This document shows positions 1 to 50,651 of a DNA stretch of 50,651 bases, one piece after another. Below the pieces are notes generated by a model that was not told the DNA's origin, did not search any database, and saw only the letters and a list, made by a program, of their open reading frames with translations. Source of the stretch: a virus; the IMG/VR virus record IMGVR_UViG_3300048105_000327, positions 1 to 50,651 of that record, one strand, 5' to 3'. Position 1 is the first letter of the stretch. Each line of letters begins with the position of its first letter. The translations under genes and the position numbers were made by a program.

Positions 1-190
1 TATCCGTGAATTCTTTTACCCGTGTTTTTGTAATGGAATCAAGATTCTGTAAGATATGTTGCACATCTTTACGCATGTCTTCATTGAATTGCACGTTTAG
101 TTTGACTTCCGGCTTGAAGGGCCCCGCAGTTTTCTTGGCTCCTTGCTTTGCTCCTTTGGCAAATTCACCAATCAATTCTTTAACGTCCAT
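1..190 (-). CDS. Unknown protein, C-terminus beyond left edge
   Basis: Open frame of 63 codons running leftwards off the window. The ATG at 190 overlaps the TAA of the upstream 29-residue gene (TAATG) and is preceded by a GGAAGG Shine-Dalgarno. The visible part starts MDVKELIGEFAKGAKQ and is lysine-rich, then turns into a sequence (FNEDMRKDVQHILQNLDS) that could be helical or coiled. No family recognised. It is the third gene of the recombinase operon, so it may be co-expressed with it; role unknown. Confidence 0.6.
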   Translation of the reverse strand, partial: MDVKELIGEFAKGAKQGAKKTAGPFKPEVKLNVQFNEDMRKDVQHILQNLDSITKTRVKEFTD

Positions 191-279
191 TAGTAATCAT
201 CCTTCCTTCGTATGTGCTGTGCAATGAACAGGATAATCGCCAAGCCAACCAAGAAGTACCAGAACTCTTCAGTAGTCAT
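190..279 (-). CDS. 29-residue single-span membrane peptide
   Basis: Tiny gene between the recombinase and the partial gene to the left. Its ATG overlaps the recombinase stop by 4 nt (ATGA) and its TAA overlaps the next start (TAATG), which is the strongest argument that it is real. The product is acidic and aromatic at the N-terminus, has one hydrophobic segment at about residues 6-22 (YFLVGLAIILFIA core) and ends in a basic tail with RRK, the pattern of a small N-out, C-in membrane peptide. Function unknown; phage holin-like and regulatory peptides share this shape, but nothing identifies it as either. Confidence 0.55.
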   Translation of the reverse strand: MTTEEFWYFLVGLAIILFIAQHIRRKDDY

Positions 280-1142
280 TGTTCATCACTCCATTGCATG
301 TCGCTGGGGAAATACTTCAACATCTTATCCCCATCCAATTCATCCTCATATACAGCATGTGTTACAATACGCTTAACCTGTTGAGGATACCATTTACCCC
401 CAGACCTAGTAGTATAACCACGAGCATTAAGATAAGTAGCAACACCAGCATAAGAAGCATTCCTGTTGTATTCCTTTAGTACTTCTACTACTATTTCTAG
501 TTCTTCTAGGTGATAGTACAACTTACCCTTTTCACCGTCGTCTGCTTTCCTAGCGGCATATAGGCCATAGGGGGTTCTTCCTACCCATTCATGCTCTTGT
601 TCCTGAAGCCGTTCCATTGCAGTCTTCACTTTGATGATGACCTGCTTGCGTTCCATATCATCCATCATGGACTTCATACGGAACATGGCTTCTTGTGTTG
701 GGTCATCAAGGTTGAGGTCCGGCATAGTAACAAAGTGCACGTTGATACCCAAAGGCCCACGGATATGTTCCTCCACGAAATTGATAGCATCGACGAGGTT
801 ACGACTCAGACGGCTTGGGTCATAGAAAATGACATCCTTCACATCTGGGTTCTCCTTGAGGAAGGAAAGTAGTGCTTGAAACATCGGGCGTTCTAGGCTA
901 GACCCTGAAACACCGAAGTCGCACCACATGGTCGGATATTGGATTGCCTTCTCGAATTCTCTTTTCGGAATACCATGGGTTTCGGAAAACCCATCTTTAT
1001 CGAATGGAGGATGAATCAATTCGATTCCGTGCGTTTCGCATAACCTAGTAATTCCGAAAACTTGGGTGTCTAATCCTTCTTCTTGCTTCTTTGTGGAAAC
1101 CCTACCATATCCGACAGCGCGCGTCGGCCATATCTTAGCCAT
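276..1142 (-). CDS. Serine site-specific recombinase
   Basis: Resolvase/invertase-family recombinase of 288 residues. The N-terminal catalytic domain carries the nucleophile in YGRVST (Ser16, with Arg14), Arg85 in the RP motif after GVSGSS, and the YDPSRLSRN motif with Arg111 and Arg114; all key residues are present. Residues about 190-265 form the small 'recombinase' DNA-binding domain (ARGYTTRSGGKWYPQQVKRI). It is longer than classical resolvases but much shorter than large phage integrases. Family members cut and rejoin DNA through a 5'-phosphoserine bond, so it probably integrates, inverts or resolves this element. A perfect inverted repeat lies just upstream. It heads a three-gene leftward operon. 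Confidence 0.9.
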   Translation of the reverse strand: MAKIWPTRAVGYGRVSTKKQEEGLDTQVFGITRLCETHGIELIHPPFDKDGFSETHGIPKREFEKAIQYPTMWCDFGVSGSSLERPMFQALLSFLKENPDVKDVIFYDPSRLSRNLVDAINFVEEHIRGPLGINVHFVTMPDLNLDDPTQEAMFRMKSMMDDMERKQVIIKVKTAMERLQEQEHEWVGRTPYGLYAARKADDGEKGKLYYHLEELEIVVEVLKEYNRNASYAGVATYLNARGYTTRSGGKWYPQQVKRIVTHAVYEDELDGDKMLKYFPSDMQWSDEQ

Positions 1143-1150
1143 GATATTGG

Positions 1151-1193
1151 CTTAACACAAGTGGGAAATAAAGAAAGGGGTCTTTGTGTTAAG
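1151..1193. repeat. 10-bp inverted repeat upstream of the recombinase
   Basis: CTTAACACAA (1151-1160) and TTGTGTTAAG (1184-1193) are perfect inverted copies separated by 23 nt, ending 9 nt before the recombinase start codon. The position fits an autoregulatory operator or a recombination half-site pair. It could also form a hairpin in the recombinase leader. Role inferred from position only. Confidence 0.5.
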
Positions 1194-1595
1194 GGGTAGT
1201 AGGGATTATTCCTATGTACAAGAAAAGGGACAGCCCTATAATCGCGTTCTACGCCCTCCATGAAACAAAGAGGTACAATCACCCTCCAGACCCCTATCGT
1301 AGCGTCACAGGGCGGTTCTCGCAGTTTTTTCCGATTTAGGTCCCCAAGTAGGGGGTCGAAGGGGTATGTTTGGTCAAATATGCAATTTCTGAATTATAGT
1401 AAAACTCTTCCAGTGTCTTGATACGGTTTTTTCTTGTCCTTTATATGGAATCTTCTTTTCATATTATTTAGCCATCATATTATCCCTATGCGTAGTATGG
1501 TCGTAGTTCCATACTTTTCCTTAATGTGGGGTTTTGCGAAAAGGACTAAATACTTCATCCGATTAGTCTAATTTGCCAAAGGAGGCTTTTACGAA
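1194..1595. other. Divergent intergenic region
   Basis: About 400 nt between the leftward recombinase operon and the rightward operon starting at 1596. I see no convincing gene. A TTTATATGG stretch near 1439 could be a TATA box for the rightward operon, and GACTAA...TTAGTC near 1546-1570 is an imperfect inverted repeat next to the AAAGGAGG Shine-Dalgarno of the first gene. Neither is proven. Confidence 0.4.
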
Positions 1596-1814
1596 ATGAC
1601 ATATACTGAAGAAGATATTGGGAACACGGTATCCTACGAAACTGACAAGGGAACCTACATTGATGAACGAATTGTGATGGTGTATTGCAACGTGTGTTCA
1701 GCACGTTTCATCGGACCTATCCGCGAAGCCGGTGGCTTCCTTGGGGGCCATGAATGCTTCCATCAGTGGGAAATTAAACGATTGATGGATGAGGACGGAG
1801 GCCTGACAGCATGA
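1596..1814 (+). CDS. Small zinc-binding-like protein
   Basis: 72 residues, preceded by a strong AAAGGAGG at a good distance. A CNVC pair near residue 30 and a GHECFHQWE cluster near 50 give four plausible zinc ligands (C-x2-C and H-x-C-x2-H), so it is probably a small zinc-knuckle protein. No named family recognised. First gene of the long rightward operon; the next gene starts inside its stop codon (ATGA). Confidence 0.65.
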   Translation: MTYTEEDIGNTVSYETDKGTYIDERIVMVYCNVCSARFIGPIREAGGFLGGHECFHQWEIKRLMDEDGGLTA

Positions 1815-1963
1815 GCGAAGAAACATTTCAAAGGGTCGCTTATGATGCAATCCGTATCATGTCATCTGTTGGCTTCAACACTAACAATGATGACTTGAAG
1901 AAATATGCGACGCTATTACAAACGCGCTATGAGAGGTTATTGACGGGCGGTGATTTACAATGA
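1811..1963 (+). CDS. 50-residue hypothetical protein
   Basis: Short helical-looking protein (begins MSEETFQRVAYDAIRI). Its ATG overlaps the previous stop and its TGA overlaps the next ATG, so both junctions are 4-nt ATGA overlaps, which supports it being translated. No motif identified. Confidence 0.6.
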   Translation: MSEETFQRVAYDAIRIMSSVGFNTNNDDLKKYATLLQTRYERLLTGGDLQ

Positions 1964-2208
1964 GTCTAAAGACCGCGATTTTTCATGTGAAACACCCCGT
2001 AGTGGATAGGATAACCGCGTGGTTCGCCTACGCTTCGTATGTACATGAAAAGGCTACCGGCGGAACTACTAAAGACCTCAACGACTACGTTGCCGATGCA
2101 CTAAGTAGACTATTCGACGCAGACGGCAACTGCCTCATTTTGGCTGTAACATACGTCAATAAAGACACCGATGCGTCCACACTTTCTACTAGGGCTTTGG
2201 GGGATTAA
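1960..2208 (+). CDS. Hypothetical protein, 82 residues
   Basis: Begins at an ATGA overlap with the preceding gene. Composition is that of a small soluble alpha/beta protein (AIFHVKHPVVDRITAWFAYA near the N-terminus). No family recognised. The gene ends 4 nt before the start of the winged-helix gene. Confidence 0.6.
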   Translation: MSLKTAIFHVKHPVVDRITAWFAYASYVHEKATGGTTKDLNDYVADALSRLFDADGNCLILAVTYVNKDTDASTLSTRALGD

Positions 2209-2212
2209 TACC

Positions 2213-2533
2213 ATGTCAAAGAATGGACAATACAATAAGAAAACAGGAAAGGATGGACGACCAGTACGACACGGAAAGGTCCGTATTTACGACAGAATCA
2301 TCGAAGTACTTGAACTAAAAGACGAAGCGACTACACACGAAATCTTTGATTTCTGTAATAACTACATGACGAAAAGAGGAAGGATTTCGGCAACCACCAT
2401 CACAATGCAGGCATTGTGCAATATGCTAGCGAAATACCCGGCGTTCGTTCGGACTGGTACAATTGAAGTTGGCGGGTCCAGTGGGAAATACGGAATTGCC
2501 AGTTGGTCTTTACTTGATTGGCTTGAAGAATAA
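2213..2533 (+). CDS. Winged-helix-like DNA-binding protein
   Basis: 106 residues from the ATG that follows GGGGGATTAATACC; an in-frame upstream ATG at 2171 lies inside the previous gene and lacks a ribosome site. A basic N-terminus (about residues 1-25) precedes a likely winged helix: helix (YDRIIEVLELKDEATTHEIF), recognition helix (ISATTITMQALCNMLAKYP), then a wing (FVRTG...GKYGIASW). The gene at 20810 has the same layout, so the two may be distant relatives. Probably a transcription regulator of this element; target unknown. Confidence 0.6.
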   Translation: MSKNGQYNKKTGKDGRPVRHGKVRIYDRIIEVLELKDEATTHEIFDFCNNYMTKRGRISATTITMQALCNMLAKYPAFVRTGTIEVGGSSGKYGIASWSLLDWLEE

Positions 2534-2557
2534 TTTCGTAAACCGGGGTTTGGAGTA

Positions 2558-2567
2558 ATACTATAAA
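2558..2567 (+). promoter_or_regulatory. Candidate TATA box
   Basis: ATACTATAAA lies about 45 nt before the ATG at 2608, where a TATA box would place transcription start near 2588 and leave a short leader with AAGGGAG. The core resembles the TACTATAAT core of the repeated cassettes at 21.1, 26.0, 27.4 and 32.2 kb. Confidence 0.45.
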
Positions 2568-2607
2568 CCGCGGTCAATCATCGAAATTTGGTAAGGGAGA
2601 AATAACC

Positions 2608-2880
2608 ATGGACAAGACGCGAACGTACAGGCACAGAAACCGAAGAAGACTAGGACATCTACGAGGCAAACAGAATAAATTGCTAATTACCGAAAAAATC
2701 CAGAAAAAGTCACAGATTACGGGCTACAAAGTATTGGGAGCAGGCTCTATCAACCGCTTGGAAGAGAAAGTCGAATCACGGCTCAAGAAAGGATGGATTC
2801 CTGTTGGCGGTGTTTCTGTTTGCGGTGGCTACGGCCATGCACACTTTCATCAAGCAATGATAAGGGAGGCTTCACAATGA
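2608..2880 (+). CDS. DUF1737-like domain protein
   Basis: 90 residues. A very basic N-terminal 40 residues (RHRNRRR, then GKQNK) precedes a compact domain (about 40-88: YKVLGAGSINRLEEKVESRL, KGWIPVGGVSVCGG, YGHAHFHQAM) that matches the DUF1737 pattern: Tyr-Val strand, amphipathic helix, GW-x-P-x-GG, then QAM. The role of this family is not established. Preceded by AAGGGAG and a candidate TATA box; the next gene starts at an ATGA overlap. Confidence 0.65.
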   Translation: MDKTRTYRHRNRRRLGHLRGKQNKLLITEKIQKKSQITGYKVLGAGSINRLEEKVESRLKKGWIPVGGVSVCGGYGHAHFHQAMIREASQ

Positions 2881-3074
2881 ACAGATTAGGCGATATACAA
2901 CAGGGTCAATTACATTCGGCCATCGGTTCTATTCTTTTACACGCAATAGAAACAGATGATGAGTATTTGCTGAACCGTATTTCATATGTAACCGAGAAAC
3001 TGTATGGTAAGAAGGCCATCGGCTCATTGACTGATTGGCTGATACAATGCGGAGAAAGGGAGGCTTCACAATGA
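2877..3074 (+). CDS. Hypothetical protein, 65 residues
   Basis: Start chosen at the ATG that overlaps the previous stop, behind GGGAGGCTTCACA; the longer upstream frame would sit inside the DUF1737-like gene. Helical composition (HSAIGSILLHAIE, YLLNRISYVTEKLY). The same GGGAGGCTTCACAATGA junction recurs exactly before the next gene at 3071, suggesting local duplication of the junction. No family recognised. Confidence 0.6.
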   Translation: MNRLGDIQQGQLHSAIGSILLHAIETDDEYLLNRISYVTEKLYGKKAIGSLTDWLIQCGEREASQ

Positions 3075-3376
3075 AGGCGACAGACAACCCAAATATCAGC
3101 AAACCTGTGAAGAATCTATGGCGATTCAAAGTGCGTTCGGATTTACCCGATGCGTTATTTTATCTGTATTTCACCAGTGAAAAGGCAGGTATTGATTATA
3201 TGGACTCGGAGTATTCTCTTGAAACCAAACAAGAAAAATACGAAAACCAAGTACCTGTTATCTTGGATGATGGGGCTGTTTGGAATAACCCAAGAAGCGA
3301 CATTTACGATTACACAGGGCAAACAGGGATGCAAAGAGTTATTGAAATTACACCACCGAAGGAGGTTTTAGAATGA
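3071..3376 (+). CDS. Hypothetical protein, 101 residues
   Basis: Start is the ATG at the ATGA overlap behind GGGAGG. The protein is mixed alpha/beta (LWRFKVRSDLPDALFYLYFT), has no Cys cluster and no membrane segment. No family recognised. Its stop overlaps the start of the zinc-finger peptide at 3373. Confidence 0.6.
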   Translation: MKATDNPNISKPVKNLWRFKVRSDLPDALFYLYFTSEKAGIDYMDSEYSLETKQEKYENQVPVILDDGAVWNNPRSDIYDYTGQTGMQRVIEITPPKEVLE

Positions 3377-3513
3377 AACAATGTCAATTGTGCAATGCTA
3401 TCAAGACCGATATTCGAGAAGCAAAGGTACTTTCTTGTACCACATGCCTTGACAAGTTATTGGAGTTCGCTATCACCGCAGGTATTCGATTTGAAAAAGA
3501 GGTGGAAGCATGA
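3373..3513 (+). CDS. 46-residue zinc-finger peptide
   Basis: Starts at an ATGA overlap. Two Cys pairs, CQLC (4-7) and CTTC (22-25), form a probable four-Cys zinc site followed by a short helix. It is the first of four consecutive Cys-rich genes (3373-4281). Confidence 0.6.
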   Translation: MKQCQLCNAIKTDIREAKVLSCTTCLDKLLEFAITAGIRFEKEVEA

Positions 3514-3647
3514 CTATCCCCTGTCCATGTTGCGAAGAACGCGAATTCAGTATTGATAAAATGTTACCAATAAAAACATTCAGTCGTTCCACTCAGAAAG
3601 CGATATACAAATGTAAAGCGTGTGGCTACAAGGAGGTCATTGGATGA
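3510..3647 (+). CDS. 45-residue zinc-ribbon peptide
   Basis: Starts at an ATGA overlap. CPCC at residues 5-8 and CKAC at about 35-38 with intervening beta-type sequence look like a minimal zinc ribbon (MTIPCPCCE ... YKCKACGYKE). Zinc ribbons of this size commonly bind nucleic acid or act as subunits; the partner is unknown. Confidence 0.6.
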   Translation: MTIPCPCCEEREFSIDKMLPIKTFSRSTQKAIYKCKACGYKEVIG

Positions 3648-3907
3648 ACAATTACCCAGACAACATGGATTGGGGCGCATACGACGACTACCATGACCCC
3701 AAATTACAATGCGGGTGCCACAGTAGCGACGGCTGTGGTTGTTGGTGTGAAGACTACGCAGGTGATGGGAAGCAACACTTAGTCGGTGAGTGCGACCCCG
3801 ATAACTGTCTTTTGTACCGCTGTAAAATTTGCGAGGATGTCGCAGTCGGATACGAAGTGGATAACTGCCCCGAATGCCAAGAAGAATTGGACGAGGTGAG
3901 CGCATGA
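3644..3907 (+). CDS. Cys-rich acidic protein
   Basis: 87 residues from the ATG at the overlap, behind AAGGAGG. There are at least ten Cys: CGCHSSDGCGCWC near 23-35, then CDPDNC, CKIC and CPEC. The last two pairs resemble a zinc ribbon and the first cluster a second metal site. Highly acidic. No known family; probably a metal-binding accessory protein of the operon. Confidence 0.6.
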   Translation: MNNYPDNMDWGAYDDYHDPKLQCGCHSSDGCGCWCEDYAGDGKQHLVGECDPDNCLLYRCKICEDVAVGYEVDNCPECQEELDEVSA

Positions 3908-4281
3908 AAATCTGTAAGACGTGTGAGTCCAATCTCGATGAATCAGAATACTACGCTCATCCTAACACGAGGGATAAATTGCAATCATCCTGTAAATCGT
4001 GTGCTAAAGCGAAGGCTCGGCATGTTTACAGAAATTCATGGTATGGTTCATGGACTTCATCGAATACTGAATGGCAACGCAAGCGGGAAAAAAGAGAGCG
4101 CAAAAATGCGGCCAAGCGTGGGGTGTCTAAAACATGTACGCACTGCAAAGAAACCAAACTGGCTACGGTTGACAATTTTTACACTGGTGCTGGTCGGCAC
4201 GGTTTGAAATCGTATTGTAAACCCTGCGATAACAAACTAAAGACGGCTCGGCGTCGAGCCAAAAAGGAGGCGAAACAATGA
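3904..4281 (+). CDS. Two-module zinc-finger protein
   Basis: 125 residues, start at an ATGA overlap. It contains two copies of one module: CKTCESNLDESEYY...SSCKSCAKAKARHVY and CTHCKETKLATVDNFY...SYCKPCDNKLKTARR. This C-x2-C...(F/Y)Y...(S)C-x2-C layout is seen in the zinc part of phage HNH/endonuclease VII-type proteins, but no HNH catalytic motif is visible here. A basic linker (KREKRERKNAAKRG) joins the modules. Probably DNA- or RNA-binding. Confidence 0.65.
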   Translation: MKICKTCESNLDESEYYAHPNTRDKLQSSCKSCAKAKARHVYRNSWYGSWTSSNTEWQRKREKRERKNAAKRGVSKTCTHCKETKLATVDNFYTGAGRHGLKSYCKPCDNKLKTARRRAKKEAKQ

Positions 4282-4823
4282 CTGTGAAACGAATTACAAT
4301 TGAATACGAAGATGGGACCTCCGAGGTTCTTACACCGGCTGAATGGATGGGAGTTATGCTCGGGACGAGAAGTGGCGTATCATCGGAAGCGTTGTTGGAC
4401 AACACCACGAAAGTAGAATTCGTTCAAGAAACGTTCCAATCTGCACGGAATCTTGTTTCCGCAGTAGAAGAGGAAGAAGTCGTGGTCGAAATACAGCCAC
4501 TGCCTGAAAGTACCCATGGCACTGAACCGGTCAGCACATACGATTCGATGCCAGACTTTACTGGTACAACATATTCAAGTGCCGCAACGGAAAAATCACG
4601 TGAACGAGTTGCGCCACCCGCAGATAGCGACGACAAGTCGTATCGCCAAGCCACTATTATTCGCTTTCCGTTCGGGAAATACAAAGGAAGGACAATTCTT
4701 GAATTGGTCCTCGATGATAGCGAATTCGCCCTCAAGTGCGCAAAGCAATTGGGCGACAATGGTAAACATCGCGAACTGGCTAACGCCATAAGACTCGTCT
4801 TAGCGAAAAATCCCGATATGTAG
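4278..4823 (+). CDS. Protein with C-terminal exonuclease X-like domain
   Basis: 181 residues, ATGA overlap with the previous gene. The N-terminal 60 residues are compact, the middle (about 65-125) is Ser/Glu-rich and probably disordered. The last 55 (IRFPFGKYKGRTILELVLDDSEFALKCAKQ, split here: FGKYKG core then EFALKCAKQLGD) match the small FGKYKG domain found at the C-terminus of exonuclease X-type proteins and in phage proteins. No nuclease active site is present. Suspected DNA-metabolism accessory. Confidence 0.6.
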   Translation: MTVKRITIEYEDGTSEVLTPAEWMGVMLGTRSGVSSEALLDNTTKVEFVQETFQSARNLVSAVEEEEVVVEIQPLPESTHGTEPVSTYDSMPDFTGTTYSSAATEKSRERVAPPADSDDKSYRQATIIRFPFGKYKGRTILELVLDDSEFALKCAKQLGDNGKHRELANAIRLVLAKNPDM

Positions 4824-4850
4824 ATAAGCGACTTGAAAGGAGGAAATAAC

Positions 4851-5069
4851 ATGAAGAAAATAATTTTAATTGAGAAGAAAAAGAAGGAAAATGCTGGAGA
4901 AGAAGCACTGAAGTTATCAGACGTAGAAGTGGTTGTTCTCGGTGTGTACGACAACGAAAAGGACTTGCGTATCGATTTGAACGTGATGAAGAACCTTCAG
5001 AAAGCCGGTAAACTCGACCCGAAAATGAGTATGGATATCATTGAGGTGGAATTAGATGGACAAGCCTGA
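4851..5069 (+). CDS. Hypothetical protein, 72 residues
   Basis: Start chosen at the ATG 8 nt after AAAGGAGG; a TTG six codons upstream is in frame but overlaps the ribosome site. Lysine-rich beginning (KKIILIEKKKKEN) followed by a Glu/Asp-rich alpha/beta segment. Its 3' end overlaps the nuclease gene at 5056 by 14 nt, so the two are likely co-translated. Confidence 0.6.
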   Translation: MKKIILIEKKKKENAGEEALKLSDVEVVVLGVYDNEKDLRIDLNVMKNLQKAGKLDPKMSMDIIEVELDGQA

Positions 5070-6036
5070 GATTGTTTCTGGTGTATACTTACCGAACGAA
5101 GTCAGTCAAAGTAAACTAAAGCGGTACGAAACATGCCCAAAGTTAACTTACTACCAAGACGTCATTCGCAAGCGCGATGGTCGTGAATGGGTTGGCGCTT
5201 CGCTTCCTATGGGTTCTGTTTTCCACGAAGTGGTTGAAGTATTCCACGAAACCCTCCGTAAAGGATTTGAACCTGATATGGATGTACTAATGAATCTAAT
5301 CGAAAAGTCGTGGAAAGAACAGTACGAGAGTTATGTCGCGCCTAATAACTTAGACCACGCTCGTGTAGTGGGTAGTGATGGTTCTATGGGCTATGACTGG
5401 CGTGTCGCTCGTAGGGGAACACCATTAACAGAAATCCCGGGTTCGCATGAGCGAGCCGTCAAGAACATTCAGTGGTGGTTTGAATGCTACGCTGAAGCAT
5501 ACAACAATGGAGAACTCGGTCTTATGGACAACATTTCAGTTGGGTGTGAGATTGATTATCGTCGTGAACTTGACCACTTGGGCATTGTACTTCGCGGTAA
5601 AGTCGATGTAGTTTTGAACAATACGCATCTGGCTGATTGGAAAACAGCGAATCCAAACCCTCAGTGGAACTGGACTCAAGACCGTGCTGACGGTGAAGTA
5701 CAGGCTTCATACTATGCGGCATTGATGAATGAAGATGAAATCGAATTCTCTTACATTGTAATCGATAAGCAAGTACACCCTGACTTCGCAAGAGGAAAGA
5801 AAGGGCCGCAGAAGTGTAATATCAAAGTAATCACTACAAAGCGGACAAGGAAAGACATTCAAGAAGTAATCGAGCGATTAGAACAATTTGTCATGATGAC
5901 AGACATTCGCAATGGCTACAAAGAAGGAATCTTCCCACGTAGACCAAAGCCTATGGGTGAACACTTCTGCGATAACTTCTGTGATTTCAAAACCCACTGC
6001 TATACCGAATTGATGAAGGAGCGTAGTGAAGCATGA
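5056..6036 (+). CDS. Cas4/RecB-like PD-(D/E)XK nuclease with Fe-S Cys set
   Basis: 326 residues. The PD-(D/E)XK core shows GSVFHEVVE (His57), GKVDVV (Asp184), ADWKT (Asp194, Lys196) and QASYYAAL (Gln216/Tyr220), the order typical of Cas4/AddB-type nucleases. Four Cys (27, then 305, 309 and 315 in CDNFCDFKTHC) bracket the domain exactly as the [4Fe-4S] ligands do in that group. Such enzymes process DNA ends during recombination or replication. No cas genes are near, so a replication/recombination role for the element is more likely than CRISPR adaptation. Next gene starts at an ATGA overlap. Confidence 0.85.
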   Translation: MDKPEIVSGVYLPNEVSQSKLKRYETCPKLTYYQDVIRKRDGREWVGASLPMGSVFHEVVEVFHETLRKGFEPDMDVLMNLIEKSWKEQYESYVAPNNLDHARVVGSDGSMGYDWRVARRGTPLTEIPGSHERAVKNIQWWFECYAEAYNNGELGLMDNISVGCEIDYRRELDHLGIVLRGKVDVVLNNTHLADWKTANPNPQWNWTQDRADGEVQASYYAALMNEDEIEFSYIVIDKQVHPDFARGKKGPQKCNIKVITTKRTRKDIQEVIERLEQFVMMTDIRNGYKEGIFPRRPKPMGEHFCDNFCDFKTHCYTELMKERSEA

Positions 6037-6131
6037 CCAGCGTAATAGGCAGGGACGCTCGTGACAGACGCGACAAGACATCGACTGTTTGGGCTCGTAT
6101 GAAGAGGTGGATTTCCCGTGTTATGGGATGA
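6033..6131 (+). CDS. 32-residue basic peptide
   Basis: Very short frame, supported by ATGA coupling to the nuclease gene upstream and by overlapping the GTG of the membrane-protein gene downstream. Rich in Arg/Lys/Asp (RDARDRRDK, then WARMKRWISRVMG, an amphipathic helix). Function unknown; the ribosome site of the next gene (GAGGTG) lies inside it. Confidence 0.4.
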   Translation: MTSVIGRDARDRRDKTSTVWARMKRWISRVMG

Positions 6132-6354
6132 TACCTTCGGATGGGACTGGTATGCAATCCAACAGATTGCTCTATTCGGTAGCATAGTACTGGGATTCCT
6201 CGGTATTGTCGGAGCCACCGAAGGATGGGGATTTTTCTGGATGTTTACTCGACTTGGTTCATGGATTGGACTGCATTCCGAGGCCGTACTGATTTTCGTT
6301 ATTGTATTTTCGATTGGACTGTTTCAGTTCTTGCGTTACAAAGGTGGTTATTGA
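6118..6354 (+). CDS. Two-span membrane protein
   Basis: 78 residues from a GTG eight nt after GAGGTG. Two hydrophobic segments, about residues 16-40 (IALFGSIVLGFLGIVG core) and 54-73 (AVLIFVIVFSIGLFQFL), joined by a short aromatic loop, and a C-terminal RYKGGY. Small two-span proteins occur as holins or membrane anchors in viruses, but no specific family is recognised. Confidence 0.6.
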   Translation: MLWDDTFGWDWYAIQQIALFGSIVLGFLGIVGATEGWGFFWMFTRLGSWIGLHSEAVLIFVIVFSIGLFQFLRYKGGY

Positions 6355-6800
6355 TGAGCGACGAACCTACACAGAACTTAGAACGATGTGAATTGTGCGG
6401 TGTATTTCGTTGGGACGAAGACCTCGGAGGCGTGTTAATCAAGAAAGGCCGTTTCTTAGAAGAACATCACATATCATATCAACCAGAATTGACAGTCATG
6501 TTATGCGAAGTATGCCATTGGAAAGTACACAATGAGGATGGATTCAACGACCACTTGATGCCAGAACAGACTCGGGCGAATTGGATGATGAAGAAACGCA
6601 AGAAACCCGGATTCTTTGAAATAAGAAAGAAGATGGGGGAATTAGGAATTTATGATGATGATGATAACGTAATACGAATCATTCATTCCTCAGAAGACCC
6701 ATACCATACATTGGCAGGACTCGCAAACGAATTCCAAGGCTTAATTGAATTGGAACACGTATTTGAAATCCTGTACCCAGAAGAGGTGAACAACACATGA
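6354..6800 (+). CDS. HNH endonuclease
   Basis: 148 residues from the ATG overlapping the previous stop (an upstream in-frame stretch lies in the membrane-protein gene). HNH fold: CELC (Cys12, 15), LEEHHISY (His38/39) and LCEVCHWKVH (Cys51, 54, His55, 59) supply the structural zinc and the beta-beta-alpha metal site. The C-terminal half (about 70-148) is helical and unassigned. HNH nucleases of this size nick or cut DNA in phage replication, packaging or homing; the target is unknown. Confidence 0.8.
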   Translation: MSDEPTQNLERCELCGVFRWDEDLGGVLIKKGRFLEEHHISYQPELTVMLCEVCHWKVHNEDGFNDHLMPEQTRANWMMKKRKKPGFFEIRKKMGELGIYDDDDNVIRIIHSSEDPYHTLAGLANEFQGLIELEHVFEILYPEEVNNT

Positions 6801-7393
6801 ACGCAGTATATATTTATGCAGACCCAGACAAAAACCCGCAAATCAGACCTTACATTGAAGTAGTTACAGAACGATGCAACGACCTTGGGTGGGAAGGGCC
6901 TCCGGTAGTTTACACTGATGGTTTTGCTAACGCTAACAACGGCGGCCTGTCGGAACTGATGAGCAGTATTACCAAAGGTAAGGTAAAGAGCCTCATGCTG
7001 TTTTCATTAGAAGCGTGGGTTTCCGAACGGCACAAGTTTGTTCCTGTCGTCGGTAAAATGCTTCAATCAATCAAGGGCGGTGTCAGTGTCGCTTGCGCAC
7101 CGGGACTTGGTGTTCTAAAGGGTATGAAAGACCTCGCAAAATTAGAAGGTCTTTTCCTTAGTGGTGAATATTTTTCTAACCTAAACAGTGTGGCAGTAAA
7201 GGTCGGTATGTCTAAGTCAACGAAGAAGAAAGGCCGTCCTTCTCTATGGGATACGGACAGGGAATTTGTGCGCCAAGTGGCTATCTTGTACAATCAAAAC
7301 CTAAGTACAAAAGGAATATCACAGCGACTAGGGGTATCGTACCACAAAGTATACCGTGCAATAAAGCACCTCCACAAGGAGGAGGCTAAATGA
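6797..7393 (+). CDS. Catalytically degenerate resolvase-like DNA-binding protein
   Basis: 198 residues, ATGA overlap. The N-terminal ~130 residues follow the resolvase fold (AVYIYADPDKNP...DGFANANNGGLSELMSSI...VKSLMLFSLEAW), but the position of the RVS catalytic serine reads YADPD and the later R-L-x-R motif is absent. The C-terminus (about 147-195) has the Hin-type KGRP followed by a helix-turn-helix (LSTKGISQRLGVSYHKVYRAIK). It therefore probably binds DNA without cutting it, as a regulator or architectural partner, possibly of sites also used by the recombinase at 276-1142. Confidence 0.65.
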   Translation: MNAVYIYADPDKNPQIRPYIEVVTERCNDLGWEGPPVVYTDGFANANNGGLSELMSSITKGKVKSLMLFSLEAWVSERHKFVPVVGKMLQSIKGGVSVACAPGLGVLKGMKDLAKLEGLFLSGEYFSNLNSVAVKVGMSKSTKKKGRPSLWDTDREFVRQVAILYNQNLSTKGISQRLGVSYHKVYRAIKHLHKEEAK

Positions 7394-7527
7394 GCCAACC
7401 CGACTTGTTAGATGAGGTATGGAACGCTTTGAACGCTCCTATCGATGTGGGCGGTCCAGTACAGAAGATGTGTATTTTAGCGTTCTGTGTTATTGGAGGT
7501 ATTGTTATGGGGGCTCATCTTGTATGA
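7390..7527 (+). CDS. 45-residue single-span membrane peptide
   Basis: Starts at an ATGA overlap and ends at one. A short soluble N-terminus precedes one hydrophobic segment at about 26-45 (MCILAFCVIGGIVMGAHLV). No signal-peptidase site follows, so it should stay membrane-anchored. Function unknown. Confidence 0.5.
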   Translation: MSQPDLLDEVWNALNAPIDVGGPVQKMCILAFCVIGGIVMGAHLV

Positions 7528-7898
7528 AGTATCCCGCTAAGTTACAGAAGACCCTTAACGATTGGTGGCGTCAACATGGTGATGATATGCACCGTCCTGC
7601 TTGGGGAGTAATCAAATTGTCCGCAGGGAACACTTACGAACATAACATGCGTGTGGCACAAATCTGTATTTATCTGCTTCACAATGGTATCCCTTTCGCT
7701 ACGGAGGCGATTCTCCGATACAACGTTCGACCCGACATTATTTGCCCAACACATGTGTGTCCGATTATTGAAGTCCTTTGGAGTGAGTCAAAAGAAGATT
7801 TCGTAGAAAAGAAAGCAGGTAAATATCCAGACACCCTAAACGGAAAGTGGATACTGAACAATGCGGCGGACGAATTTGACCCTTTGATGTTGGAGTAG
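7524..7898 (+). CDS. Restriction-fold (PD-(D/E)XK-like) protein
   Basis: 124 residues from the ATG overlapping the previous stop; the longer frame from 7419 is inside the upstream gene. HNMRVAQICIYLLHNGIP, then ATEAILRYNVRPDIICP and PIIEVLWSES follow the order helix-E...RPD(I)...(I)E-x-x of small PD-(D/E)XK enzymes such as VRR-NUC/Hjc-like or restriction-type proteins. The usual Lys after the last Glu is not obvious (IEVLWSE), so activity is uncertain. Likely DNA processing. Confidence 0.55.
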   Translation: MKYPAKLQKTLNDWWRQHGDDMHRPAWGVIKLSAGNTYEHNMRVAQICIYLLHNGIPFATEAILRYNVRPDIICPTHVCPIIEVLWSESKEDFVEKKAGKYPDTLNGKWILNNAADEFDPLMLE

Positions 7899-7902
7899 TA
7901 TT

Positions 7903-8367
7903 ATGGGCAGAAACCGAGAACAAGTGAACCATCGAATTGATTATTGGACCAATATAGCAGAAGGATTCGCTCGTGCCAAGTTCAAGGGCGAAAACCCTGA
8001 AAACTTTACTATCCTATTGGACTTGTTATCTGATGGGGATTACCCTTACCTTAGAACACTTGCCACGCTGGGCGATAGGGATTTGATTAGGGAACAGATT
8101 GACATAGATGTGTCGTCAATGAAGAAGGCCATAGAAATTATCCGTAATGTGGCGTTGTTATGTGCCAACAAGGGATGGACAGAAGAAGAATTCGGTAAAG
8201 CAATGTCCCTGCTTTTCAGTGGAAGTCCAATCATTGAGGAACTATTCGATGCCGAATTAAAGCCTGACAAATCTTCTACTTCGGATGGTAAAACGCGTAT
8301 TGAACGAATTAAGTATGTTGGGCAATACCTTCAAGACCTAGATGTAACTAGCAGGAAACATGAGTAA
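7903..8367 (+). CDS. Hypothetical protein, 154 residues
   Basis: Starts 5 nt after the previous stop; TTGGAG lies upstream. Predominantly helical and charged (NREQVNHRIDYWTNIAEGF, KKAIEIIRNVALLCANKGW). No motif recognised. The next gene begins inside its end (8 nt overlap). Confidence 0.6.
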   Translation: MGRNREQVNHRIDYWTNIAEGFARAKFKGENPENFTILLDLLSDGDYPYLRTLATLGDRDLIREQIDIDVSSMKKAIEIIRNVALLCANKGWTEEEFGKAMSLLFSGSPIIEELFDAELKPDKSSTSDGKTRIERIKYVGQYLQDLDVTSRKHE

Positions 8368-8779
8368 TCTGCACTTTACCTACGATGGACGTCCATGCGG
8401 GACATTGAGAAAATTTGCTAGCGAAGTTGTTAGCGTCGAAGAAGAATGGGTTTCGTCCTGCGAAAAGGGACTTGCTACTGTAAATTATCAAGCGTTTTTG
8501 AACCCAGTCAAGGAAGAAATTTTGCGACTACACGCAATCGAAATCACCGACTCGCAAGCGTGGATGGTTGTTTCACAGATTTTCAATAAGGCTGTTCCGG
8601 ATTACCTCCGTGATGAAAGCAATGACGAAGACACCGAACGCAAGGGAATTGTCAAGAAAGGTCTTCAGGGAATTGCCGGAGTTATGGACACCGCAACTCG
8701 TGTTGTTTCTGCCCCCGTTAAGGGTGTAGCCGACATGGTCAAGACGACCGAAAAGGCTTCGTCTAACGAAACTCAGTAA
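8360..8779 (+). CDS. Hypothetical protein with amphipathic tail
   Basis: 139 residues. The first ~95 residues are mixed alpha/beta with three Cys. The last ~40 (GLQGIAGVMDTATRVVSAPVKGVADMV region) form an alternating Gly/Ala/Val amphipathic stretch that could lie on a membrane or form a coiled helix. Last gene of the rightward operon that starts at 1596; a new promoter follows. Confidence 0.55.
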   Translation: MSNLHFTYDGRPCGTLRKFASEVVSVEEEWVSSCEKGLATVNYQAFLNPVKEEILRLHAIEITDSQAWMVVSQIFNKAVPDYLRDESNDEDTERKGIVKKGLQGIAGVMDTATRVVSAPVKGVADMVKTTEKASSNETQ

Positions 8780-8795
8780 TAACTGAATCGGCAGG

Positions 8796-8803
8796 TATAA
8801 GTA
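8796..8803 (+). promoter_or_regulatory. TATA box of a near-leaderless promoter
   Basis: TATAAGTA begins 30 nt before the ATG at 8826 in a 46-nt gap. Archaeal transcription starts about 25-30 nt downstream of the TATA start, so the transcript should begin at or next to the ATG. No Shine-Dalgarno is present, which agrees with a leaderless message. This promoter opens the zinc-ribbon protein, TFB and PolB genes. Confidence 0.7.
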
Positions 8804-8825
8804 CTTCCTCCTATCGTTTCTCGTT

Positions 8826-9674
8826 ATGAAATGGGGGGTTCCGATACCAGAATATGTTAGGCTGATTGAAGGCCTTAGTAATCAAGATTCTATGCGGTTG
8901 CAAAATCTTCCCATTAAAGTAGACCCTGCTGACGGACTAGGAAAGATTTGGTTCTATGGGCCGGGTGGTCGTCAAAGACTCCAAGCAATTTTCGATTACA
9001 ACAACTTGGGGAAGATTCCTCCCGGTGAAATGCTTCAAACATACAATACAAAGGTGGGCGCATTTAGCGTGGCCGACATGCAACGCACGATTGCCAATCT
9101 TCGTGGGCCCAATGACGATGGTTATTATCATGGTCGTTGTCCTTCATGTAAAGAAAAGGGTGAGGCAGTTGGTCAAGTCTGGGATGATACGGGTGACCAT
9201 TTCTATGCCAATCCTGACAGTGGAGCAATCGGTTGTTTCTCCGGTTGTAAGAAGAATGAATTGATTACTTCTGTAACGAAAGTTCGACAAGAAAAGGAGA
9301 ATACGGCTGTGGAATCCTCCGAGCAGACCAATTCAGTATCCTTGGCACGTTCGGACAGTGCCGTTCTGTTAGCCGCAGAAGTTCGCGCTAAGATTGCCGG
9401 AAACTACGTTCTGTGTGAATCGATGGACAAAAAAGGGAATTTCGCCAGTCATTTCAAAGTCGCTGTATCTGAAGTTCATCTCTTTGCCCGCGCTATCGTG
9501 GCGATGACGGAAAAGCGGTTCACTATCCGAGAACTTGTCGAGTCTATGGGAATGGACTGGACAGAAATTCAAGGAAACAGAACTGTAACAAAACTAGTCC
9601 ACCCTCCTATCAAGGCGTTATACGGTCTTGGGGAAATCAATTACTACAAAGACGGACAAATAGAATTAAGGTGA
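8826..9674 (+). CDS. Zinc-ribbon protein, possibly primase/transcription accessory
   Basis: 282 residues. A central Cys set, RCPSCKEKG (about 104-109) and IGCFSGCKKNEL (about 138-145) separated by FYANPDSGA, resembles the CHC2-type zinc finger of bacterial-type primases and related phage proteins. The last ~110 residues (FKVAVSEVHLFARAI...FTIRELVESMGMDWTEIQGN...) look like a helix-turn-helix. No catalytic domain is seen. It is co-transcribed with TFB and PolB, so a replication or transcription initiation role is plausible but unproven. Confidence 0.55.
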   Translation: MKWGVPIPEYVRLIEGLSNQDSMRLQNLPIKVDPADGLGKIWFYGPGGRQRLQAIFDYNNLGKIPPGEMLQTYNTKVGAFSVADMQRTIANLRGPNDDGYYHGRCPSCKEKGEAVGQVWDDTGDHFYANPDSGAIGCFSGCKKNELITSVTKVRQEKENTAVESSEQTNSVSLARSDSAVLLAAEVRAKIAGNYVLCESMDKKGNFASHFKVAVSEVHLFARAIVAMTEKRFTIRELVESMGMDWTEIQGNRTVTKLVHPPIKALYGLGEINYYKDGQIELR

Positions 9675-9680
9675 ATAAAT

Positions 9681-10604
9681 ATGGAAAATAAAGAATCGAT
9701 TGTAAAGTGCCCCGAATGTTCCTCGCGCGATTTAGAAACCGACATCTCGCGCGGAGAAATCGTTTGTAATGGCTGTGGATTGGTTATCGAAGAGAACGTA
9801 ATCGACCAAAGTGCCGAATGGAATATGTACAGCGCGGAAGACGAAAAGAAAGCCCGTGTTGGTGCGCCCGTTAACATGCTGATTCACGATAAAGGTCTAT
9901 CAACAGACATTGACTGGCAAAACAAAGACTACTCCGGTAAGTCGCTAAGTATCACTAACCGTAGCCAATTACACCGTATGCGTAAATGGCAGACGCGTGC
10001 TAGGTCTTCAAACTCGCGTGAGCGTAACTTACAAAACGCTATGCAAGAAATGTCGTCGATGGGCGCTCGTTTAGACATTCCAAAGAGTATTCAAACGGAA
10101 GCCGCAGTTCTTTACCGGAAGGCGCTTGAAGCCAACATTATCCGTGGGCGTAGTATCCCGGGTGTTGCCGCGGCATGTTTGTATATTGCTTGTGAATTGG
10201 CCCGTGTTCCTCGTCCTATCGCTGATGTCGCTAACAGGTTGCGTATGAGCAAGAAAGAAATTGGGCGTACTATCAGGCAAGTAAAATTAAAACTACGTAT
10301 CCGTACCGCGCCCAAAGAAGCAAGTCAATTCATTGGGCAGTTTTGTTCTAAACTACAATTGAAGGCCGAAGTAGAATCGTCGGCCATCAGTATGTTTGAC
10401 AAAGTGAAAGCGATGGAACTTGATAGCGGTCGAGGCCCGACTGGACTCGCCGCGGCGTTAATCTACATTGCGGCACTTATGGCCGGACAACGTAGAACAC
10501 AGCGTGACATTGCTGATGTTTCGGGTGTCACCGAAGTTACAATCCGTAACCGATACAAGGAACTGGCTAGCGCATTGGACATTAACATGGAGGACTACAT
10601 GTGA
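9681..10604 (+). CDS. tfb: Transcription initiation factor B
   Basis: 307 residues, the normal length for archaeal TFB. Zinc ribbon with Cys10, 13, 29 and 32 (KCPECSS...EIVCNGCG), a B-reader/linker segment to about residue 100, then two cyclin-like repeats (about 108-205 and 206-300, ending in the DNA-binding VSGVTEVTIRNRYKEL). TFB recruits RNA polymerase to the TBP-TATA complex. Carried with an RNAP large subunit and a RpoH-like protein, it suggests the element reprograms or builds its own transcription machinery. No TBP gene is in the window. The next gene's GTG overlaps its stop (GTGA). Confidence 0.95.
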   Translation: MENKESIVKCPECSSRDLETDISRGEIVCNGCGLVIEENVIDQSAEWNMYSAEDEKKARVGAPVNMLIHDKGLSTDIDWQNKDYSGKSLSITNRSQLHRMRKWQTRARSSNSRERNLQNAMQEMSSMGARLDIPKSIQTEAAVLYRKALEANIIRGRSIPGVAAACLYIACELARVPRPIADVANRLRMSKKEIGRTIRQVKLKLRIRTAPKEASQFIGQFCSKLQLKAEVESSAISMFDKVKAMELDSGRGPTGLAAALIYIAALMAGQRRTQRDIADVSGVTEVTIRNRYKELASALDINMEDYM

Positions 10605-10795
10605 AAGAAAACACACCCGTAGATTTGGAGTGGCGTTATACATACATGCAGAATAACGCGCGATACTTGCTAATGCGCATCGAAGAAATGTTAGAAGCAA
10701 TGGATAACGGCGATGAAGAATATCAGGATTTCTTCCGGAAGCATTTTAAGCGGGTTTTGCCCGACTTCTGGAAGGCGATAGGCCAGAAAAAGTGA
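10601..10795 (+). CDS. Hypothetical protein, 64 residues
   Basis: Starts at a GTG overlapping the TFB stop (GTGA), the same coupling type seen for RNase H at 19750. Helical, charged protein (YLLMRIEEMLEAMDNGDEEY). It sits between TFB and PolB and may be an accessory factor; no family recognised. Confidence 0.6.
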   Translation: MKENTPVDLEWRYTYMQNNARYLLMRIEEMLEAMDNGDEEYQDFFRKHFKRVLPDFWKAIGQKK

Positions 10796-10805
10796 GGTGC
10801 GAAAA

Positions 10806-13472
10806 ATGGCGATAATTACCCCTGCAAAGTCTTCATCTTATCGTATAGGCGAGAGGAACATCAAGACAGACAACTCTCGTGTTGTCGTCAAGGACAGGGA
10901 TGCTAACGGCGATGCTCTTTACCTTCAAGAAGATGGGTCGTGGGGATATTCCCCTGCGGAGGTTTTTGTCAAGCAATCCATTTGGTTCGACCCAAAAAAC
11001 ATCAACGAACGAATGTATGACGAATACGAAGGTGGGTGGTCACTGGAGGCTGAACCTGTCGACATTGACAGATTACTCGATATTTGTGGCAAGTACATGG
11101 AAAGACCGAACTTTGTTCGTGATGGTCAAGGTCCGGACAAGCAATCTTTGATTCGCATTGATGTGCCTAATCAGTATGTACTGGGTCGGTTGATGAACCG
11201 CATCACACCCACATTCAATGGTGATGTGAAACTAGCCCAACGCTTCTGTATTGACAATGCATTCGATGTTTCTGAAAAGATGCCCCGTATTTGTTATCTG
11301 GATATCGAGGCTTGCCGTGCGAACGAATTTACTAACAGCAAAGGTTTCCGTGAACAGGAGATTACTCTCATTGTTTGTAGGGATTCTTATACCAATATCT
11401 TACACGCATTCGGATTCCACCCTTCTTTCATTGATGGTGTTATTGCTCCTTATGGTATGATGAAGGATATTGGGTCCGATGTTGTATTACATCACTTCTC
11501 GACTGAGCGTGCCATGCTTGATGCTTGGCTCACACACATGGAGGATATCGGCTACGACCTGATTACCGCATGGAACGGGCATGGTTATGACTTACCTCAA
11601 CTATATTTCCGTATTGACAGCAACGGTTTGGATACTGGTCGTCTTAGTCCAGTTGGTAATGTTCGTGCACCAAACAGTCGTAATCAAAAAGGCGATGGGA
11701 TTGGGGATTACAATTTCTACTTGATTGAAGGTCGCGAATCACAACCATATATGCACACCCAACCTTGGGATGGCATAAATGTCATGGATTTGATGTGGGC
11801 GGCTGAAAAGAAGCACCACGCTACGACTAGCAACAATCTTTCTTCGCGTGCCCTCGACAACGTAACTAGAGATGCGTTAGGTGATGAAGTCGGTGGTAAA
11901 GCCAAATGGAAACCCGACTTCTTCAATCAAAACTACCATGAAGAATGGGACAAGTACGTTTACTACTGTCTTCGTGACGTTGAACTGATGCAAATTCTCG
12001 ACGACCGTTGGGCTATCATTGAAGGGTTCCATCGTTTACAGGTCAAACAGTGCGTGCCTTGGTCAGACATTTTCTATACTTCCAAACTGTTCTCAGTTAT
12101 GGGTCAGCGTAAAGCCGACTTCATTCAGCGTTCTGGGCCTTCTAAGGCGGAGCGTAAGAACATGGAGGACATGGAGAAAATCCCCGGTGCGTGGGTTCTA
12201 AACCCCCAGAAAGGTGTTTGGGAATGGGTCTATTTGATTGACTTCAAGTCGCTATATCCTTCTGGTGTAATGACCGCAGATATTGGCTATGAGAACATGC
12301 AATGGGAGAAGCCAGACTGTGATTACTATGAGGGTGAATACCCACCTGAAAAGAAAGGCGACGACGCTATCCCTGTTTATTTCCGTAAGGGTGAGAAGAA
12401 TACGCTAAGGGAAATTGTAGGGGAACTTCTAGAATCCCGTGCTGAATACAAGCGTCTTCAGAAAGAAGCAATCGCCGCAGGCGATGAGGCCCTTGCCAAG
12501 CGGTACGGTATGGATGAACTGAACACGAAGATTATTGTCAACTCAGTATACGGTGCTACGGCCTCTAAGGTAAACGGTTGGGGTAATCGTGCTGTCGGTG
12601 GTTCTATTACCAAGTTCGGTCGCGAAGCCTTAGAGTTTGCAAAGAAGTATGCTGAAGGTGAGGGCTATACTGTATTGTATGGTGACACGGACTCGATTTA
12701 TGTAAAGGGTCCCGAAAATTTTACTCCAGAACAGCACCTTGATGCCGCCACTAAACTTGCTGATGAAATCACTATGTTACTGCAACTGGAACATAATTCT
12801 GAATATATCGTCGCAGAACTTGAGATGATACTGGACAAGATGATGTTTGCTGATGTGAAGAAGAAGTACGCGGGTCGCAAGAAGTGGACTGACAAGCATG
12901 GTTGGTTGGACGATGATGTACCGTTTGCGGAACGTCAGAAAATCATGGGATACGAATACCGTCGTGGTAACTCGGCTCCTATTACTAAAGAAGAACAAAT
13001 GAAGTTCTTTACTCTCATCTTCGACGAGGACAAGTCTGAGCAAGAAGTGTATGCACACTACACTAAGGTCATTGACGACGCGCGTAATGGCCGCCTTGAC
13101 GTTGAACAGTTCTATCGACGTACTCGTTTGACTAAGCCTGTTGAGAATTACATCGTGCTTGCTTCTGACAAGAAAGGAGTAGTTTGGTTCGACAAATATA
13201 TTGCTGTTGATGGTGAACCTCCTATTGGGGTTGGTGAGTATTATCGGTATACTAGAGTCAAGAGTGGACCAACAAGTATCCCCGAAGGAGGATACGTAGT
13301 ATTCCGTGACCCCTCGCAAATTGCAGATTATGAACTGGATTGGGAGTTGATTACCGACGTTACACTTGTGATGCCTATACGAAACCTGTTCAAGCCATTA
13401 GGTTGGGACACTAAAATATTGAAGAACCCGAAACGTAAGTTCTATCGGCTTGAGGACTTCCTAGTTGTTTGA
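10806..13472 (+). CDS. polB: Family B DNA polymerase
   Basis: 888 residues from the ATG 6 nt after GAGGTG; a GTG three codons upstream lies in that ribosome site. Exonuclease motifs: CYLDIEA (Asp166, Glu168), TAWNGHGYDLP (Asp261) and YYCLRDVEL (Asp391). Polymerase motifs: DFKSLYPS (479-486), KIIVNSVYG (motif B, about 575-583) and YGDTDS (625-630), then KKKYAG. All catalytic residues are present, so this should be an active proofreading replicase. It is the last rightward gene of the left half, co-transcribed with TFB. Confidence 0.96.
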   Translation: MAIITPAKSSSYRIGERNIKTDNSRVVVKDRDANGDALYLQEDGSWGYSPAEVFVKQSIWFDPKNINERMYDEYEGGWSLEAEPVDIDRLLDICGKYMERPNFVRDGQGPDKQSLIRIDVPNQYVLGRLMNRITPTFNGDVKLAQRFCIDNAFDVSEKMPRICYLDIEACRANEFTNSKGFREQEITLIVCRDSYTNILHAFGFHPSFIDGVIAPYGMMKDIGSDVVLHHFSTERAMLDAWLTHMEDIGYDLITAWNGHGYDLPQLYFRIDSNGLDTGRLSPVGNVRAPNSRNQKGDGIGDYNFYLIEGRESQPYMHTQPWDGINVMDLMWAAEKKHHATTSNNLSSRALDNVTRDALGDEVGGKAKWKPDFFNQNYHEEWDKYVYYCLRDVELMQILDDRWAIIEGFHRLQVKQCVPWSDIFYTSKLFSVMGQRKADFIQRSGPSKAERKNMEDMEKIPGAWVLNPQKGVWEWVYLIDFKSLYPSGVMTADIGYENMQWEKPDCDYYEGEYPPEKKGDDAIPVYFRKGEKNTLREIVGELLESRAEYKRLQKEAIAAGDEALAKRYGMDELNTKIIVNSVYGATASKVNGWGNRAVGGSITKFGREALEFAKKYAEGEGYTVLYGDTDSIYVKGPENFTPEQHLDAATKLADEITMLLQLEHNSEYIVAELEMILDKMMFADVKKKYAGRKKWTDKHGWLDDDVPFAERQKIMGYEYRRGNSAPITKEEQMKFFTLIFDEDKSEQEVYAHYTKVIDDARNGRLDVEQFYRRTRLTKPVENYIVLASDKKGVVWFDKYIAVDGEPPIGVGEYYRYTRVKSGPTSIPEGGYVVFRDPSQIADYELDWELITDVTLVMPIRNLFKPLGWDTKILKNPKRKFYRLEDFLVV

Positions 13473-13652
13473 TTACCTCATTATGGGTATCCAGTACCCG
13501 GTCACACCACTATCGCTGAACACCAATGGCGGAGCCTCTTGTCATCGAACCCGAAAAGAATGTGTGTTTTGCTACGGAACTTTCTTTCCACTTATTTTAG
13601 CGAGAAAAATAAAATTCGGACTTTGTCTTTTACAACGCTTACGCCAATTGGG

Positions 13653-13721
13653 CGCAGTGTTTCGTTTACGGAAGGTTATTTCCGTGTCCCTTTTCGCTAA
13701 TTTTAAGGGACGCACACTGCG
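13653..13721. ncRNA. Candidate three-way-junction structure
   Basis: In the 275-nt gap between the convergent PolB and RNAP genes, CGCAGTGT (13653-13660) pairs with ACACTGCG (13714-13721) and encloses two perfect hairpins: ACGGAA/TTCCGT (13668-13685) and GTCCCTT/AAGGGAC (13686-13711). The three stems form a compact three-way junction. It may be a small RNA, a bidirectional terminator or a mature 3' end. The rest of the gap (13473-13652) holds only a small GGGTA...TACCC hairpin. Confidence 0.45.
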
Positions 13722-13747
13722 CTGGATTTAAAAGAATAAGTTTACAT

Positions 13748-16700
13748 TTAATTTAGCCTAAAATCCGGGCCGATTCTAGGGATAGAGCCCACAGTTATTG
13801 ACTCAACCATGCCTCGCAGTTGGTCGGTTTGTTGCATTGTTGCACCTGCGGAAATCTTGTCAAAGATTGCTTCACCTGCTGAAGCATGTAGGAAACTTTG
13901 AGAATGTGCACCTCCCCAACCACGGTCGGGTGTCAATGTAACTGGATATCCTTTCTGGCCGATACGGTCGACCATGACTTGGATATATCGATGGTCAAAT
14001 TCACCCATACCGTTGCCCCCTATTTCGTCATTCATTTGGTTATCGATTTGTTCGTACACGCAGTCAAGGAATGCTTCTAGCCCCAGTTGTTGGTAAACTA
14101 CCCAGTATTCGGAGGTCCATGACAGTGAAGGAATTATGAAATCTCCTAGTAGTTCGTGAACGTCTTTCCACAACCCGCTAGACTTTGCAATGCGCGGACC
14201 ACGTATACGTACTCTCCACAGTTCTAATTCTTTGTCGAATTCAGGAATGGCGAATTCTGCACCGTCAATACCACTGATACGAATTGATAGTAACATATCG
14301 CGTGCAACTAAGAGTTGTTGTGCTGATGCGTTTGGTACTTTGATAACCAGTTCATCCCCGCCTTTTAACGACTTCTCGATAGGGTAATCTCTTCCAAATA
14401 CGCGTCTAATTTGTCGCTCAGTGAATCCCCTGTCTATTCCCATTGCATCCATGTAACTACCATCAACTACTACCGAAAGACTGTCTGTTTCGTAATCTAC
14501 GGAATTGATAATGTTTTCCATGTATTCTTCTCCACAGAATCTTGCAATGGCGTCAGCGTCTGTCTTATTGTATTCTGGTTTCAGATAGATAAGGGTGTAT
14601 GCATCGGGGTTATCTCCACCCGAGATGGTTACCACCCGCTTGATACCTTTCACTGTACCACCGGTACTGAATTTTCCTCCACCGTGGAATGAACGCAAAC
14701 CTGCTTGTGCTACTGGTTCTCCTATGTTTGCCGCGGCGTTAGCCCCGATTGCTTCACCCGGAACACACTTGGATTCCTCAAACCACTGTAAGTAACGCTT
14801 TGCTAATTTGATTGCCATGGGTTTCAAGATTTCCCTGTCGTCTATGAACTCAATCAGTTTATCGCACGAATTTCCTGTGTGTGCCACCATAGCGAATATG
14901 GTATCAAGATTCATGGACTTCTCGCATTCTCCACAGGGTTGTGCAAGATTGTTACCGTGTTTGCAATCGAAATCAAACAATAATGGTTGTAGTACAATGT
15001 ACTTACCCTTTGACGACAATTGTTCGTGGCCATCGCCCCGTATATGGTGCGGACGAAGACCATCCCCACCAAGATTGAAACTTACAATAGTACCATCACG
15101 AACATCGACAGCATTTTGGTTCTCATCAACAACCACGTCTTCCAACGACCGTTTCAATTGATATTCTAGATGCCCTGCTTCTGCGATAGCACCTTGGGAA
15201 CTTTCGGCTAGACTGCGTCTACCTGCGGCCGAAGCCAACCAAAACTGGTCGGGTTCCATACCGGTTCCATAGCAGTTATCGATGAAACCTTTGTTTCGCG
15301 GATGTTCCGGTGGATATCCATTTACTGGATAGTGAGGTAGAACTCTATTGTTGTTGATGCCGAAGATAGGACGCTTACCCCCGTACGCTACTTGTCCGTA
15401 GGCGGCAGACATCTGTTGAATATTTAGTGGGCTACCACGGGCCTTGCTACGTACTGCAATTTGAATTGGATTAGACGGTCCTACTTTATCAGATACGTAT
15501 TCAGTTACGTATCCTTCAAATTCCGAGGCAATCGATTTAATCTTATCTTCGACCCAATCTAATGGATTCTTGCGGATTTCAGCGCGGTCTTGTAGGTCTA
15601 AGTCTGGCAATTTCTCAAGCCTACGTTCATCGTACGCCAATTGGAATTCTGTCATTTTCTTTGCGGCTAGTTCGTACTGCCTGCTTATTTCTTCTCGTAC
15701 ATCAAAATCTATCAGAGAGCAATCGCCTGTTCCAATCGAATACCCTACATGCAAATGTGCGGCAAACGCCATACGGGTGAATTGCATGATGAACTTCTTC
15801 ATCTGCTTGAAACCTTCTTCGTACCCATAAAGATAAAAGAACGCTGGTGCGATAGACGCCCCTCCTTCACCAAACGCTGTCTTGTCGAGCGTTCCTTGAA
15901 TGATTTGTCCATCTAAGATAACAACCGTTTCTTTGATTTCTTTGCCCTTGAACTCACCGTTGTATAATTGTTCTTCTGTTGTTTCTCTTTTGATACTACC
16001 GTCAGCGTTTCGTTCTGGGTTGTTCCCTTTGAAGGTAGCATTGATACCATCTGGTATGAGAGTCGAAAGCAACAACCTGCCTGTCCAATACATTTTACCA
16101 TCACTATGCTTGTAGTCTGGTTCTGGGAGTTCCTTAGGATAATCGATTCCTCCGTTTTCTGACCTGTACCACGCAGACCCAAGAAGTTTCAAGGTTCTAC
16201 TTCTGTTAAAAAATGGAACTGCTTCATCTGTCGTGTATCCTACGCCCAAATTGAAGTCACCTGCTCGGTTGATAATGGGCATAGTCATTAACGCAAGACC
16301 ACTAGTTTCGTCTTGGTCGGTTGCCACAGTAAGTTTACCATATCGGCCATGAATTACGTTCTTGTCGAGATGCATGATTTCTTCTGCTTGTTTAATTGAT
16401 TCCAATGATTGAACAAAGTGAATCTTACCTGCATCGCCATCGTAGTCTGCGTTAAATGGAATACAGATGGTTGGGTTGAACGCGATAGACTTTGCCTTCA
16501 TTGGAACTACTTTGAATGCCATGATACTTTGACGGTGTAGTGAAGGTGCGCGATTGAATAGCCCCCAATCTCCCGTGATTAGATGTCTGCCTACTATATC
16601 CCCGATTTCCAGTTGAATATTTTCCCTTCGTTCCCGATTCCATCTCGTAAAGTAGTTATTTCGGAACTTTTTCTTTTCCATGAATCCCATCTCTTCAATC

Positions 16701-18619
16701 TTGATATCGTTTTCGTCGACGTGGTTTTCAAAGTCCATCAACGCAAGAACGTTACTTGAGTCTTGGTCTTCCAATGAGAATCGCGTCCGCATAGGGTCTT
16801 CATCGCGAGTCAGTCCCCCGCGGACAATATAACCTGCACCCGGATAGTGGCTGAAATCCTTGGTGTTCACAATACCTTTGCCCATGTTTGGACTACCATT
16901 AATTACAGCGTCCTTGAGCCGTTCGTAGTTTTCTTCGGTAACTTCTTCTTCTACTGTGACTGTCATGCATGTCGAGTATGAAACTCCTATCTCGTCTACG
17001 TCTAAATCTGGACTAGGGGTTAAGACTGAGTATGACACGCTATTGACTGGCTTTGTTTGTACAATTCTACGCATGCGTGATTTACCTCGGCCAACTCCAC
17101 CCAGTCGGTCCATTACACCTTTGTAGTTCACCATTTTCCTCCGGCCTCGGTTATCGCGGATAGAACTTGACCCTCCGCTTCCTACTTGCGATGTTTGGTT
17201 AGTAAGTACGTGCGTACATGCACGGAATAGTTCACGCTGAAACCGTTGGATGACACCAACGTCGTAGTTTCGCTGTCTAGCCTTGATAATTTTATTGTTG
17301 ACGAATACTACGGTGCCATACAACTTAGACAGGTCGTTCAAGTCTAGAGTCCCATCAAGTGTGTAATCGTTTGGTCTGATAGTAACGGGTGCGACGGGTA
17401 AAGTAGTCCAATACATGTGAGATGGCTTGTTCTCTCCTCCGAACCCTAGATACTTGTAATGTTCCGATGGAATATTTTCTAGAATGGTATACACTGCACC
17501 CATGTCTAGTTTCTTCGGACCTTGATACATTGGCTTGCTTGGTGTGGCCTGCCAAGTTTGGTATGCGTGGCTCCATAGTATTTCTGGTGAGCGTTCCTCG
17601 CAACGAGGACACGGGAAAATTTTGTTCGCAATCTCCTCTTTTGTTGCGTAAGGTGGCTTATGGTTGTTCTTTACTAGGTCGCGTGTAAGCCGCGCGATTG
17701 ATTCCGAACCGAATTGGTTCTTTTCGGTTTCAAAGAAGTTGTCGACTAGATATTCGATACCTTCCAGTTGTTCATCCGTTGCCCTGATATGGTAGCAATG
17801 ATGACAAACTAAATTGACTGTTCTACTTAGTGGGTATTGCATACTGGCAAGGTAAGAATTTCCACTTCGTAGGTAAAGGTAGTTTGGTACAGGCGCCGCC
17901 AACTCAATATGGCCAAAGTGACCCGGGCAACTCATCAACGGTACGTTAGTGTTCTTGGTTAGACCACAGGTATAACATTCCTCCGCTGTTTCAGCAGAAC
18001 CCATCCTTGGGTCCATTACACCGTGTTCGATTGGTAGCGGTTCTGTTCTTGATTGCGTATACGCTTCGTGTTCAAATACTTCAACCGCTGACATCTGGCG
18101 AATTTCTTCAGGGGAAAGCATTGAAACTTCTAATGCCGTTATCTTCGGTTCCCACAGATGAATAAACGATGAACTGTCGTAAGGTTTGATTTGTATTTCA
18201 TAGTTGAAATTTGCTGGGAGGATAGCGCCCCTGAAGCCGTCTTTGGTTTCTTCTGCTTCGCCAAGTATGGGTGTTTGGTCTTCAATGTAAGGTGGGTCGT
18301 ACGAACCCTCGTCCTTTTCTGGGACTTCTTTTTCTTCTTCAATGCGACCGGCCACGAATTCGTCCCAAGTTGGGCTTAGTTTGCACTTGACAATGACAAG
18401 GCGGTCTGTACCTTCCCGGAGTCCCGCGCTGTTCGGATGCCGAATTACCCATTTCTTTGCCGATGTTAGGGTCGTTGGAACCCACCTTGGTGCCCCGAAA
18501 TTAAGTTCCACGTAATTGCGGCCATTAATTTCTGAAGTGTAAATTTGTTCTTCGCGAACTGGCCACCAAAAGTGAGTGACCCTCCAGTCGATTTCTTCTT
18601 CTTCTATTTCATCCACCAT
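13748..18619 (-). CDS. rpoA: RNA polymerase large subunit A, unsplit (A'+A'')
   Basis: 1623 residues. After an unusual N-terminal extension of about 155 residues, the normal Rpo1 start appears (MLSPEEIRQMSAVEV). Then follow the clamp zinc site (CYTCG...CPGHFGHIEL, 215-238), a second Cys set (CHHC, CPRC), VSYSVLTPSPDLDVDEIGV, FNRAPSLHRQS, and the catalytic Mg loop FNADYDGDAG (722-731; Tyr replaces the usual Phe, all three Asp kept). The A'' part is fused: SKARGSPLNIQQM (1058-), and the trigger loop GEPVAQAGLRSFHGGG with its His. Most archaea split this subunit into two genes. The partner RpoB is not in the window. Confidence 0.95.
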   Translation of the reverse strand: MVDEIEEEEIDWRVTHFWWPVREEQIYTSEINGRNYVELNFGAPRWVPTTLTSAKKWVIRHPNSAGLREGTDRLVIVKCKLSPTWDEFVAGRIEEEKEVPEKDEGSYDPPYIEDQTPILGEAEETKDGFRGAILPANFNYEIQIKPYDSSSFIHLWEPKITALEVSMLSPEEIRQMSAVEVFEHEAYTQSRTEPLPIEHGVMDPRMGSAETAEECYTCGLTKNTNVPLMSCPGHFGHIELAAPVPNYLYLRSGNSYLASMQYPLSRTVNLVCHHCYHIRATDEQLEGIEYLVDNFFETEKNQFGSESIARLTRDLVKNNHKPPYATKEEIANKIFPCPRCEERSPEILWSHAYQTWQATPSKPMYQGPKKLDMGAVYTILENIPSEHYKYLGFGGENKPSHMYWTTLPVAPVTIRPNDYTLDGTLDLNDLSKLYGTVVFVNNKIIKARQRNYDVGVIQRFQRELFRACTHVLTNQTSQVGSGGSSSIRDNRGRRKMVNYKGVMDRLGGVGRGKSRMRRIVQTKPVNSVSYSVLTPSPDLDVDEIGVSYSTCMTVTVEEEVTEENYERLKDAVINGSPNMGKGIVNTKDFSHYPGAGYIVRGGLTRDEDPMRTRFSLEDQDSSNVLALMDFENHVDENDIKIEEMGFMEKKKFRNNYFTRWNRERRENIQLEIGDIVGRHLITGDWGLFNRAPSLHRQSIMAFKVVPMKAKSIAFNPTICIPFNADYDGDAGKIHFVQSLESIKQAEEIMHLDKNVIHGRYGKLTVATDQDETSGLALMTMPIINRAGDFNLGVGYTTDEAVPFFNRSRTLKLLGSAWYRSENGGIDYPKELPEPDYKHSDGKMYWTGRLLLSTLIPDGINATFKGNNPERNADGSIKRETTEEQLYNGEFKGKEIKETVVILDGQIIQGTLDKTAFGEGGASIAPAFFYLYGYEEGFKQMKKFIMQFTRMAFAAHLHVGYSIGTGDCSLIDFDVREEISRQYELAAKKMTEFQLAYDERRLEKLPDLDLQDRAEIRKNPLDWVEDKIKSIASEFEGYVTEYVSDKVGPSNPIQIAVRSKARGSPLNIQQMSAAYGQVAYGGKRPIFGINNNRVLPHYPVNGYPPEHPRNKGFIDNCYGTGMEPDQFWLASAAGRRSLAESSQGAIAEAGHLEYQLKRSLEDVVVDENQNAVDVRDGTIVSFNLGGDGLRPHHIRGDGHEQLSSKGKYIVLQPLLFDFDCKHGNNLAQPCGECEKSMNLDTIFAMVAHTGNSCDKLIEFIDDREILKPMAIKLAKRYLQWFEESKCVPGEAIGANAAANIGEPVAQAGLRSFHGGGKFSTGGTVKGIKRVVTISGGDNPDAYTLIYLKPEYNKTDADAIARFCGEEYMENIINSVDYETDSLSVVVDGSYMDAMGIDRGFTERQIRRVFGRDYPIEKSLKGGDELVIKVPNASAQQLLVARDMLLSIRISGIDGAEFAIPEFDKELELWRVRIRGPRIAKSSGLWKDVHELLGDFIIPSLSWTSEYWVVYQQLGLEAFLDCVYEQIDNQMNDEIGGNGMGEFDHRYIQVMVDRIGQKGYPVTLTPDRGWGGAHSQSFLHASAGEAIFDKISAGATMQQTDQLRGMVESITVGSIPRIGPDFRLN

Positions 18620-19319
18620 ACGACAACATCCTGATGGATAGTGTTAACCGGCGGGTAACCATGTAGGCTTCTTTCTCTTTATCACTGCACTTGTGGCGAT
18701 TAATCACCATATTCAGTAGCGGTCCGAGGTTGGTGACTTGTCCCGCCGGGACATTAACCACTCCGTTGTTGATTCTAGACAACCTGCCATCCATCAATAG
18801 GCGGTCGCCCACAATCGTGGGTACCTCGTTCAGTGAACCTTCTGTAATCATGTTATATTTTATCTCCAATGGGACAATGCTAAAGATTGACGGGTTTCCT
18901 TTGAATTCCAATACGTAACTTTCTTTGTTAATAGTTGAAGCGATTTCTGTTGGAGTCATTGTTGGTACAATGTCAATTGTGTAAACGCCGTATCCGAATT
19001 TGGGCCCATTCAACGATACGGAATGTAGTTTACCGTGAAGTTCATCTATATTCGCTTTGTAATCTCCTTCGACCGAAAGGATAGCGATGGGAGTGTTGTC
19101 CCTTGCGATTGTCGCAAGATTTGATTCCCGGTCATTCCACGGTGTTTTGCCAAACTTTGTTCCTACGGACCTATTCGCCAAGAAATGGTGTGGTTCTAAA
19201 TGCATTCGACTGATTTCCCCGATACCGACAAACGGTACGGATTCCCCGAAATTGACCGCCCACCGGTTCTCGCTGGTCCGGGACATGGTCATCCGATGCG
19301 GTAATCGGACATAAATCAA
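18609..19319 (-). CDS. Unknown protein in the RNAP operon
   Basis: 236 residues from a TTG that overlaps the RNase H stop (TTGA, same style as ATGA/GTGA); an ATG at residue 10 is the alternative. It ends 11 nt inside the RNAP A gene. Beta-rich sequence without Cys or catalytic signature (FGYGVYTIDIVPTMTPTEIA, GDRLLMDGRLSRINNGVV). In archaeal chromosomes rpoB lies between rpoH and rpoA; this protein and RNase H occupy that place. It shows no RpoB motif. A role as an RNAP-associated factor is inference from position only. Confidence 0.55.
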   Translation of the reverse strand: MIYVRLPHRMTMSRTSENRWAVNFGESVPFVGIGEISRMHLEPHHFLANRSVGTKFGKTPWNDRESNLATIARDNTPIAILSVEGDYKANIDELHGKLHSVSLNGPKFGYGVYTIDIVPTMTPTEIASTINKESYVLEFKGNPSIFSIVPLEIKYNMITEGSLNEVPTIVGDRLLMDGRLSRINNGVVNVPAGQVTNLGPLLNMVINRHKCSDKEKEAYMVTRRLTLSIRMLSYGG

Positions 19320-19750
19320 CCTGCCATAGACTTTACCGCTAGGAAGTCTGCAAGTTCGTTCATTCTATTGCCCGAGTGCGCCCTAACCCAGATGTATTCT
19401 GGTTGGGTTCGTAGTTTCATATGCATCTTTTCGATACGTGATTTCAATTGAACCAGTTTTGGTGCTTTGATTTTATGTTCACCATTCATTCCCTTGACTA
19501 CAAGTTGTGAATCGCTCTTGATTGTAATGTTGATGTATTCTGGAACTTCTAGTCGTTCGTATATTTCTTCTAACGCTCTAACCACTGCATAGAACTCAGC
19601 ATAATTGCTGGTTTCCCTTCCAATGTATTCTCCTAACAGAAAATCGATACCATCGTAGTCACGATTAACAACTACAATACCTACACCTGCATCCCCGTGT
19701 TCTCCCTTTGAACCATCTGTCCACACTTCGTACTTCACCATGTCACTCAC
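19316..19750 (-). CDS. rnhA: Ribonuclease HI
   Basis: 144 residues from the GTG overlapping the RpoH stop (GTGA); an ATG three codons later behind AGGTGA is an equally good start. All RNase H1 acids are visible: WTDGS (Asp12), NYAEFYA (Glu52), KSDSQLV (Asp80) and NELAD (Asp135), plus the flexible-loop RAHSG (His125). It degrades RNA in RNA-DNA hybrids, removing primers or R-loops. Its place inside an RNA polymerase operon is unusual and suggests coordination of transcription, R-loops and primer removal. Confidence 0.92.
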   Translation of the reverse strand: MSDMVKYEVWTDGSKGEHGDAGVGIVVVNRDYDGIDFLLGEYIGRETSNYAEFYAVVRALEEIYERLEVPEYINITIKSDSQLVVKGMNGEHKIKAPKLVQLKSRIEKMHMKLRTQPEYIWVRAHSGNRMNELADFLAVKSMAG

Positions 19751-19998
19751 CTGATGTTGGAAATGATTACTCGGTAATATGGCGTATCCAATCCCCCAAT
19801 CCTACTCTTGCGTAGAATTTTGACTACCGAGCCAATCTCTATTTCTTCTATTCCTTGCCTTTCTGCGGCAGAACGCAGTGCTGGGTCAGTCACTAAAAGG
19901 CCCGGGAGCCGAGAACGGTGCGGTCCTAGTTCTGCCTCCGCTTCTTTTGATGTTAGGATAATGTGCATTGGCACGCGGCTATGATTTAGCGGGTCCAT
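19747..19998 (-). CDS. rpoH: RNA polymerase subunit H (Rpb5-like)
   Basis: 83 residues, the size of archaeal RpoH, which equals the C-terminal assembly domain of eukaryotic Rpb5. Diagnostic features in order: VPMHIILTSKEAEAEL, a conserved LPGLLVTDPALRSA, then IEIGSVVKILRKS and TPYYRVI (the 'GdvvkIiR.S...YYRvv' signature). RpoH binds the large subunit at the downstream-DNA jaw. Its gene is two genes upstream of rpoA, echoing the rpoH-rpoB-rpoA order of archaeal chromosomes. Its stop overlaps the RNase H start. Confidence 0.88.
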   Translation of the reverse strand: MDPLNHSRVPMHIILTSKEAEAELGPHRSRLPGLLVTDPALRSAAERQGIEEIEIGSVVKILRKSRIGGLDTPYYRVIISNIR

Positions 19999-20029
19999 GA
20001 TACATGCGAGGGGTAACTAGGCTTTAATT

Positions 20030-20521
20030 TCACCAGTCTTCATCTTCGTCTTCATCGTGGGAATTAAACTTCTTTAACAGCGAGTTGATATCGTCTTCTT
20101 CGTCGGCTTCGTCGGCCGCGAGCGGGTCGTCTTCCTCCGATTCGTCGTCGTCTGATTCTTCATCGTCCGATTCTTCATCGTCATCATCCCACCAGTCGTC
20201 ATCGCCATCGGTGTCCTCGTCGTCTGCTTCCTCATCGTCTGCTTCCTCATCGAGTTCATCCCAGTTGAGGTCATCGAAATCTTCGTCCCAATCATCGTCG
20301 TATTCTGGTTCTTCTTGTTTCTTAGACCGCTTGGGTGAAGCCTTAGTTTCGGGGTTGGCGCCGTTACCTTCTGAATCCATCAAACCTATATGCTTGGCGA
20401 TGATGTCCGAGTTCTTTTTCATAGCGAGGCTTGGTTCTAACCAACCTTTCAGTTTCTTTTTGGCACTTCCTTCATTCATCGCCTTAACGGACACATGAAG
20501 GCTGTATGTGAATTGCTTCAT
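20030..20521 (-). CDS. Protein with long acidic tail
   Basis: 163 residues. The first ~60 residues are a small folded, basic domain (FTYSLHVSVKAMNEGSAKKK), followed by about 90 residues that are nearly all Asp/Glu with Trp and Ser punctuation (DDDWDEDFDDLNWDELDEE type). Such tails occur in histone chaperones, DNA mimics and RNAP-associated factors. First gene of the leftward RNAP operon, 31 nt before rpoH. The tail's repetitive codons (GAT/GAC/GAA/GAG) make other-frame readings meaningless. Function inferred only as nucleic-acid-competing or chaperone-like. Confidence 0.65.
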   Translation of the reverse strand: MKQFTYSLHVSVKAMNEGSAKKKLKGWLEPSLAMKKNSDIIAKHIGLMDSEGNGANPETKASPKRSKKQEEPEYDDDWDEDFDDLNWDELDEEADDEEADDEDTDGDDDWWDDDDEESDDEESDDDESEEDDPLAADEADEEDDINSLLKKFNSHDEDEDEDW

Positions 20522-20606
20522 ACAAACAAGCAGGTTTCAACTCGGTTATCAATGTACTGATAATAACCTATAAGTTCATAACCCACTTACTTACAAGTTA
20601 TGTTTG
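20522..20606. promoter_or_regulatory. Divergent promoter region with inverted repeat
   Basis: The 85 nt between the leftward RNAP operon and the rightward gene at 20607 hold CCTATAAG at 20567-20574, a TATA-like core that reads acceptably on both strands. An imperfect palindrome, GGTTATCA...TGATAATAACC (about 20544-20568), overlaps it. The arrangement suggests one operator controlling both directions, perhaps bound by the winged-helix protein at 20810. Neither start has a strong Shine-Dalgarno. Confidence 0.5.
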
Positions 20607-20810
20607 ATGGCAAGTGCCGCCGAGTGGGAGAAGGAGGTCTATACGACGATTCAGATTCGGCGTTACGACAAATCTCGCCTTAGTGAACATGCTTTTCCAC
20701 GCGAACCAAGTTGGCGAACTGTTGGCAGATTACTGGATATCATGGAACTGATGGAAACATACGGTGGATGGTGGACTATCAAACGCAAGTTAGATAATGA
20801 GGAGATATAA
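20607..20810 (+). CDS. Hypothetical protein, 67 residues
   Basis: Start taken at ATG 20607 (a TTG directly before it is also in frame). Charged protein with several Trp (WRTVGRLLDIMELMETYGGWW). No family recognised. The next gene's start overlaps its stop (TAATG), so both form a two-gene operon divergent from the RNAP operon. Confidence 0.55.
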   Translation: MASAAEWEKEVYTTIQIRRYDKSRLSEHAFPREPSWRTVGRLLDIMELMETYGGWWTIKRKLDNEEI

Positions 20811-21070
20811 TGGCAAAATACAAAAGAATCGTGAAACACATCGAGGCTTCGTTTAGACGGGTAATGGAACGCGAAGGAGTAGAAGAAGTCAATACCCGTC
20901 AGATTCAAGACGAATATAACCTAGCCAGTAATTACGGAATTACGACTCAACGGCTTACTAACCTACTACAACGACGTCCACAGTTCAAGCAAGTACGAAC
21001 CGAAAGTATCACTGGTACAAATAGGCAAACTACTTACTGGAAATTGTCGGATATCGAGCAAATTATGTAG
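20810..21070 (+). CDS. Winged-helix regulator
   Basis: 86 residues behind GAGGAGATAT. Layout: N-terminal helix (KRIVKHIEASFRRVMERE), a second helix (NTRQIQDEYNLASN), a recognition helix (GITTQRLTNLLQRRPQ), then a wing (FKQVRTESITGTNRQTTYWKL). The same layout as the protein at 2213. Likely a DNA-binding regulator; its neighbours (palindromic divergent promoter on one side, palindromic cassette at 21066 on the other) are plausible targets. Confidence 0.65.
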   Translation: MAKYKRIVKHIEASFRRVMEREGVEEVNTRQIQDEYNLASNYGITTQRLTNLLQRRPQFKQVRTESITGTNRQTTYWKLSDIEQIM

Positions 21071-21150
21071 TTTTGATAGGGTATCGATACCCCCTCAAAC
21101 GCTACTATAATGAGGGGGACGGACGGTTCAATTGAACCGACCCCTCTCAG
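21066..21150 (+). promoter_or_regulatory. Promoter cassette copy 1
   Basis: TGTAG (21066), palindrome GGGTATCGATACCC (21079-21092), ACGCTACTATAATG (21099-21112), then GAGGGG...CCCCTC enclosing CGGTTCAATTGAACCG, ending TCAG at 21150. The same order recurs at 26019, 27374 and 32221. CTACTATAA is read as the TATA box and the palindrome as an operator. It begins inside the last codons of the winged-helix gene and heads a 470-nt structured leader. Confidence 0.6.
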
Positions 21151-21619
21151 TTAATATAGAATGATTGCCGACAATCAGTATTCCCAATCTACGGATTGAT
21201 TATTAGTGAATATTGTGAATCGACAATCACCTTTACCGTGCCGTATCCTATCGGCCTCGGTAATATGAAGATATTCAAGTGTGAGCGTAAATACCCGAGA
21301 GGGGGCCTCCATACGGTGGAAACACAGTAGGGGAAGCGCGTAAAGTAATGACATTTGAAAAACAGAAACCGGGATACATCACTCTTAGGAGTGTGTTAGA
21401 ATTGTCGCGTTCAGGCTCCGCAAGGAGAAAGCCACCTTACAGGTCATGCTGTTGGTGGTACTGAATGTGGAATTCCGGGTGCTTGAATATCTGTTGATTA
21501 TTACCAATATTGTACACTAAATCGAGGCACGGCGAGAGTACATAGAATTAACATAGAGTCTACTTCGGTAGATGGGCCTTGGCGAAGGTAAACGCAAAAA
21601 AATAAGGAGGAAAAAATAA
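21151..21619 (+). ncRNA. Structured leader region
   Basis: About 470 nt without a supported gene, between cassette copy 1 and the gene at 21620. It holds many small hairpins, for example TCTACTTCGGTAGA and CCTTGGCGAAGG near 21560-21590. Probably a long structured 5' leader or a separate RNA transcribed from the cassette. Confidence 0.4.
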
Positions 21620-21922
21620 ATGAACCCCGAACTTGGAGGATACGCATACGTAACAGAAGACGGAAAATACATCTACATACGAGGTGATTATGGCACAAGC
21701 GCCACAATCGCTATCACACGTGTGGAAGAGATGGTTACGTTGTTCAATTTGGACAACGTAAAGAGATATGGAAAAGACATGGATACACTAACACTACGCC
21801 AGATTACTGGAAGTGCTGGTCCATCATACCAGTTTGTCATGTTCTACAATAGATGGTTGCATGAACCATCGGAAGTAGAACTAGAATACCGCGACAGACT
21901 AGGACTATATCCTTATGACTGA
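21620..21922 (+). CDS. Hypothetical protein, 100 residues
   Basis: ATG behind AAGGAGGAAAAAATAA, one of the stronger ribosome sites of the right half. Beta-type start (GGYAYVTEDGKYIYIRGDYG) then a helical part. No Cys cluster, no membrane segment, no family recognised. First protein gene after the structured leader. Confidence 0.6.
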   Translation: MNPELGGYAYVTEDGKYIYIRGDYGTSATIAITRVEEMVTLFNLDNVKRYGKDMDTLTLRQITGSAGPSYQFVMFYNRWLHEPSEVELEYRDRLGLYPYD

Positions 21923-22031
21923 GTCTTAACTGATACGGCATTGCGAGAATCATTCAAATGAAGAAAAGCAAAACCAACTCGCTCGATAGAGCGACCACAT
22001 ACGACCGAAGGCTTTTGCCCGGTCGATGAAC

Positions 22032-22075
22032 GCCGGTTGCGCAGGGCTTAGGCCCTGCGTATACCCCCGGCTTAG
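22032..22075 (+). ncRNA. GCCGG...CCGGC-TTAG element, copy 1
   Basis: Outer stem GCCGG (22032-22036)/CCGGC (22067-22071), inner stem CGCAGG/CCTGCG, internal TATACCC on the 3' side, then TTAG at 22072-22075. The second copy at 22799 keeps the outer stem, TATACCC and TTAG while both sides of the inner stem change. Here AGGAAG and the ATG at 22089 follow. Confidence 0.6.
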
Positions 22076-22088
22076 AGGAAGAATTAAC

Positions 22089-22670
22089 ATGAAACCTAAA
22101 GGAATTACAGCAATCGCGAAAGCGAATGGCTGGAGAAAAACCACATACACGCCACCCTACGATACAAAGTGGGAATGGCGTAAGAAACTGCTAACCAACG
22201 GTGACCCGATTCCAAAGGGTCCCGAATGGGGAATGACAGACGCAATCCGCGAACTTGCCAAACTTGGCGAGGATGCGGATGAAGCAAACGAAGAAAACCG
22301 TGATTATGGATTCGACTTGTACGTTCAGCATGAACTGAACGGAGGACGAGAATCTGAACACTACGGATGCACGCACCCTGAAACGGTGTACGTTGTTGAC
22401 GGTCCTAAAAACCGTATTACAACCGGCCACACTAAGGTATGGGACTTCTGTACCGAATGTGGAAGCATGATTGACAAGAAGCCCGCGGAATTTTATTCCA
22501 TACTTCATGTCCAACTATTTGAGTATACCAAGCGCGACGCGCAAGGTTCACTCGACAAGTGGATTGAAATGGGCGCATGGATGATTGAGAAATCACCCTA
22601 TGCAAAGCCAGATGTTTTAACGGTTGATGAAGCAAAACAACTCATCGTTGACGCAATCGCGCGTCGTTGA
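22089..22670 (+). CDS. Hypothetical protein, 193 residues
   Basis: Start at the ATG behind AGGAAGAATTAAC, just after a TTAG-ending RNA element; the in-frame codons upstream belong to that element. Trp/Lys-rich N-terminus (WRKTTYTPPYDTKWEWRKK), a central CTHPETVYVVDG...FCTECG (one CxxC plus another Cys), and a helical C-terminus. Possibly zinc-binding. No family recognised. Confidence 0.6.
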   Translation: MKPKGITAIAKANGWRKTTYTPPYDTKWEWRKKLLTNGDPIPKGPEWGMTDAIRELAKLGEDADEANEENRDYGFDLYVQHELNGGRESEHYGCTHPETVYVVDGPKNRITTGHTKVWDFCTECGSMIDKKPAEFYSILHVQLFEYTKRDAQGSLDKWIEMGAWMIEKSPYAKPDVLTVDEAKQLIVDAIARR

Positions 22671-22798
22671 TTTCCAGCATTGGAAACAGCAGACAAAGAC
22701 CGCTCACTGAGCGATACAATGCATATATACCAAAGGTTACGGCCTTAGGATATGTATTACAGCACCGAATTTGGTGCTTTCCGTCAACAATGACGGTT

Positions 22799-22843
22799 GC
22801 CGGTTACACGGAGGCTCAGGCCCCCGCGTATACCCCGGCTTAG
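22799..22843 (+). ncRNA. GCCGG...CCGGC-TTAG element, copy 2
   Basis: Outer stem GCCGG (22799-22803)/CCGGC (22835-22839), inner stem CGGAGG/CCCCCG with one mismatch, TATACC on the 3' side, then TTAG immediately followed by the ATG at 22844. Compared with copy 1 the inner stem differs on both strands while keeping pairing. The stretch 22671-22798 before it holds further small hairpins (CGCTCACTGAGCG, GCACCGAATTTGGTGC) and no gene. Confidence 0.6.
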
Positions 22844-23131
22844 ATGTCGAATAACACGACTAACAAGAACGAGAATAAGCAAGGACAACAAGGCCTATGC
22901 TCCAATCCACTAGGTTGCTATCGCATGGCGAATGGCACCAATGGAAGATGGTGTATGCCTTGCGAAGACCAAGCGGATAACAACCAACCAATGACCAACA
23001 AAGAGCGTAAGCAATACGAACTTATTGGTACCCGATTCGGGTACATGTGGAAACACAAGGAAAATGGAACGTTGTACGGAAAGAGCCGAAGATATAAGTC
23101 GGCAACCTTTAATCCGTTTAATACCGAGTAA
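22844..23131 (+). CDS. Zinc-binding-like hypothetical protein
   Basis: 95 residues; the ATG directly follows TTAG of the RNA element, with no Shine-Dalgarno. An Asn/Gln-rich start precedes CSNPLGCYRMANGTNGRWCMPC (split: CSNPLGC, then WCMPC), four Cys likely binding zinc, then a basic aromatic tail. No named family. Confidence 0.6.
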   Translation: MSNNTTNKNENKQGQQGLCSNPLGCYRMANGTNGRWCMPCEDQADNNQPMTNKERKQYELIGTRFGYMWKHKENGTLYGKSRRYKSATFNPFNTE

Positions 23132-23164
23132 TTCTTAATTCTTTAATGAATAAAACGAACATCA

Positions 23165-23201
23165 GGACCCGAAACTGGCACCAACCAGTCTAGGTCCTTA
23201 G
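23165..23201 (+). ncRNA. GGACC two-stem element, copy 1
   Basis: Outer stem GGACC/GGTCC, inner stem CTGG/CCAG, loop CACCAA, then TTAG. No start codon follows directly; a structured stretch does. Confidence 0.6.
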
Positions 23202-23624
23202 GCATTGAGACAGGGAACTTAGCGGAATAAAAGCGTCTGATAAACGTAATACGCCGCGACAGTGGACCCATATTTGATGATAGTAGTAGGACAATACAGA
23301 ACAGGTACAAGTGAATAAGTACGGTTCAGTGACAAAAAAACAGGAAGGGTTCAACTCCCTAGACCAGTGAAGTTTGCCAAAGCGTAAGAAAGAACGGAAT
23401 TAAATGCATATTAACGCATACCCGCTCAATTATGAGAAAGGCTTGTAACTTCATCACGCGGATTGTGAATATGGTCAATTCCGGTTAATGAGGACTAGAA
23501 AGTTACGAGATTATACCTCTGATATTCTGGACGATACTACGTCAATCTATCTAAGGAGAAAGACCAATCTCCCCTTGCCATAGACCGACAGCATAATGAC
23601 TGTTGGCACACAGGAGATGAAAAA
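23202..23624 (+). ncRNA. Structured non-coding stretch
   Basis: About 420 nt without a supported gene. Hairpins include GGGTTCAACTCCC followed by TAG near 23347-23362 (resembling a tRNA T-arm but with no matching acceptor stem) and TGACTGTTGGCACA near the end. It leads into the TTG-start gene at 23625. Confidence 0.35.
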
Positions 23625-24155
23625 TTGAATAATACAAAATTTATGATACAGATTAAGTACTGGTTTGAACCCTCAGGAGATGGGGGTCATGATAAGTTTG
23701 AAATAAATTTGGGACCCTTTGAAACGAAGGCCCAGATGAACGCCGAAATGCATCGAACCCGCGACTTCTTTTCAAAGGAGTTTCGCTGGAATTTCACAAA
23801 CCACAAACAGATGTCTAAATTCAAATTTAGACTTCACGTTAAGTGGTCGAAGTATACGCAATATCACTATGATATTGTTGGTTGGAAGAAAATCAGAAGC
23901 AAAAATAGACAATTCTGGGACACTGGTTACAAACCACGTTCTGAAATCAGCGCGGACCCAAAAGGGAACGTTTGTGCTTTCTGGAGAACAATTCCAATCA
24001 TAACGCAAAGTGAAAGCGAAATCATACCGGTAACTCTTGACGATTTCGTCAAGAATAACTACCAGAAACATTGGCGCTATCGCACATATGGTAAAATAGT
24101 GCGCGATGGTTGGTCCGATGTCAACGGAATAGACGGCAAATATAACCTAGAATAG
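23625..24155 (+). CDS. Hypothetical protein, 176 residues
   Basis: Start taken at a TTG 7 nt after AGGAGATG; an ATG at residue 7 is possible. Aromatic, Lys-rich soluble protein (IQIKYWFEP, FKFRLHVKWSKYTQYHYD). No Cys cluster. No family recognised. Confidence 0.55.
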   Translation: MNNTKFMIQIKYWFEPSGDGGHDKFEINLGPFETKAQMNAEMHRTRDFFSKEFRWNFTNHKQMSKFKFRLHVKWSKYTQYHYDIVGWKKIRSKNRQFWDTGYKPRSEISADPKGNVCAFWRTIPIITQSESEIIPVTLDDFVKNNYQKHWRYRTYGKIVRDGWSDVNGIDGKYNLE

Positions 24156-24228
24156 ACGGCAATCAAATATACGATTGATAAAATCGTCTATGAACGGTAC
24201 CAATTCTGAATCAAAAATTAAACATCTA

Positions 24229-24266
24229 GGACCCGAAATGATTACCAAATCAGAGTAGGTCCACAG
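24229..24266 (+). ncRNA. GGACC two-stem element, copy 2
   Basis: GGACC/GGTCC outer stem, TGATT/AATCA inner stem with loop ACCA, ending ACAG. Almost identical to the copies at 25599 and 34821. No start codon follows; a 350-nt hairpin-rich stretch does. Confidence 0.65.
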
Positions 24267-24620
24267 TTTTGAGGAAAACCCCCGAACGCAAAGGGTCACA
24301 AGGAAAGTGACCTCCAGCCAAGTAGGGCCATTGAGAAACATCGAGTAACGGAAAACGGCTCGATAGATTCTGACGATGACAAGTGACCACGTTTATCGCG
24401 TGGAACTTAGATTCTGATACATCTAAACAAACCTAAACCAATCGTAGTATGTAAGTCATTGCGGAAGCCTATGTAGGCTCCGCGAGCCTTGGCACTTGCA
24501 TAGCGGCCGAAAGCCGTTAATACGAATCGATAAGCCAAAGGCGGAGGAAGGGAGGGTAGACTATTCTGCGCATATGCATATGCGCGGTTCAGTCAAAGCG
24601 AAACAAGAAAGTTCGCAATG
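24267..24620 (+). ncRNA. Structured non-coding stretch
   Basis: No supported gene. Hairpins such as CGCGTTTATCGCG followed by TTAG near 24395-24411, and a palindromic run CGCATATGCATATGCG near 24567-24582, lead into the tandem array at 24621. Confidence 0.4.
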
Positions 24621-24928
24621 GGTAACACGTAATGGTGACCTTAGAAAATCGTTAGCAGGTATGCTAACTTAGAGCGGACGACGGGAAGTATCTTAAGATA
24701 CTACCCTAGAAAACCGCAAAAAGATAAATCGTTAGCAGGCATTGAAGACCATACGCTAACTTATCCGGTAACACGTAATGGTGACCTTAGAAAATCGTTA
24801 GCAGGTATGCTAACTTAGAGCGGGATGGGAAGTATCTTAGTATCTTAAGATACTACCCTAGAAACCCACATAAGACAAATCGTTAGCAGGTACGCTAACT
24901 ATCCGGTAACACGTAATGGTGACCTTAG
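24621..24928 (+). repeat. Tandem array of hairpin-TAG modules
   Basis: Three module types alternate. A: GGTAACACGTAATGGTGACC-TTAG at 24621-24644, 24767-24790 and 24905-24928 (identical). B: GTTAGC...GCTAAC, usually with TTAG, at 24651, 24731 (expanded loop), 24797 and 24882. C: GGGAAGTATCTTAAGATACT...CCC-TAG at 24683-24709 and an expanded version at 24827-24861. Each is a hairpin closed by TAG or nearly so. The array ends directly at the AGGAGG of the gene at 24944. Confidence 0.7.
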
Positions 24929-24943
24929 AAGGAGGAATTATAC

Positions 24944-25177
24944 ATGAAAATAGTATGTTTTAAACCAATGATGACAGACGACGGAAGAAAAGGAATCTGC
25001 GGAGCAGTGCAAATAACCGGGTTCGACCCCAGTAAGCACACGCTTCGTCAAGACCTACCATGCCGAGGATGCGGTTTGGCTGGAAACTACGATGGTGTTG
25101 GTGACGAGTGGACCGCTGAGGTTCACAATAAACTGACCGCCATCAATGGTACAGTCAAACCTGTTCGCGAACTGTGA
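24944..25177 (+). CDS. Small zinc-binding-like protein
   Basis: 77 residues behind AAGGAGGAATTATAC. Cys at 5 and 19, then CRGCG at about 46-49, suggest a zinc site (KIVCFKP...KGICGAV...LPCRGCGLAG). Two strands flank the Cys pair. No family recognised. Confidence 0.6.
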   Translation: MKIVCFKPMMTDDGRKGICGAVQITGFDPSKHTLRQDLPCRGCGLAGNYDGVGDEWTAEVHNKLTAINGTVKPVREL

Positions 25178-25199
25178 ATCAAAGAGTTTTACCCCTATC

Positions 25200-25236
25200 G
25201 GACCCAAAATCGAATACCAACGATGGCGGTCCTCAG
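25200..25236 (+). ncRNA. GGACC two-stem element, copy 3
   Basis: GGACC/GGTCC outer stem, ATCG/CGAT inner stem enclosing AATACCAA, ending TCAG. Followed by CCCAATTATTGGG hairpin, AAGGAAAG and the ATG at 25272. Same inner stem as the copy at 30347. Confidence 0.65.
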
Positions 25237-25271
25237 TCCCCAATTATTGGGCGACAAGGAAAGTGAAATAC

Positions 25272-25589
25272 ATGATTGAAATAGCGATTATTGTACTATT
25301 TAGTACTTTGACGATGAATGGAATTGCAAAACCAAGACCACCACGACCTAAACTGAAGCCCGGCGAGAAACAGCCGACACTTGGCTTCATGAAGAAGTCG
25401 AACGGAATTAAACTAACAGCAACAGTCAACAATGCGACAATTGTCGCAATAGAAGGTTACTGTCCACACAGACACCCCCTAAACCGAAAGATGTCCAAAA
25501 ACATCGACTGGTTTGGGATGAAATATGCTGTGTGGCGTAACCACTGCGTACGTTGTAATGTTGAATACCATCTCGTTAGAGAAAAGTAG
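25272..25589 (+). CDS. Membrane-anchored or secreted Cys-containing protein
   Basis: 105 residues from the ATG behind AAGGAAAGTGAAATAC; upstream in-frame codons lie in the RNA element. A hydrophobic N-terminus (IEIAIIVLFSTLTMNGIA, 2-19) is a signal anchor. A Pro/Lys-rich linker follows, then YCPHRHPLNR...HCVRCNVEYH, a probable C-x2-H...C-x2-C zinc site. Function unknown. Confidence 0.6.
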   Translation: MIEIAIIVLFSTLTMNGIAKPRPPRPKLKPGEKQPTLGFMKKSNGIKLTATVNNATIVAIEGYCPHRHPLNRKMSKNIDWFGMKYAVWRNHCVRCNVEYHLVREK

Positions 25590-25598
25590 TTACACTTA

Positions 25599-25636
25599 GG
25601 ACCCGAAATGATTACCCAATCAGAGTAGGTCCACAG
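25599..25636 (+). ncRNA. GGACC two-stem element, copy 4
   Basis: GGACC/GGTCC and TGATT/AATCA stems, loop ACCC/ACCCA variant, ending ACAG immediately before the ATG at 25637. This junction, TAG/CAG touching the start codon, is the clearest link between the element and translation starts in this part. Confidence 0.7.
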
Positions 25637-25768
25637 ATGGAAGTCAGATGGACGAATATCAGTATGAAGATAGACTTTGAAGGAAACGTTGTCAAGACCT
25701 ATGAGAATGAAGAAATGATTTTGGAAGTAACGGAAGGTACAATGCTAATCGGGGGACTCCCCGAATGA
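25637..25768 (+). CDS. 43-residue hypothetical protein
   Basis: The ATG directly follows ACAG of the RNA element without a Shine-Dalgarno, and the stop overlaps the next ATG (ATGA). Beta-type sequence (VRWTNISMKIDFEGNVVKTY). Support comes from both junctions; no family recognised. Confidence 0.6.
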   Translation: MEVRWTNISMKIDFEGNVVKTYENEEMILEVTEGTMLIGGLPE

Positions 25769-25950
25769 GCGTACCTTCTGCATATTTCCTTAGCATTCAG
25801 CATCTTTGGGTCGACAAGAACTTCAAATCCACAAACCAGTGGGAAGAAGCCGAATTTATCATGGAAGGAAGCCTTCCGGTGCGTATCAACAAACCGGATA
25901 GCGACTATGCCAAGATGATGGACTTCGCACGAAGTCTTGACGAAAACTGA
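25765..25950 (+). CDS. 61-residue hypothetical protein
   Basis: ATGA-coupled to the 43-residue gene. Small acidic protein with aromatic residues (FLSIQHLWVDKNFKS). No family recognised. Confidence 0.55.
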   Translation: MSVPSAYFLSIQHLWVDKNFKSTNQWEEAEFIMEGSLPVRINKPDSDYAKMMDFARSLDEN

Positions 25951-25969
25951 ATCGGAAAGAAATTTTCAG

Positions 25970-26009
25970 GGCCGAGTAGGTGAATCACCAATTCACTGAA
26001 AGGCCTCAG
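25970..26009 (+). ncRNA. GGACC-type element, variant copy 5
   Basis: Same architecture with changed stems: outer GGCC/GGCC, inner GTGAAT/ATTCAC, loop CACCA, ending TCAG followed at once by an ATG. Replacement of both sides of both stems is good evidence for a structured RNA. Confidence 0.6.
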
Positions 26010-26018
26010 ATGGTAGAA

Positions 26019-26085
26019 TGTAGTGGTATTGATAGTACCCAACACGCTACTATAATGGAAGGAGGAATATTATAACCTCTTCCGC
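26019..26085 (+). promoter_or_regulatory. Promoter cassette copy 2
   Basis: TGTAG, an imperfect palindrome GGTATTGATAGTACC (26024-26038), ACGCTACTATAATGG (26044-26058), then AAGGAGG and a GGAGG...CCTC hairpin. Heads a 590-nt structured region. A 21-codon frame from the ATG at 26010 reads through it and is probably not a gene. Confidence 0.6.
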
Positions 26086-26678
26086 CGGTACAAATAATGT
26101 ACCTTAGTCTAGGGCAGTCCGCCCAAAATAGACCAAATAACCCCAAACATTGGGGACAGCAATGGATATTGCAGTAGTAAGTATAAGTAACATAATGATT
26201 TGAAGTGATTAAACTAAAAGTGTACGGGGTTTGGTACCCCCGGAGAAACAGTGATTGAACGAATATGAATGTGAACGTAACGGAGGAAGATGTCCAACAA
26301 AGTGACATCTTCCGGAACTTGCATGGTATTGCGGTACTTGACCCCCGATTGATTTCGGGTAACCGGATATAAACACGGTGAAATAATTGTAGTGATACGA
26401 GTGGGGCGTTAGATTCCACTTCCGACAACGTAATTGTTGGATGCAAGAGAATAGGCGATTCTCCCAAGAACTTGAGGACTGGAATGGTAATCAAGAAGTC
26501 GTAATGACGCGGCGAGCCACTTTTAATAAAACAACGGCCAAGAAGCGGCCATAGAAGGATACGGAGGAAACAGACAGACTACACCGTATCAAATTAACCA
26601 ACAGTCGAGAAAAAATAAAAAGGGAAAGTCTAGCAATACTAATTCGCTATGATGAACTGACCCCTGTTTCCATAGATT
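26086..26678 (+). ncRNA. Structured non-coding region
   Basis: No well-supported gene in 590 nt. Hairpins include GGTACAAATAATGTACC-TTAG (26097-26115), CCCCAAACATTGGGG-ACAG, a perfect 9-bp stem GGAAGATGT/ACATCTTCC near 26284-26313, GAGAATAGGCGATTCTC and GGCCAAGAAGCGGCC-ATAG. Probably a long structured RNA from cassette copy 2. Confidence 0.45.
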
Positions 26679-26742
26679 GACCACTTGTGGTCTTTCCTGC
26701 AACCCTCCAAGGTTGTGGGAGTAGGAGTGACTTCCTACTTAG
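26679..26742 (+). ncRNA. Three-hairpin TTAG element, copy A
   Basis: GACCACTTGTGGTC, TTTCCTG, then CAACCCTCCAAGGTTG, GTGGGAG and GTAGGA...TCCTAC ending TTAG. Six nt later the basic-protein gene begins (26749). Related copies at 27236 and 27538. Confidence 0.65.
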
Positions 26743-26748
26743 ATTAAG

Positions 26749-27054
26749 ATGCCTAAAATTAGGAAAAGAAATAAGAAATTTAAGCACCATAAAGGTCACA
26801 AAAATAAGATGAAGCCGAAGGCTAAAGAAACCAAAACAGAAAGGCGTGAGCGAATACATGACAAAGATGTAAAACGCCGCATTACTGCGGAGGAGGAAGC
26901 ATCACATATCCGACATGGATTTAAGACAAGAAAGCGTGCAGATACGACTAAAGCGTATTTCCTGCGTGACAAATACTTGTCTAAGAAGCATAATCAAAAT
27001 GCAAGAAACTGGAATAGTGCGGTTAAAAAATACAATAATTCTAAAAAATCTTAA
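26749..27054 (+). CDS. Very basic 101-residue protein
   Basis: ATG 6 nt after the TTAG of the three-hairpin element, no Shine-Dalgarno. More than a third of residues are Lys/Arg (KIRKRNKKFKHHKGHKNK, later KKYNNSKKS), with a helical middle (ERRERIHDKDVKRRITAEEEA). Predicted to bind nucleic acid, and being flanked by structured RNA it is a candidate RNA-binding protein of this system. No family recognised. Confidence 0.6.
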   Translation: MPKIRKRNKKFKHHKGHKNKMKPKAKETKTERRERIHDKDVKRRITAEEEASHIRHGFKTRKRADTTKAYFLRDKYLSKKHNQNARNWNSAVKKYNNSKKS

Positions 27055-27235
27055 GCAATTCCCCGAGACGGGGAAAACCCATCCAAAATGGATGTACACC
27101 TCTGAGAAGAGGTGTCAGCGGCCCTACAAATTGGGTCATAGTTATGGGGGTGGTCCCAGCCATCAAATGATGGGGTAGAAAACCACCGTGCAAAGAGAAG
27201 CGACGAAACAGCATTCTCCCAGATTGGCCACTTGT
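27055..27235 (+). ncRNA. Hairpin cluster
   Basis: Back-to-back hairpins: CCCCGAGACGGGG, CATCCAAAATGGATG, ACACCTCTGAGAAGAGGTGT-CAG and a nested GTGGT...CCATCAAATGATGG...ACCAC. No gene. Directly follows the basic-protein stop. Confidence 0.5.
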
Positions 27236-27287
27236 GGCCTTTCCTGCAACCCTCCAAGGTTGTGGGGGTAGGATTTATCCTACTTAG
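27236..27287 (+). ncRNA. Three-hairpin TTAG element, copy B
   Basis: GGCCACTTGTGGCC (compared with GACCAC/GTGGTC in copies A and C, a compensated change), CAACCCTCCAAGGTTG, then GTAGGATTTATCCTAC-TTAG. No long gene follows; a 20-codon frame with an 11-bp hairpin in it does. Confidence 0.65.
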
Positions 27288-27373
27288 TTTACCATGAACG
27301 AAATCGCTTTATTAGTTTGGGCCCGACGCTGTTGCGTTGGGTCCTACTATGAGTGATTCTGTAAATGGACCAG

Positions 27374-27435
27374 TGTAGCACTACCGATACTATTCGGCAC
27401 GCTACTATAATGGAAGGAGGGGAAGCCCTCCACAG
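27374..27435 (+). promoter_or_regulatory. Promoter cassette copy 3
   Basis: TGTAG (27374), a weak palindrome CTACCGATACTATTCGG, ACGCTACTATAATGG (27399-27413), AAGGAGGGG and the perfect hairpin GGAGGGGAAGCCCTCC ending ACAG at 27435. Heads the longest hairpin run (to 28657). Confidence 0.6.
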
Positions 27436-27537
27436 TTTGGCACTTGTGCCAGACCGGCATCACTTGTGATGTCGGTGATAGGACTCCAATCCTATCATAG
27501 TAAGGGTGTTAACGCCCAACTTAGATTGACCACTTGT
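27436..27537 (+). ncRNA. Hairpin run after cassette copy 3
   Basis: TGGCACTTGTGCCA, CCGGCATCACTTGTGATGTCGG split as CATCAC/GTGATG, GATAGGACTCCAATCCTATC-ATAG, and GGGTGTTAACGCCC followed by TTAG. The CACTTGTG hairpin tip repeats three times in this area. Confidence 0.5.
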
Positions 27538-27587
27538 GGTCTTTCCTGCGGACTCCAATCCGTGGGGGTAGGATTTATCCTACTTAG
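27538..27587 (+). ncRNA. Three-hairpin TTAG element, copy C
   Basis: GACCACTTGTGGTC, then CGGACTCCAATCCG in place of CAACCCTCCAAGGTTG (both sides of stem 2 changed), then GTAGGATTTATCCTAC-TTAG. Confidence 0.65.
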
Positions 27588-28623
27588 GATGCGGAAATTA
27601 TGCAACACAACATAGTATCCGCGTAGTAATCTGACGAATGGCATCAGCCCTGTAATGGGGTCAGCGAGTAACATCGCTCTAAGCCGAATGTTCAGACGGA
27701 CACAGCGACGCGTGGTTTGGCCACCTTGCTGTGCAATTGTGTCCTGCCGGGGAGTAGCATAAAGTACTCCTTGGTAAGGCAAGGAGGAAATCATATACAA
27801 ATGTGATTTTAATGCACTTCAACTTAACTGAAAAGTGAGAATAGCAATTATGCGTCGGGGTAAAAACCTGACCGTAAATTGACATGCCCATATGAAAAAG
27901 ATGGGACGAACCTGCGCCGAGGAATGAGAAACTCGGCTATCAACGGACCCCGGAGGAACCGTATTCGATAAGCATTAAGCACTAGGTAAAGCCCTGCAAG
28001 GCCTGAACTAGTGTGGATGTCGAAGGACTCTGGAAGAAATTGGACACCCCTTTTGGGGTGATAAGGGCCAACGCTGGTCCCTAGAAGAGATTCTAGGGGG
28101 ATTACCGGTTGGTCTAATGTACTGTGGCTCCCTATGCCATGGGCACCTAAACTGATTGCGAAAGCAAGAAGACTAGGCAGGTGACATCGAGACCGTACTT
28201 TAACGGTCTGACAGCGGCGTCTAAAATACGCCAAAAGCACTAGAAAGAGAATGACGTAAGGAAGCGGAGTAAAATCCCGTGAATCTTGCGCGACCCGAAA
28301 GGGTGTTGAAGGTTAAAATACGCTTACTGGAAGAACACAAAGCCAGTATGATGTTTACTTGTGTTGAGGAGGCTTTTGAAGTTTTGAATAACTTCAGACG
28401 AATTGAAAATCAATCGGGTCAACTTAAAAACAATACAAGAAGCGGAGTAAATGCCCAAGGAACCAGCGATTTAGGTTGACCCCTACAAAATGTTGGAACT
28501 GTTAACTGGGCCTCCCCTTGCTACCCCCCGGAAGGGACACGTAGGTAGAATGAGAACTGTCATCTCTTTAATCTTGACAGTACTAATTCGACAACTGGTA
28601 CTTTTGTACTGGGAAAGGTGATT
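27588..28623 (+). ncRNA. About 1 kb hairpin-rich RNA candidate
   Basis: No convincing gene over 1 kb. Strong pairings include CACCCCTTTTGGGGTG near 28045-28060, TCCCTAGAAGAGATTCTAGGG near 28077-28098 and GACCGTACTTTAACGGTC near 28191-28208. A 66-codon frame at 28279 is crossed by hairpins and rejected. The unit is bounded by a promoter cassette upstream and an oligo-T terminator downstream, so it may be one large structured RNA comparable in style to the ornate RNAs of phages. Confidence 0.45.
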
Positions 28624-28657
28624 GGCGTGGACTTAGGTTCACGCCATTATTTTTTTG
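28624..28657 (+). terminator. Hairpin plus T-tract
   Basis: GGCGTG...CACGCC with a 10-nt loop, followed by ATTATTTTTTT. Closes the long RNA region that starts at cassette copy 3. Archaeal termination depends on oligo-T, which is present. Confidence 0.65.
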
Positions 28658-28658
28658 T

Positions 28659-28676
28659 TGTATGATTACAACATAG
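28659..28676 (+). promoter_or_regulatory. Hairpin-ATAG before a start
   Basis: GTTGT...ACAAC stem, then ATAG at 28673-28676, two nt before the ATG at 28679. It shows that the start is 28679 and not the in-frame codons further upstream, which lie in the stem. Confidence 0.6.
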
Positions 28677-28678
28677 AC

Positions 28679-28963
28679 ATGAACATTATGAGACAAATGG
28701 TAATCACGGTATGTACAAGAACCTACGATGGTGAAGAAACGGCTGAGTACCACGGTACTTATGTAAGTCGTCAAAATGCTTGGGATAAAGTAAAACGAAT
28801 TGCAGGAGAACACTGTTCTTATACAACGTTGGAAACACATCCACGCTTTACTGGGCTAATCGTACCAATAAACGACCAGCCAACAAGATATATACCCGGA
28901 GTAGGCTTTCCAGAACAAAATAAATACGAAGGCCACTACTTTATTATCAAACCAGTGATTTGA
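28679..28963 (+). CDS. Hypothetical protein, 94 residues
   Basis: Start set by the hairpin-ATAG. Mixed alpha/beta protein (QMVITVCTRTYDGEETAEYH, then FTGLIVPINDQP). No motif recognised. Begins directly after the terminator at 28657, so it either has its own promoter or is reached by read-through. Confidence 0.6.
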   Translation: MNIMRQMVITVCTRTYDGEETAEYHGTYVSRQNAWDKVKRIAGEHCSYTTLETHPRFTGLIVPINDQPTRYIPGVGFPEQNKYEGHYFIIKPVI

Positions 28964-28980
28964 CATCAATAATTCATTCA

Positions 28981-29020
28981 GGACCAAGTAACCGTAATAC
29001 CAAGCGGTGAACGTCCTTAG
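28981..29020 (+). ncRNA. GGACC two-stem element, copy 6
   Basis: Outer stem GGAC/GTCC, inner ACCG/CGGT around TAATACCAAG, ending TTAG. Followed by the ACCCCTACGGGGG hairpin and GGAGG before the ATG at 29044; the same order follows copy 7. Confidence 0.65.
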
Positions 29021-29043
29021 ACCCCTACGGGGGAGGATTAACT

Positions 29044-29445
29044 ATGGAAACTAAGACGAAAAAGAACGAGAAACCTGTTTGTAGTTTTTGCAAACTACCA
29101 ATTACGGAGGACCACATTGTAACCAAAATGGTTGGATGTACTCTTCCTCCAGTGGAAGTCAAGCAAGTGCCCGTACCCGATACGCGGTACCGGAAAAAGA
29201 TTGAACACCCATCTGAAGGAAGTTTGGTGTTGTATCGAAATACACCAAACACGCGAAATATGCTTGCATATGACGTTGGCGACCTTGATGATAACGATTT
29301 TGAACGGAAGTTCAGACATGAAACACCGTATCATCGAAGTTGCTATGATGTGATATCAGCGAAAAATTTCGCGCTTCGCATCGGCAAATACCAACGACGT
29401 TTTAAATGGAGACTGAGAAAGGAATTGGAAAAGCAACAACAGTAA
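29044..29445 (+). CDS. Zinc-binding-like hypothetical protein
   Basis: 133 residues behind GGGGGAGGATTAACT. CSFCKLPI near 14-17 and YHRSC near 102-106 give a split zinc site (C-x2-C...H-x2-C), a layout of treble-clef or RING-like proteins. Basic C-terminal helix (KYQRRFKWRLRKELEKQQQ). No family recognised. Confidence 0.6.
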   Translation: METKTKKNEKPVCSFCKLPITEDHIVTKMVGCTLPPVEVKQVPVPDTRYRKKIEHPSEGSLVLYRNTPNTRNMLAYDVGDLDDNDFERKFRHETPYHRSCYDVISAKNFALRIGKYQRRFKWRLRKELEKQQQ

Positions 29446-29464
29446 TTCGTTACCAATGTTACTA

Positions 29465-29503
29465 GGACCAAGTAGCCACCTACCAAGTGGTGAAAGTCCG
29501 TAG
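29465..29503 (+). ncRNA. GGACC two-stem element, copy 7
   Basis: Outer GGAC/GTCC, inner CCAC/GTGG, loop CTACCAA, ending GTAG. Followed by ACCCCTACGGGGG and GGAGTTGAAAAT before the ATG at 29531. Confidence 0.65.
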
Positions 29504-29530
29504 ACCCCTACGGGGGTTGGAGTTGAAAAT

Positions 29531-30331
29531 ATGAACCAACAAAAAACAAAAGAAGAGAAAGGAACTATGTTTCTGGGACTGATTACGTTCGCAATGACCA
29601 TTGCGCACTACGACCAGAAGCGAAAGAACGACGACAAGATGCCATACGCTATCCATCCTATGATGGTTGCGATGAATCCGAGTACGGTGCTAAATAGCGT
29701 GCTGATAGGGATTGACCTCCTGAAAGCACGCACAGCGGCACTACTACACGATGTCATCGAAGACTGCAAAGAAGAAGACCTGACCCGTACATGGGACTAC
29801 CTACAACAACACGTAGGTCCATCAGGACTCTTTGGCAAGGAACTTAATGTTCCTGAAGGACCGGACAGAAAAAGATTGATGCTAACACGAATTATCAATT
29901 ACTGTCTGTTCATGTGTGGAATAGATTACCGCAATGGCGACATTGCAGGAATGACCGTTGGTAGCAATGTCTTGGACATTGTCACTGAACTGACGGTTCC
30001 AAAAGACGCACATCCTGACGGACACTACGACACGGGCGACAAGCCTGCACGTAAGGCATGGGAACGCTCCCTTGACCGAATGTATCAAATGTCGAAACTT
30101 GCACTTTGCGTGACATACAATGACAAGTTGTACAACATGCGCTCACCAATGCCCGGCCGCGACCCAACTGCGGCCACGATGGGATACGGTGAGTACTTGG
30201 ACAACATTGTTTTCGTTCTATCACAAAAACACGGTATTGCCATTCATGGCCATATCACGGACGATGCGTTGCATGCAATAGAATTGCACCGAGCGCGCGC
30301 TTCTGCTATTACGAAAGTAACAAGAAAGTAG
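29531..30331 (+). CDS. HD hydrolase of the RelA/SpoT (Mesh1) type
   Basis: 266 residues. Order of motifs: AHYDQKRKNDDKMPYAIHP (His26, His42; the usual 'A...H...RK..G.PY..HP'), LLHDVIEDC (His73-Asp74, Glu77-Asp78) and YNDKLYNMRS (Asp of the last HD ligand). This matches the metal-dependent HD domain of SpoT/Mesh1 hydrolases that remove pyrophosphate from (p)ppGpp or act on related nucleotides. No synthetase domain is present. In a virus it could lower an alarmone or alter nucleotide pools. Its stop is followed by the copy-8 element. Confidence 0.8.
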   Translation: MNQQKTKEEKGTMFLGLITFAMTIAHYDQKRKNDDKMPYAIHPMMVAMNPSTVLNSVLIGIDLLKARTAALLHDVIEDCKEEDLTRTWDYLQQHVGPSGLFGKELNVPEGPDRKRLMLTRIINYCLFMCGIDYRNGDIAGMTVGSNVLDIVTELTVPKDAHPDGHYDTGDKPARKAWERSLDRMYQMSKLALCVTYNDKLYNMRSPMPGRDPTAATMGYGEYLDNIVFVLSQKHGIAIHGHITDDALHAIELHRARASAITKVTRK

Positions 30332-30346
30332 TGCCTTATCGAAACA

Positions 30347-30383
30347 GGACCCAAAATCGAATACCAACGATGGCGGTCCTTAG
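30347..30383 (+). ncRNA. GGACC two-stem element, copy 8
   Basis: GGACC/GGTCC, inner ATCG/CGAT, AATACCAA tip, ending TTAG. Followed by TTTCCCTTTATGGGAA and CAGGAGTTGAAAAAC. Confidence 0.65.
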
Positions 30384-30405
30384 TTTCCCTTTATGGGAAC
30401 AGGAG

Positions 30406-31089
30406 TTGAAAAACGCAAAACAAAGCAAACAACCAAACAACGAATTCAACCTAAGAATTATACTACCTGAAAAGAAAGGTACTACGGAATTAACACGACT
30501 AGACCAAACAAATGCCCTGAAGATTTTGTCTTCATACGGCGGGTTGAGAAGTGTAAATTGCACTGGGATAACATTCACCAATAATAGAAAGATGAAGATG
30601 TGTATAGATGGCACGGACGCAAGGCCCCGTAAAAGGGGTTCTAGGCGTGCGGCCCGTATCAAAAACTCAGTTTTTACGAACTGTAAGTTTGATTGTCACA
30701 TCATTAACTTTGTTAAACTCAAGAAAACGAAGACACCCGGCGGTGTCATTGAAAATTGTAATTTTACTAGGGCCATATTTACTGGTCGTATCTACAAGGT
30801 GATGTTCCGAGATTGTGATTTTAGAAGTGCTGACCTATCAAAGGCAGAACTCAAATCTGTGCAGTTCGTAAACTGTAATTTTAGAGGTACTAAACTACCT
30901 AACAAAGAAGATGGAACGAAAACCATCGACTATCGAAACACTCTAGGTAATCATAATCGTAACCCGTTTAACTGGGAACGACGAAATCTTGACCGAATCA
31001 AGTATGATAAAAATGCTAAAGGTATGAACCCTGACAAGGTTGCCCGAAAGCATATTAATTCTGGAAAACGAATTCGCAAGACCCGTTGA
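30406..31089 (+). CDS. Pentapeptide-repeat protein
   Basis: About 227 residues. The middle (about 85-175) has pentapeptide repeats with Cys/Asn and central Phe/Leu: FTNCKFD, IENCNFTRAIF, FRDCDFRSADLSKAEL, FVNCNFRGTKL. These build a right-handed beta-helix and in some proteins mimic DNA or block topoisomerase. A basic C-terminal tail follows (RKHINSGKRIRKTR). The start is uncertain: TTG 30406 follows CAGGAG; the ATG 30370 lies inside the RNA element, and GTG 30331 is the farthest option. Confidence 0.65.
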   Translation: MKNAKQSKQPNNEFNLRIILPEKKGTTELTRLDQTNALKILSSYGGLRSVNCTGITFTNNRKMKMCIDGTDARPRKRGSRRAARIKNSVFTNCKFDCHIINFVKLKKTKTPGGVIENCNFTRAIFTGRIYKVMFRDCDFRSADLSKAELKSVQFVNCNFRGTKLPNKEDGTKTIDYRNTLGNHNRNPFNWERRNLDRIKYDKNAKGMNPDKVARKHINSGKRIRKTR

Positions 31090-31200
31090 AATAAACGGAG
31101 TAGCACACGCCGATGAGCGTGTTGACCGCAATACCCTGAAGGTTTCGACCTTGGGTGAGCCGTCGCAGTTCGCCCAATTGGGCGATAGGAATTGAAAAAT
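31090..31200 (+). ncRNA. Structured leader with hairpin-ATAG
   Basis: ACACGC/GCGTGT and AAGGTTTCGACCTT hairpins enclosed by ACGG...CCGT and ending GCAG, then CGCCCAATTGGGCG-ATAG (31170-31187). GGAATTGAAAAAT leads to the ATG at 31201. Confidence 0.5.
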
Positions 31201-31746
31201 ATGAATATAATGATTATGATTTTGGTCGCTATGATGGTGACTACGATTGCAACGCGAAAAAAATACGTAAAGATTGAAACTAACCTCGAATGGTGGCGCG
31301 CAAACGAAATTGTGTACCAAGTCATTGCGGAGGTTTTGGTTTCGTACGAGAAGAAACTGATGGAACACATGAAAAAGTATCCAAGCCTAATCTTCAAACC
31401 AAGCATGCGGCAGGAAACTGCTGACAAGATTGGTGCCACATACATTATTGACGAGGAAGATTACAAGGAAACTACTGTCAAGAACCCGTACAAGGGTGAC
31501 ACACGGTACCCCGTGGAATCATGGGACGACGATGGAAACTTCACTGTTGGAGAACCAACAGTGGATACATCGGAATACATTACACAGCCTTCTGCACTTG
31601 TTGTAGGGCAAGTGTTTATTGAATTGGCACCCACATTGAACACCCTCGTTCAAGACTACTATGAGGCTAAGAAAACCGAAGACATGGAAGTACTAGCAAA
31701 TTGGTACGACAAGGCAAGCGTCGTTATTCCCCTACTTTGGGACTGA
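31201..31746 (+). CDS. Membrane-anchored hypothetical protein
   Basis: 181 residues from the ATG behind GGAATTGAAAAAT; a TTG three codons earlier is in frame but lies in the leader. N-terminal hydrophobic segment (IMIMILVAMMVTTIA, 3-18) then RKK, a signal anchor with the body probably cytoplasmic. The rest is acidic alpha/beta. No family recognised. Confidence 0.6.
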   Translation: MNIMIMILVAMMVTTIATRKKYVKIETNLEWWRANEIVYQVIAEVLVSYEKKLMEHMKKYPSLIFKPSMRQETADKIGATYIIDEEDYKETTVKNPYKGDTRYPVESWDDDGNFTVGEPTVDTSEYITQPSALVVGQVFIELAPTLNTLVQDYYEAKKTEDMEVLANWYDKASVVIPLLWD

Positions 31747-31763
31747 ATCATAAAAAACAATTA

Positions 31764-31803
31764 GGACTAAAGTAACCGGCTACCAACCGGCGAACAGTCA
31801 CAG
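31764..31803 (+). ncRNA. GGACC two-stem element, copy 9
   Basis: Outer GACT/AGTC (GACC/GGTC elsewhere: both sides changed), inner CCGG/CCGG, loop CTACCAA, ending ACAG. The ATG at 31806 follows two nt later. Confidence 0.7.
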
Positions 31804-31805
31804 AC

Positions 31806-32144
31806 ATGGACACTGAAGAAGAAACACGAAAACACCTGCAAGTTAAACTACTAGAACTTGAAACAGAATGGGAAGGCCGTTTGCACATGGATGATTTGCA
31901 TTACATGTACTGGCTCCCATCTTTTGTGGAGAAAGTAGCACAAGAAAGAGGCGGTTATTACGGACTACTTTTTACTTATTGTGATGCAGATGAAGAAAAC
32001 GACCCAGACAATGGGAAATATCGTTGCCTTTATCCCCTACATCCAATACCTCATGGTGGAGTTGCGCTTATTACGCGCAATGTAGAAACCCTTGAACGTG
32101 AAGTTAAGAAGTTTTTGAAACAAATGCGCATTGCGCGTTTTTGA
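31806..32144 (+). CDS. Hypothetical protein, 112 residues
   Basis: The ATG lies 2 nt after the CAG of a GGACC element, with no Shine-Dalgarno. Acidic first half, then a basic helix (ETLEREVKKFLKQMRIARF). No family recognised. Confidence 0.6.
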   Translation: MDTEEETRKHLQVKLLELETEWEGRLHMDDLHYMYWLPSFVEKVAQERGGYYGLLFTYCDADEENDPDNGKYRCLYPLHPIPHGGVALITRNVETLEREVKKFLKQMRIARF

Positions 32145-32170
32145 CCAATCTTACTTGCGGTGTACCATTA

Positions 32171-32205
32171 GGACCCAATACCTGTACCAAGGTTGCGGTC
32201 CATAG
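32171..32205 (+). ncRNA. GGACC two-stem element, copy 10
   Basis: GGACC/GGTCC, inner ACCT/AGGT around GTACCA, ending ATAG. It stands 15 nt before promoter cassette copy 4, as the variant copy 5 stands before cassette copy 2, so it closes the upstream cistron rather than opening a gene. Confidence 0.65.
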
Positions 32206-32220
32206 AAAAGAATGGAGTGA

Positions 32221-32279
32221 TGTAAAGGTATCAATACTTTCACACACGCTACTATAATGGAAGGAGGGGAATACCCTCT
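32221..32279 (+). promoter_or_regulatory. Promoter cassette copy 4
   Basis: TGTAA, palindrome-like GGTATCAATACTT (32227-), ACGCTACTATAATGG (32246-32260), AAGGAGGGGAATACCCTCT hairpin. Heads the 440-nt non-coding stretch before 32723. Confidence 0.6.
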
Positions 32280-32722
32280 GACTAAATGTGCGCGTTTGCG
32301 AGAACTTGCGGAAATTTATTTCCGATAGATGTTCAACCGTAAACGTGCATTTCTTTTTTGTATCAATTTTACAATACCCGCCATACTACGCGCGGTTCAC
32401 CATACCCCTAAGATGTGAAAAAACACTTAGGCAAATGCCCATGCAATATGGGCGAATGCTTGGGGGTTTTGCTGAAGCAAAATACTTTGGGACTGCAAAT
32501 CCCAAATGAAGATTCCGGAACTGAACCGGGGCCTTTGCGTGTAGTTCAACAGGGGCGACTTTGCGTCGCTCTCAAGGGTGTTGTTAAATCAAGATGGAAT
32601 GGAAAGGTGTCGGAACCTGAACTGACCGTCGAAATGATGCGAAACAAAAAGGGTGTCTTCCCAAAACACGAGCCTTAGACATCTCGTGTGTTATTAGGAA
32701 AAGGACGCCCCCAGACACTAAC
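32280..32722 (+). ncRNA. Hairpin-rich region with possible micro-ORF
   Basis: CGGAAATTTATTTCCG-ATAG directly precedes an ATG at 32329 that opens 29 codons (MFNRKRAFLFCINFTIP...), a possible peptide with a hydrophobic middle. Further hairpins: CCTAAG...CTTAGG, GCCCATGCAATATGGGC, TTTGGGACTGCAAATCCCAAA in two halves, GCGACTTTGCGTCGC. A longer 87-codon frame at 32415 is crossed by all of these and is not annotated. Confidence 0.4.
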
Positions 32723-32875
32723 ATGGTAGATTATCATGGAATTATACACCGTGCTCAAGGTCAGACTGATAGGTTTGTCCACAAGCGCGGCGATAATGTC
32801 AAGGGAACATCCACAAATAATTCCCTTAAACGAATGTTAGCGAGGGCCCCTAAGGGGACTAAACTAAACCGTTGA
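32723..32875 (+). CDS. 50-residue basic hypothetical protein
   Basis: ATG GTA GAT..., 51 codons to TGA. Coherent, basic composition (HRAQGQTDRFVHKRGDNV, then KRMLARAPKGTKLNR). No Shine-Dalgarno and no clean hairpin-TAG before it (CACTAAC precedes the ATG), so support is moderate. Could bind RNA or DNA. Confidence 0.4.
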   Translation: MVDYHGIIHRAQGQTDRFVHKRGDNVKGTSTNNSLKRMLARAPKGTKLNR

Positions 32876-32952
32876 CACTCGGGAAGGGTGGCGCTTGTGG
32901 CGCCACCTGACCCTCAGACCCTCGTATGGAGGGAATAAGGAGTTGAAAAAAC

Positions 32953-34794
32953 ATGAAGAAAGGAAAAAATGAAAAGACAACAACCGGACAAGCCGCTGAC
33001 GCGGCAATCCGAACAGCAATGTTTCGGAACGGCGGGGAATTCCCCGCGGATGTCGAAGACAAGACATCCCCTGCGAGCCTACCAACTCGCAAGCAAAACA
33101 AGCAAGAAAAGCCCATGAGCCGGGGTTATACGGTTCCTACACGAGTGCATCAAGACGCGGCTGATACCGTTTCAAAGATGATGCGCTCAAAAAATGTGGA
33201 CCCTCAGCCAAACGCACCTGTGCGTCTTGATGGCAATGATGTGGTCGACGCTTCGGGCAAAGACTACCGTGAGGAAGTCCAAATCAGACCCGAGTCGGTA
33301 CCAAGGCAATCAGCAGGAAAACCAACCCGCTTTGCTAAAAAGAGCCGAGGCGAAAGCCCCGGTTCTTACCGACAAGCAAACAACATGGCCCAATACCATG
33401 TCCGCAAGGGCAACGGTAAGGGCAAGGGCAAAAAGGCTGAACCAAAGCCTGTGCCCGAGTGGAAGAATTGGAAAACCCAATGTCACGCGCACCGTCGCGA
33501 TGGCAAACAATGTGGCAACACGTCCACAAAGGGTTCCAAATTCTGTCACTTGCTTGAACACCAACCTGCGAAGCATGGTGTTCCAGACTACGCAGACGAC
33601 CCTGCGTACTCGACAAACGACGATGAACAAGAAGGCGCAAAAGAGTACACCGGCCCACTGCCGGAAGCACTCCGAAAGCCTTTGCTATGGGTATGGGGTA
33701 ATTTTTACACCCCATTCTCATGGATGGTCGTTTGGGTCTTTGCTACCGCCATGTCCACCAAGGGCGCGGCCGGTAGTGCTATTCTTGCACCGTATCATTT
33801 GATGCGATACTGCACTGATAGCGTTGCTACCAAGTGGCGATGGCGACAAGCCATCGCTATCCTTGCGCAAGCAACAGAACGCGACCAACCCCTGTTGGGT
33901 ACAAACCAAGTACTGCAAGTACTTGGAACACACCGACAGATTCGCAACACCAAAGTCGTTCGCGACCCAAAACTCTTGAAACGCGTGTCCCAAGGACTCG
34001 CAAAGAAAGATGGTGGGAAGTGGAAAGGACGCCACGGTAACACGTGGGCCAAGACTGCGGCAAAATTCTTCGACAACACTGTGGAAACACAGCACGAAGA
34101 CAACCTGACAAAGGCATTTTTGGACCCCAATGGTCCTAACGCTAACTGTCATGGCATTGAGAAATTCGTAAAAGACGACGGAACGGCCAATGTAAAAGCG
34201 GCCCGACAAAAGTTCAAGCGAAGTTTGACTACAATCCAAAACCTTCGGCAAATGAAGGGCGTTTCTGACGCCTTTTATGGGTCGACATATCGATTCTGTT
34301 GTGCAAAACCAGAAACCCTCGACATAAAATTCGACGGCGAAACGGTTAGTACATACACAAGGGCTGAGTTTATCGACGCCTATGTGAAGCAGATGCGCAA
34401 TATGAAAACCGATGTCTTTGACATTTTCTATCTAGTGAACGAGGACGCAACAAGCCTCCGAAGCGGAAAGAAGGTCAACGACCCTGTCATCGTTCAGGTG
34501 GCAGTGTACTCGGTTGAAAAGAACGGGAAGGATACCGGAAAATTGTTCATTGCAGTTGGTCGAAAGGCCAAAGGCAAGGGATATGACGGTCCATTTGAAT
34601 CCCAGTTCATGCGCACTTCAAAGCGCTCACCGTTTGAACACGTGTGGGACGCTGACGACAACCTCGATATTATGGAAGTGGTTGCGCAGGATAATCCCGA
34701 GGCAATGAAGGCTCGGGAAGATACTATGATTGACGCGCTCCGAGAGGGGCAAGTACTGTCATGGGACGATATCCAGCAAATGCTCGCTGCCTGA
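32953..34794 (+). CDS. 613-residue protein with CX9CX10C zinc knuckle and hydrophobic segment
   Basis: Starts behind AAGGAGTTGAAAAAAC. The first ~170 residues are basic, Gly/Lys/Pro-rich and probably disordered. A zinc knuckle at about 177-203 (CHAHRRDGKQC...GSKFCHLLEH) has exactly the Cys spacing of the knuckle in the primase at 48336. Residues about 240-285 hold a hydrophobic region (FYTPFSWMVVWVFATAM). The C-terminal 300 residues are a soluble alpha/beta domain. Its size and isolated position suggest a structural or nucleic-acid-handling role; no family recognised. Confidence 0.65.
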   Translation: MKKGKNEKTTTGQAADAAIRTAMFRNGGEFPADVEDKTSPASLPTRKQNKQEKPMSRGYTVPTRVHQDAADTVSKMMRSKNVDPQPNAPVRLDGNDVVDASGKDYREEVQIRPESVPRQSAGKPTRFAKKSRGESPGSYRQANNMAQYHVRKGNGKGKGKKAEPKPVPEWKNWKTQCHAHRRDGKQCGNTSTKGSKFCHLLEHQPAKHGVPDYADDPAYSTNDDEQEGAKEYTGPLPEALRKPLLWVWGNFYTPFSWMVVWVFATAMSTKGAAGSAILAPYHLMRYCTDSVATKWRWRQAIAILAQATERDQPLLGTNQVLQVLGTHRQIRNTKVVRDPKLLKRVSQGLAKKDGGKWKGRHGNTWAKTAAKFFDNTVETQHEDNLTKAFLDPNGPNANCHGIEKFVKDDGTANVKAARQKFKRSLTTIQNLRQMKGVSDAFYGSTYRFCCAKPETLDIKFDGETVSTYTRAEFIDAYVKQMRNMKTDVFDIFYLVNEDATSLRSGKKVNDPVIVQVAVYSVEKNGKDTGKLFIAVGRKAKGKGYDGPFESQFMRTSKRSPFEHVWDADDNLDIMEVVAQDNPEAMKAREDTMIDALREGQVLSWDDIQQMLAA

Positions 34795-34820
34795 GCCGCG
34801 TCAATACGACGACAACAATA

Positions 34821-34859
34821 GGACCCGAAATGATTTACCAAATCAAAGTAGGTCCATAG
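34821..34859 (+). ncRNA. GGACC two-stem element, copy 11
   Basis: GGACC/GGTCC, TGATT/AATCA, ACCA tip, ending ATAG at 34859. Followed not by a gene but by an oligo-T terminator, which shows that the element belongs to the end of the upstream cistron. Confidence 0.7.
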
Positions 34860-34863
34860 TATA

Positions 34864-34915
34864 AAATTTCCCCGGTGGTTACCGTAACAACGTATCCAAT
34901 CGGGGAAATTTTTTT
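34864..34915 (+). terminator. Long hairpin plus T7
   Basis: AAATTTCCCC (34865-) pairs with GGGGAAATTT, with an internal CGGTGGTTACCG hairpin, followed by seven T. Placed between a GGACC element and the hairpin-GTAG of the next gene. Confidence 0.7.
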
Positions 34916-34916
34916 G

Positions 34917-34934
34917 AACTTTCTAGTTCGTAGA
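34917..34934 (+). promoter_or_regulatory. Hairpin-GTAG before a start
   Basis: GAAC...GTTC stem with TTTCTA loop, then GTAG, seven nt before the ATG at 34941. Upstream in-frame codons from 34875 fall in the terminator, so 34941 is the start. Confidence 0.55.
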
Positions 34935-34940
34935 AACAAT

Positions 34941-35555
34941 ATGTCACACTTTGAAGAAGTTACGACTGAGTACACCGACCCCGAGTGCATCGTGGAAGGC
35001 ATTAAACATGCTTTTCCATGGGCCACGGAGGTCGTTGTTGCTACTGATTTTGAATATGATGGTGCTACCGTTGTCCTACGAGGATGGCGGGGAGATACAA
35101 CTACACGATTTGGAAAAAATCCAATCAAAGTAGTTGTTCGCGCTGACAATCAATATGACCTTGGCTTTGCCCTTGCACCAGACGGTACTTACCAACTGGT
35201 TGCAGATTGGGGCGGATATGGCTATGGGTTCCTTGCTAACGGTCAAGTAAAGACCGCGTTGGAAGAAGACCGCCTCGCAACTCGCGATGCACTTCAAAAC
35301 GACCATGGACTCAAAGACACCGCTCTAGACGAAATGATGCGAAAGTATCCATCTCGTCAGCAAGCCGTTATGTCAATGATGAGCAGGGGATATACCCTTG
35401 CTGTTGCCGAACAATGTGTTCGCGTAGACCCAAATCTACGTGGATATAACGTCAACGAAATTAAAGTAGTAATCAATGAAAATGAAGAAACGGGCCAACT
35501 TGAAGCAGAACACCAAATTGAATTGGTACAGTCTGCGTTTGGCTCATATATCTGA
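34941..35555 (+). CDS. DUF1257 (Ycf35-like) protein
   Basis: 204 residues starting MSHFEEVTTEYTDPECIVEGI, the hallmark opening of DUF1257. Also typical are VVVRADNQYDLGFALAPDG and TYQLVADWGGYGYG, and the C-terminal cyclic strand (IKVVINENEETGQLEAEHQI shortened). In bacteria, cyanobacteria and plastids this family is found beside DUF2997 and a Ycf46-like AAA+ ATPase. All three are present here (34941, 35565, 37974). Its biochemical role is unresolved. Confidence 0.8.
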   Translation: MSHFEEVTTEYTDPECIVEGIKHAFPWATEVVVATDFEYDGATVVLRGWRGDTTTRFGKNPIKVVVRADNQYDLGFALAPDGTYQLVADWGGYGYGFLANGQVKTALEEDRLATRDALQNDHGLKDTALDEMMRKYPSRQQAVMSMMSRGYTLAVAEQCVRVDPNLRGYNVNEIKVVINENEETGQLEAEHQIELVQSAFGSYI

Positions 35556-35564
35556 GGTGAAACA

Positions 35565-35762
35565 ATGGAATCAAAAAGAGTTACCATTAACGTGAAGGCC
35601 AACGGAAAAACCAAAGTGGAAACACATGGTATGGTTGGTCAAGAATGTACTACCGCGACCGCAATGCTTACCGATAAACTCGGACAAAGCGATGGACGTA
35701 CTCTGAAATCAGAGTACTATGCCGGCGAGAACGGAGTGAAACTGAAAGAAGAACTAAAATAA
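35565..35762 (+). CDS. DUF2997-like protein
   Basis: 65 residues behind GAGGTGAAACA. RVTINVKANGKTKVETHGMVGQECTTATAML fits DUF2997 ('I.v.i...G.v.vET.G..G..C..AT..L'; shortened here to VETHGMVGQECTTAT). The family pairs with DUF1257. Ends at 35762, after which 2.2 kb of structured sequence separates it from the ATPase. Confidence 0.75.
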   Translation: MESKRVTINVKANGKTKVETHGMVGQECTTATAMLTDKLGQSDGRTLKSEYYAGENGVKLKEELK

Positions 35763-35864
35763 TCTTCATTTACCGGGCTTAGTAGGCCCCTAGGGCTGTG
35801 TAACGCACACCTACTGATGGCGAATTATTCGCCAAATGACGAACGAAATGTTTGTTGAAGAAAG

Positions 35865-35958
35865 CGCGGATTAGTCCGCGACTCGAAAGTCTTGATTGGA
35901 CGGGATTGACGGACCTATTGACGGCCCGACTATTATATATTGCGCGGACTAATCCGCG
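35865..35958 (+). repeat. Pair of identical-stem hairpins with complementary loops
   Basis: CGCGGATTAGTCCGCG (35865-35880) and CGCGGACTAATCCGCG (35943-35958) have the same CGCGG/CCGCG stem and loops ATTAGT and ACTAAT that are complementary to each other. The two can pair loop-to-loop or as one 16-bp inverted repeat. Confidence 0.65.
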
Positions 35959-37269
35959 TAAACAACATTGTCCATGGGACGATGACCAATCGATGGGAGG
36001 GCTAGAAGATGGACCTCCTGACTAAACAAAGCGCCTAGTTTTCTGGACTCGCCTTTTGGGCAATGTTCCGGAGACTGGCTAACAACTTATTCCCAGTTTA
36101 CTGGGGACCAGTGTGAAGAAAAGAAATTCCTTTTATTTTGAAGGGAATAAAACTAGGCTGCGAACACCGCAATCTAGATTCTAGCACATAATATCTGATT
36201 AAAATGGGACCCCCTACCTGATGCAAGTCGGGATGGGATGTATCCATCGTAATTGCAAACGAAATCTGCTATGAACATTGCAGAAGATTCGTGTATACCG
36301 CGTAATGGAACACGCACGGTTCACGTGTTTGGTATGGAACGCAAGTTCTGTGGCAAACCGGGAGGTTAACTGCATTTTTGGCGAGGAGTCAAAGATATCT
36401 GGAAACCTTACCCCACTTTGGAAAAGCGTTTGGCCTAAGGGCGAATACGGAAAAGGTGGATACCGTTCCTGCAATTCGACTAGCAAATCTTTGAGGTCCT
36501 GAGGGACCACAAAGGAGTTGCTAAGATGAAGTAAACCTACTCTAGGGCTCTGAAACTAAGTTTCCGACACCTTTGAGACATAAATAGGAATTCAGTCTGG
36601 CATCTTTAGATGCCATTCTTCTGAATAGTTAGCATGCCATGGAAGGCAGCCGGCGTCGCACGCGACATGCATTGGAAACAATGACATTGTCAGCGGGCAA
36701 AAAATAGGATATTCTTACGAGAATATCATCGAGAATTACCGTGGCGGATGAGTTGGCAACAACGTCTACGCCTCGAAATACTAGTTACCACTGTGGTATC
36801 TAGATTCCAAAAGACAAAGACTAAGAAGTTGAAGCAGAAGCCATTGGACATGGAGCCAAGGGTATGCAATGACGAACTCGCGATGAGCGCGCCAGTATAC
36901 CCGGGTAACCTGCAAAACAATCAACAAAACATTGGAGAAACTACATTGCTACATGTTAGCAATGAATACAACTCAAAAATAAACAAAGATAGAGGCCTCT
37001 CTAGTAATGGCTCCAATGGTTTGGAGCACAACAGCGCTGGGAAGGACACTACTAAGACAGGATTAGAGAGCGGAATCTAAGTTACGCGGCATAGTTGATA
37101 GAATAAATTCAACTAATGACGTCGCGACAACTATTCCATATGCTCCCAACTTCAAACCCAGACTCATCTGGGCTGAACACCAGAACCAACTCAGGGACAA
37201 ATGCGCACTTGTGTGCACTACTCTGACATAAACTAAGTTCTGAATGATAATTATAATCTAGACAATAAA

Positions 37270-37431
37270 ATGTCGACGAAAGATATCTACAAAGATATCG
37301 AAACTGAAGAAAAACAGGTTAGTACTACTCTAGTAGAATTCGCTAACCAATCTTTCATTGCCGTGAACCCAGTTGGGAACGAGCAGAAAGCAAAGATATC
37401 TACTTCAGGACAACCTTCGTCCACTATTTAA
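37270..37431 (+). CDS. Possible 53-residue protein
   Basis: The ATG lies 8 nt after CTAG that follows an AT-rich stem, matching the hairpin-TAG rule of this half. 54 codons to TAA, coherent composition (begins MSTKDIYKDIETEEKQVS). Against it: the repeated AAAGATATC hairpin in the first codons and the structured surroundings. Confidence 0.3.
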   Translation: MSTKDIYKDIETEEKQVSTTLVEFANQSFIAVNPVGNEQKAKISTSGQPSSTI

Positions 37432-37946
37432 AGCGAAATGAAGGTTTCGTGGCACTGAGACCCAACTATTCGATTAGTTGGATACTCGTGGTAATTGTCG
37501 TGGAAGTATCTGCGAATCCAGACAGATTTCGTAAGATAGATGACACCAACGATATCGTTTCCGGGAAGTTCGGAAATCGATTAATTATGTAGTATGGCCA
37601 GCAAAGGCATACGAGAAAGAAGATTTGGGAATCTAAAACTAAAAGTAAACAATCTTTTCAGACTCTAACGTTGACCTCGGTCAAAGATAGAACATCTGAA
37701 GATTACGAATTACACGTTGATTTCCTGCACCCTGTGTCAGGAAGAAAATGTGAGTTCTTTTGTTTTGAGATGGAGCCATGACACCAGTCATGCTCCGACG
37801 AGGTCTACATCCTTGTCGAACTGTATAGAAAGAAGTTTCTACGACATGCGGGTATTAGAATGGCTTGCTCCCTTGTGAGCCATGGCGGTTTCGGAACCGC
37901 GTATTAATTACCCCTTGTGCGTTGATATAACACACCCGCAGTAACA

Positions 37947-37967
37947 GTTACTTTAGGAGTAACATAG
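37947..37967 (+). promoter_or_regulatory. Hairpin-ATAG before the ATPase
   Basis: GTTACT/AGTAAC stem with TTAGG loop (37947-37963), ATAG, then ACAACA and the ATG at 37974. Confidence 0.6.
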
Positions 37968-37973
37968 ACAACA

Positions 37974-39716
37974 ATGACAACAACAACAGTTAATGTTTTC
38001 GACCAAGTACACGCTTGTCGCGCGGCCTCAGTGCCGTCAATGACAGTGAGTACGGTCGAGTTGAAAGACCTCCGACGAGGTCTATGCCGATACGCCGTTA
38101 GCAATAACGGCCGCGAAAAGACAACGGTTGCTCCTCTAGTAATGGAGTGGCGACTAGTCGACGGTATCCGCCGAAGTGCACTAGTACGAAAGACTAGTGC
38201 CGGAAACACGGAAGAAATTCGTGTGGCTGCAAATGAAAAAGATTACGAAGGCACCCGCGTCAAGCACGTGGGCGGCCCGTATGCGCCACCGAAAGGGCAA
38301 GAGGGAGCAACAATCCCTTATGCCGTTGAATTTATCCGAAACTACCCCGGCTGGGTACGTAAGGAAATGAATATCCCTGACAACGAAGTTGCTCCGGGAC
38401 TTTGCCTTATGCTTCGTGACTGGCATAATTGGGTTGGACACAACAAATATCTTGTGGACCTACAATTGCAAATCTTTGAAACGATTGCACAAGAAGGTCT
38501 TGATATTATTGTCCTGATGGTGACCCCTGATACCATCGACATTCCCCCCGAAATTGGGGAATGGGTTGATTCTGCTGAACTACCACTACCTAACCAAGCG
38601 GCTAGGATTGAAGCGGTACTAAACATGAAGAATCAACTGACTGCAAAGCGTAGTGGTGATTTCCCACTGGTCGAACAATTGACGGAAGAAGATATTGAAT
38701 CCGTCGCTTCGGCCGCTGGTGGACTATCATCAGTAGGCATTGACAACCTGCTATGCAAGAGCCTCGCGCTCACGCGTAGTTTTGATACTACCTACATCTC
38801 GGCAGATAAAGCCAAGAAGGTACGAGCCATGGGCTACGACCTCCTTGAAACTAATCTGACTATGGATGACGTAGGTGGTTTGGACATCCTAAAAGAAGAA
38901 ATCGTACTTCTTAAGCCTCGCTTCTCTCAAGATGCGTTGGCGTACGGTTTCAAGCGAAGACCAACCGGTATCCTGCTTGCAGGAGTTCCCGGTACTGGAA
39001 AAACGCTGTCCGCAAAAGCCATTGGAAACGAACTGGGTATCCCTGTTATGCTTGTTGACCCAAGCACAATCAAGGACCAGTACGTCGGTGGCACCGAAAA
39101 GAATATGAAACGACTATTCAGAACCCTAGAGGCCGCGGCTCCAATCGCGGTCATGTTTGACGAAGCCGAAAAATTTGTCGGTAAGCAAGACAAGGTTTCT
39201 GATGGTGGTGCACACTCAAGCATGCTTGGCCAACTCCTGACATTTATGGCGGAGAGGGCTAGCGCGCTAGGCGTGTTTTTTATCTTTACGGCAAACGACA
39301 TGAGCAAGTTCCCTGTTGAACTGGTTCGTCGTTTCGATTTGCGAATGTTTGTAGACTTGCCCTCCTCTAACGAGCGGGACCATATCTTTAGACTAAAGAT
39401 GACCGAAAATCAACAAACTACTGAAGGAATCGACATGGATGAAATCGTTCGCAACACGAACGAATATTCCGGTTCCGACATTGAACAAGTAGTTGAAAAA
39501 GGAATGTCATATGCGTATCGTGATGGCCGAAGACCTCCTACCACGGAGGATTACCTTCAGGCTATTGATAAGACTGTGCCAACGGCACATACCTACGCAG
39601 ACCAGATTGACCACATGAAAAAGTGGGTCAAGGATAAGACAATGATTCCCGCAAACTCCGAAAGCATCTCGCTATCGGAAAAGGAATCAGAAGACTCTAT
39701 CCGTTCTGTAATCTGA
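37974..39716 (+). CDS. Ycf46-like AAA+ ATPase
   Basis: 580 residues. N-terminal half as in Ycf46-type proteins (DIIVLMVTPDTIDIPPEI, ELPLPNQAARIEAVL, AAGGLSSVGIDNLL). AAA+ core: Walker A GVPGTGKTL (337-345), Walker B VMFDEAEK (393-400, DEAE instead of DEID), sensor 1 FTAND and arginine finger region LVRRFD, then the small helical lid (SGSDIEQVVEKGM). Members are hexameric remodelling ATPases. Its association with DUF1257 and DUF2997 recurs in other genomes; the substrate is unknown. It starts the series of hairpin-TAG genes. Confidence 0.88.
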   Translation: MTTTTVNVFDQVHACRAASVPSMTVSTVELKDLRRGLCRYAVSNNGREKTTVAPLVMEWRLVDGIRRSALVRKTSAGNTEEIRVAANEKDYEGTRVKHVGGPYAPPKGQEGATIPYAVEFIRNYPGWVRKEMNIPDNEVAPGLCLMLRDWHNWVGHNKYLVDLQLQIFETIAQEGLDIIVLMVTPDTIDIPPEIGEWVDSAELPLPNQAARIEAVLNMKNQLTAKRSGDFPLVEQLTEEDIESVASAAGGLSSVGIDNLLCKSLALTRSFDTTYISADKAKKVRAMGYDLLETNLTMDDVGGLDILKEEIVLLKPRFSQDALAYGFKRRPTGILLAGVPGTGKTLSAKAIGNELGIPVMLVDPSTIKDQYVGGTEKNMKRLFRTLEAAAPIAVMFDEAEKFVGKQDKVSDGGAHSSMLGQLLTFMAERASALGVFFIFTANDMSKFPVELVRRFDLRMFVDLPSSNERDHIFRLKMTENQQTTEGIDMDEIVRNTNEYSGSDIEQVVEKGMSYAYRDGRRPPTTEDYLQAIDKTVPTAHTYADQIDHMKKWVKDKTMIPANSESISLSEKESEDSIRSVI

Positions 39717-39728
39717 GCAGTAACAACA

Positions 39729-39744
39729 GGCCTAACGGCCCTAG
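39729..39744 (+). promoter_or_regulatory. Hairpin-CTAG element
   Basis: GGCC-TAAC-GGCC followed by CTAG, two nt before the ATG at 39747. Type example of the element; the same sequence recurs at 46138. Confidence 0.7.
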
Positions 39745-39746
39745 AA

Positions 39747-40427
39747 ATGAGCATAAAGTGGTCTATGAAAGACTTAGGACGCCTCTTCGGACCTGAAGAA
39801 GTGTTCAGTGCTATGACCGTGTACGACGAATTCAAGAACACGGAGAACTACAAAGACAACCTTAACATCGGACAATTACTTTCGATGAGAGTAAAAGGTA
39901 TGACTGAAGTTCCCGAATCTGGAATGAGAACCCTACACAGTTTATTTGACAAGACGGTTGAAGATTTTTCGGTGTTTGTAAAAGACCCGAGTATATTTGC
40001 TGACCGTGTAAAAACTGGATTCAAGAATCCGGTGGACAACCTATCGAGCGAACCTATGTTTAGGGACGCTGTTCGTATCATCCTATTGTTTACCTTAATG
40101 GAAGACAAGAAAATGATAATGGAAGACGCAAAACAAGAACGCGACCGAATTATTAATCGCGTCATGAGTGTCGTTTCAATGCAACTAGAAAATATTCTAG
40201 GCGGAGTTGCCAAATCATTGATTAGTGCCAAAGAAAATATGGACCTAACAGACCTAGACGTTAAGCGTTTGAGTTTGCGTGTAATTGAAGTCTTTGAAGA
40301 CGGATTAGAAACACAACTAATGATTGATGGTATTCCTATTGAAAATGACTCTGACATTAAAGAGCGTTTATCCAAAGAAGTAGATTCTAACAACACTACT
40401 GATAGAAATAATCCAATGTACGGCTAA
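39747..40427 (+). CDS. Hypothetical protein, 226 residues
   Basis: Start fixed by hairpin-CTAG. Almost entirely helical (SEPMFRDAVRIILLFTLMED, MSVVSMQLENILGGVAKS). Lies directly after the AAA+ ATPase and ends in a hairpin-CTAG plus terminator, so it is the last gene of that transcript. Possibly an ATPase partner; no family recognised. Confidence 0.6.
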   Translation: MSIKWSMKDLGRLFGPEEVFSAMTVYDEFKNTENYKDNLNIGQLLSMRVKGMTEVPESGMRTLHSLFDKTVEDFSVFVKDPSIFADRVKTGFKNPVDNLSSEPMFRDAVRIILLFTLMEDKKMIMEDAKQERDRIINRVMSVVSMQLENILGGVAKSLISAKENMDLTDLDVKRLSLRVIEVFEDGLETQLMIDGIPIENDSDIKERLSKEVDSNNTTDRNNPMYG

Positions 40428-40437
40428 ACGGCCCTAG
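40422..40437 (+). promoter_or_regulatory. Hairpin-CTAG element at a cistron end
   Basis: GGC...GCC with CTAG at 40434-40437, overlapping the last codons of the previous gene. A terminator, not a gene, follows. Confidence 0.55.
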
Positions 40438-40438
40438 A

Positions 40439-40490
40439 ATTTTCCCCAACTTAACTCCGTCGTAACGAAGTTGGGTTGGGAAATTTTTTT
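40439..40490 (+). terminator. Long hairpin plus T7
   Basis: TTTCCCCAAC...AACT and AGTT...GTTGGGAAA pair over most of their length, followed by TTTTTTT. Sits between two hairpin-TAG elements, as at 34864. Confidence 0.75.
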
Positions 40491-40516
40491 GTGCCTTATC
40501 GTATAAGGACACATAG
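40491..40516 (+). promoter_or_regulatory. Hairpin-ATAG element
   Basis: GTGCCTTAT/ATAAGGACAC stem (one C-A mismatch), then ATAG touching the ATG at 40517. Confidence 0.65.
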
Positions 40517-40837
40517 ATGACAATTGATTTATCAAAAGTCGTGCGCCTGTCGTTTGAGAAGGAGCGAATCATACAACAAACGATTCCCTCACTGTTACAC
40601 AACGGACAGCACATTAAGCGCCTGCTTAAGGCGCTATTACTTCGGATTGATGCCCTAATTAAGGAAAATCACGGGAAAATCGACGAAGAAATCGCATCAG
40701 AAATTATTATCGCTTCCATGCTGTACATCAGCGAGGAAGCAGGTTTCGATACGACAGAAGAACATCTTAACACCATTGTTGGTAATTTCTTATCCGGGGC
40801 GTTACTCGGATTCAATATCCCTGAGGGATACGAATGA
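40517..40837 (+). CDS. Hypothetical protein, 106 residues
   Basis: First gene after the terminator at 40490; ATG touches ATAG. Helical protein (HIKRLLKALLLRIDALIKEN, IASEIIIASMLYIS). No family recognised. The next gene starts at an ATGA overlap. Confidence 0.6.
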   Translation: MTIDLSKVVRLSFEKERIIQQTIPSLLHNGQHIKRLLKALLLRIDALIKENHGKIDEEIASEIIIASMLYISEEAGFDTTEEHLNTIVGNFLSGALLGFNIPEGYE

Positions 40838-41058
40838 GTAACCGAAGCCTGATTGGAAAAAGATTGAGGCAAGGCCGAAAAGACGGCCTCACACCTCACC
40901 AACGATTCAAGCGTGAAAGTAAAGAAACGGAGCGAAAGGAAAAGAAGCGAGAGCGACTTGGACCTAAGCAACCGGATAAAGACATGGAACGCAAAATATT
41001 GGAAGTACAAGAACAATTTTCTGATAATGAGGAAGAACCTCTTAGTGGACACGATTAG
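40834..41058 (+). CDS. Basic, highly charged protein
   Basis: 74 residues, ATGA-coupled. Very rich in Arg/Lys/Glu (RQGRKDGLTPHQRFKRES, KETERKEKKRERLGPK), probably disordered or a single charged helix. Likely nucleic-acid-associated. The hairpin and start of the next gene lie in its last codons. Confidence 0.55.
   Translation: MSNRSLIGKRLRQGRKDGLTPHQRFKRESKETERKEKKRERLGPKQPDKDMERKILEVQEQFSDNEEEPLSGHD
41029..41045 (+). promoter_or_regulatory. Hairpin-TTAG overlapping a GTG start
   Basis: GAGG-AAGAA-CCTC then TTAG whose G is the first base of GTG at 41045. The same overlap occurs at 50019 and 50170. Confidence 0.6.
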
Positions 41059-41407
41059 ACGTGAAGACCTCACCGCTGAGTCTGCCGGTATCAACCCTGA
41101 AGGCCAAGAATTGGCTTACGAACAGGGCGACCTGCTAGACGAATATGTCGGTGAACACAGTATGAAGATGCTAACATCCGTAATGGATATTATCGTTGAA
41201 GACGCCCTCAAGCGAGGTATCTCCCAGAAAGGCATCCTTGCCTTTTTCCAATGGAACATCAATACGATGTGGAGATACGTTGACTTGCATGACCATCAAT
41301 CCCGTGGTGAAGTAACCATGGAACCTGTTGGTTTGTCTGGAAACAACGTTACAGTATCTTATCATTGTGGGACCGCCGAGTGCGACCCACCAAAAGAGGA
41401 GGAATAA
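41045..41407 (+). CDS. Hypothetical protein, 120 residues
   Basis: GTG start fixed by the overlapping TTAG; in-frame codons upstream lie inside the basic-protein gene. Helical N-terminal two thirds (SMKMLTSVMDIIVEDALKRG), then a beta C-terminus with HCGTAEC. No family recognised. Confidence 0.6.
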   Translation: MDTIRREDLTAESAGINPEGQELAYEQGDLLDEYVGEHSMKMLTSVMDIIVEDALKRGISQKGILAFFQWNINTMWRYVDLHDHQSRGEVTMEPVGLSGNNVTVSYHCGTAECDPPKEEE

Positions 41408-41416
41408 CCTCCCTAG
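41398..41416 (+). promoter_or_regulatory. Hairpin-CTAG element
   Basis: GGAGG-AATAA-CCTCC then CTAG touching the ATG at 41417. The first strand of the stem contains GGAGG, but it is 14 nt from the ATG and paired. Confidence 0.65.
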
Positions 41417-41593
41417 ATGACCGAGCAAGAAGAAACTCTTGAACGTATCGCGACCTCAACTGAAGGGGTCGAACTCGCACTAAACGAAATTAGTATTGCG
41501 CTTAACAAACTACTAGATTTTATCTCGGTAGTATCCTTTGAGGACTTAGAAGCGCAAGTTGATGAAAAAAGCGAAGAAATAAAGCGTGTTTAA
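41417..41593 (+). CDS. 58-residue acidic hypothetical protein
   Basis: Short gene revealed by the hairpin-CTAG that touches its ATG. Acidic and helical (EETLERIATSTEGVELALNE), heptad-like, possibly a small coiled coil. Its last codons form part of the next hairpin. Confidence 0.6.
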   Translation: MTEQEETLERIATSTEGVELALNEISIALNKLLDFISVVSFEDLEAQVDEKSEEIKRV

Positions 41594-41602
41594 TGCGCCT
41601 AG
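41584..41602 (+). promoter_or_regulatory. Hairpin-CTAG element
   Basis: GCGT/ATGC stem with a G-T pair, CTAG at 41599-41602, one nt before the ATG at 41604. The previous gene's TAA is in the loop. Confidence 0.55.
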
Positions 41603-41603
41603 A

Positions 41604-42956
41604 ATGAAAAACTGGTTGAAAAACAGTTCTTCCCAAATGAGGGAAGTAATTCAAAGTGGATGCGCCGAACAGATGCCAATTATGTTGTCTGTCCCGCTTC
41701 CATATTCATTTATCGAGAAAGCCCTAACATACACCGCTGGTGTATTTGACAAGAGGAAAAGGAAAAGACGATACAGATACGGCAACAACACCGCGATGTA
41801 TCGTATTTCTGCTACTTGCGATGGAACCACTCTCTATATGTCGTTCACCTGTCTTGGAACAGGCTTGACGGCAAACATCTATTCTCCTGTTGAAAACGGG
41901 TACCCATTCAATATAATTGTACCTAAAGTACATTTGAATGTCCGTACTGATTCAGGTAGACCATGGAATTGGAACAAAGAATCCGATGAAGGATTTGTAC
42001 TCGTTGCCAGCAACGAGTTGTTCGCAATTCTATGTAATGGATGGAGTAGTTCAGTATCGCCAGATGACTTGTTTAAGGATTCTCACGCTGCGCCGCAGCG
42101 TAACATGGTAACCGGATGTAATATCGGAATCGGATTATGGGTCTATGAAGGCCTCCGACCGTTTGTATCTGCAAAAGCCAAGGGAAATGAAGAAGATTTT
42201 ATTGAATACAGACGTTCGACAACGAACAATAAAAATACAACCGTACATTATGGCGTGGAAAATCCTATCATTGATATGATTGAACCATCAGCCATGGTCG
42301 GTGTAAAACCCGAGCATGGGCGTTGGTTGCTTAACAAAGCAGCAAAAACAACGTCTAAGCAAAAAGGGGAATTGCTAATTCACTTTCGCGAAGGAACTCC
42401 TATGTTCTTTGGCGTAAGTCCAATGGGTACTGAGCCGTCCCTTCCGTATGATGCATACGGGAAGGGTGGTAAAAGAGGAAAGTACCGCACATATTCGTAT
42501 ACTGGAAAAGAACACCTCGTGTCTATACCGAGGGACAGTATCGGAACCAAGGATATCTCAAGCCTAGTCCAAAACTCTGAACAGATGTTTTTCGGCGCTA
42601 GCGATAAGAAGGTAATCCTTGGATGGAAAGTAGACGACGTCTACTTCCTTTGGGAACATGACGTACAACGCACGGATGTATTACATCCAATGCTTGCCGA
42701 TTTGAGTACTACTGCAACAGTAGTGCCTCTCCACTGCGAGAATTTGCGGCTACCAAACGTACGAGATGATTTCAAACTACCATCCTTTTTACAAGGATAC
42801 GAAAATATTGAAGAGGAAGAAGAAATGACACCCGAAGAAGCAAAAATTTTGATTCGCTGGTGGAACGACCACGTCAATGCCGAAATTATGGCAGGCCGTC
42901 GTCCCACTCAAGAATCTGTTGAACTATTTGAAATAATAAAAAACCGTGCCGAATAA
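41604..42956 (+). CDS. Hypothetical protein, 450 residues
   Basis: Start fixed by CTAG; a GTG six codons upstream lies in the hairpin. Beta-rich, repeated strand patterns (YRISATCDGTTLYMSFTCLG, FVLVASNELFAILCNGWSS) that faintly recall sliding-clamp-like folds, though I cannot establish this. The C-terminus is acidic (ENIEEEEEMTPEEAKILIRW). One of the longest unknown proteins here; could also be structural. Confidence 0.55.
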   Translation: MKNWLKNSSSQMREVIQSGCAEQMPIMLSVPLPYSFIEKALTYTAGVFDKRKRKRRYRYGNNTAMYRISATCDGTTLYMSFTCLGTGLTANIYSPVENGYPFNIIVPKVHLNVRTDSGRPWNWNKESDEGFVLVASNELFAILCNGWSSSVSPDDLFKDSHAAPQRNMVTGCNIGIGLWVYEGLRPFVSAKAKGNEEDFIEYRRSTTNNKNTTVHYGVENPIIDMIEPSAMVGVKPEHGRWLLNKAAKTTSKQKGELLIHFREGTPMFFGVSPMGTEPSLPYDAYGKGGKRGKYRTYSYTGKEHLVSIPRDSIGTKDISSLVQNSEQMFFGASDKKVILGWKVDDVYFLWEHDVQRTDVLHPMLADLSTTATVVPLHCENLRLPNVRDDFKLPSFLQGYENIEEEEEMTPEEAKILIRWWNDHVNAEIMAGRRPTQESVELFEIIKNRAE

Positions 42957-42966
42957 TGGCACCTAG
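42946..42966 (+). promoter_or_regulatory. Hairpin-CTAG element
   Basis: GTGCC-GAATAAT-GGCAC then CTAG, one nt before the ATG at 42968. The preceding gene's stop TAA is in the loop. Confidence 0.7.
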
Positions 42967-42967
42967 A

Positions 42968-43336
42968 ATGCTAGGAAATGGAGTAATCAAACGATGGATT
43001 AAATTCATCGAGAAGAATCCAAATCTTACTGTTGACAACTACACTGAAGCAAAAGGAATAGTTTATCGTGGAATCGAGGTTTTACCTTGGTCTACACGAA
43101 GCCGTTCCTTAATTGGTGCTTCTATACGTACTAGACAATGTTACTATTGGACCCTTAGAGGCGATAGTATTGTTGATTGTGATACTACTGAAGACGATGT
43201 TAGAGTCGTACTTATGTATGTTCAAATCGAACTAAGTAAACACGTACTGAAAAATCCAGATGACAGTGTTGTTAATACGAAACAGATTTCGGAAATAATC
43301 CAAGCAATAACTCGACTTAATTGGGTGAACCTATGA
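42968..43336 (+). CDS. Hypothetical protein, 122 residues
   Basis: Start fixed by CTAG; the in-frame ATG at 42956 is the loop/stem of the hairpin. Mixed alpha/beta (GVIKRWIKFIEKNPNLTVDN). The next gene's ATG overlaps its stop (ATGA). No family recognised. Confidence 0.6.
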   Translation: MLGNGVIKRWIKFIEKNPNLTVDNYTEAKGIVYRGIEVLPWSTRSRSLIGASIRTRQCYYWTLRGDSIVDCDTTEDDVRVVLMYVQIELSKHVLKNPDDSVVNTKQISEIIQAITRLNWVNL

Positions 43337-43971
43337 AGAACAGAATAGAAGCGGCTTTTACTGGCGATGACATTGTCATCCCTAAGCCGTTATTCGGCTT
43401 CGCTATGGATGGTTCACACGAGAAAACCAATACCCAACTTAGGCAGATGATTCGTAATGACCGTCGTTTAGACAGTCCTTTACAGAACTTTGATTCTAGC
43501 CTACAAAACGCTTTACGGGAACATTGTAATGTTACCGGCAAAGACTACAACCTAATGCTCAAGAAAGCAATGGATGGATACCAATTTTTATGCAACGAAA
43601 ATGGTGAATTGAATCTCATCATTGAACGTATAGAAAGTGGCCATCAAGACATTGCGGCTTGGGACGCTAAATGGGTTGGACCACCGCCTTTGGTGGTGTC
43701 TGGTAAAAATCTTAACCATACGATACCGGTTACCCCGGCTAGAATTTGTCTAGTCGCTAACCCGGACCAGTATGATATTGATATCAGAGAAGCGTTTGAA
43801 ACAGTAATTGGACTCCCATGGGAGGATGTAGCGTATGCGAACCCTTTCTACATTGTCGCTAGAACTATTAGCGAAGATGGGGACAGAAGTGTACACTACC
43901 CAGTGTCGATACTAAACGATGTTATGGCAGTGGCTTTGAACTTGAAGCCACTACATAATTCGTGGGAATGA
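43333..43971 (+). CDS. Hypothetical protein, 212 residues
   Basis: ATGA-coupled to the previous gene, one of the two starts in this part without a hairpin-TAG. Soluble alpha/beta protein (FGFAMDGSHEKTNTQLRQMI, ICLVANPDQYDIDIREAFET). No family recognised. Confidence 0.6.
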   Translation: MKNRIEAAFTGDDIVIPKPLFGFAMDGSHEKTNTQLRQMIRNDRRLDSPLQNFDSSLQNALREHCNVTGKDYNLMLKKAMDGYQFLCNENGELNLIIERIESGHQDIAAWDAKWVGPPPLVVSGKNLNHTIPVTPARICLVANPDQYDIDIREAFETVIGLPWEDVAYANPFYIVARTISEDGDRSVHYPVSILNDVMAVALNLKPLHNSWE

Positions 43972-43980
43972 TTCCCTTAG
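43964..43980 (+). promoter_or_regulatory. Hairpin-TTAG element
   Basis: GGGAAT-G-ATTCCC then TTAG, three nt before the ATG at 43984. Confidence 0.65.
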
Positions 43981-43983
43981 ACC

Positions 43984-44307
43984 ATGTCAGAAAATGATAC
44001 TGTCAGCGAAACGAAGCGAAAGCGCGCACCTTCTGTGCGTGCAAAAGACTTCATTCGTATATACAACTCATCGAAATCTTTCGATGAGGTCGTCGAGAAG
44101 ACAGGACTAGCACGCCATACCGTAATGCAACGAGCGAGTGAATACCGCCGTAAGCATGGGATTAATATGCGTAAGTTCCCTCAATCCGCTACTGAACGTA
44201 ACGATTGGAAGGAACTTGCTGAGTATGCGAATTCTGTATTGACCGAAGTAGGGTATGAATCCCCTTCTCCAGTCGAGTCTGAAGATGACACGGAGTCAGG
44301 TGACTGA
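43984..44307 (+). CDS. Helix-turn-helix protein
   Basis: 107 residues. A basic start (KRKRAPSVRAKDFIRIYN) precedes a helix-turn-helix (SFDEVVEKTGLARHTVMQRA, then SEYRRKHG) of the kind in short regulators and terminase-small-like proteins. The C-terminus is acidic. Directly downstream is the palindrome-plus-TATA at 44354, a possible target. Confidence 0.65.
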   Translation: MSENDTVSETKRKRAPSVRAKDFIRIYNSSKSFDEVVEKTGLARHTVMQRASEYRRKHGINMRKFPQSATERNDWKELAEYANSVLTEVGYESPSPVESEDDTESGD

Positions 44308-44314
44308 CCTCCAA

Positions 44315-44347
44315 ATCGGTGTCCTAGATTAATACTAGGCACCCTAG
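44315..44347 (+). ncRNA. Bulged hairpin-CTAG element at a cistron end
   Basis: GGTG-T-CCTAG pairs with CTAGG-CACC around ATTAATA, and CTAG follows. No gene follows; a promoter does, as at the ends marked by copies 10 and 11 of the GGACC element. Confidence 0.55.
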
Positions 44348-44353
44348 ATTAAA

Positions 44354-44381
44354 CCACTAAAGTGGTTTACTATAATATTAG
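44354..44381 (+). promoter_or_regulatory. Palindrome plus TATA (related promoter)
   Basis: CCACTAAAGTGG followed at once by TTTACTATAATATTAG. Same palindrome-then-ACTATAAT order as the four cassettes but with different palindrome. Stands 200 nt before the gene at 44579. Confidence 0.5.
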
Positions 44382-44578
44382 TTCGTTGATTGTGAGTAAG
44401 CAATTCAACGAATAGGCGGGTAGCCTAAAAAGGGTGAACGAGCCCGTGTAGAGGGCCAAGACGAGATAAATCTAAGTTTTGCGAACTCTATACGGGGGAA
44501 TCGGTATATCCCAAAAAACTAGGTATTGATTGAACAATAATTTTATCGTTTAATTTCACGCCTTACTACCCTCAGACA
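44382..44578 (+). ncRNA. Structured leader
   Basis: CCCGTGTAGAG near 44442 pairs with CTCTATACGGGG near 44485, the main feature of a 200-nt leader. CTCAG lies three nt before the ATG at 44579. No gene seen. Confidence 0.4.
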
Positions 44579-44860
44579 ATGTCTTTTATTGGCAATGCAA
44601 AGAAGGCCCTTTCCAAGGGCATTAAACTGACTGGACTTTGGCCGCAAATGAAGCGGGACGAAGCAGGTAACAAGACCGAAGAGGTTTCACATCTCAGCGG
44701 TAAAGTCGGCAAGGACCGCGATGGTAATGACATCGAGGTTACAATCCGAACGGGTGACACCTTCAAGGTGTGGCCTAACAGTTACAAAAACAGTCCTAAT
44801 GCACCGGAATACAACCTTCAATTCTATGCTGACTCTCAACAAGAGTCTAGTAACGAATAA
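44579..44860 (+). CDS. Hypothetical protein, 93 residues
   Basis: ATG three nt after CTCAG. Basic helical N-terminus (GNAKKALSKGIKLTG) and a beta part (NDIEVTIRTGDTFKVWP). First gene of the transcript from the 44354 promoter. No family recognised. Confidence 0.6.
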   Translation: MSFIGNAKKALSKGIKLTGLWPQMKRDEAGNKTEEVSHLSGKVGKDRDGNDIEVTIRTGDTFKVWPNSYKNSPNAPEYNLQFYADSQQESSNE

Positions 44861-44862
44861 CC

Positions 44863-44878
44863 GGGCTCACGCCCCTAG
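44863..44878 (+). promoter_or_regulatory. Hairpin-CTAG element
   Basis: GGGC-TCAC-GCCC then CTAG, two nt before the ATG at 44881. Compared with GGCC/GGCC copies, both stem strands differ. Confidence 0.7.
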
Positions 44879-44880
44879 AA

Positions 44881-46137
44881 ATGTTTAATATTTTTTCAAA
44901 AGAATATGAACTACCAGAAACAGCGAAAAGCGAATTGGGTACTGAAACCCATCCGCTGAATTCGCTTTCTGGACAAAATGTACACAGTTATACAAACGGT
45001 AAACGAACCGATAATGCTGGTGTACAAGATTTTGGAATGTCATGGACTAATGACACTTCACGAGTAAGAATGCATGCACAAGCACGCAGACTAAAAGCCA
45101 GAAATTGTACTACTGAGGTTAAACTCAGTGGGCATAACTTTGGCATACATCGTGGATTACAAGTACTACTAATTAAAAGTACAATGGAAACCCGAGAACA
45201 ATCGCAGTATAACCATAGTGGTGATGCTAGTGTTATTCCCGGAGCGGACTTTAATGGCCCTTTGAGGGCAGATTTTCCCCCTGTTGAACGCTATTATTTG
45301 ATAGCATTTGACCCTGACCTATGTCATATTGTTGAACGTGCAGTTGAACAAGACGGAACGGTACACAATATCTGGCACATTCAAGCCGATACTGAAATCA
45401 AAGCCACGAAATGGGCAATTGATGGGGAAATTGAAGCCTTCTACGATTCTTCGGAGGAAGGCAAAGGACGTTTGTACGGCATGTATGTTTCGCTGACAGG
45501 TATAGATTACCTGCAAGCGGCAAAAATATGCCAAAAATCTGTTGCTCCTCCAACTGAAATAGTGGAGCAGTGGGTCGATTGGGTACTTGACTCTTCGATA
45601 GAAGAGTTAGTAAATACGACTGACCAAAAAGATATCGTAAAGGCGAAGAAATGGATTGCTCCCGTTGTAAAATACAACGAGCAATTCAAGGATGCCGAGG
45701 AAATATATCGTGTTGGCCACCTGCGTTTTGTTAGGTTGGCTGATAGTACTATTGGTGGAAAATCCGATAGTGTACTTGACCATCTCCAATGGTTCGGTGT
45801 AATGCCGATTTTGAATGTTGAAAAATCTGTCCAAATTACATTGGACGGCAATTATTACAAACAACATACCTCCAATGGATGCAATGATGCATGTAACCAT
45901 GAAACGTTAGAACTTACTGAAGGTAAGTACGCAATTGACGTAAACAAAACATGCTTCTACTATGGCAAGAAATACATTTATCCTCACGGCAAGAAAGCAT
46001 GGATTCTATCTATGCTTGCTAACAGCCAAGTCATAATTGAGAAATCTATCGCAGACAGGATTGCTCCTGTTACTTCGATGGACGATATGAGCAATATTGC
46101 TTACAATGACGACGACGAATTTCTAAATCGAATATAA
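44881..46137 (+). CDS. Hypothetical protein, 418 residues
   Basis: Start fixed by CTAG. Soluble, mixed composition. Notable parts are GHNFGIHRGLQVLLIKSTME, RYYLIAFDPDLCHIVERAV and a Cys/His region CNDACNHETLELTEG. No catalytic motif or family recognised. Long genes in this cluster could be virion or replication proteins; undecidable from sequence alone. Confidence 0.55.
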   Translation: MFNIFSKEYELPETAKSELGTETHPLNSLSGQNVHSYTNGKRTDNAGVQDFGMSWTNDTSRVRMHAQARRLKARNCTTEVKLSGHNFGIHRGLQVLLIKSTMETREQSQYNHSGDASVIPGADFNGPLRADFPPVERYYLIAFDPDLCHIVERAVEQDGTVHNIWHIQADTEIKATKWAIDGEIEAFYDSSEEGKGRLYGMYVSLTGIDYLQAAKICQKSVAPPTEIVEQWVDWVLDSSIEELVNTTDQKDIVKAKKWIAPVVKYNEQFKDAEEIYRVGHLRFVRLADSTIGGKSDSVLDHLQWFGVMPILNVEKSVQITLDGNYYKQHTSNGCNDACNHETLELTEGKYAIDVNKTCFYYGKKYIYPHGKKAWILSMLANSQVIIEKSIADRIAPVTSMDDMSNIAYNDDDEFLNRI

Positions 46138-46153
46138 GGCCTAACGGCCCTAG
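46138..46153 (+). promoter_or_regulatory. Hairpin-CTAG element
   Basis: GGCC-TAAC-GGCC then CTAG, one nt before the ATG at 46155. Identical stem-loop to 39729. Confidence 0.7.
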
Positions 46154-46154
46154 T

Positions 46155-46499
46155 ATGCCTAACAGCAACAAAACAGCGAACGACTTCATCATAGAAGTCT
46201 GCCATGAACATCTTTTACCGGAACTAACGGAAACAATCCTTGAGCGACTAGTCAAGGGTGAAAAAGAATATGGACACAAAATTCGCGTAATGGATGATAC
46301 TACAACTTGGGGTACAAAGAACAATAGTTGGCTTGATATGGCTGTGGAAGAAATCGCTGATGCGATTATTTATGTCCTCGCTAATTATCTCCGACTGATT
46401 GAAACTAACCAAGTAAGTCAAGTATCGTACCAAATGACGATGGTTGCCGTTAGGCAACTATCTGAGGTTTACAACATTATGAACCTCATATCGCCGTAA
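46155..46499 (+). CDS. MazG-like helical protein
   Basis: 114 residues. LVKGEKEYGHKIR, then TTTWGTKNNSWLDMAVEEIADA and IIYVLANYLRLIE recall the helix pattern 'KG..EYG...W...A.EEi.DA..Y' of phage MazG-like/all-alpha NTP pyrophosphohydrolases, with the EExxD metal ligands (VEEIADA). The second half is another helical hairpin. If active it would hydrolyse (d)NTPs. Together with the HD hydrolase it would be a second nucleotide-pool enzyme. Confidence 0.5.
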   Translation: MPNSNKTANDFIIEVCHEHLLPELTETILERLVKGEKEYGHKIRVMDDTTTWGTKNNSWLDMAVEEIADAIIYVLANYLRLIETNQVSQVSYQMTMVAVRQLSEVYNIMNLISP

Positions 46500-46511
46500 T
46501 GAACGGCCTAG
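46493..46511 (+). promoter_or_regulatory. Hairpin-CTAG element
   Basis: GCCGT-AATGA-ACGGC then CTAG, two nt before the ATG at 46514. The ATG at 46499 lies in the loop, so it is not the start. Confidence 0.7.
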
Positions 46512-46513
46512 AT

Positions 46514-47887
46514 ATGACAGAAGACGTAATTGATAACGGCTCTTTTATTATTACCAGTGAACACGGCGCAGTACCGGTTTTTGGACATGAAGCCAAGTGG
46601 CGAGTATCGAACAACAAAGTTCCATACGAATCACTAGTGGCCTTTTGCCAAGCGAACCAACTGAACGTTGCACTGGTCCCCCCTCCGCGATGCGGAAACG
46701 ATTCGTTTGCACTTGCTGTACAGATTTTTAATCGTCGTTCAAAGACGACAGTTACACTAAGTGAAGAATCCGAATGGGATGGGAATACTTTCCAAGAAAC
46801 ATGGAGCGTTCGCGCGCTTCTTCGTGGACGTGAGTATGCCCTGATTAGAGAACGACTGGGTAAGAAAGATGGGCGCAAGCACATTGTTCAAACCCCGCTT
46901 TATCGTCTTGAATACGTGCCTTCCGCTGGTCAGTTGACTACGGAAGAATGGAGAACTAACTTCCAACTACGTACTCAAGGTATAACGCAACTTACTGATG
47001 AGAATGGAGTTTCAAGACCGGTTGGACCGGCCGAAGAAGCCTCATTGCGAACTCGTGTAAGAATCGTTCCATACAGTCCCGACATCGGTATTGCCGATGT
47101 GGATGAACACATTGCAATGGTACAAAGACTTCAACAAAAATTTGTTGAGATGTCTACTACCGTTGACGAAGTATTGATGAGGAACAAACTAAAGTCGCTG
47201 ATGGTAAGCCATCGCGCTGTTCCTGATTCTACCGTAAAAGGTGGAATTTATCAGATAGCAAACGAAAAGAAATCCGAAGAATTGAAGGAAGGCGAGATAC
47301 AACCTCACCTTACTACCCTTCGACCATTCGGATTGCTATTGCGATATTGGGGAAACCAAAACAAACCAGACCCTACCGCCGAACAAGCGGTATGGGCTGA
47401 CGACGATGGACGAGTTGATTACCGGCTACGTGGCGACCTACGCCTAGTACCGAGAGTCAAAACAGAAGACCTATTGGATGAAATGACTAACAATGTTGAA
47501 CACCAACTTAACATTGCCTTCGGTGAAATGCACGAGAATATTCGCGAACTACTTCGCGACCTCAAAACCGAAGCGCTAGCACCGACTGAGAAATCCTCAA
47601 AGAGTGCAGAAAAGCAACAGGAACGCTTGCGTAAGCGAGCAGAACAGTTCCGTGATGAAAGTCAGAATCTACACCAAATGGTTGAGAAATTCCAAGAACA
47701 ACTTGGACGAGAACTCAATGTCCGTACCACACCGTACAAAGACCAGCAAGATGAACTTGATTCTAGGCTGGCCGCTATTCGTACGGTTGACGAAGTCACA
47801 GCAGACAGATTCATGTCTATGCTGGGAACAACCAAGGAAGAACCCAAAGCCGGTGGCTTTGATGGACTTGGTAGTTTATTTGGTTAA
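46514..47887 (+). CDS. Coiled-coil-containing hypothetical protein, 457 residues
   Basis: Start fixed by CTAG. The first ~260 residues are globular alpha/beta. Residues about 320-415 are long charged helices (EHQLNIAFGEMHENIRELLR, KQQERLRKRAEQFRDESQNL), a probable coiled coil. A Gly-rich end (GGFDGLGSLFG) resembles flexible interaction tails. No family recognised; possibly structural or scaffold-like. Confidence 0.55.
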   Translation: MTEDVIDNGSFIITSEHGAVPVFGHEAKWRVSNNKVPYESLVAFCQANQLNVALVPPPRCGNDSFALAVQIFNRRSKTTVTLSEESEWDGNTFQETWSVRALLRGREYALIRERLGKKDGRKHIVQTPLYRLEYVPSAGQLTTEEWRTNFQLRTQGITQLTDENGVSRPVGPAEEASLRTRVRIVPYSPDIGIADVDEHIAMVQRLQQKFVEMSTTVDEVLMRNKLKSLMVSHRAVPDSTVKGGIYQIANEKKSEELKEGEIQPHLTTLRPFGLLLRYWGNQNKPDPTAEQAVWADDDGRVDYRLRGDLRLVPRVKTEDLLDEMTNNVEHQLNIAFGEMHENIRELLRDLKTEALAPTEKSSKSAEKQQERLRKRAEQFRDESQNLHQMVEKFQEQLGRELNVRTTPYKDQQDELDSRLAAIRTVDEVTADRFMSMLGTTKEEPKAGGFDGLGSLFG

Positions 47888-47889
47888 TC

Positions 47890-47905
47890 GGGCTAACGCC
47901 CCTAG
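47890..47905 (+). promoter_or_regulatory. Hairpin-CTAG element
   Basis: GGGC-TAAC-GCCC then CTAG, two nt before the ATG at 47908. Confidence 0.7.
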
Positions 47906-47907
47906 AT

Positions 47908-48318
47908 ATGAACACAATTCGAGTACTTAACCTCGACCGTAGAGAATATTTTCTGATACAGAACTACGGACATATTATCGCGTACAATGCCGCAGTGGAA
48001 GCAAAATCAAAAGGGACTAATTGGTCCCTTCGACAGCAAACACAAGGTTATTCACAGCGAATCAAATACAAAGCGCCCATTATGACTTATGGGCAGGTGC
48101 TACTAGTATCTGAAACTTCTATTGATGCCGCTCTACATGACACGCTAACCGAAACTGCGAAAAAAAGCATCGGTACGTGGCACGGCAATAGGATTATCGT
48201 TGATTGGACTAACAATACCAGTATAACTGACGATAATTCTAGAAGGATGAAAGATATTACAGAAACTGTTTTCCAACTAGGGAAAGCATATCTGAAGTAC
48301 GACAAGGTCCTCATATAA
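47908..48318 (+). CDS. Hypothetical protein, 136 residues
   Basis: Start fixed by CTAG. Alpha/beta protein (NTIRVLNLDRREYFLIQNYG, GNRIIVDWTNNTSIT). It directly precedes the primase gene. No family recognised. Confidence 0.6.
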   Translation: MNTIRVLNLDRREYFLIQNYGHIIAYNAAVEAKSKGTNWSLRQQTQGYSQRIKYKAPIMTYGQVLLVSETSIDAALHDTLTETAKKSIGTWHGNRIIVDWTNNTSITDDNSRRMKDITETVFQLGKAYLKYDKVLI

Positions 48319-48329
48319 ACGGACCCTAG
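48306..48329 (+). promoter_or_regulatory. Hairpin-CTAG element
   Basis: GGTCC...GGACC stem with a 10-nt loop containing the previous stop, then CTAG and a six-nt spacer (GAAAAA) to the ATG at 48336, the longest spacer in this cluster. Confidence 0.65.
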
Positions 48330-48335
48330 GAAAAA

Positions 48336-49454
48336 ATGAAGTGGAAAAAACAAAACACAAGATGTTACCACATCAAGAAAGATGGAATTCAATGTAAAAT
48401 GGAAGCACCAAAAGGGGAATACCTGTGTGAACATCACCAGTATGACCTTCGTGCTTACATGAAACACCCAATAGAAACTGCGAAGAAATTCAAGAAATAT
48501 TGGGGCAAGGCGCATCACCCTGCGTGTGACAAGAAAGGGTCGTTAGTATGCGACTGTCCTGATATTCGGGACGGTGCAATTCTAGCGTTAGCGTTGAAGC
48601 GAGGAAATGAAAAGTCGCTTTCAACAACACCTACTAAACGTAGGCTAAACCACTTAGACATGCTATTGAAACTTAGGCGAATCAAAGCCTATTACAATAG
48701 CATCACAGTGGATGACCTATGGCTTCCACCAGAAGCCAAATGGCGCCAATTTCGACTCTTTGTCTATGACCGACGAGCAAAACTCGTACGAGTTCAAAAG
48801 ATTCGGGATACCATCAATACCAAAGAAAAACTATTGAAACACCTGCGAAAGCATACTCCATTGCACGTCTATTATAGTACGAGCAAATGGATGCGGTCGC
48901 AAAGTGTTGGACCAGACCCCCATTCTAAGGGGGGAAGAAGGAAATTTAAGAAACAAGGACGAAACAAATGGCTCGACAATTTATGGTTGGGTCAAGGATT
49001 TTACGTCGATGTTGATTATGAAATGAAAGATACCACGATGGCCGCGGAAATGACCGCTAAAGTCATCGCTTGGTATCGCGAAAATGTTGACAGGTTTTCA
49101 AACCTCACTATTGTAAGTAGTGGTGGTAAAGGATTCCATGTTATTAATTACAATTTTGTACATGAGGTACACCTCAAAGGTGAACTGCTGAAAGGTTGGC
49201 AGGGAGCGTACGACAAAACATATGCGGAAAAAGGAATGACACCGATGGCCATTAGGCAAAACATCAGTCGAAACTTGAAACGTTTATTTGTTGATAAGAT
49301 GAAACGCGATGGGCTATTGGTTGACTATGAAGTCACACCAGACCCAAGGCGAATTATCCGCTTACCCGGTACAATACACGGCAAACACATGACCGTGTGT
49401 AAAATTATTTCAGAAGATGACCTTTTTGACTGGGAAAATCAAGAAATTGCGTGA
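48336..49454 (+). CDS. priS: Archaeo-eukaryotic-type DNA primase
   Basis: 372 residues. N-terminal zinc knuckle CX9CX10C (Cys10, 20, 31, His34) shared with the 613-residue protein at 32953. Primase motifs: FYVDVDYE (Asp225, Asp227; metal site), VSSGGKGFHVI (His268; the S-G-x-G-F-H motif) and PDPRRIIRLPGTIHGKHM (the third Asp, Arg and 'RLPGslH.K'). This is the AEP small-subunit/PrimPol fold, which makes RNA or DNA primers. With PolB and RNase HI it forms the visible replication set. Function is convincing; whether a large subunit exists is unknown. Confidence 0.88.
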   Translation: MKWKKQNTRCYHIKKDGIQCKMEAPKGEYLCEHHQYDLRAYMKHPIETAKKFKKYWGKAHHPACDKKGSLVCDCPDIRDGAILALALKRGNEKSLSTTPTKRRLNHLDMLLKLRRIKAYYNSITVDDLWLPPEAKWRQFRLFVYDRRAKLVRVQKIRDTINTKEKLLKHLRKHTPLHVYYSTSKWMRSQSVGPDPHSKGGRRKFKKQGRNKWLDNLWLGQGFYVDVDYEMKDTTMAAEMTAKVIAWYRENVDRFSNLTIVSSGGKGFHVINYNFVHEVHLKGELLKGWQGAYDKTYAEKGMTPMAIRQNISRNLKRLFVDKMKRDGLLVDYEVTPDPRRIIRLPGTIHGKHMTVCKIISEDDLFDWENQEIA

Positions 49455-49483
49455 CATTTATGACCTACGGGTACGTCACCTAG
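49451..49483 (+). promoter_or_regulatory. Hairpin-CTAG element
   Basis: GTGAC...GTCAC stem with a long loop, then CTAG, three nt before the ATG at 49487. The primase stop TGA is inside the stem. Confidence 0.65.
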
Positions 49484-49486
49484 AAC

Positions 49487-49999
49487 ATGTCTAACAACGA
49501 AATGACAAGTCCAGACGGCGGAAGCCATCTGAGTTACAACCAAATGGTTGCTGCAAATGAGCAATTGATTGAGAAGTACGGCGAAGAATACCGCGACAAG
49601 ATTGGTGGAAAGTATACTCATTCCGATGGAACGCACTGCTATGTCGGTGCGCTCTTTGAAGAATTAGGATACCCTCTTCCAAAAGCGGGCAAAGATTATG
49701 CTAACGGTTCGTCCGTTGGTGGAATCAAGTCTTGGCTGGAAAAAGAACACAATGTTACTATGAATTCAAACTTACAAAAGGCCCTTCAAATGGCTCAAGT
49801 AAAGAATGACCGAAAAGAAACATGGGGTTCAGCGGCTGACGCTTTTATGCAGTCGTACCGCAAGAGCCATGCAGAAGTACAGTTGAGAGCACAAAACGTG
49901 AATAAGATTTCTATGGAATCTAATCCGAGTAATGTTTTCAACGGTTCGACCAACGTGACCAAGGAGAAATCCGTAGGTCAAAAAATTTGGGAAGACTAA
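49487..49999 (+). CDS. Hypothetical protein, 170 residues
   Basis: Start fixed by CTAG. Polar protein rich in Asn/Ser/Lys (YNQMVAANEQLIEKYGEEYR, GTHCYVGALFEELGYPLP); the latter part is probably disordered. No family recognised. Confidence 0.6.
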   Translation: MSNNEMTSPDGGSHLSYNQMVAANEQLIEKYGEEYRDKIGGKYTHSDGTHCYVGALFEELGYPLPKAGKDYANGSSVGGIKSWLEKEHNVTMNSNLQKALQMAQVKNDRKETWGSAADAFMQSYRKSHAEVQLRAQNVNKISMESNPSNVFNGSTNVTKEKSVGQKIWED

Positions 50000-50003
50000 A
50001 ACC

Positions 50004-50019
50004 GGCCTTCGGGCCCTAG
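50004..50019 (+). promoter_or_regulatory. Hairpin-CTAG overlapping a GTG start
   Basis: GGCC-TTCG-GGCC (a UUCG-type stable tetraloop) then CTAG; the final G begins the GTG at 50019. Confidence 0.65.
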
Positions 50020-50153
50020 TGAAACCTAACGAATGTAAGGTTTGCTTCAAGAGTATCGGCAAAGGAAAACTTTGCTTTGAATGCCAACATGAAGCAAGAT
50101 GTAGAACCATGATGAGGAAAAAAGAATATCCTTGGTGGATGAAACATGAATAA
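50019..50153 (+). CDS. 44-residue zinc-finger peptide
   Basis: GTG start whose G is the last base of CTAG. Two Cys pairs in a treble-clef-like order: CKVC (6-9) and CFEC (19-22), then another Cys, with a basic Trp-rich end (RRKKEYPWWMKHE type). Probably a zinc-binding nucleic-acid peptide. Easily missed because of its length and start codon. Confidence 0.6.
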   Translation: MKPNECKVCFKSIGKGKLCFECQHEARCRTMMRKKEYPWWMKHE

Positions 50154-50154
50154 T

Positions 50155-50170
50155 GGCCTTCGGGTCTTAG
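50155..50170 (+). promoter_or_regulatory. Hairpin-TTAG overlapping a GTG start
   Basis: GGCC-TTCG-GGTC (one G-T pair) then TTAG; the final G begins the GTG at 50170. Same plan as the element at 50004, with a neutral stem substitution. Confidence 0.65.
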
Positions 50171-50361
50171 TGGCAAAAAAGACGAAAGTCTGTATTGTGG
50201 ATGGCTGTAAAGGACCAGCCGTTTACAAGCCAATGGTGAAGACTGGTAAGAAGTTCCAAGAACGTATACTTTGCATGAAATGTTGCAAAGAATACTTAGC
50301 GGAGCATAACAGTCTTAGCAACGTCCGCTTATCTTTACGCGGAATCAAGGCCAAATTATGA
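50170..50361 (+). CDS. 63-residue zinc-binding-like protein
   Basis: GTG start fixed by the overlapping TTAG; an in-frame ATG at 50146 overlaps the previous gene and runs through the hairpin. CIVDGC near 8-13 and CMKCC near 36-40 make a probable four-Cys zinc site (treble-clef-like), with basic ends. Function unknown. Confidence 0.55.
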   Translation: MAKKTKVCIVDGCKGPAVYKPMVKTGKKFQERILCMKCCKEYLAEHNSLSNVRLSLRGIKAKL

Positions 50362-50370
50362 TGGCCCTAG
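50349..50370 (+). promoter_or_regulatory. Hairpin-CTAG element
   Basis: GGCC...GGCC with a 10-nt loop carrying the previous stop, then CTAG, one nt before the ATG at 50372. Confidence 0.6.
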
Positions 50371-50371
50371 T

Positions 50372-50651
50372 ATGACAAATGCACAAAACTATAAGCAAAG
50401 GGCTGGAATAGCCCTTGCACTAGAAAAAATTGTTGGACCACTTATCGTTAAAGAAATAGTGGACCATTTGCTCAATGAATGTGAAACGCCCCTACGCGCC
50501 GCTATCTGCGGCGAAGGGATGTGTACATTGAAAGCGAGAAGCCTTGCGAAAGTAATCGACACAGGAGTGACGATGGCTAAAGGTAAATGGAAGCCGGTAC
50601 TATACCAGCAGTACAATGTACAAATACGCGATTGGAGCCTAGACTCGATGA
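50372..50651 (+). CDS. Partial hypothetical protein
   Basis: 93 codons open to the right edge. Begins MTNAQNYKQRAGIALALEKI, a helical start, followed by a Cys-containing stretch (NECETPLRAAICGEGMC) and a basic part. Start fixed by CTAG. The rest lies outside the window. Confidence 0.55.
   Translation, partial: MTNAQNYKQRAGIALALEKIVGPLIVKEIVDHLLNECETPLRAAICGEGMCTLKARSLAKVIDTGVTMAKGKWKPVLYQQYNVQIRDWSLDSM

Follow-up and report, generated by a model that had tools for sequence, protein, structure and literature searches.

Hairpins that mark gene boundaries are known from giant viruses: under the 'hairpin rule' of Mimiviridae and Pithovirus, intergenic hairpins define transcript 3' ends, and in Mimivirus a viral RNase III-like enzyme cuts inside the hairpin, the transcript being polyadenylated (PMC4402537). 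The 50,651-nt window analysed here as a whole (IMGVR_UViG_3300048105_000327, hereafter W) belongs to a little-known family of archaeal-type tailed viruses (TFB, PolB, RNA-polymerase large subunit). As in Mimiviridae and Pithovirus, sequence-variable hairpins lie at gene boundaries in a dsDNA virus with its own transcription genes. Unlike those of Mimivirus, however, the stems in the W family are mostly 4-7 bp, the element is tied to gene starts with a fixed 3' flank adjoining the next start codon, and RNase III was not found in the scanned contigs of relatives (G001, G002, G003, G005 and viral contig C22 of G004), which may be incomplete.

In mitochondrial polycistrons, punctuation is provided by tRNAs (PMC3471875), and stem-loops have been proposed to stand in for them (PMC5474008). 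There too intergenic RNA is structured, and it guides, or has been suggested to guide, the cutting of the transcript into single mRNAs almost free of leaders. By contrast, the W family has short hairpins with a lineage-specific flank and neither tRNA genes nor known RNA families: no tRNA or tRNA-like genes were found between cistrons, and Rfam 15 covariance models gave no match, nor did W 20.5-50.65 kb yield any when the limit was relaxed to E<=1. Cas6/Csy4-type cleavage of CRISPR transcripts depends on a hairpin and its 3' flank, with the cut at the hairpin base. The processing proposed for the W family would operate alike, although its stems are not a fixed repeat. The earlier note had drawn this analogy; Cas6 itself gave nothing over cut-off, the best match being of 17 bits, interrupted by four stops and present in one virus. 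Finally, the intergenic repeats of halovirus HF2 contain AT-rich promoter motifs (PMC8707807). The W-family elements are likewise repeated between archaeal virus genes, but promoter motifs are not enriched in them. The hairpin rule of Mimivirus and the punctuation in mitochondria are analogous to the W-family element without being related to it, and no description of such an element in archaea or archaeal viruses was found in the literature. The claim that no described system does this nevertheless needs qualifying in view of the Mimiviridae hairpins and the mitochondrial stem-loops.

Hairpin-flank elements in the right arm of W

The transcription genes of W lie outside its right arm:

9681..10604, + strand: transcription factor B
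13748..18619, - strand: RNA-polymerase large subunit (RpoA/Rpb1-like), common to all large relatives

The right arm is the replication/early arm, and its hairpin-bearing genes are co-directional. Nineteen gene starts are listed there, from 39747 to 50372. At 16 of them a hairpin is followed by CTAG, TTAG or ATAG and, 0-6 nt further, by the start codon; at 41045, 50019 and 50170 the start codon is GTG and shares the G of TAG with the flank. The elements are:

39729..39744, +: GGCC-UAAC-GGCC and CTAG, before gene 39747 (226 aa); a UMAC tetraloop, distinct from the upstream stop
40422..40437, +: GGCT-AAAC-GGCC and CTAG, at the end of gene 39747-40427; non-coding sequence next
40490..40516, +: bulged hairpin UGUGCCUUAU-cgu-AUAAGGaCACA and TAG, before gene 40517; the fold reaches the TAG and contains one bulge
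41029..41045, +: GAGG-aagaa-CCTC and TTAG, GTG start 41045 (120 aa)
41398..41416, +: GGAGG-aauaa-CCUCC and CTAG, before gene 41417
41584..41602, +: GCGU-guuuaau-GCGC and CTAG, before gene 41604
42946..42966, +: GUGCCG-aauaa-UGGCAC and CTAG, before gene 42968
43964..43980, +: GGGAA-uga-UUCCC and TTAG, before gene 43984
44318..44347, +: GGTGtCCTAG..CTAGGcACC and CTAG, downstream of gene 43984-44307; non-coding leader next
44493..44578, +: weak case, CAG after a large structure closed by GGGGG/CCCUC, before gene 44579
44863..44878, +: GGGC-UCAC-GCCC and CTAG, before gene 44881
46138..46153, +: GGCC-UAAC-GGCC and CTAG, before gene 46155
46493..46511, +: GCCGU-aauga-ACGGC and CTAG, before gene 46514
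47890..47905, +: GGGC-UAAC-GCCC and CTAG, before gene 47908
48306..48329, +: GGUCC-10-GGACC and CTAG, before primase-like gene 48336
49451..49483, +: two-stem hairpin GUGAC..GUCAC and CTAG, before gene 49487
50004..50019, +: GGCC-UUCG-GGCC and CTAG, GTG start 50019
50155..50170, +: GGCC-UUCG-GGUC and TTAG, GTG start 50170
50349..50370, +: GGCCA-8-UGGCC and CTAG, before gene 50372

The earlier note had counted 17 of 19 starts, a figure that holds if start 44579 is included, where the flank is the weaker CAG variant and the only structure is the large weak one (z -1.7). Its two exceptions, 40834 and 43333, indeed lack the element and are ATGA-coupled. It overlooked the hairpin-NYAG elements at 40422-40437 and 44318-44347, which precede non-coding sequence. 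Its statement that preceding stops often fall in the stem-loop needs refining: of the 13 hairpins counted in W, 7 have the upstream stop within the loop, and the other six are directly preceded by it. Shine-Dalgarno sequences are absent, as claimed, from all 14 scored hairpin starts, against 20 of 24 left-arm starts that have one.

Among the YTAG sites of W with an ORF start after them, 14/19 are directly adjoined by a hairpin with 4 bp or more, compared with a background of 9% in dinucleotide shuffles (p=2e-11). Of the five sites without a scored hairpin, four correspond to internal ATGs or to the end of the window; at the remaining one (49480) the loop is made up of several parts and measures 14 nt. 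No element was counted in the left arm (0-13.7 kb) on the same strand, nor on the opposite strand of the right arm. Chance or an ORF artefact is ruled out by the shuffles and by these strand and arm controls.

A second, two-stem punctuation element also occurs in W:

23165..34859, + strand: GGACC, variable stem with ACCAA loop, GGUCC-NYAG; 10 copies, at 23165, 24229, 25200, 25600, 28982, 29465, 30347, 31764, 32171 and 34821

Its inner stems vary in sequence while pairing is kept; RNAalifold on this element (A3) saw the outer stem only, because MAFFT had misaligned the inner one.

Conservation in related viruses

The element is real and family-wide. Four further viruses carry it (G4r, the nearest relative of W, G5, G3r and L040), with primase identities of 36-56%. 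These relatives were reached via the RpoA segment and primase alignments; single-protein scans with the AAA, primase and 418-aa proteins of W, and a search of viral contigs with the hairpin pattern GGCCTAACGGCCCTAG, returned no relatives. The primase and a conserved 457-aa protein are absent from all named phage records. The AlphaFold model of the latter has no PDB fold match and matches uncharacterised tailed-virus proteins only, and the predicted structure of a 450-aa protein was too poor for use.

In W, G4r (1e-19), G5 (2e-6) and G3r (3e-5), hairpins adjoining the flank are more frequent than in shuffles, and in L040 they occur at 37 of 59 CATAG sites, against a background of 16%; L040 also has structured 47-nt units bounded on both sides by AUAG and ACAG. 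The TAG flank of the earlier note stands for W, but CTAG is not family-wide: the flank is lineage-specific (YTAG-N0-7-ATG, TACTAG-ATG, ATAG-ATG or CAWTC-GTG). Its distance to the start is -1 to 7 nt in W and G4r and a fixed 0 nt in G5 and G3r. With four bases only, the flanks of W and G4r need the hairpin for specificity. In G3r the 8-mer CAWTCGTG alone is nearly enough to mark starts; since flank and GTG are invariant there and the hairpin is present in only about two thirds of cases, the G3r signal could be sequence, not structure.

Covariation and occurrence in relatives, two of the three points on which the earlier note said the idea could fail, both came out positive. Stems covary within and between viruses, with both sides altered in 20/45 pair cells at 100% pairing, a percentage that holds by construction because the sequences were selected as hairpins. 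The covariation score is 1.14 versus 0.25 in shuffled data, none of 500 shuffles being as high, and a second analysis agreed. At orthologous junctions of W and G4r the stems differ and the layout is the same. Tetraloops in these two viruses are stable RNA types (UUCG, GNRA, UMAC) in 11/13 cases (p 9e-13), or in 7/9 distinct sequences (p 5e-8), and the hairpin therefore acts as RNA; in W the stable tetraloops are found at hairpins whose upstream stop lies before them.

These data bear on a quite different reading, a DNA-level element formed by single-stranded DNA, such as an attC-like recombination or cassette boundary or a replication or packaging site. The intergenic hairpins do all share one orientation, and two genes (50019, 46155) moved together with an element, which they retain. 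Gene order in W and G4r is otherwise largely collinear, however, the loops are RNA-stable types, the elements are tied to start codons, and conserved arm sequence like the attC R boxes is lacking, which makes this reading very improbable.

Processing, transcription or translation

The sequence itself shows the element with its distribution and covariation, loops of RNA type, a lack of Shine-Dalgarno and TATA sequences, and conservation in the family. The best explanation, to which we assign a probability of roughly one half, is a cis-acting RNA punctuation signal for endonucleolytic processing into near-leaderless mRNAs. The signal would be a short hairpin with a single-stranded 3' flank in long co-directional right-arm transcripts. 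An endoribonuclease would recognise both and make its cut at the hairpin or immediately 3' of it. The preceding message would keep a protective 3' hairpin at or directly past its stop codon, and the RNA that follows, coding or non-coding, would begin at or within the flank, giving mRNAs with leaders of 0-11 nt and no Shine-Dalgarno. What we infer from the sequence is that cleavage occurs and where, that an enzyme performs it, and that translation is leaderless. The differences in flank between viruses (YTAG, TACTAG, ATAG/ACAG, AWTC-GTG) suggest a virus-specific recognition factor. Against processing, stems as short as 4 bp would normally count as poor substrates, and the 0-nt spacing in G5 and G3r is also what one would expect of a start signal for translation or transcription. 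As to candidate enzymes, no tRNase Z-like (Lactamase_B_2) or tRNA-splicing endonuclease domains were found in the viral contigs. A guide complementary to the flank was rejected, complementary sites being few or none beyond chance, and the reading of NYAG as a 3' splice site was dropped because G3r lacks YAG.

The proposal in the earlier note that the element defines mRNA units is consistent with the RNA-type tetraloops, with the lack of Shine-Dalgarno and TATA sequences, and with the elements before non-coding sequence. Such gene-ending elements occur in W (40434, 44344), G4r (87218, 95093) and G5 (4836, 5941, 8699), and favour transcript punctuation over a translation signal. Hairpin and flank could instead stay uncut and recruit the ribosome or a viral RNA-binding protein, replacing the Shine-Dalgarno sequence and initiating or regulating cistrons, or supporting termination-reinitiation across the short gap. 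The element is present exactly where Shine-Dalgarno sequences are absent, spacing is fixed in G5 and G3r, and stop codons are frequently in the loop; yet some elements have no ORF after them, the spacing varies in W and G4r, ATGA-coupled pairs lack the element, and hairpins persist where the stop precedes them. On balance, such a role appears rather doubtful.

Alternatively, the hairpin might terminate the upstream transcript and the flank serve as initiator for a virus-modified RNA polymerase (viral RpoA, TFB), so that each gene has its own leaderless transcript. RpoA and TFB are encoded in the family, lineage-specific flanks adjoin the start codon, CAWTCGTG by itself almost marks starts in G3r, and the HF2 repeats offer a precedent for promoters (PMC8707807). 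This is unlikely, however: no RpoB was matched among the viral contigs searched, no U-tract follows the hairpins, no conserved upstream box was found before element starts, the four-base flanks of W and G4r depend on the hairpin, and the loops are of RNA type. A TATA-like box about 25 nt upstream is near background (1/14, 1/25, 1/32 and 0/32 starts), and an archaeal BRE/TATA promoter per gene is rejected for this lack of enrichment.

Returning to processing, a wider picture can be sketched tentatively, in which a factor that is virus-specific and co-evolving would cut the early/replication-arm polycistron at some 15-35 hairpin-flank signals and so release near-leaderless mRNAs along with small RNAs, as a general mRNA maturation system of archaeal viruses. 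The element is a gene-start signal that runs along a whole genome arm, its layout conserved and its flank swapped between related viruses; because the flank changes across the family, the recognition factor is directly searchable and testable. If the signal is translational, it would be a new substitute for the Shine-Dalgarno sequence. If it directs processing, an RNase with hairpin/flank specificity awaits discovery, and these viruses would have, or have control of, an mRNA maturation system of their own that parallels the one in giant viruses but lies outside eukaryotes.

Gene boundaries in the right arm

The earlier note had described a hairpin and TAG before nearly every gene of the right arm (about 39.7 kb to the window end), and this description is borne out: 16/19 starts (39747-50372) follow a hairpin with CTAG, TTAG or ATAG. 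Its count of 17 is reached by including the start at 44579, which is preceded by a large weak structure and CAG; the other two starts are ATGA-coupled. In the window, 19 YTAG sites precede an ORF start, and 14/19 have an abutting hairpin of at least 4 bp, compared with 9.2% in the dinucleotide shuffles used as background (p=2e-11). Of the five misses, the one at 49480 has a fold with a two-stem loop; the rest are accounted for by internal ATGs or by the end of the window. The right arm holds 1.28 elements per kb and the middle 0.06; none occur in the left arm (0-13.7 kb) or on the right arm's other strand. As the note had stated, hairpin genes lack Shine-Dalgarno motifs (0/14), which are found at 20/24 left-arm genes; TATA-like motifs at hairpin genes are near background. 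A long terminator-like hairpin with a T-run (40440-40495) lies immediately 3' of one hairpin-CTAG element.

The virus, its relatives and conservation of the element

The window, a linear virus record of IMG/VR, encodes archaeal transcription factor B, a family B DNA polymerase (PolB, about 23-24% identical to tailed-halovirus PolB), a serine recombinase, an AAA ATPase, a small-subunit primase-like protein, and:

13748-18619, minus strand: virus-encoded RNA-polymerase large subunit (RpoA/Rpb1), fused, 1623 aa

RpoA is also present in the relatives G1, G2, G3, G4 and L040, with G4 and L040 carrying it the same as the window. Since RpoB is absent from the viral contigs searched, the viral subunit presumably functions together with host polymerase subunits. 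G1 (65 kb) and G2 (71 kb) share about 78-86% nucleotide identity with the left half of the window; both contigs end within the repeat-rich middle region and thus lack the hairpin arm. An RpoA segment and primase alignments led to more distant relatives. G3 is 110 kb long, G4 (PAND01000026.1) is a 101-kb contig that is evidently viral and belongs to a MAG labelled Flavobacteriales, G5 (L026) is 21 kb long, and L040 is a portion of a 140-kb contig.

Both the presence in relatives and the covariation anticipated by the earlier note were observed. Abutting hairpins occur at 27/34 YTAG-plus-start sites in G4r, the G4 sequence (p=1e-19), at 23/32 sites with the flank TACTAG in G5, at 21/33 with CAWTC and an invariant GTG start in G3r (G3 reverse complement), and at 37/59 CATAG sites in L040 (background 16%). 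At 80-110 kb of the G003 reverse complement, 32/32 CAWTC-flank genes begin with GTG and 0 with ATG. Nine orthologous junctions have a hairpin in both the window and G4r, with different stem arms in 8/9, and genes 50019 and 46155 retain the element at another location in G4r. Compensatory changes affect 4/5 pairs in both gap-free subsets tested (covariation scores 1.14 and 0.99 versus about 0.24 shuffled). Because subset members were picked for forming hairpins, their percentage of pairing cannot serve as independent support, which comes instead from the abutting-hairpin shuffle test.

Level of action and proposed mechanism

Four-base loops in the window and G4r are UUCG, GNRA or UMAC in 11/13 cases (expected 5.5%; p=9e-13), and in 7/9 distinct sequences (p=5e-8). 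In the window, the upstream stop precedes the hairpin in 6/6 hairpins with these loops, so UAAC loops do not serve to hold a stop codon. The tetraloop bias is absent in L040, G5 and G3r, where the stop lies more often inside the loop. The element very probably operates on RNA, not DNA.

We propose, with a probability of about 0.5, that long transcripts would be punctuated endonucleolytically at the hairpin/flank border. The lineage-specific flanks argue for a virus-specific recognition factor. The Cas6-type enzyme suggested earlier is not sustained, as no credible Cas6 was found in the viral contigs; searches of them for RNase III, Lactamase_B_2 and tRNA endonuclease domains likewise found none. 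A terminator plus initiator for an RpoA-modified polymerase appears improbable. The element follows the end of a gene and precedes another unit, which is sometimes non-coding:

Window 40434, 44344: element, then non-coding unit
G4r 87218, 95093: element, then non-coding unit
G5 4836, 5941, 8699: element, then non-coding unit

A unit boundary is expected at such units and a translation-start signal is not, which favours the boundary reading; these copies count against a translation element bound by the ribosome or a protein, an explanation we hold to be doubtful, though less so than the terminator.

Further elements and known systems

A second element in the middle of the window, GGACC..variable stem with ACCAA loop..GGUCC-NYAG, has 10 copies (2 more in G2) whose inner stems vary in sequence while keeping their pairing. 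In L040 (1772-20786), about 20 structured units of 46-49 nt (GAACC-RAAYCA..GAATTRCA..TGGTTC-ACAG) are inserted, sometimes in tandem, after hairpin-ATAG and ahead of the start codon. In both elements, the first base of a stem can coincide with the G of the NYAG before it, a hint from sequence that cutting may occur near NYA/G.

Other stretches were also noted. Window 21079-21598, non-coding and without an Rfam match, is 96.6% identical to G1 64137-64654 (flanking coding DNA about 86%) and is probably a conserved structured RNA. A second conserved non-coding stretch (24227-24551; 91% identical to G2) begins directly 3' of a GGACC..GGUCC-CAG element. A non-coding leader with the core GGGGGAATCGGTATATCCCAAAAA is common to window 44345-44579 and L027 6255-6510, upstream of orthologous genes. 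A promoter-like motif, CGCTACTATAATG(G)AAGGAGGGG, recurs upstream of middle-region genes (21090-32290), and a gene module at 30400-31079 is located differently in G1 (63342-64015), where a duplicated promoter segment flanks it.

In mimiviruses, a viral RNase III-like enzyme matures transcripts by cutting at hairpins of variable sequence (PMC4402537), and mitochondrial transcripts are punctuated by tRNAs, a role proposed for stem-loops where tRNAs are absent (PMC3471875, PMC5474008). By analogy the element may act alike, but it has none of these systems' other defining features among those testable. No Rfam family matches it, and no archaeal-virus description appears in the mostly open-access literature searched. 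We regard it as virtually certain that this virus family carries a real, conserved and covarying signal marking almost all gene boundaries in one arm of the genome.
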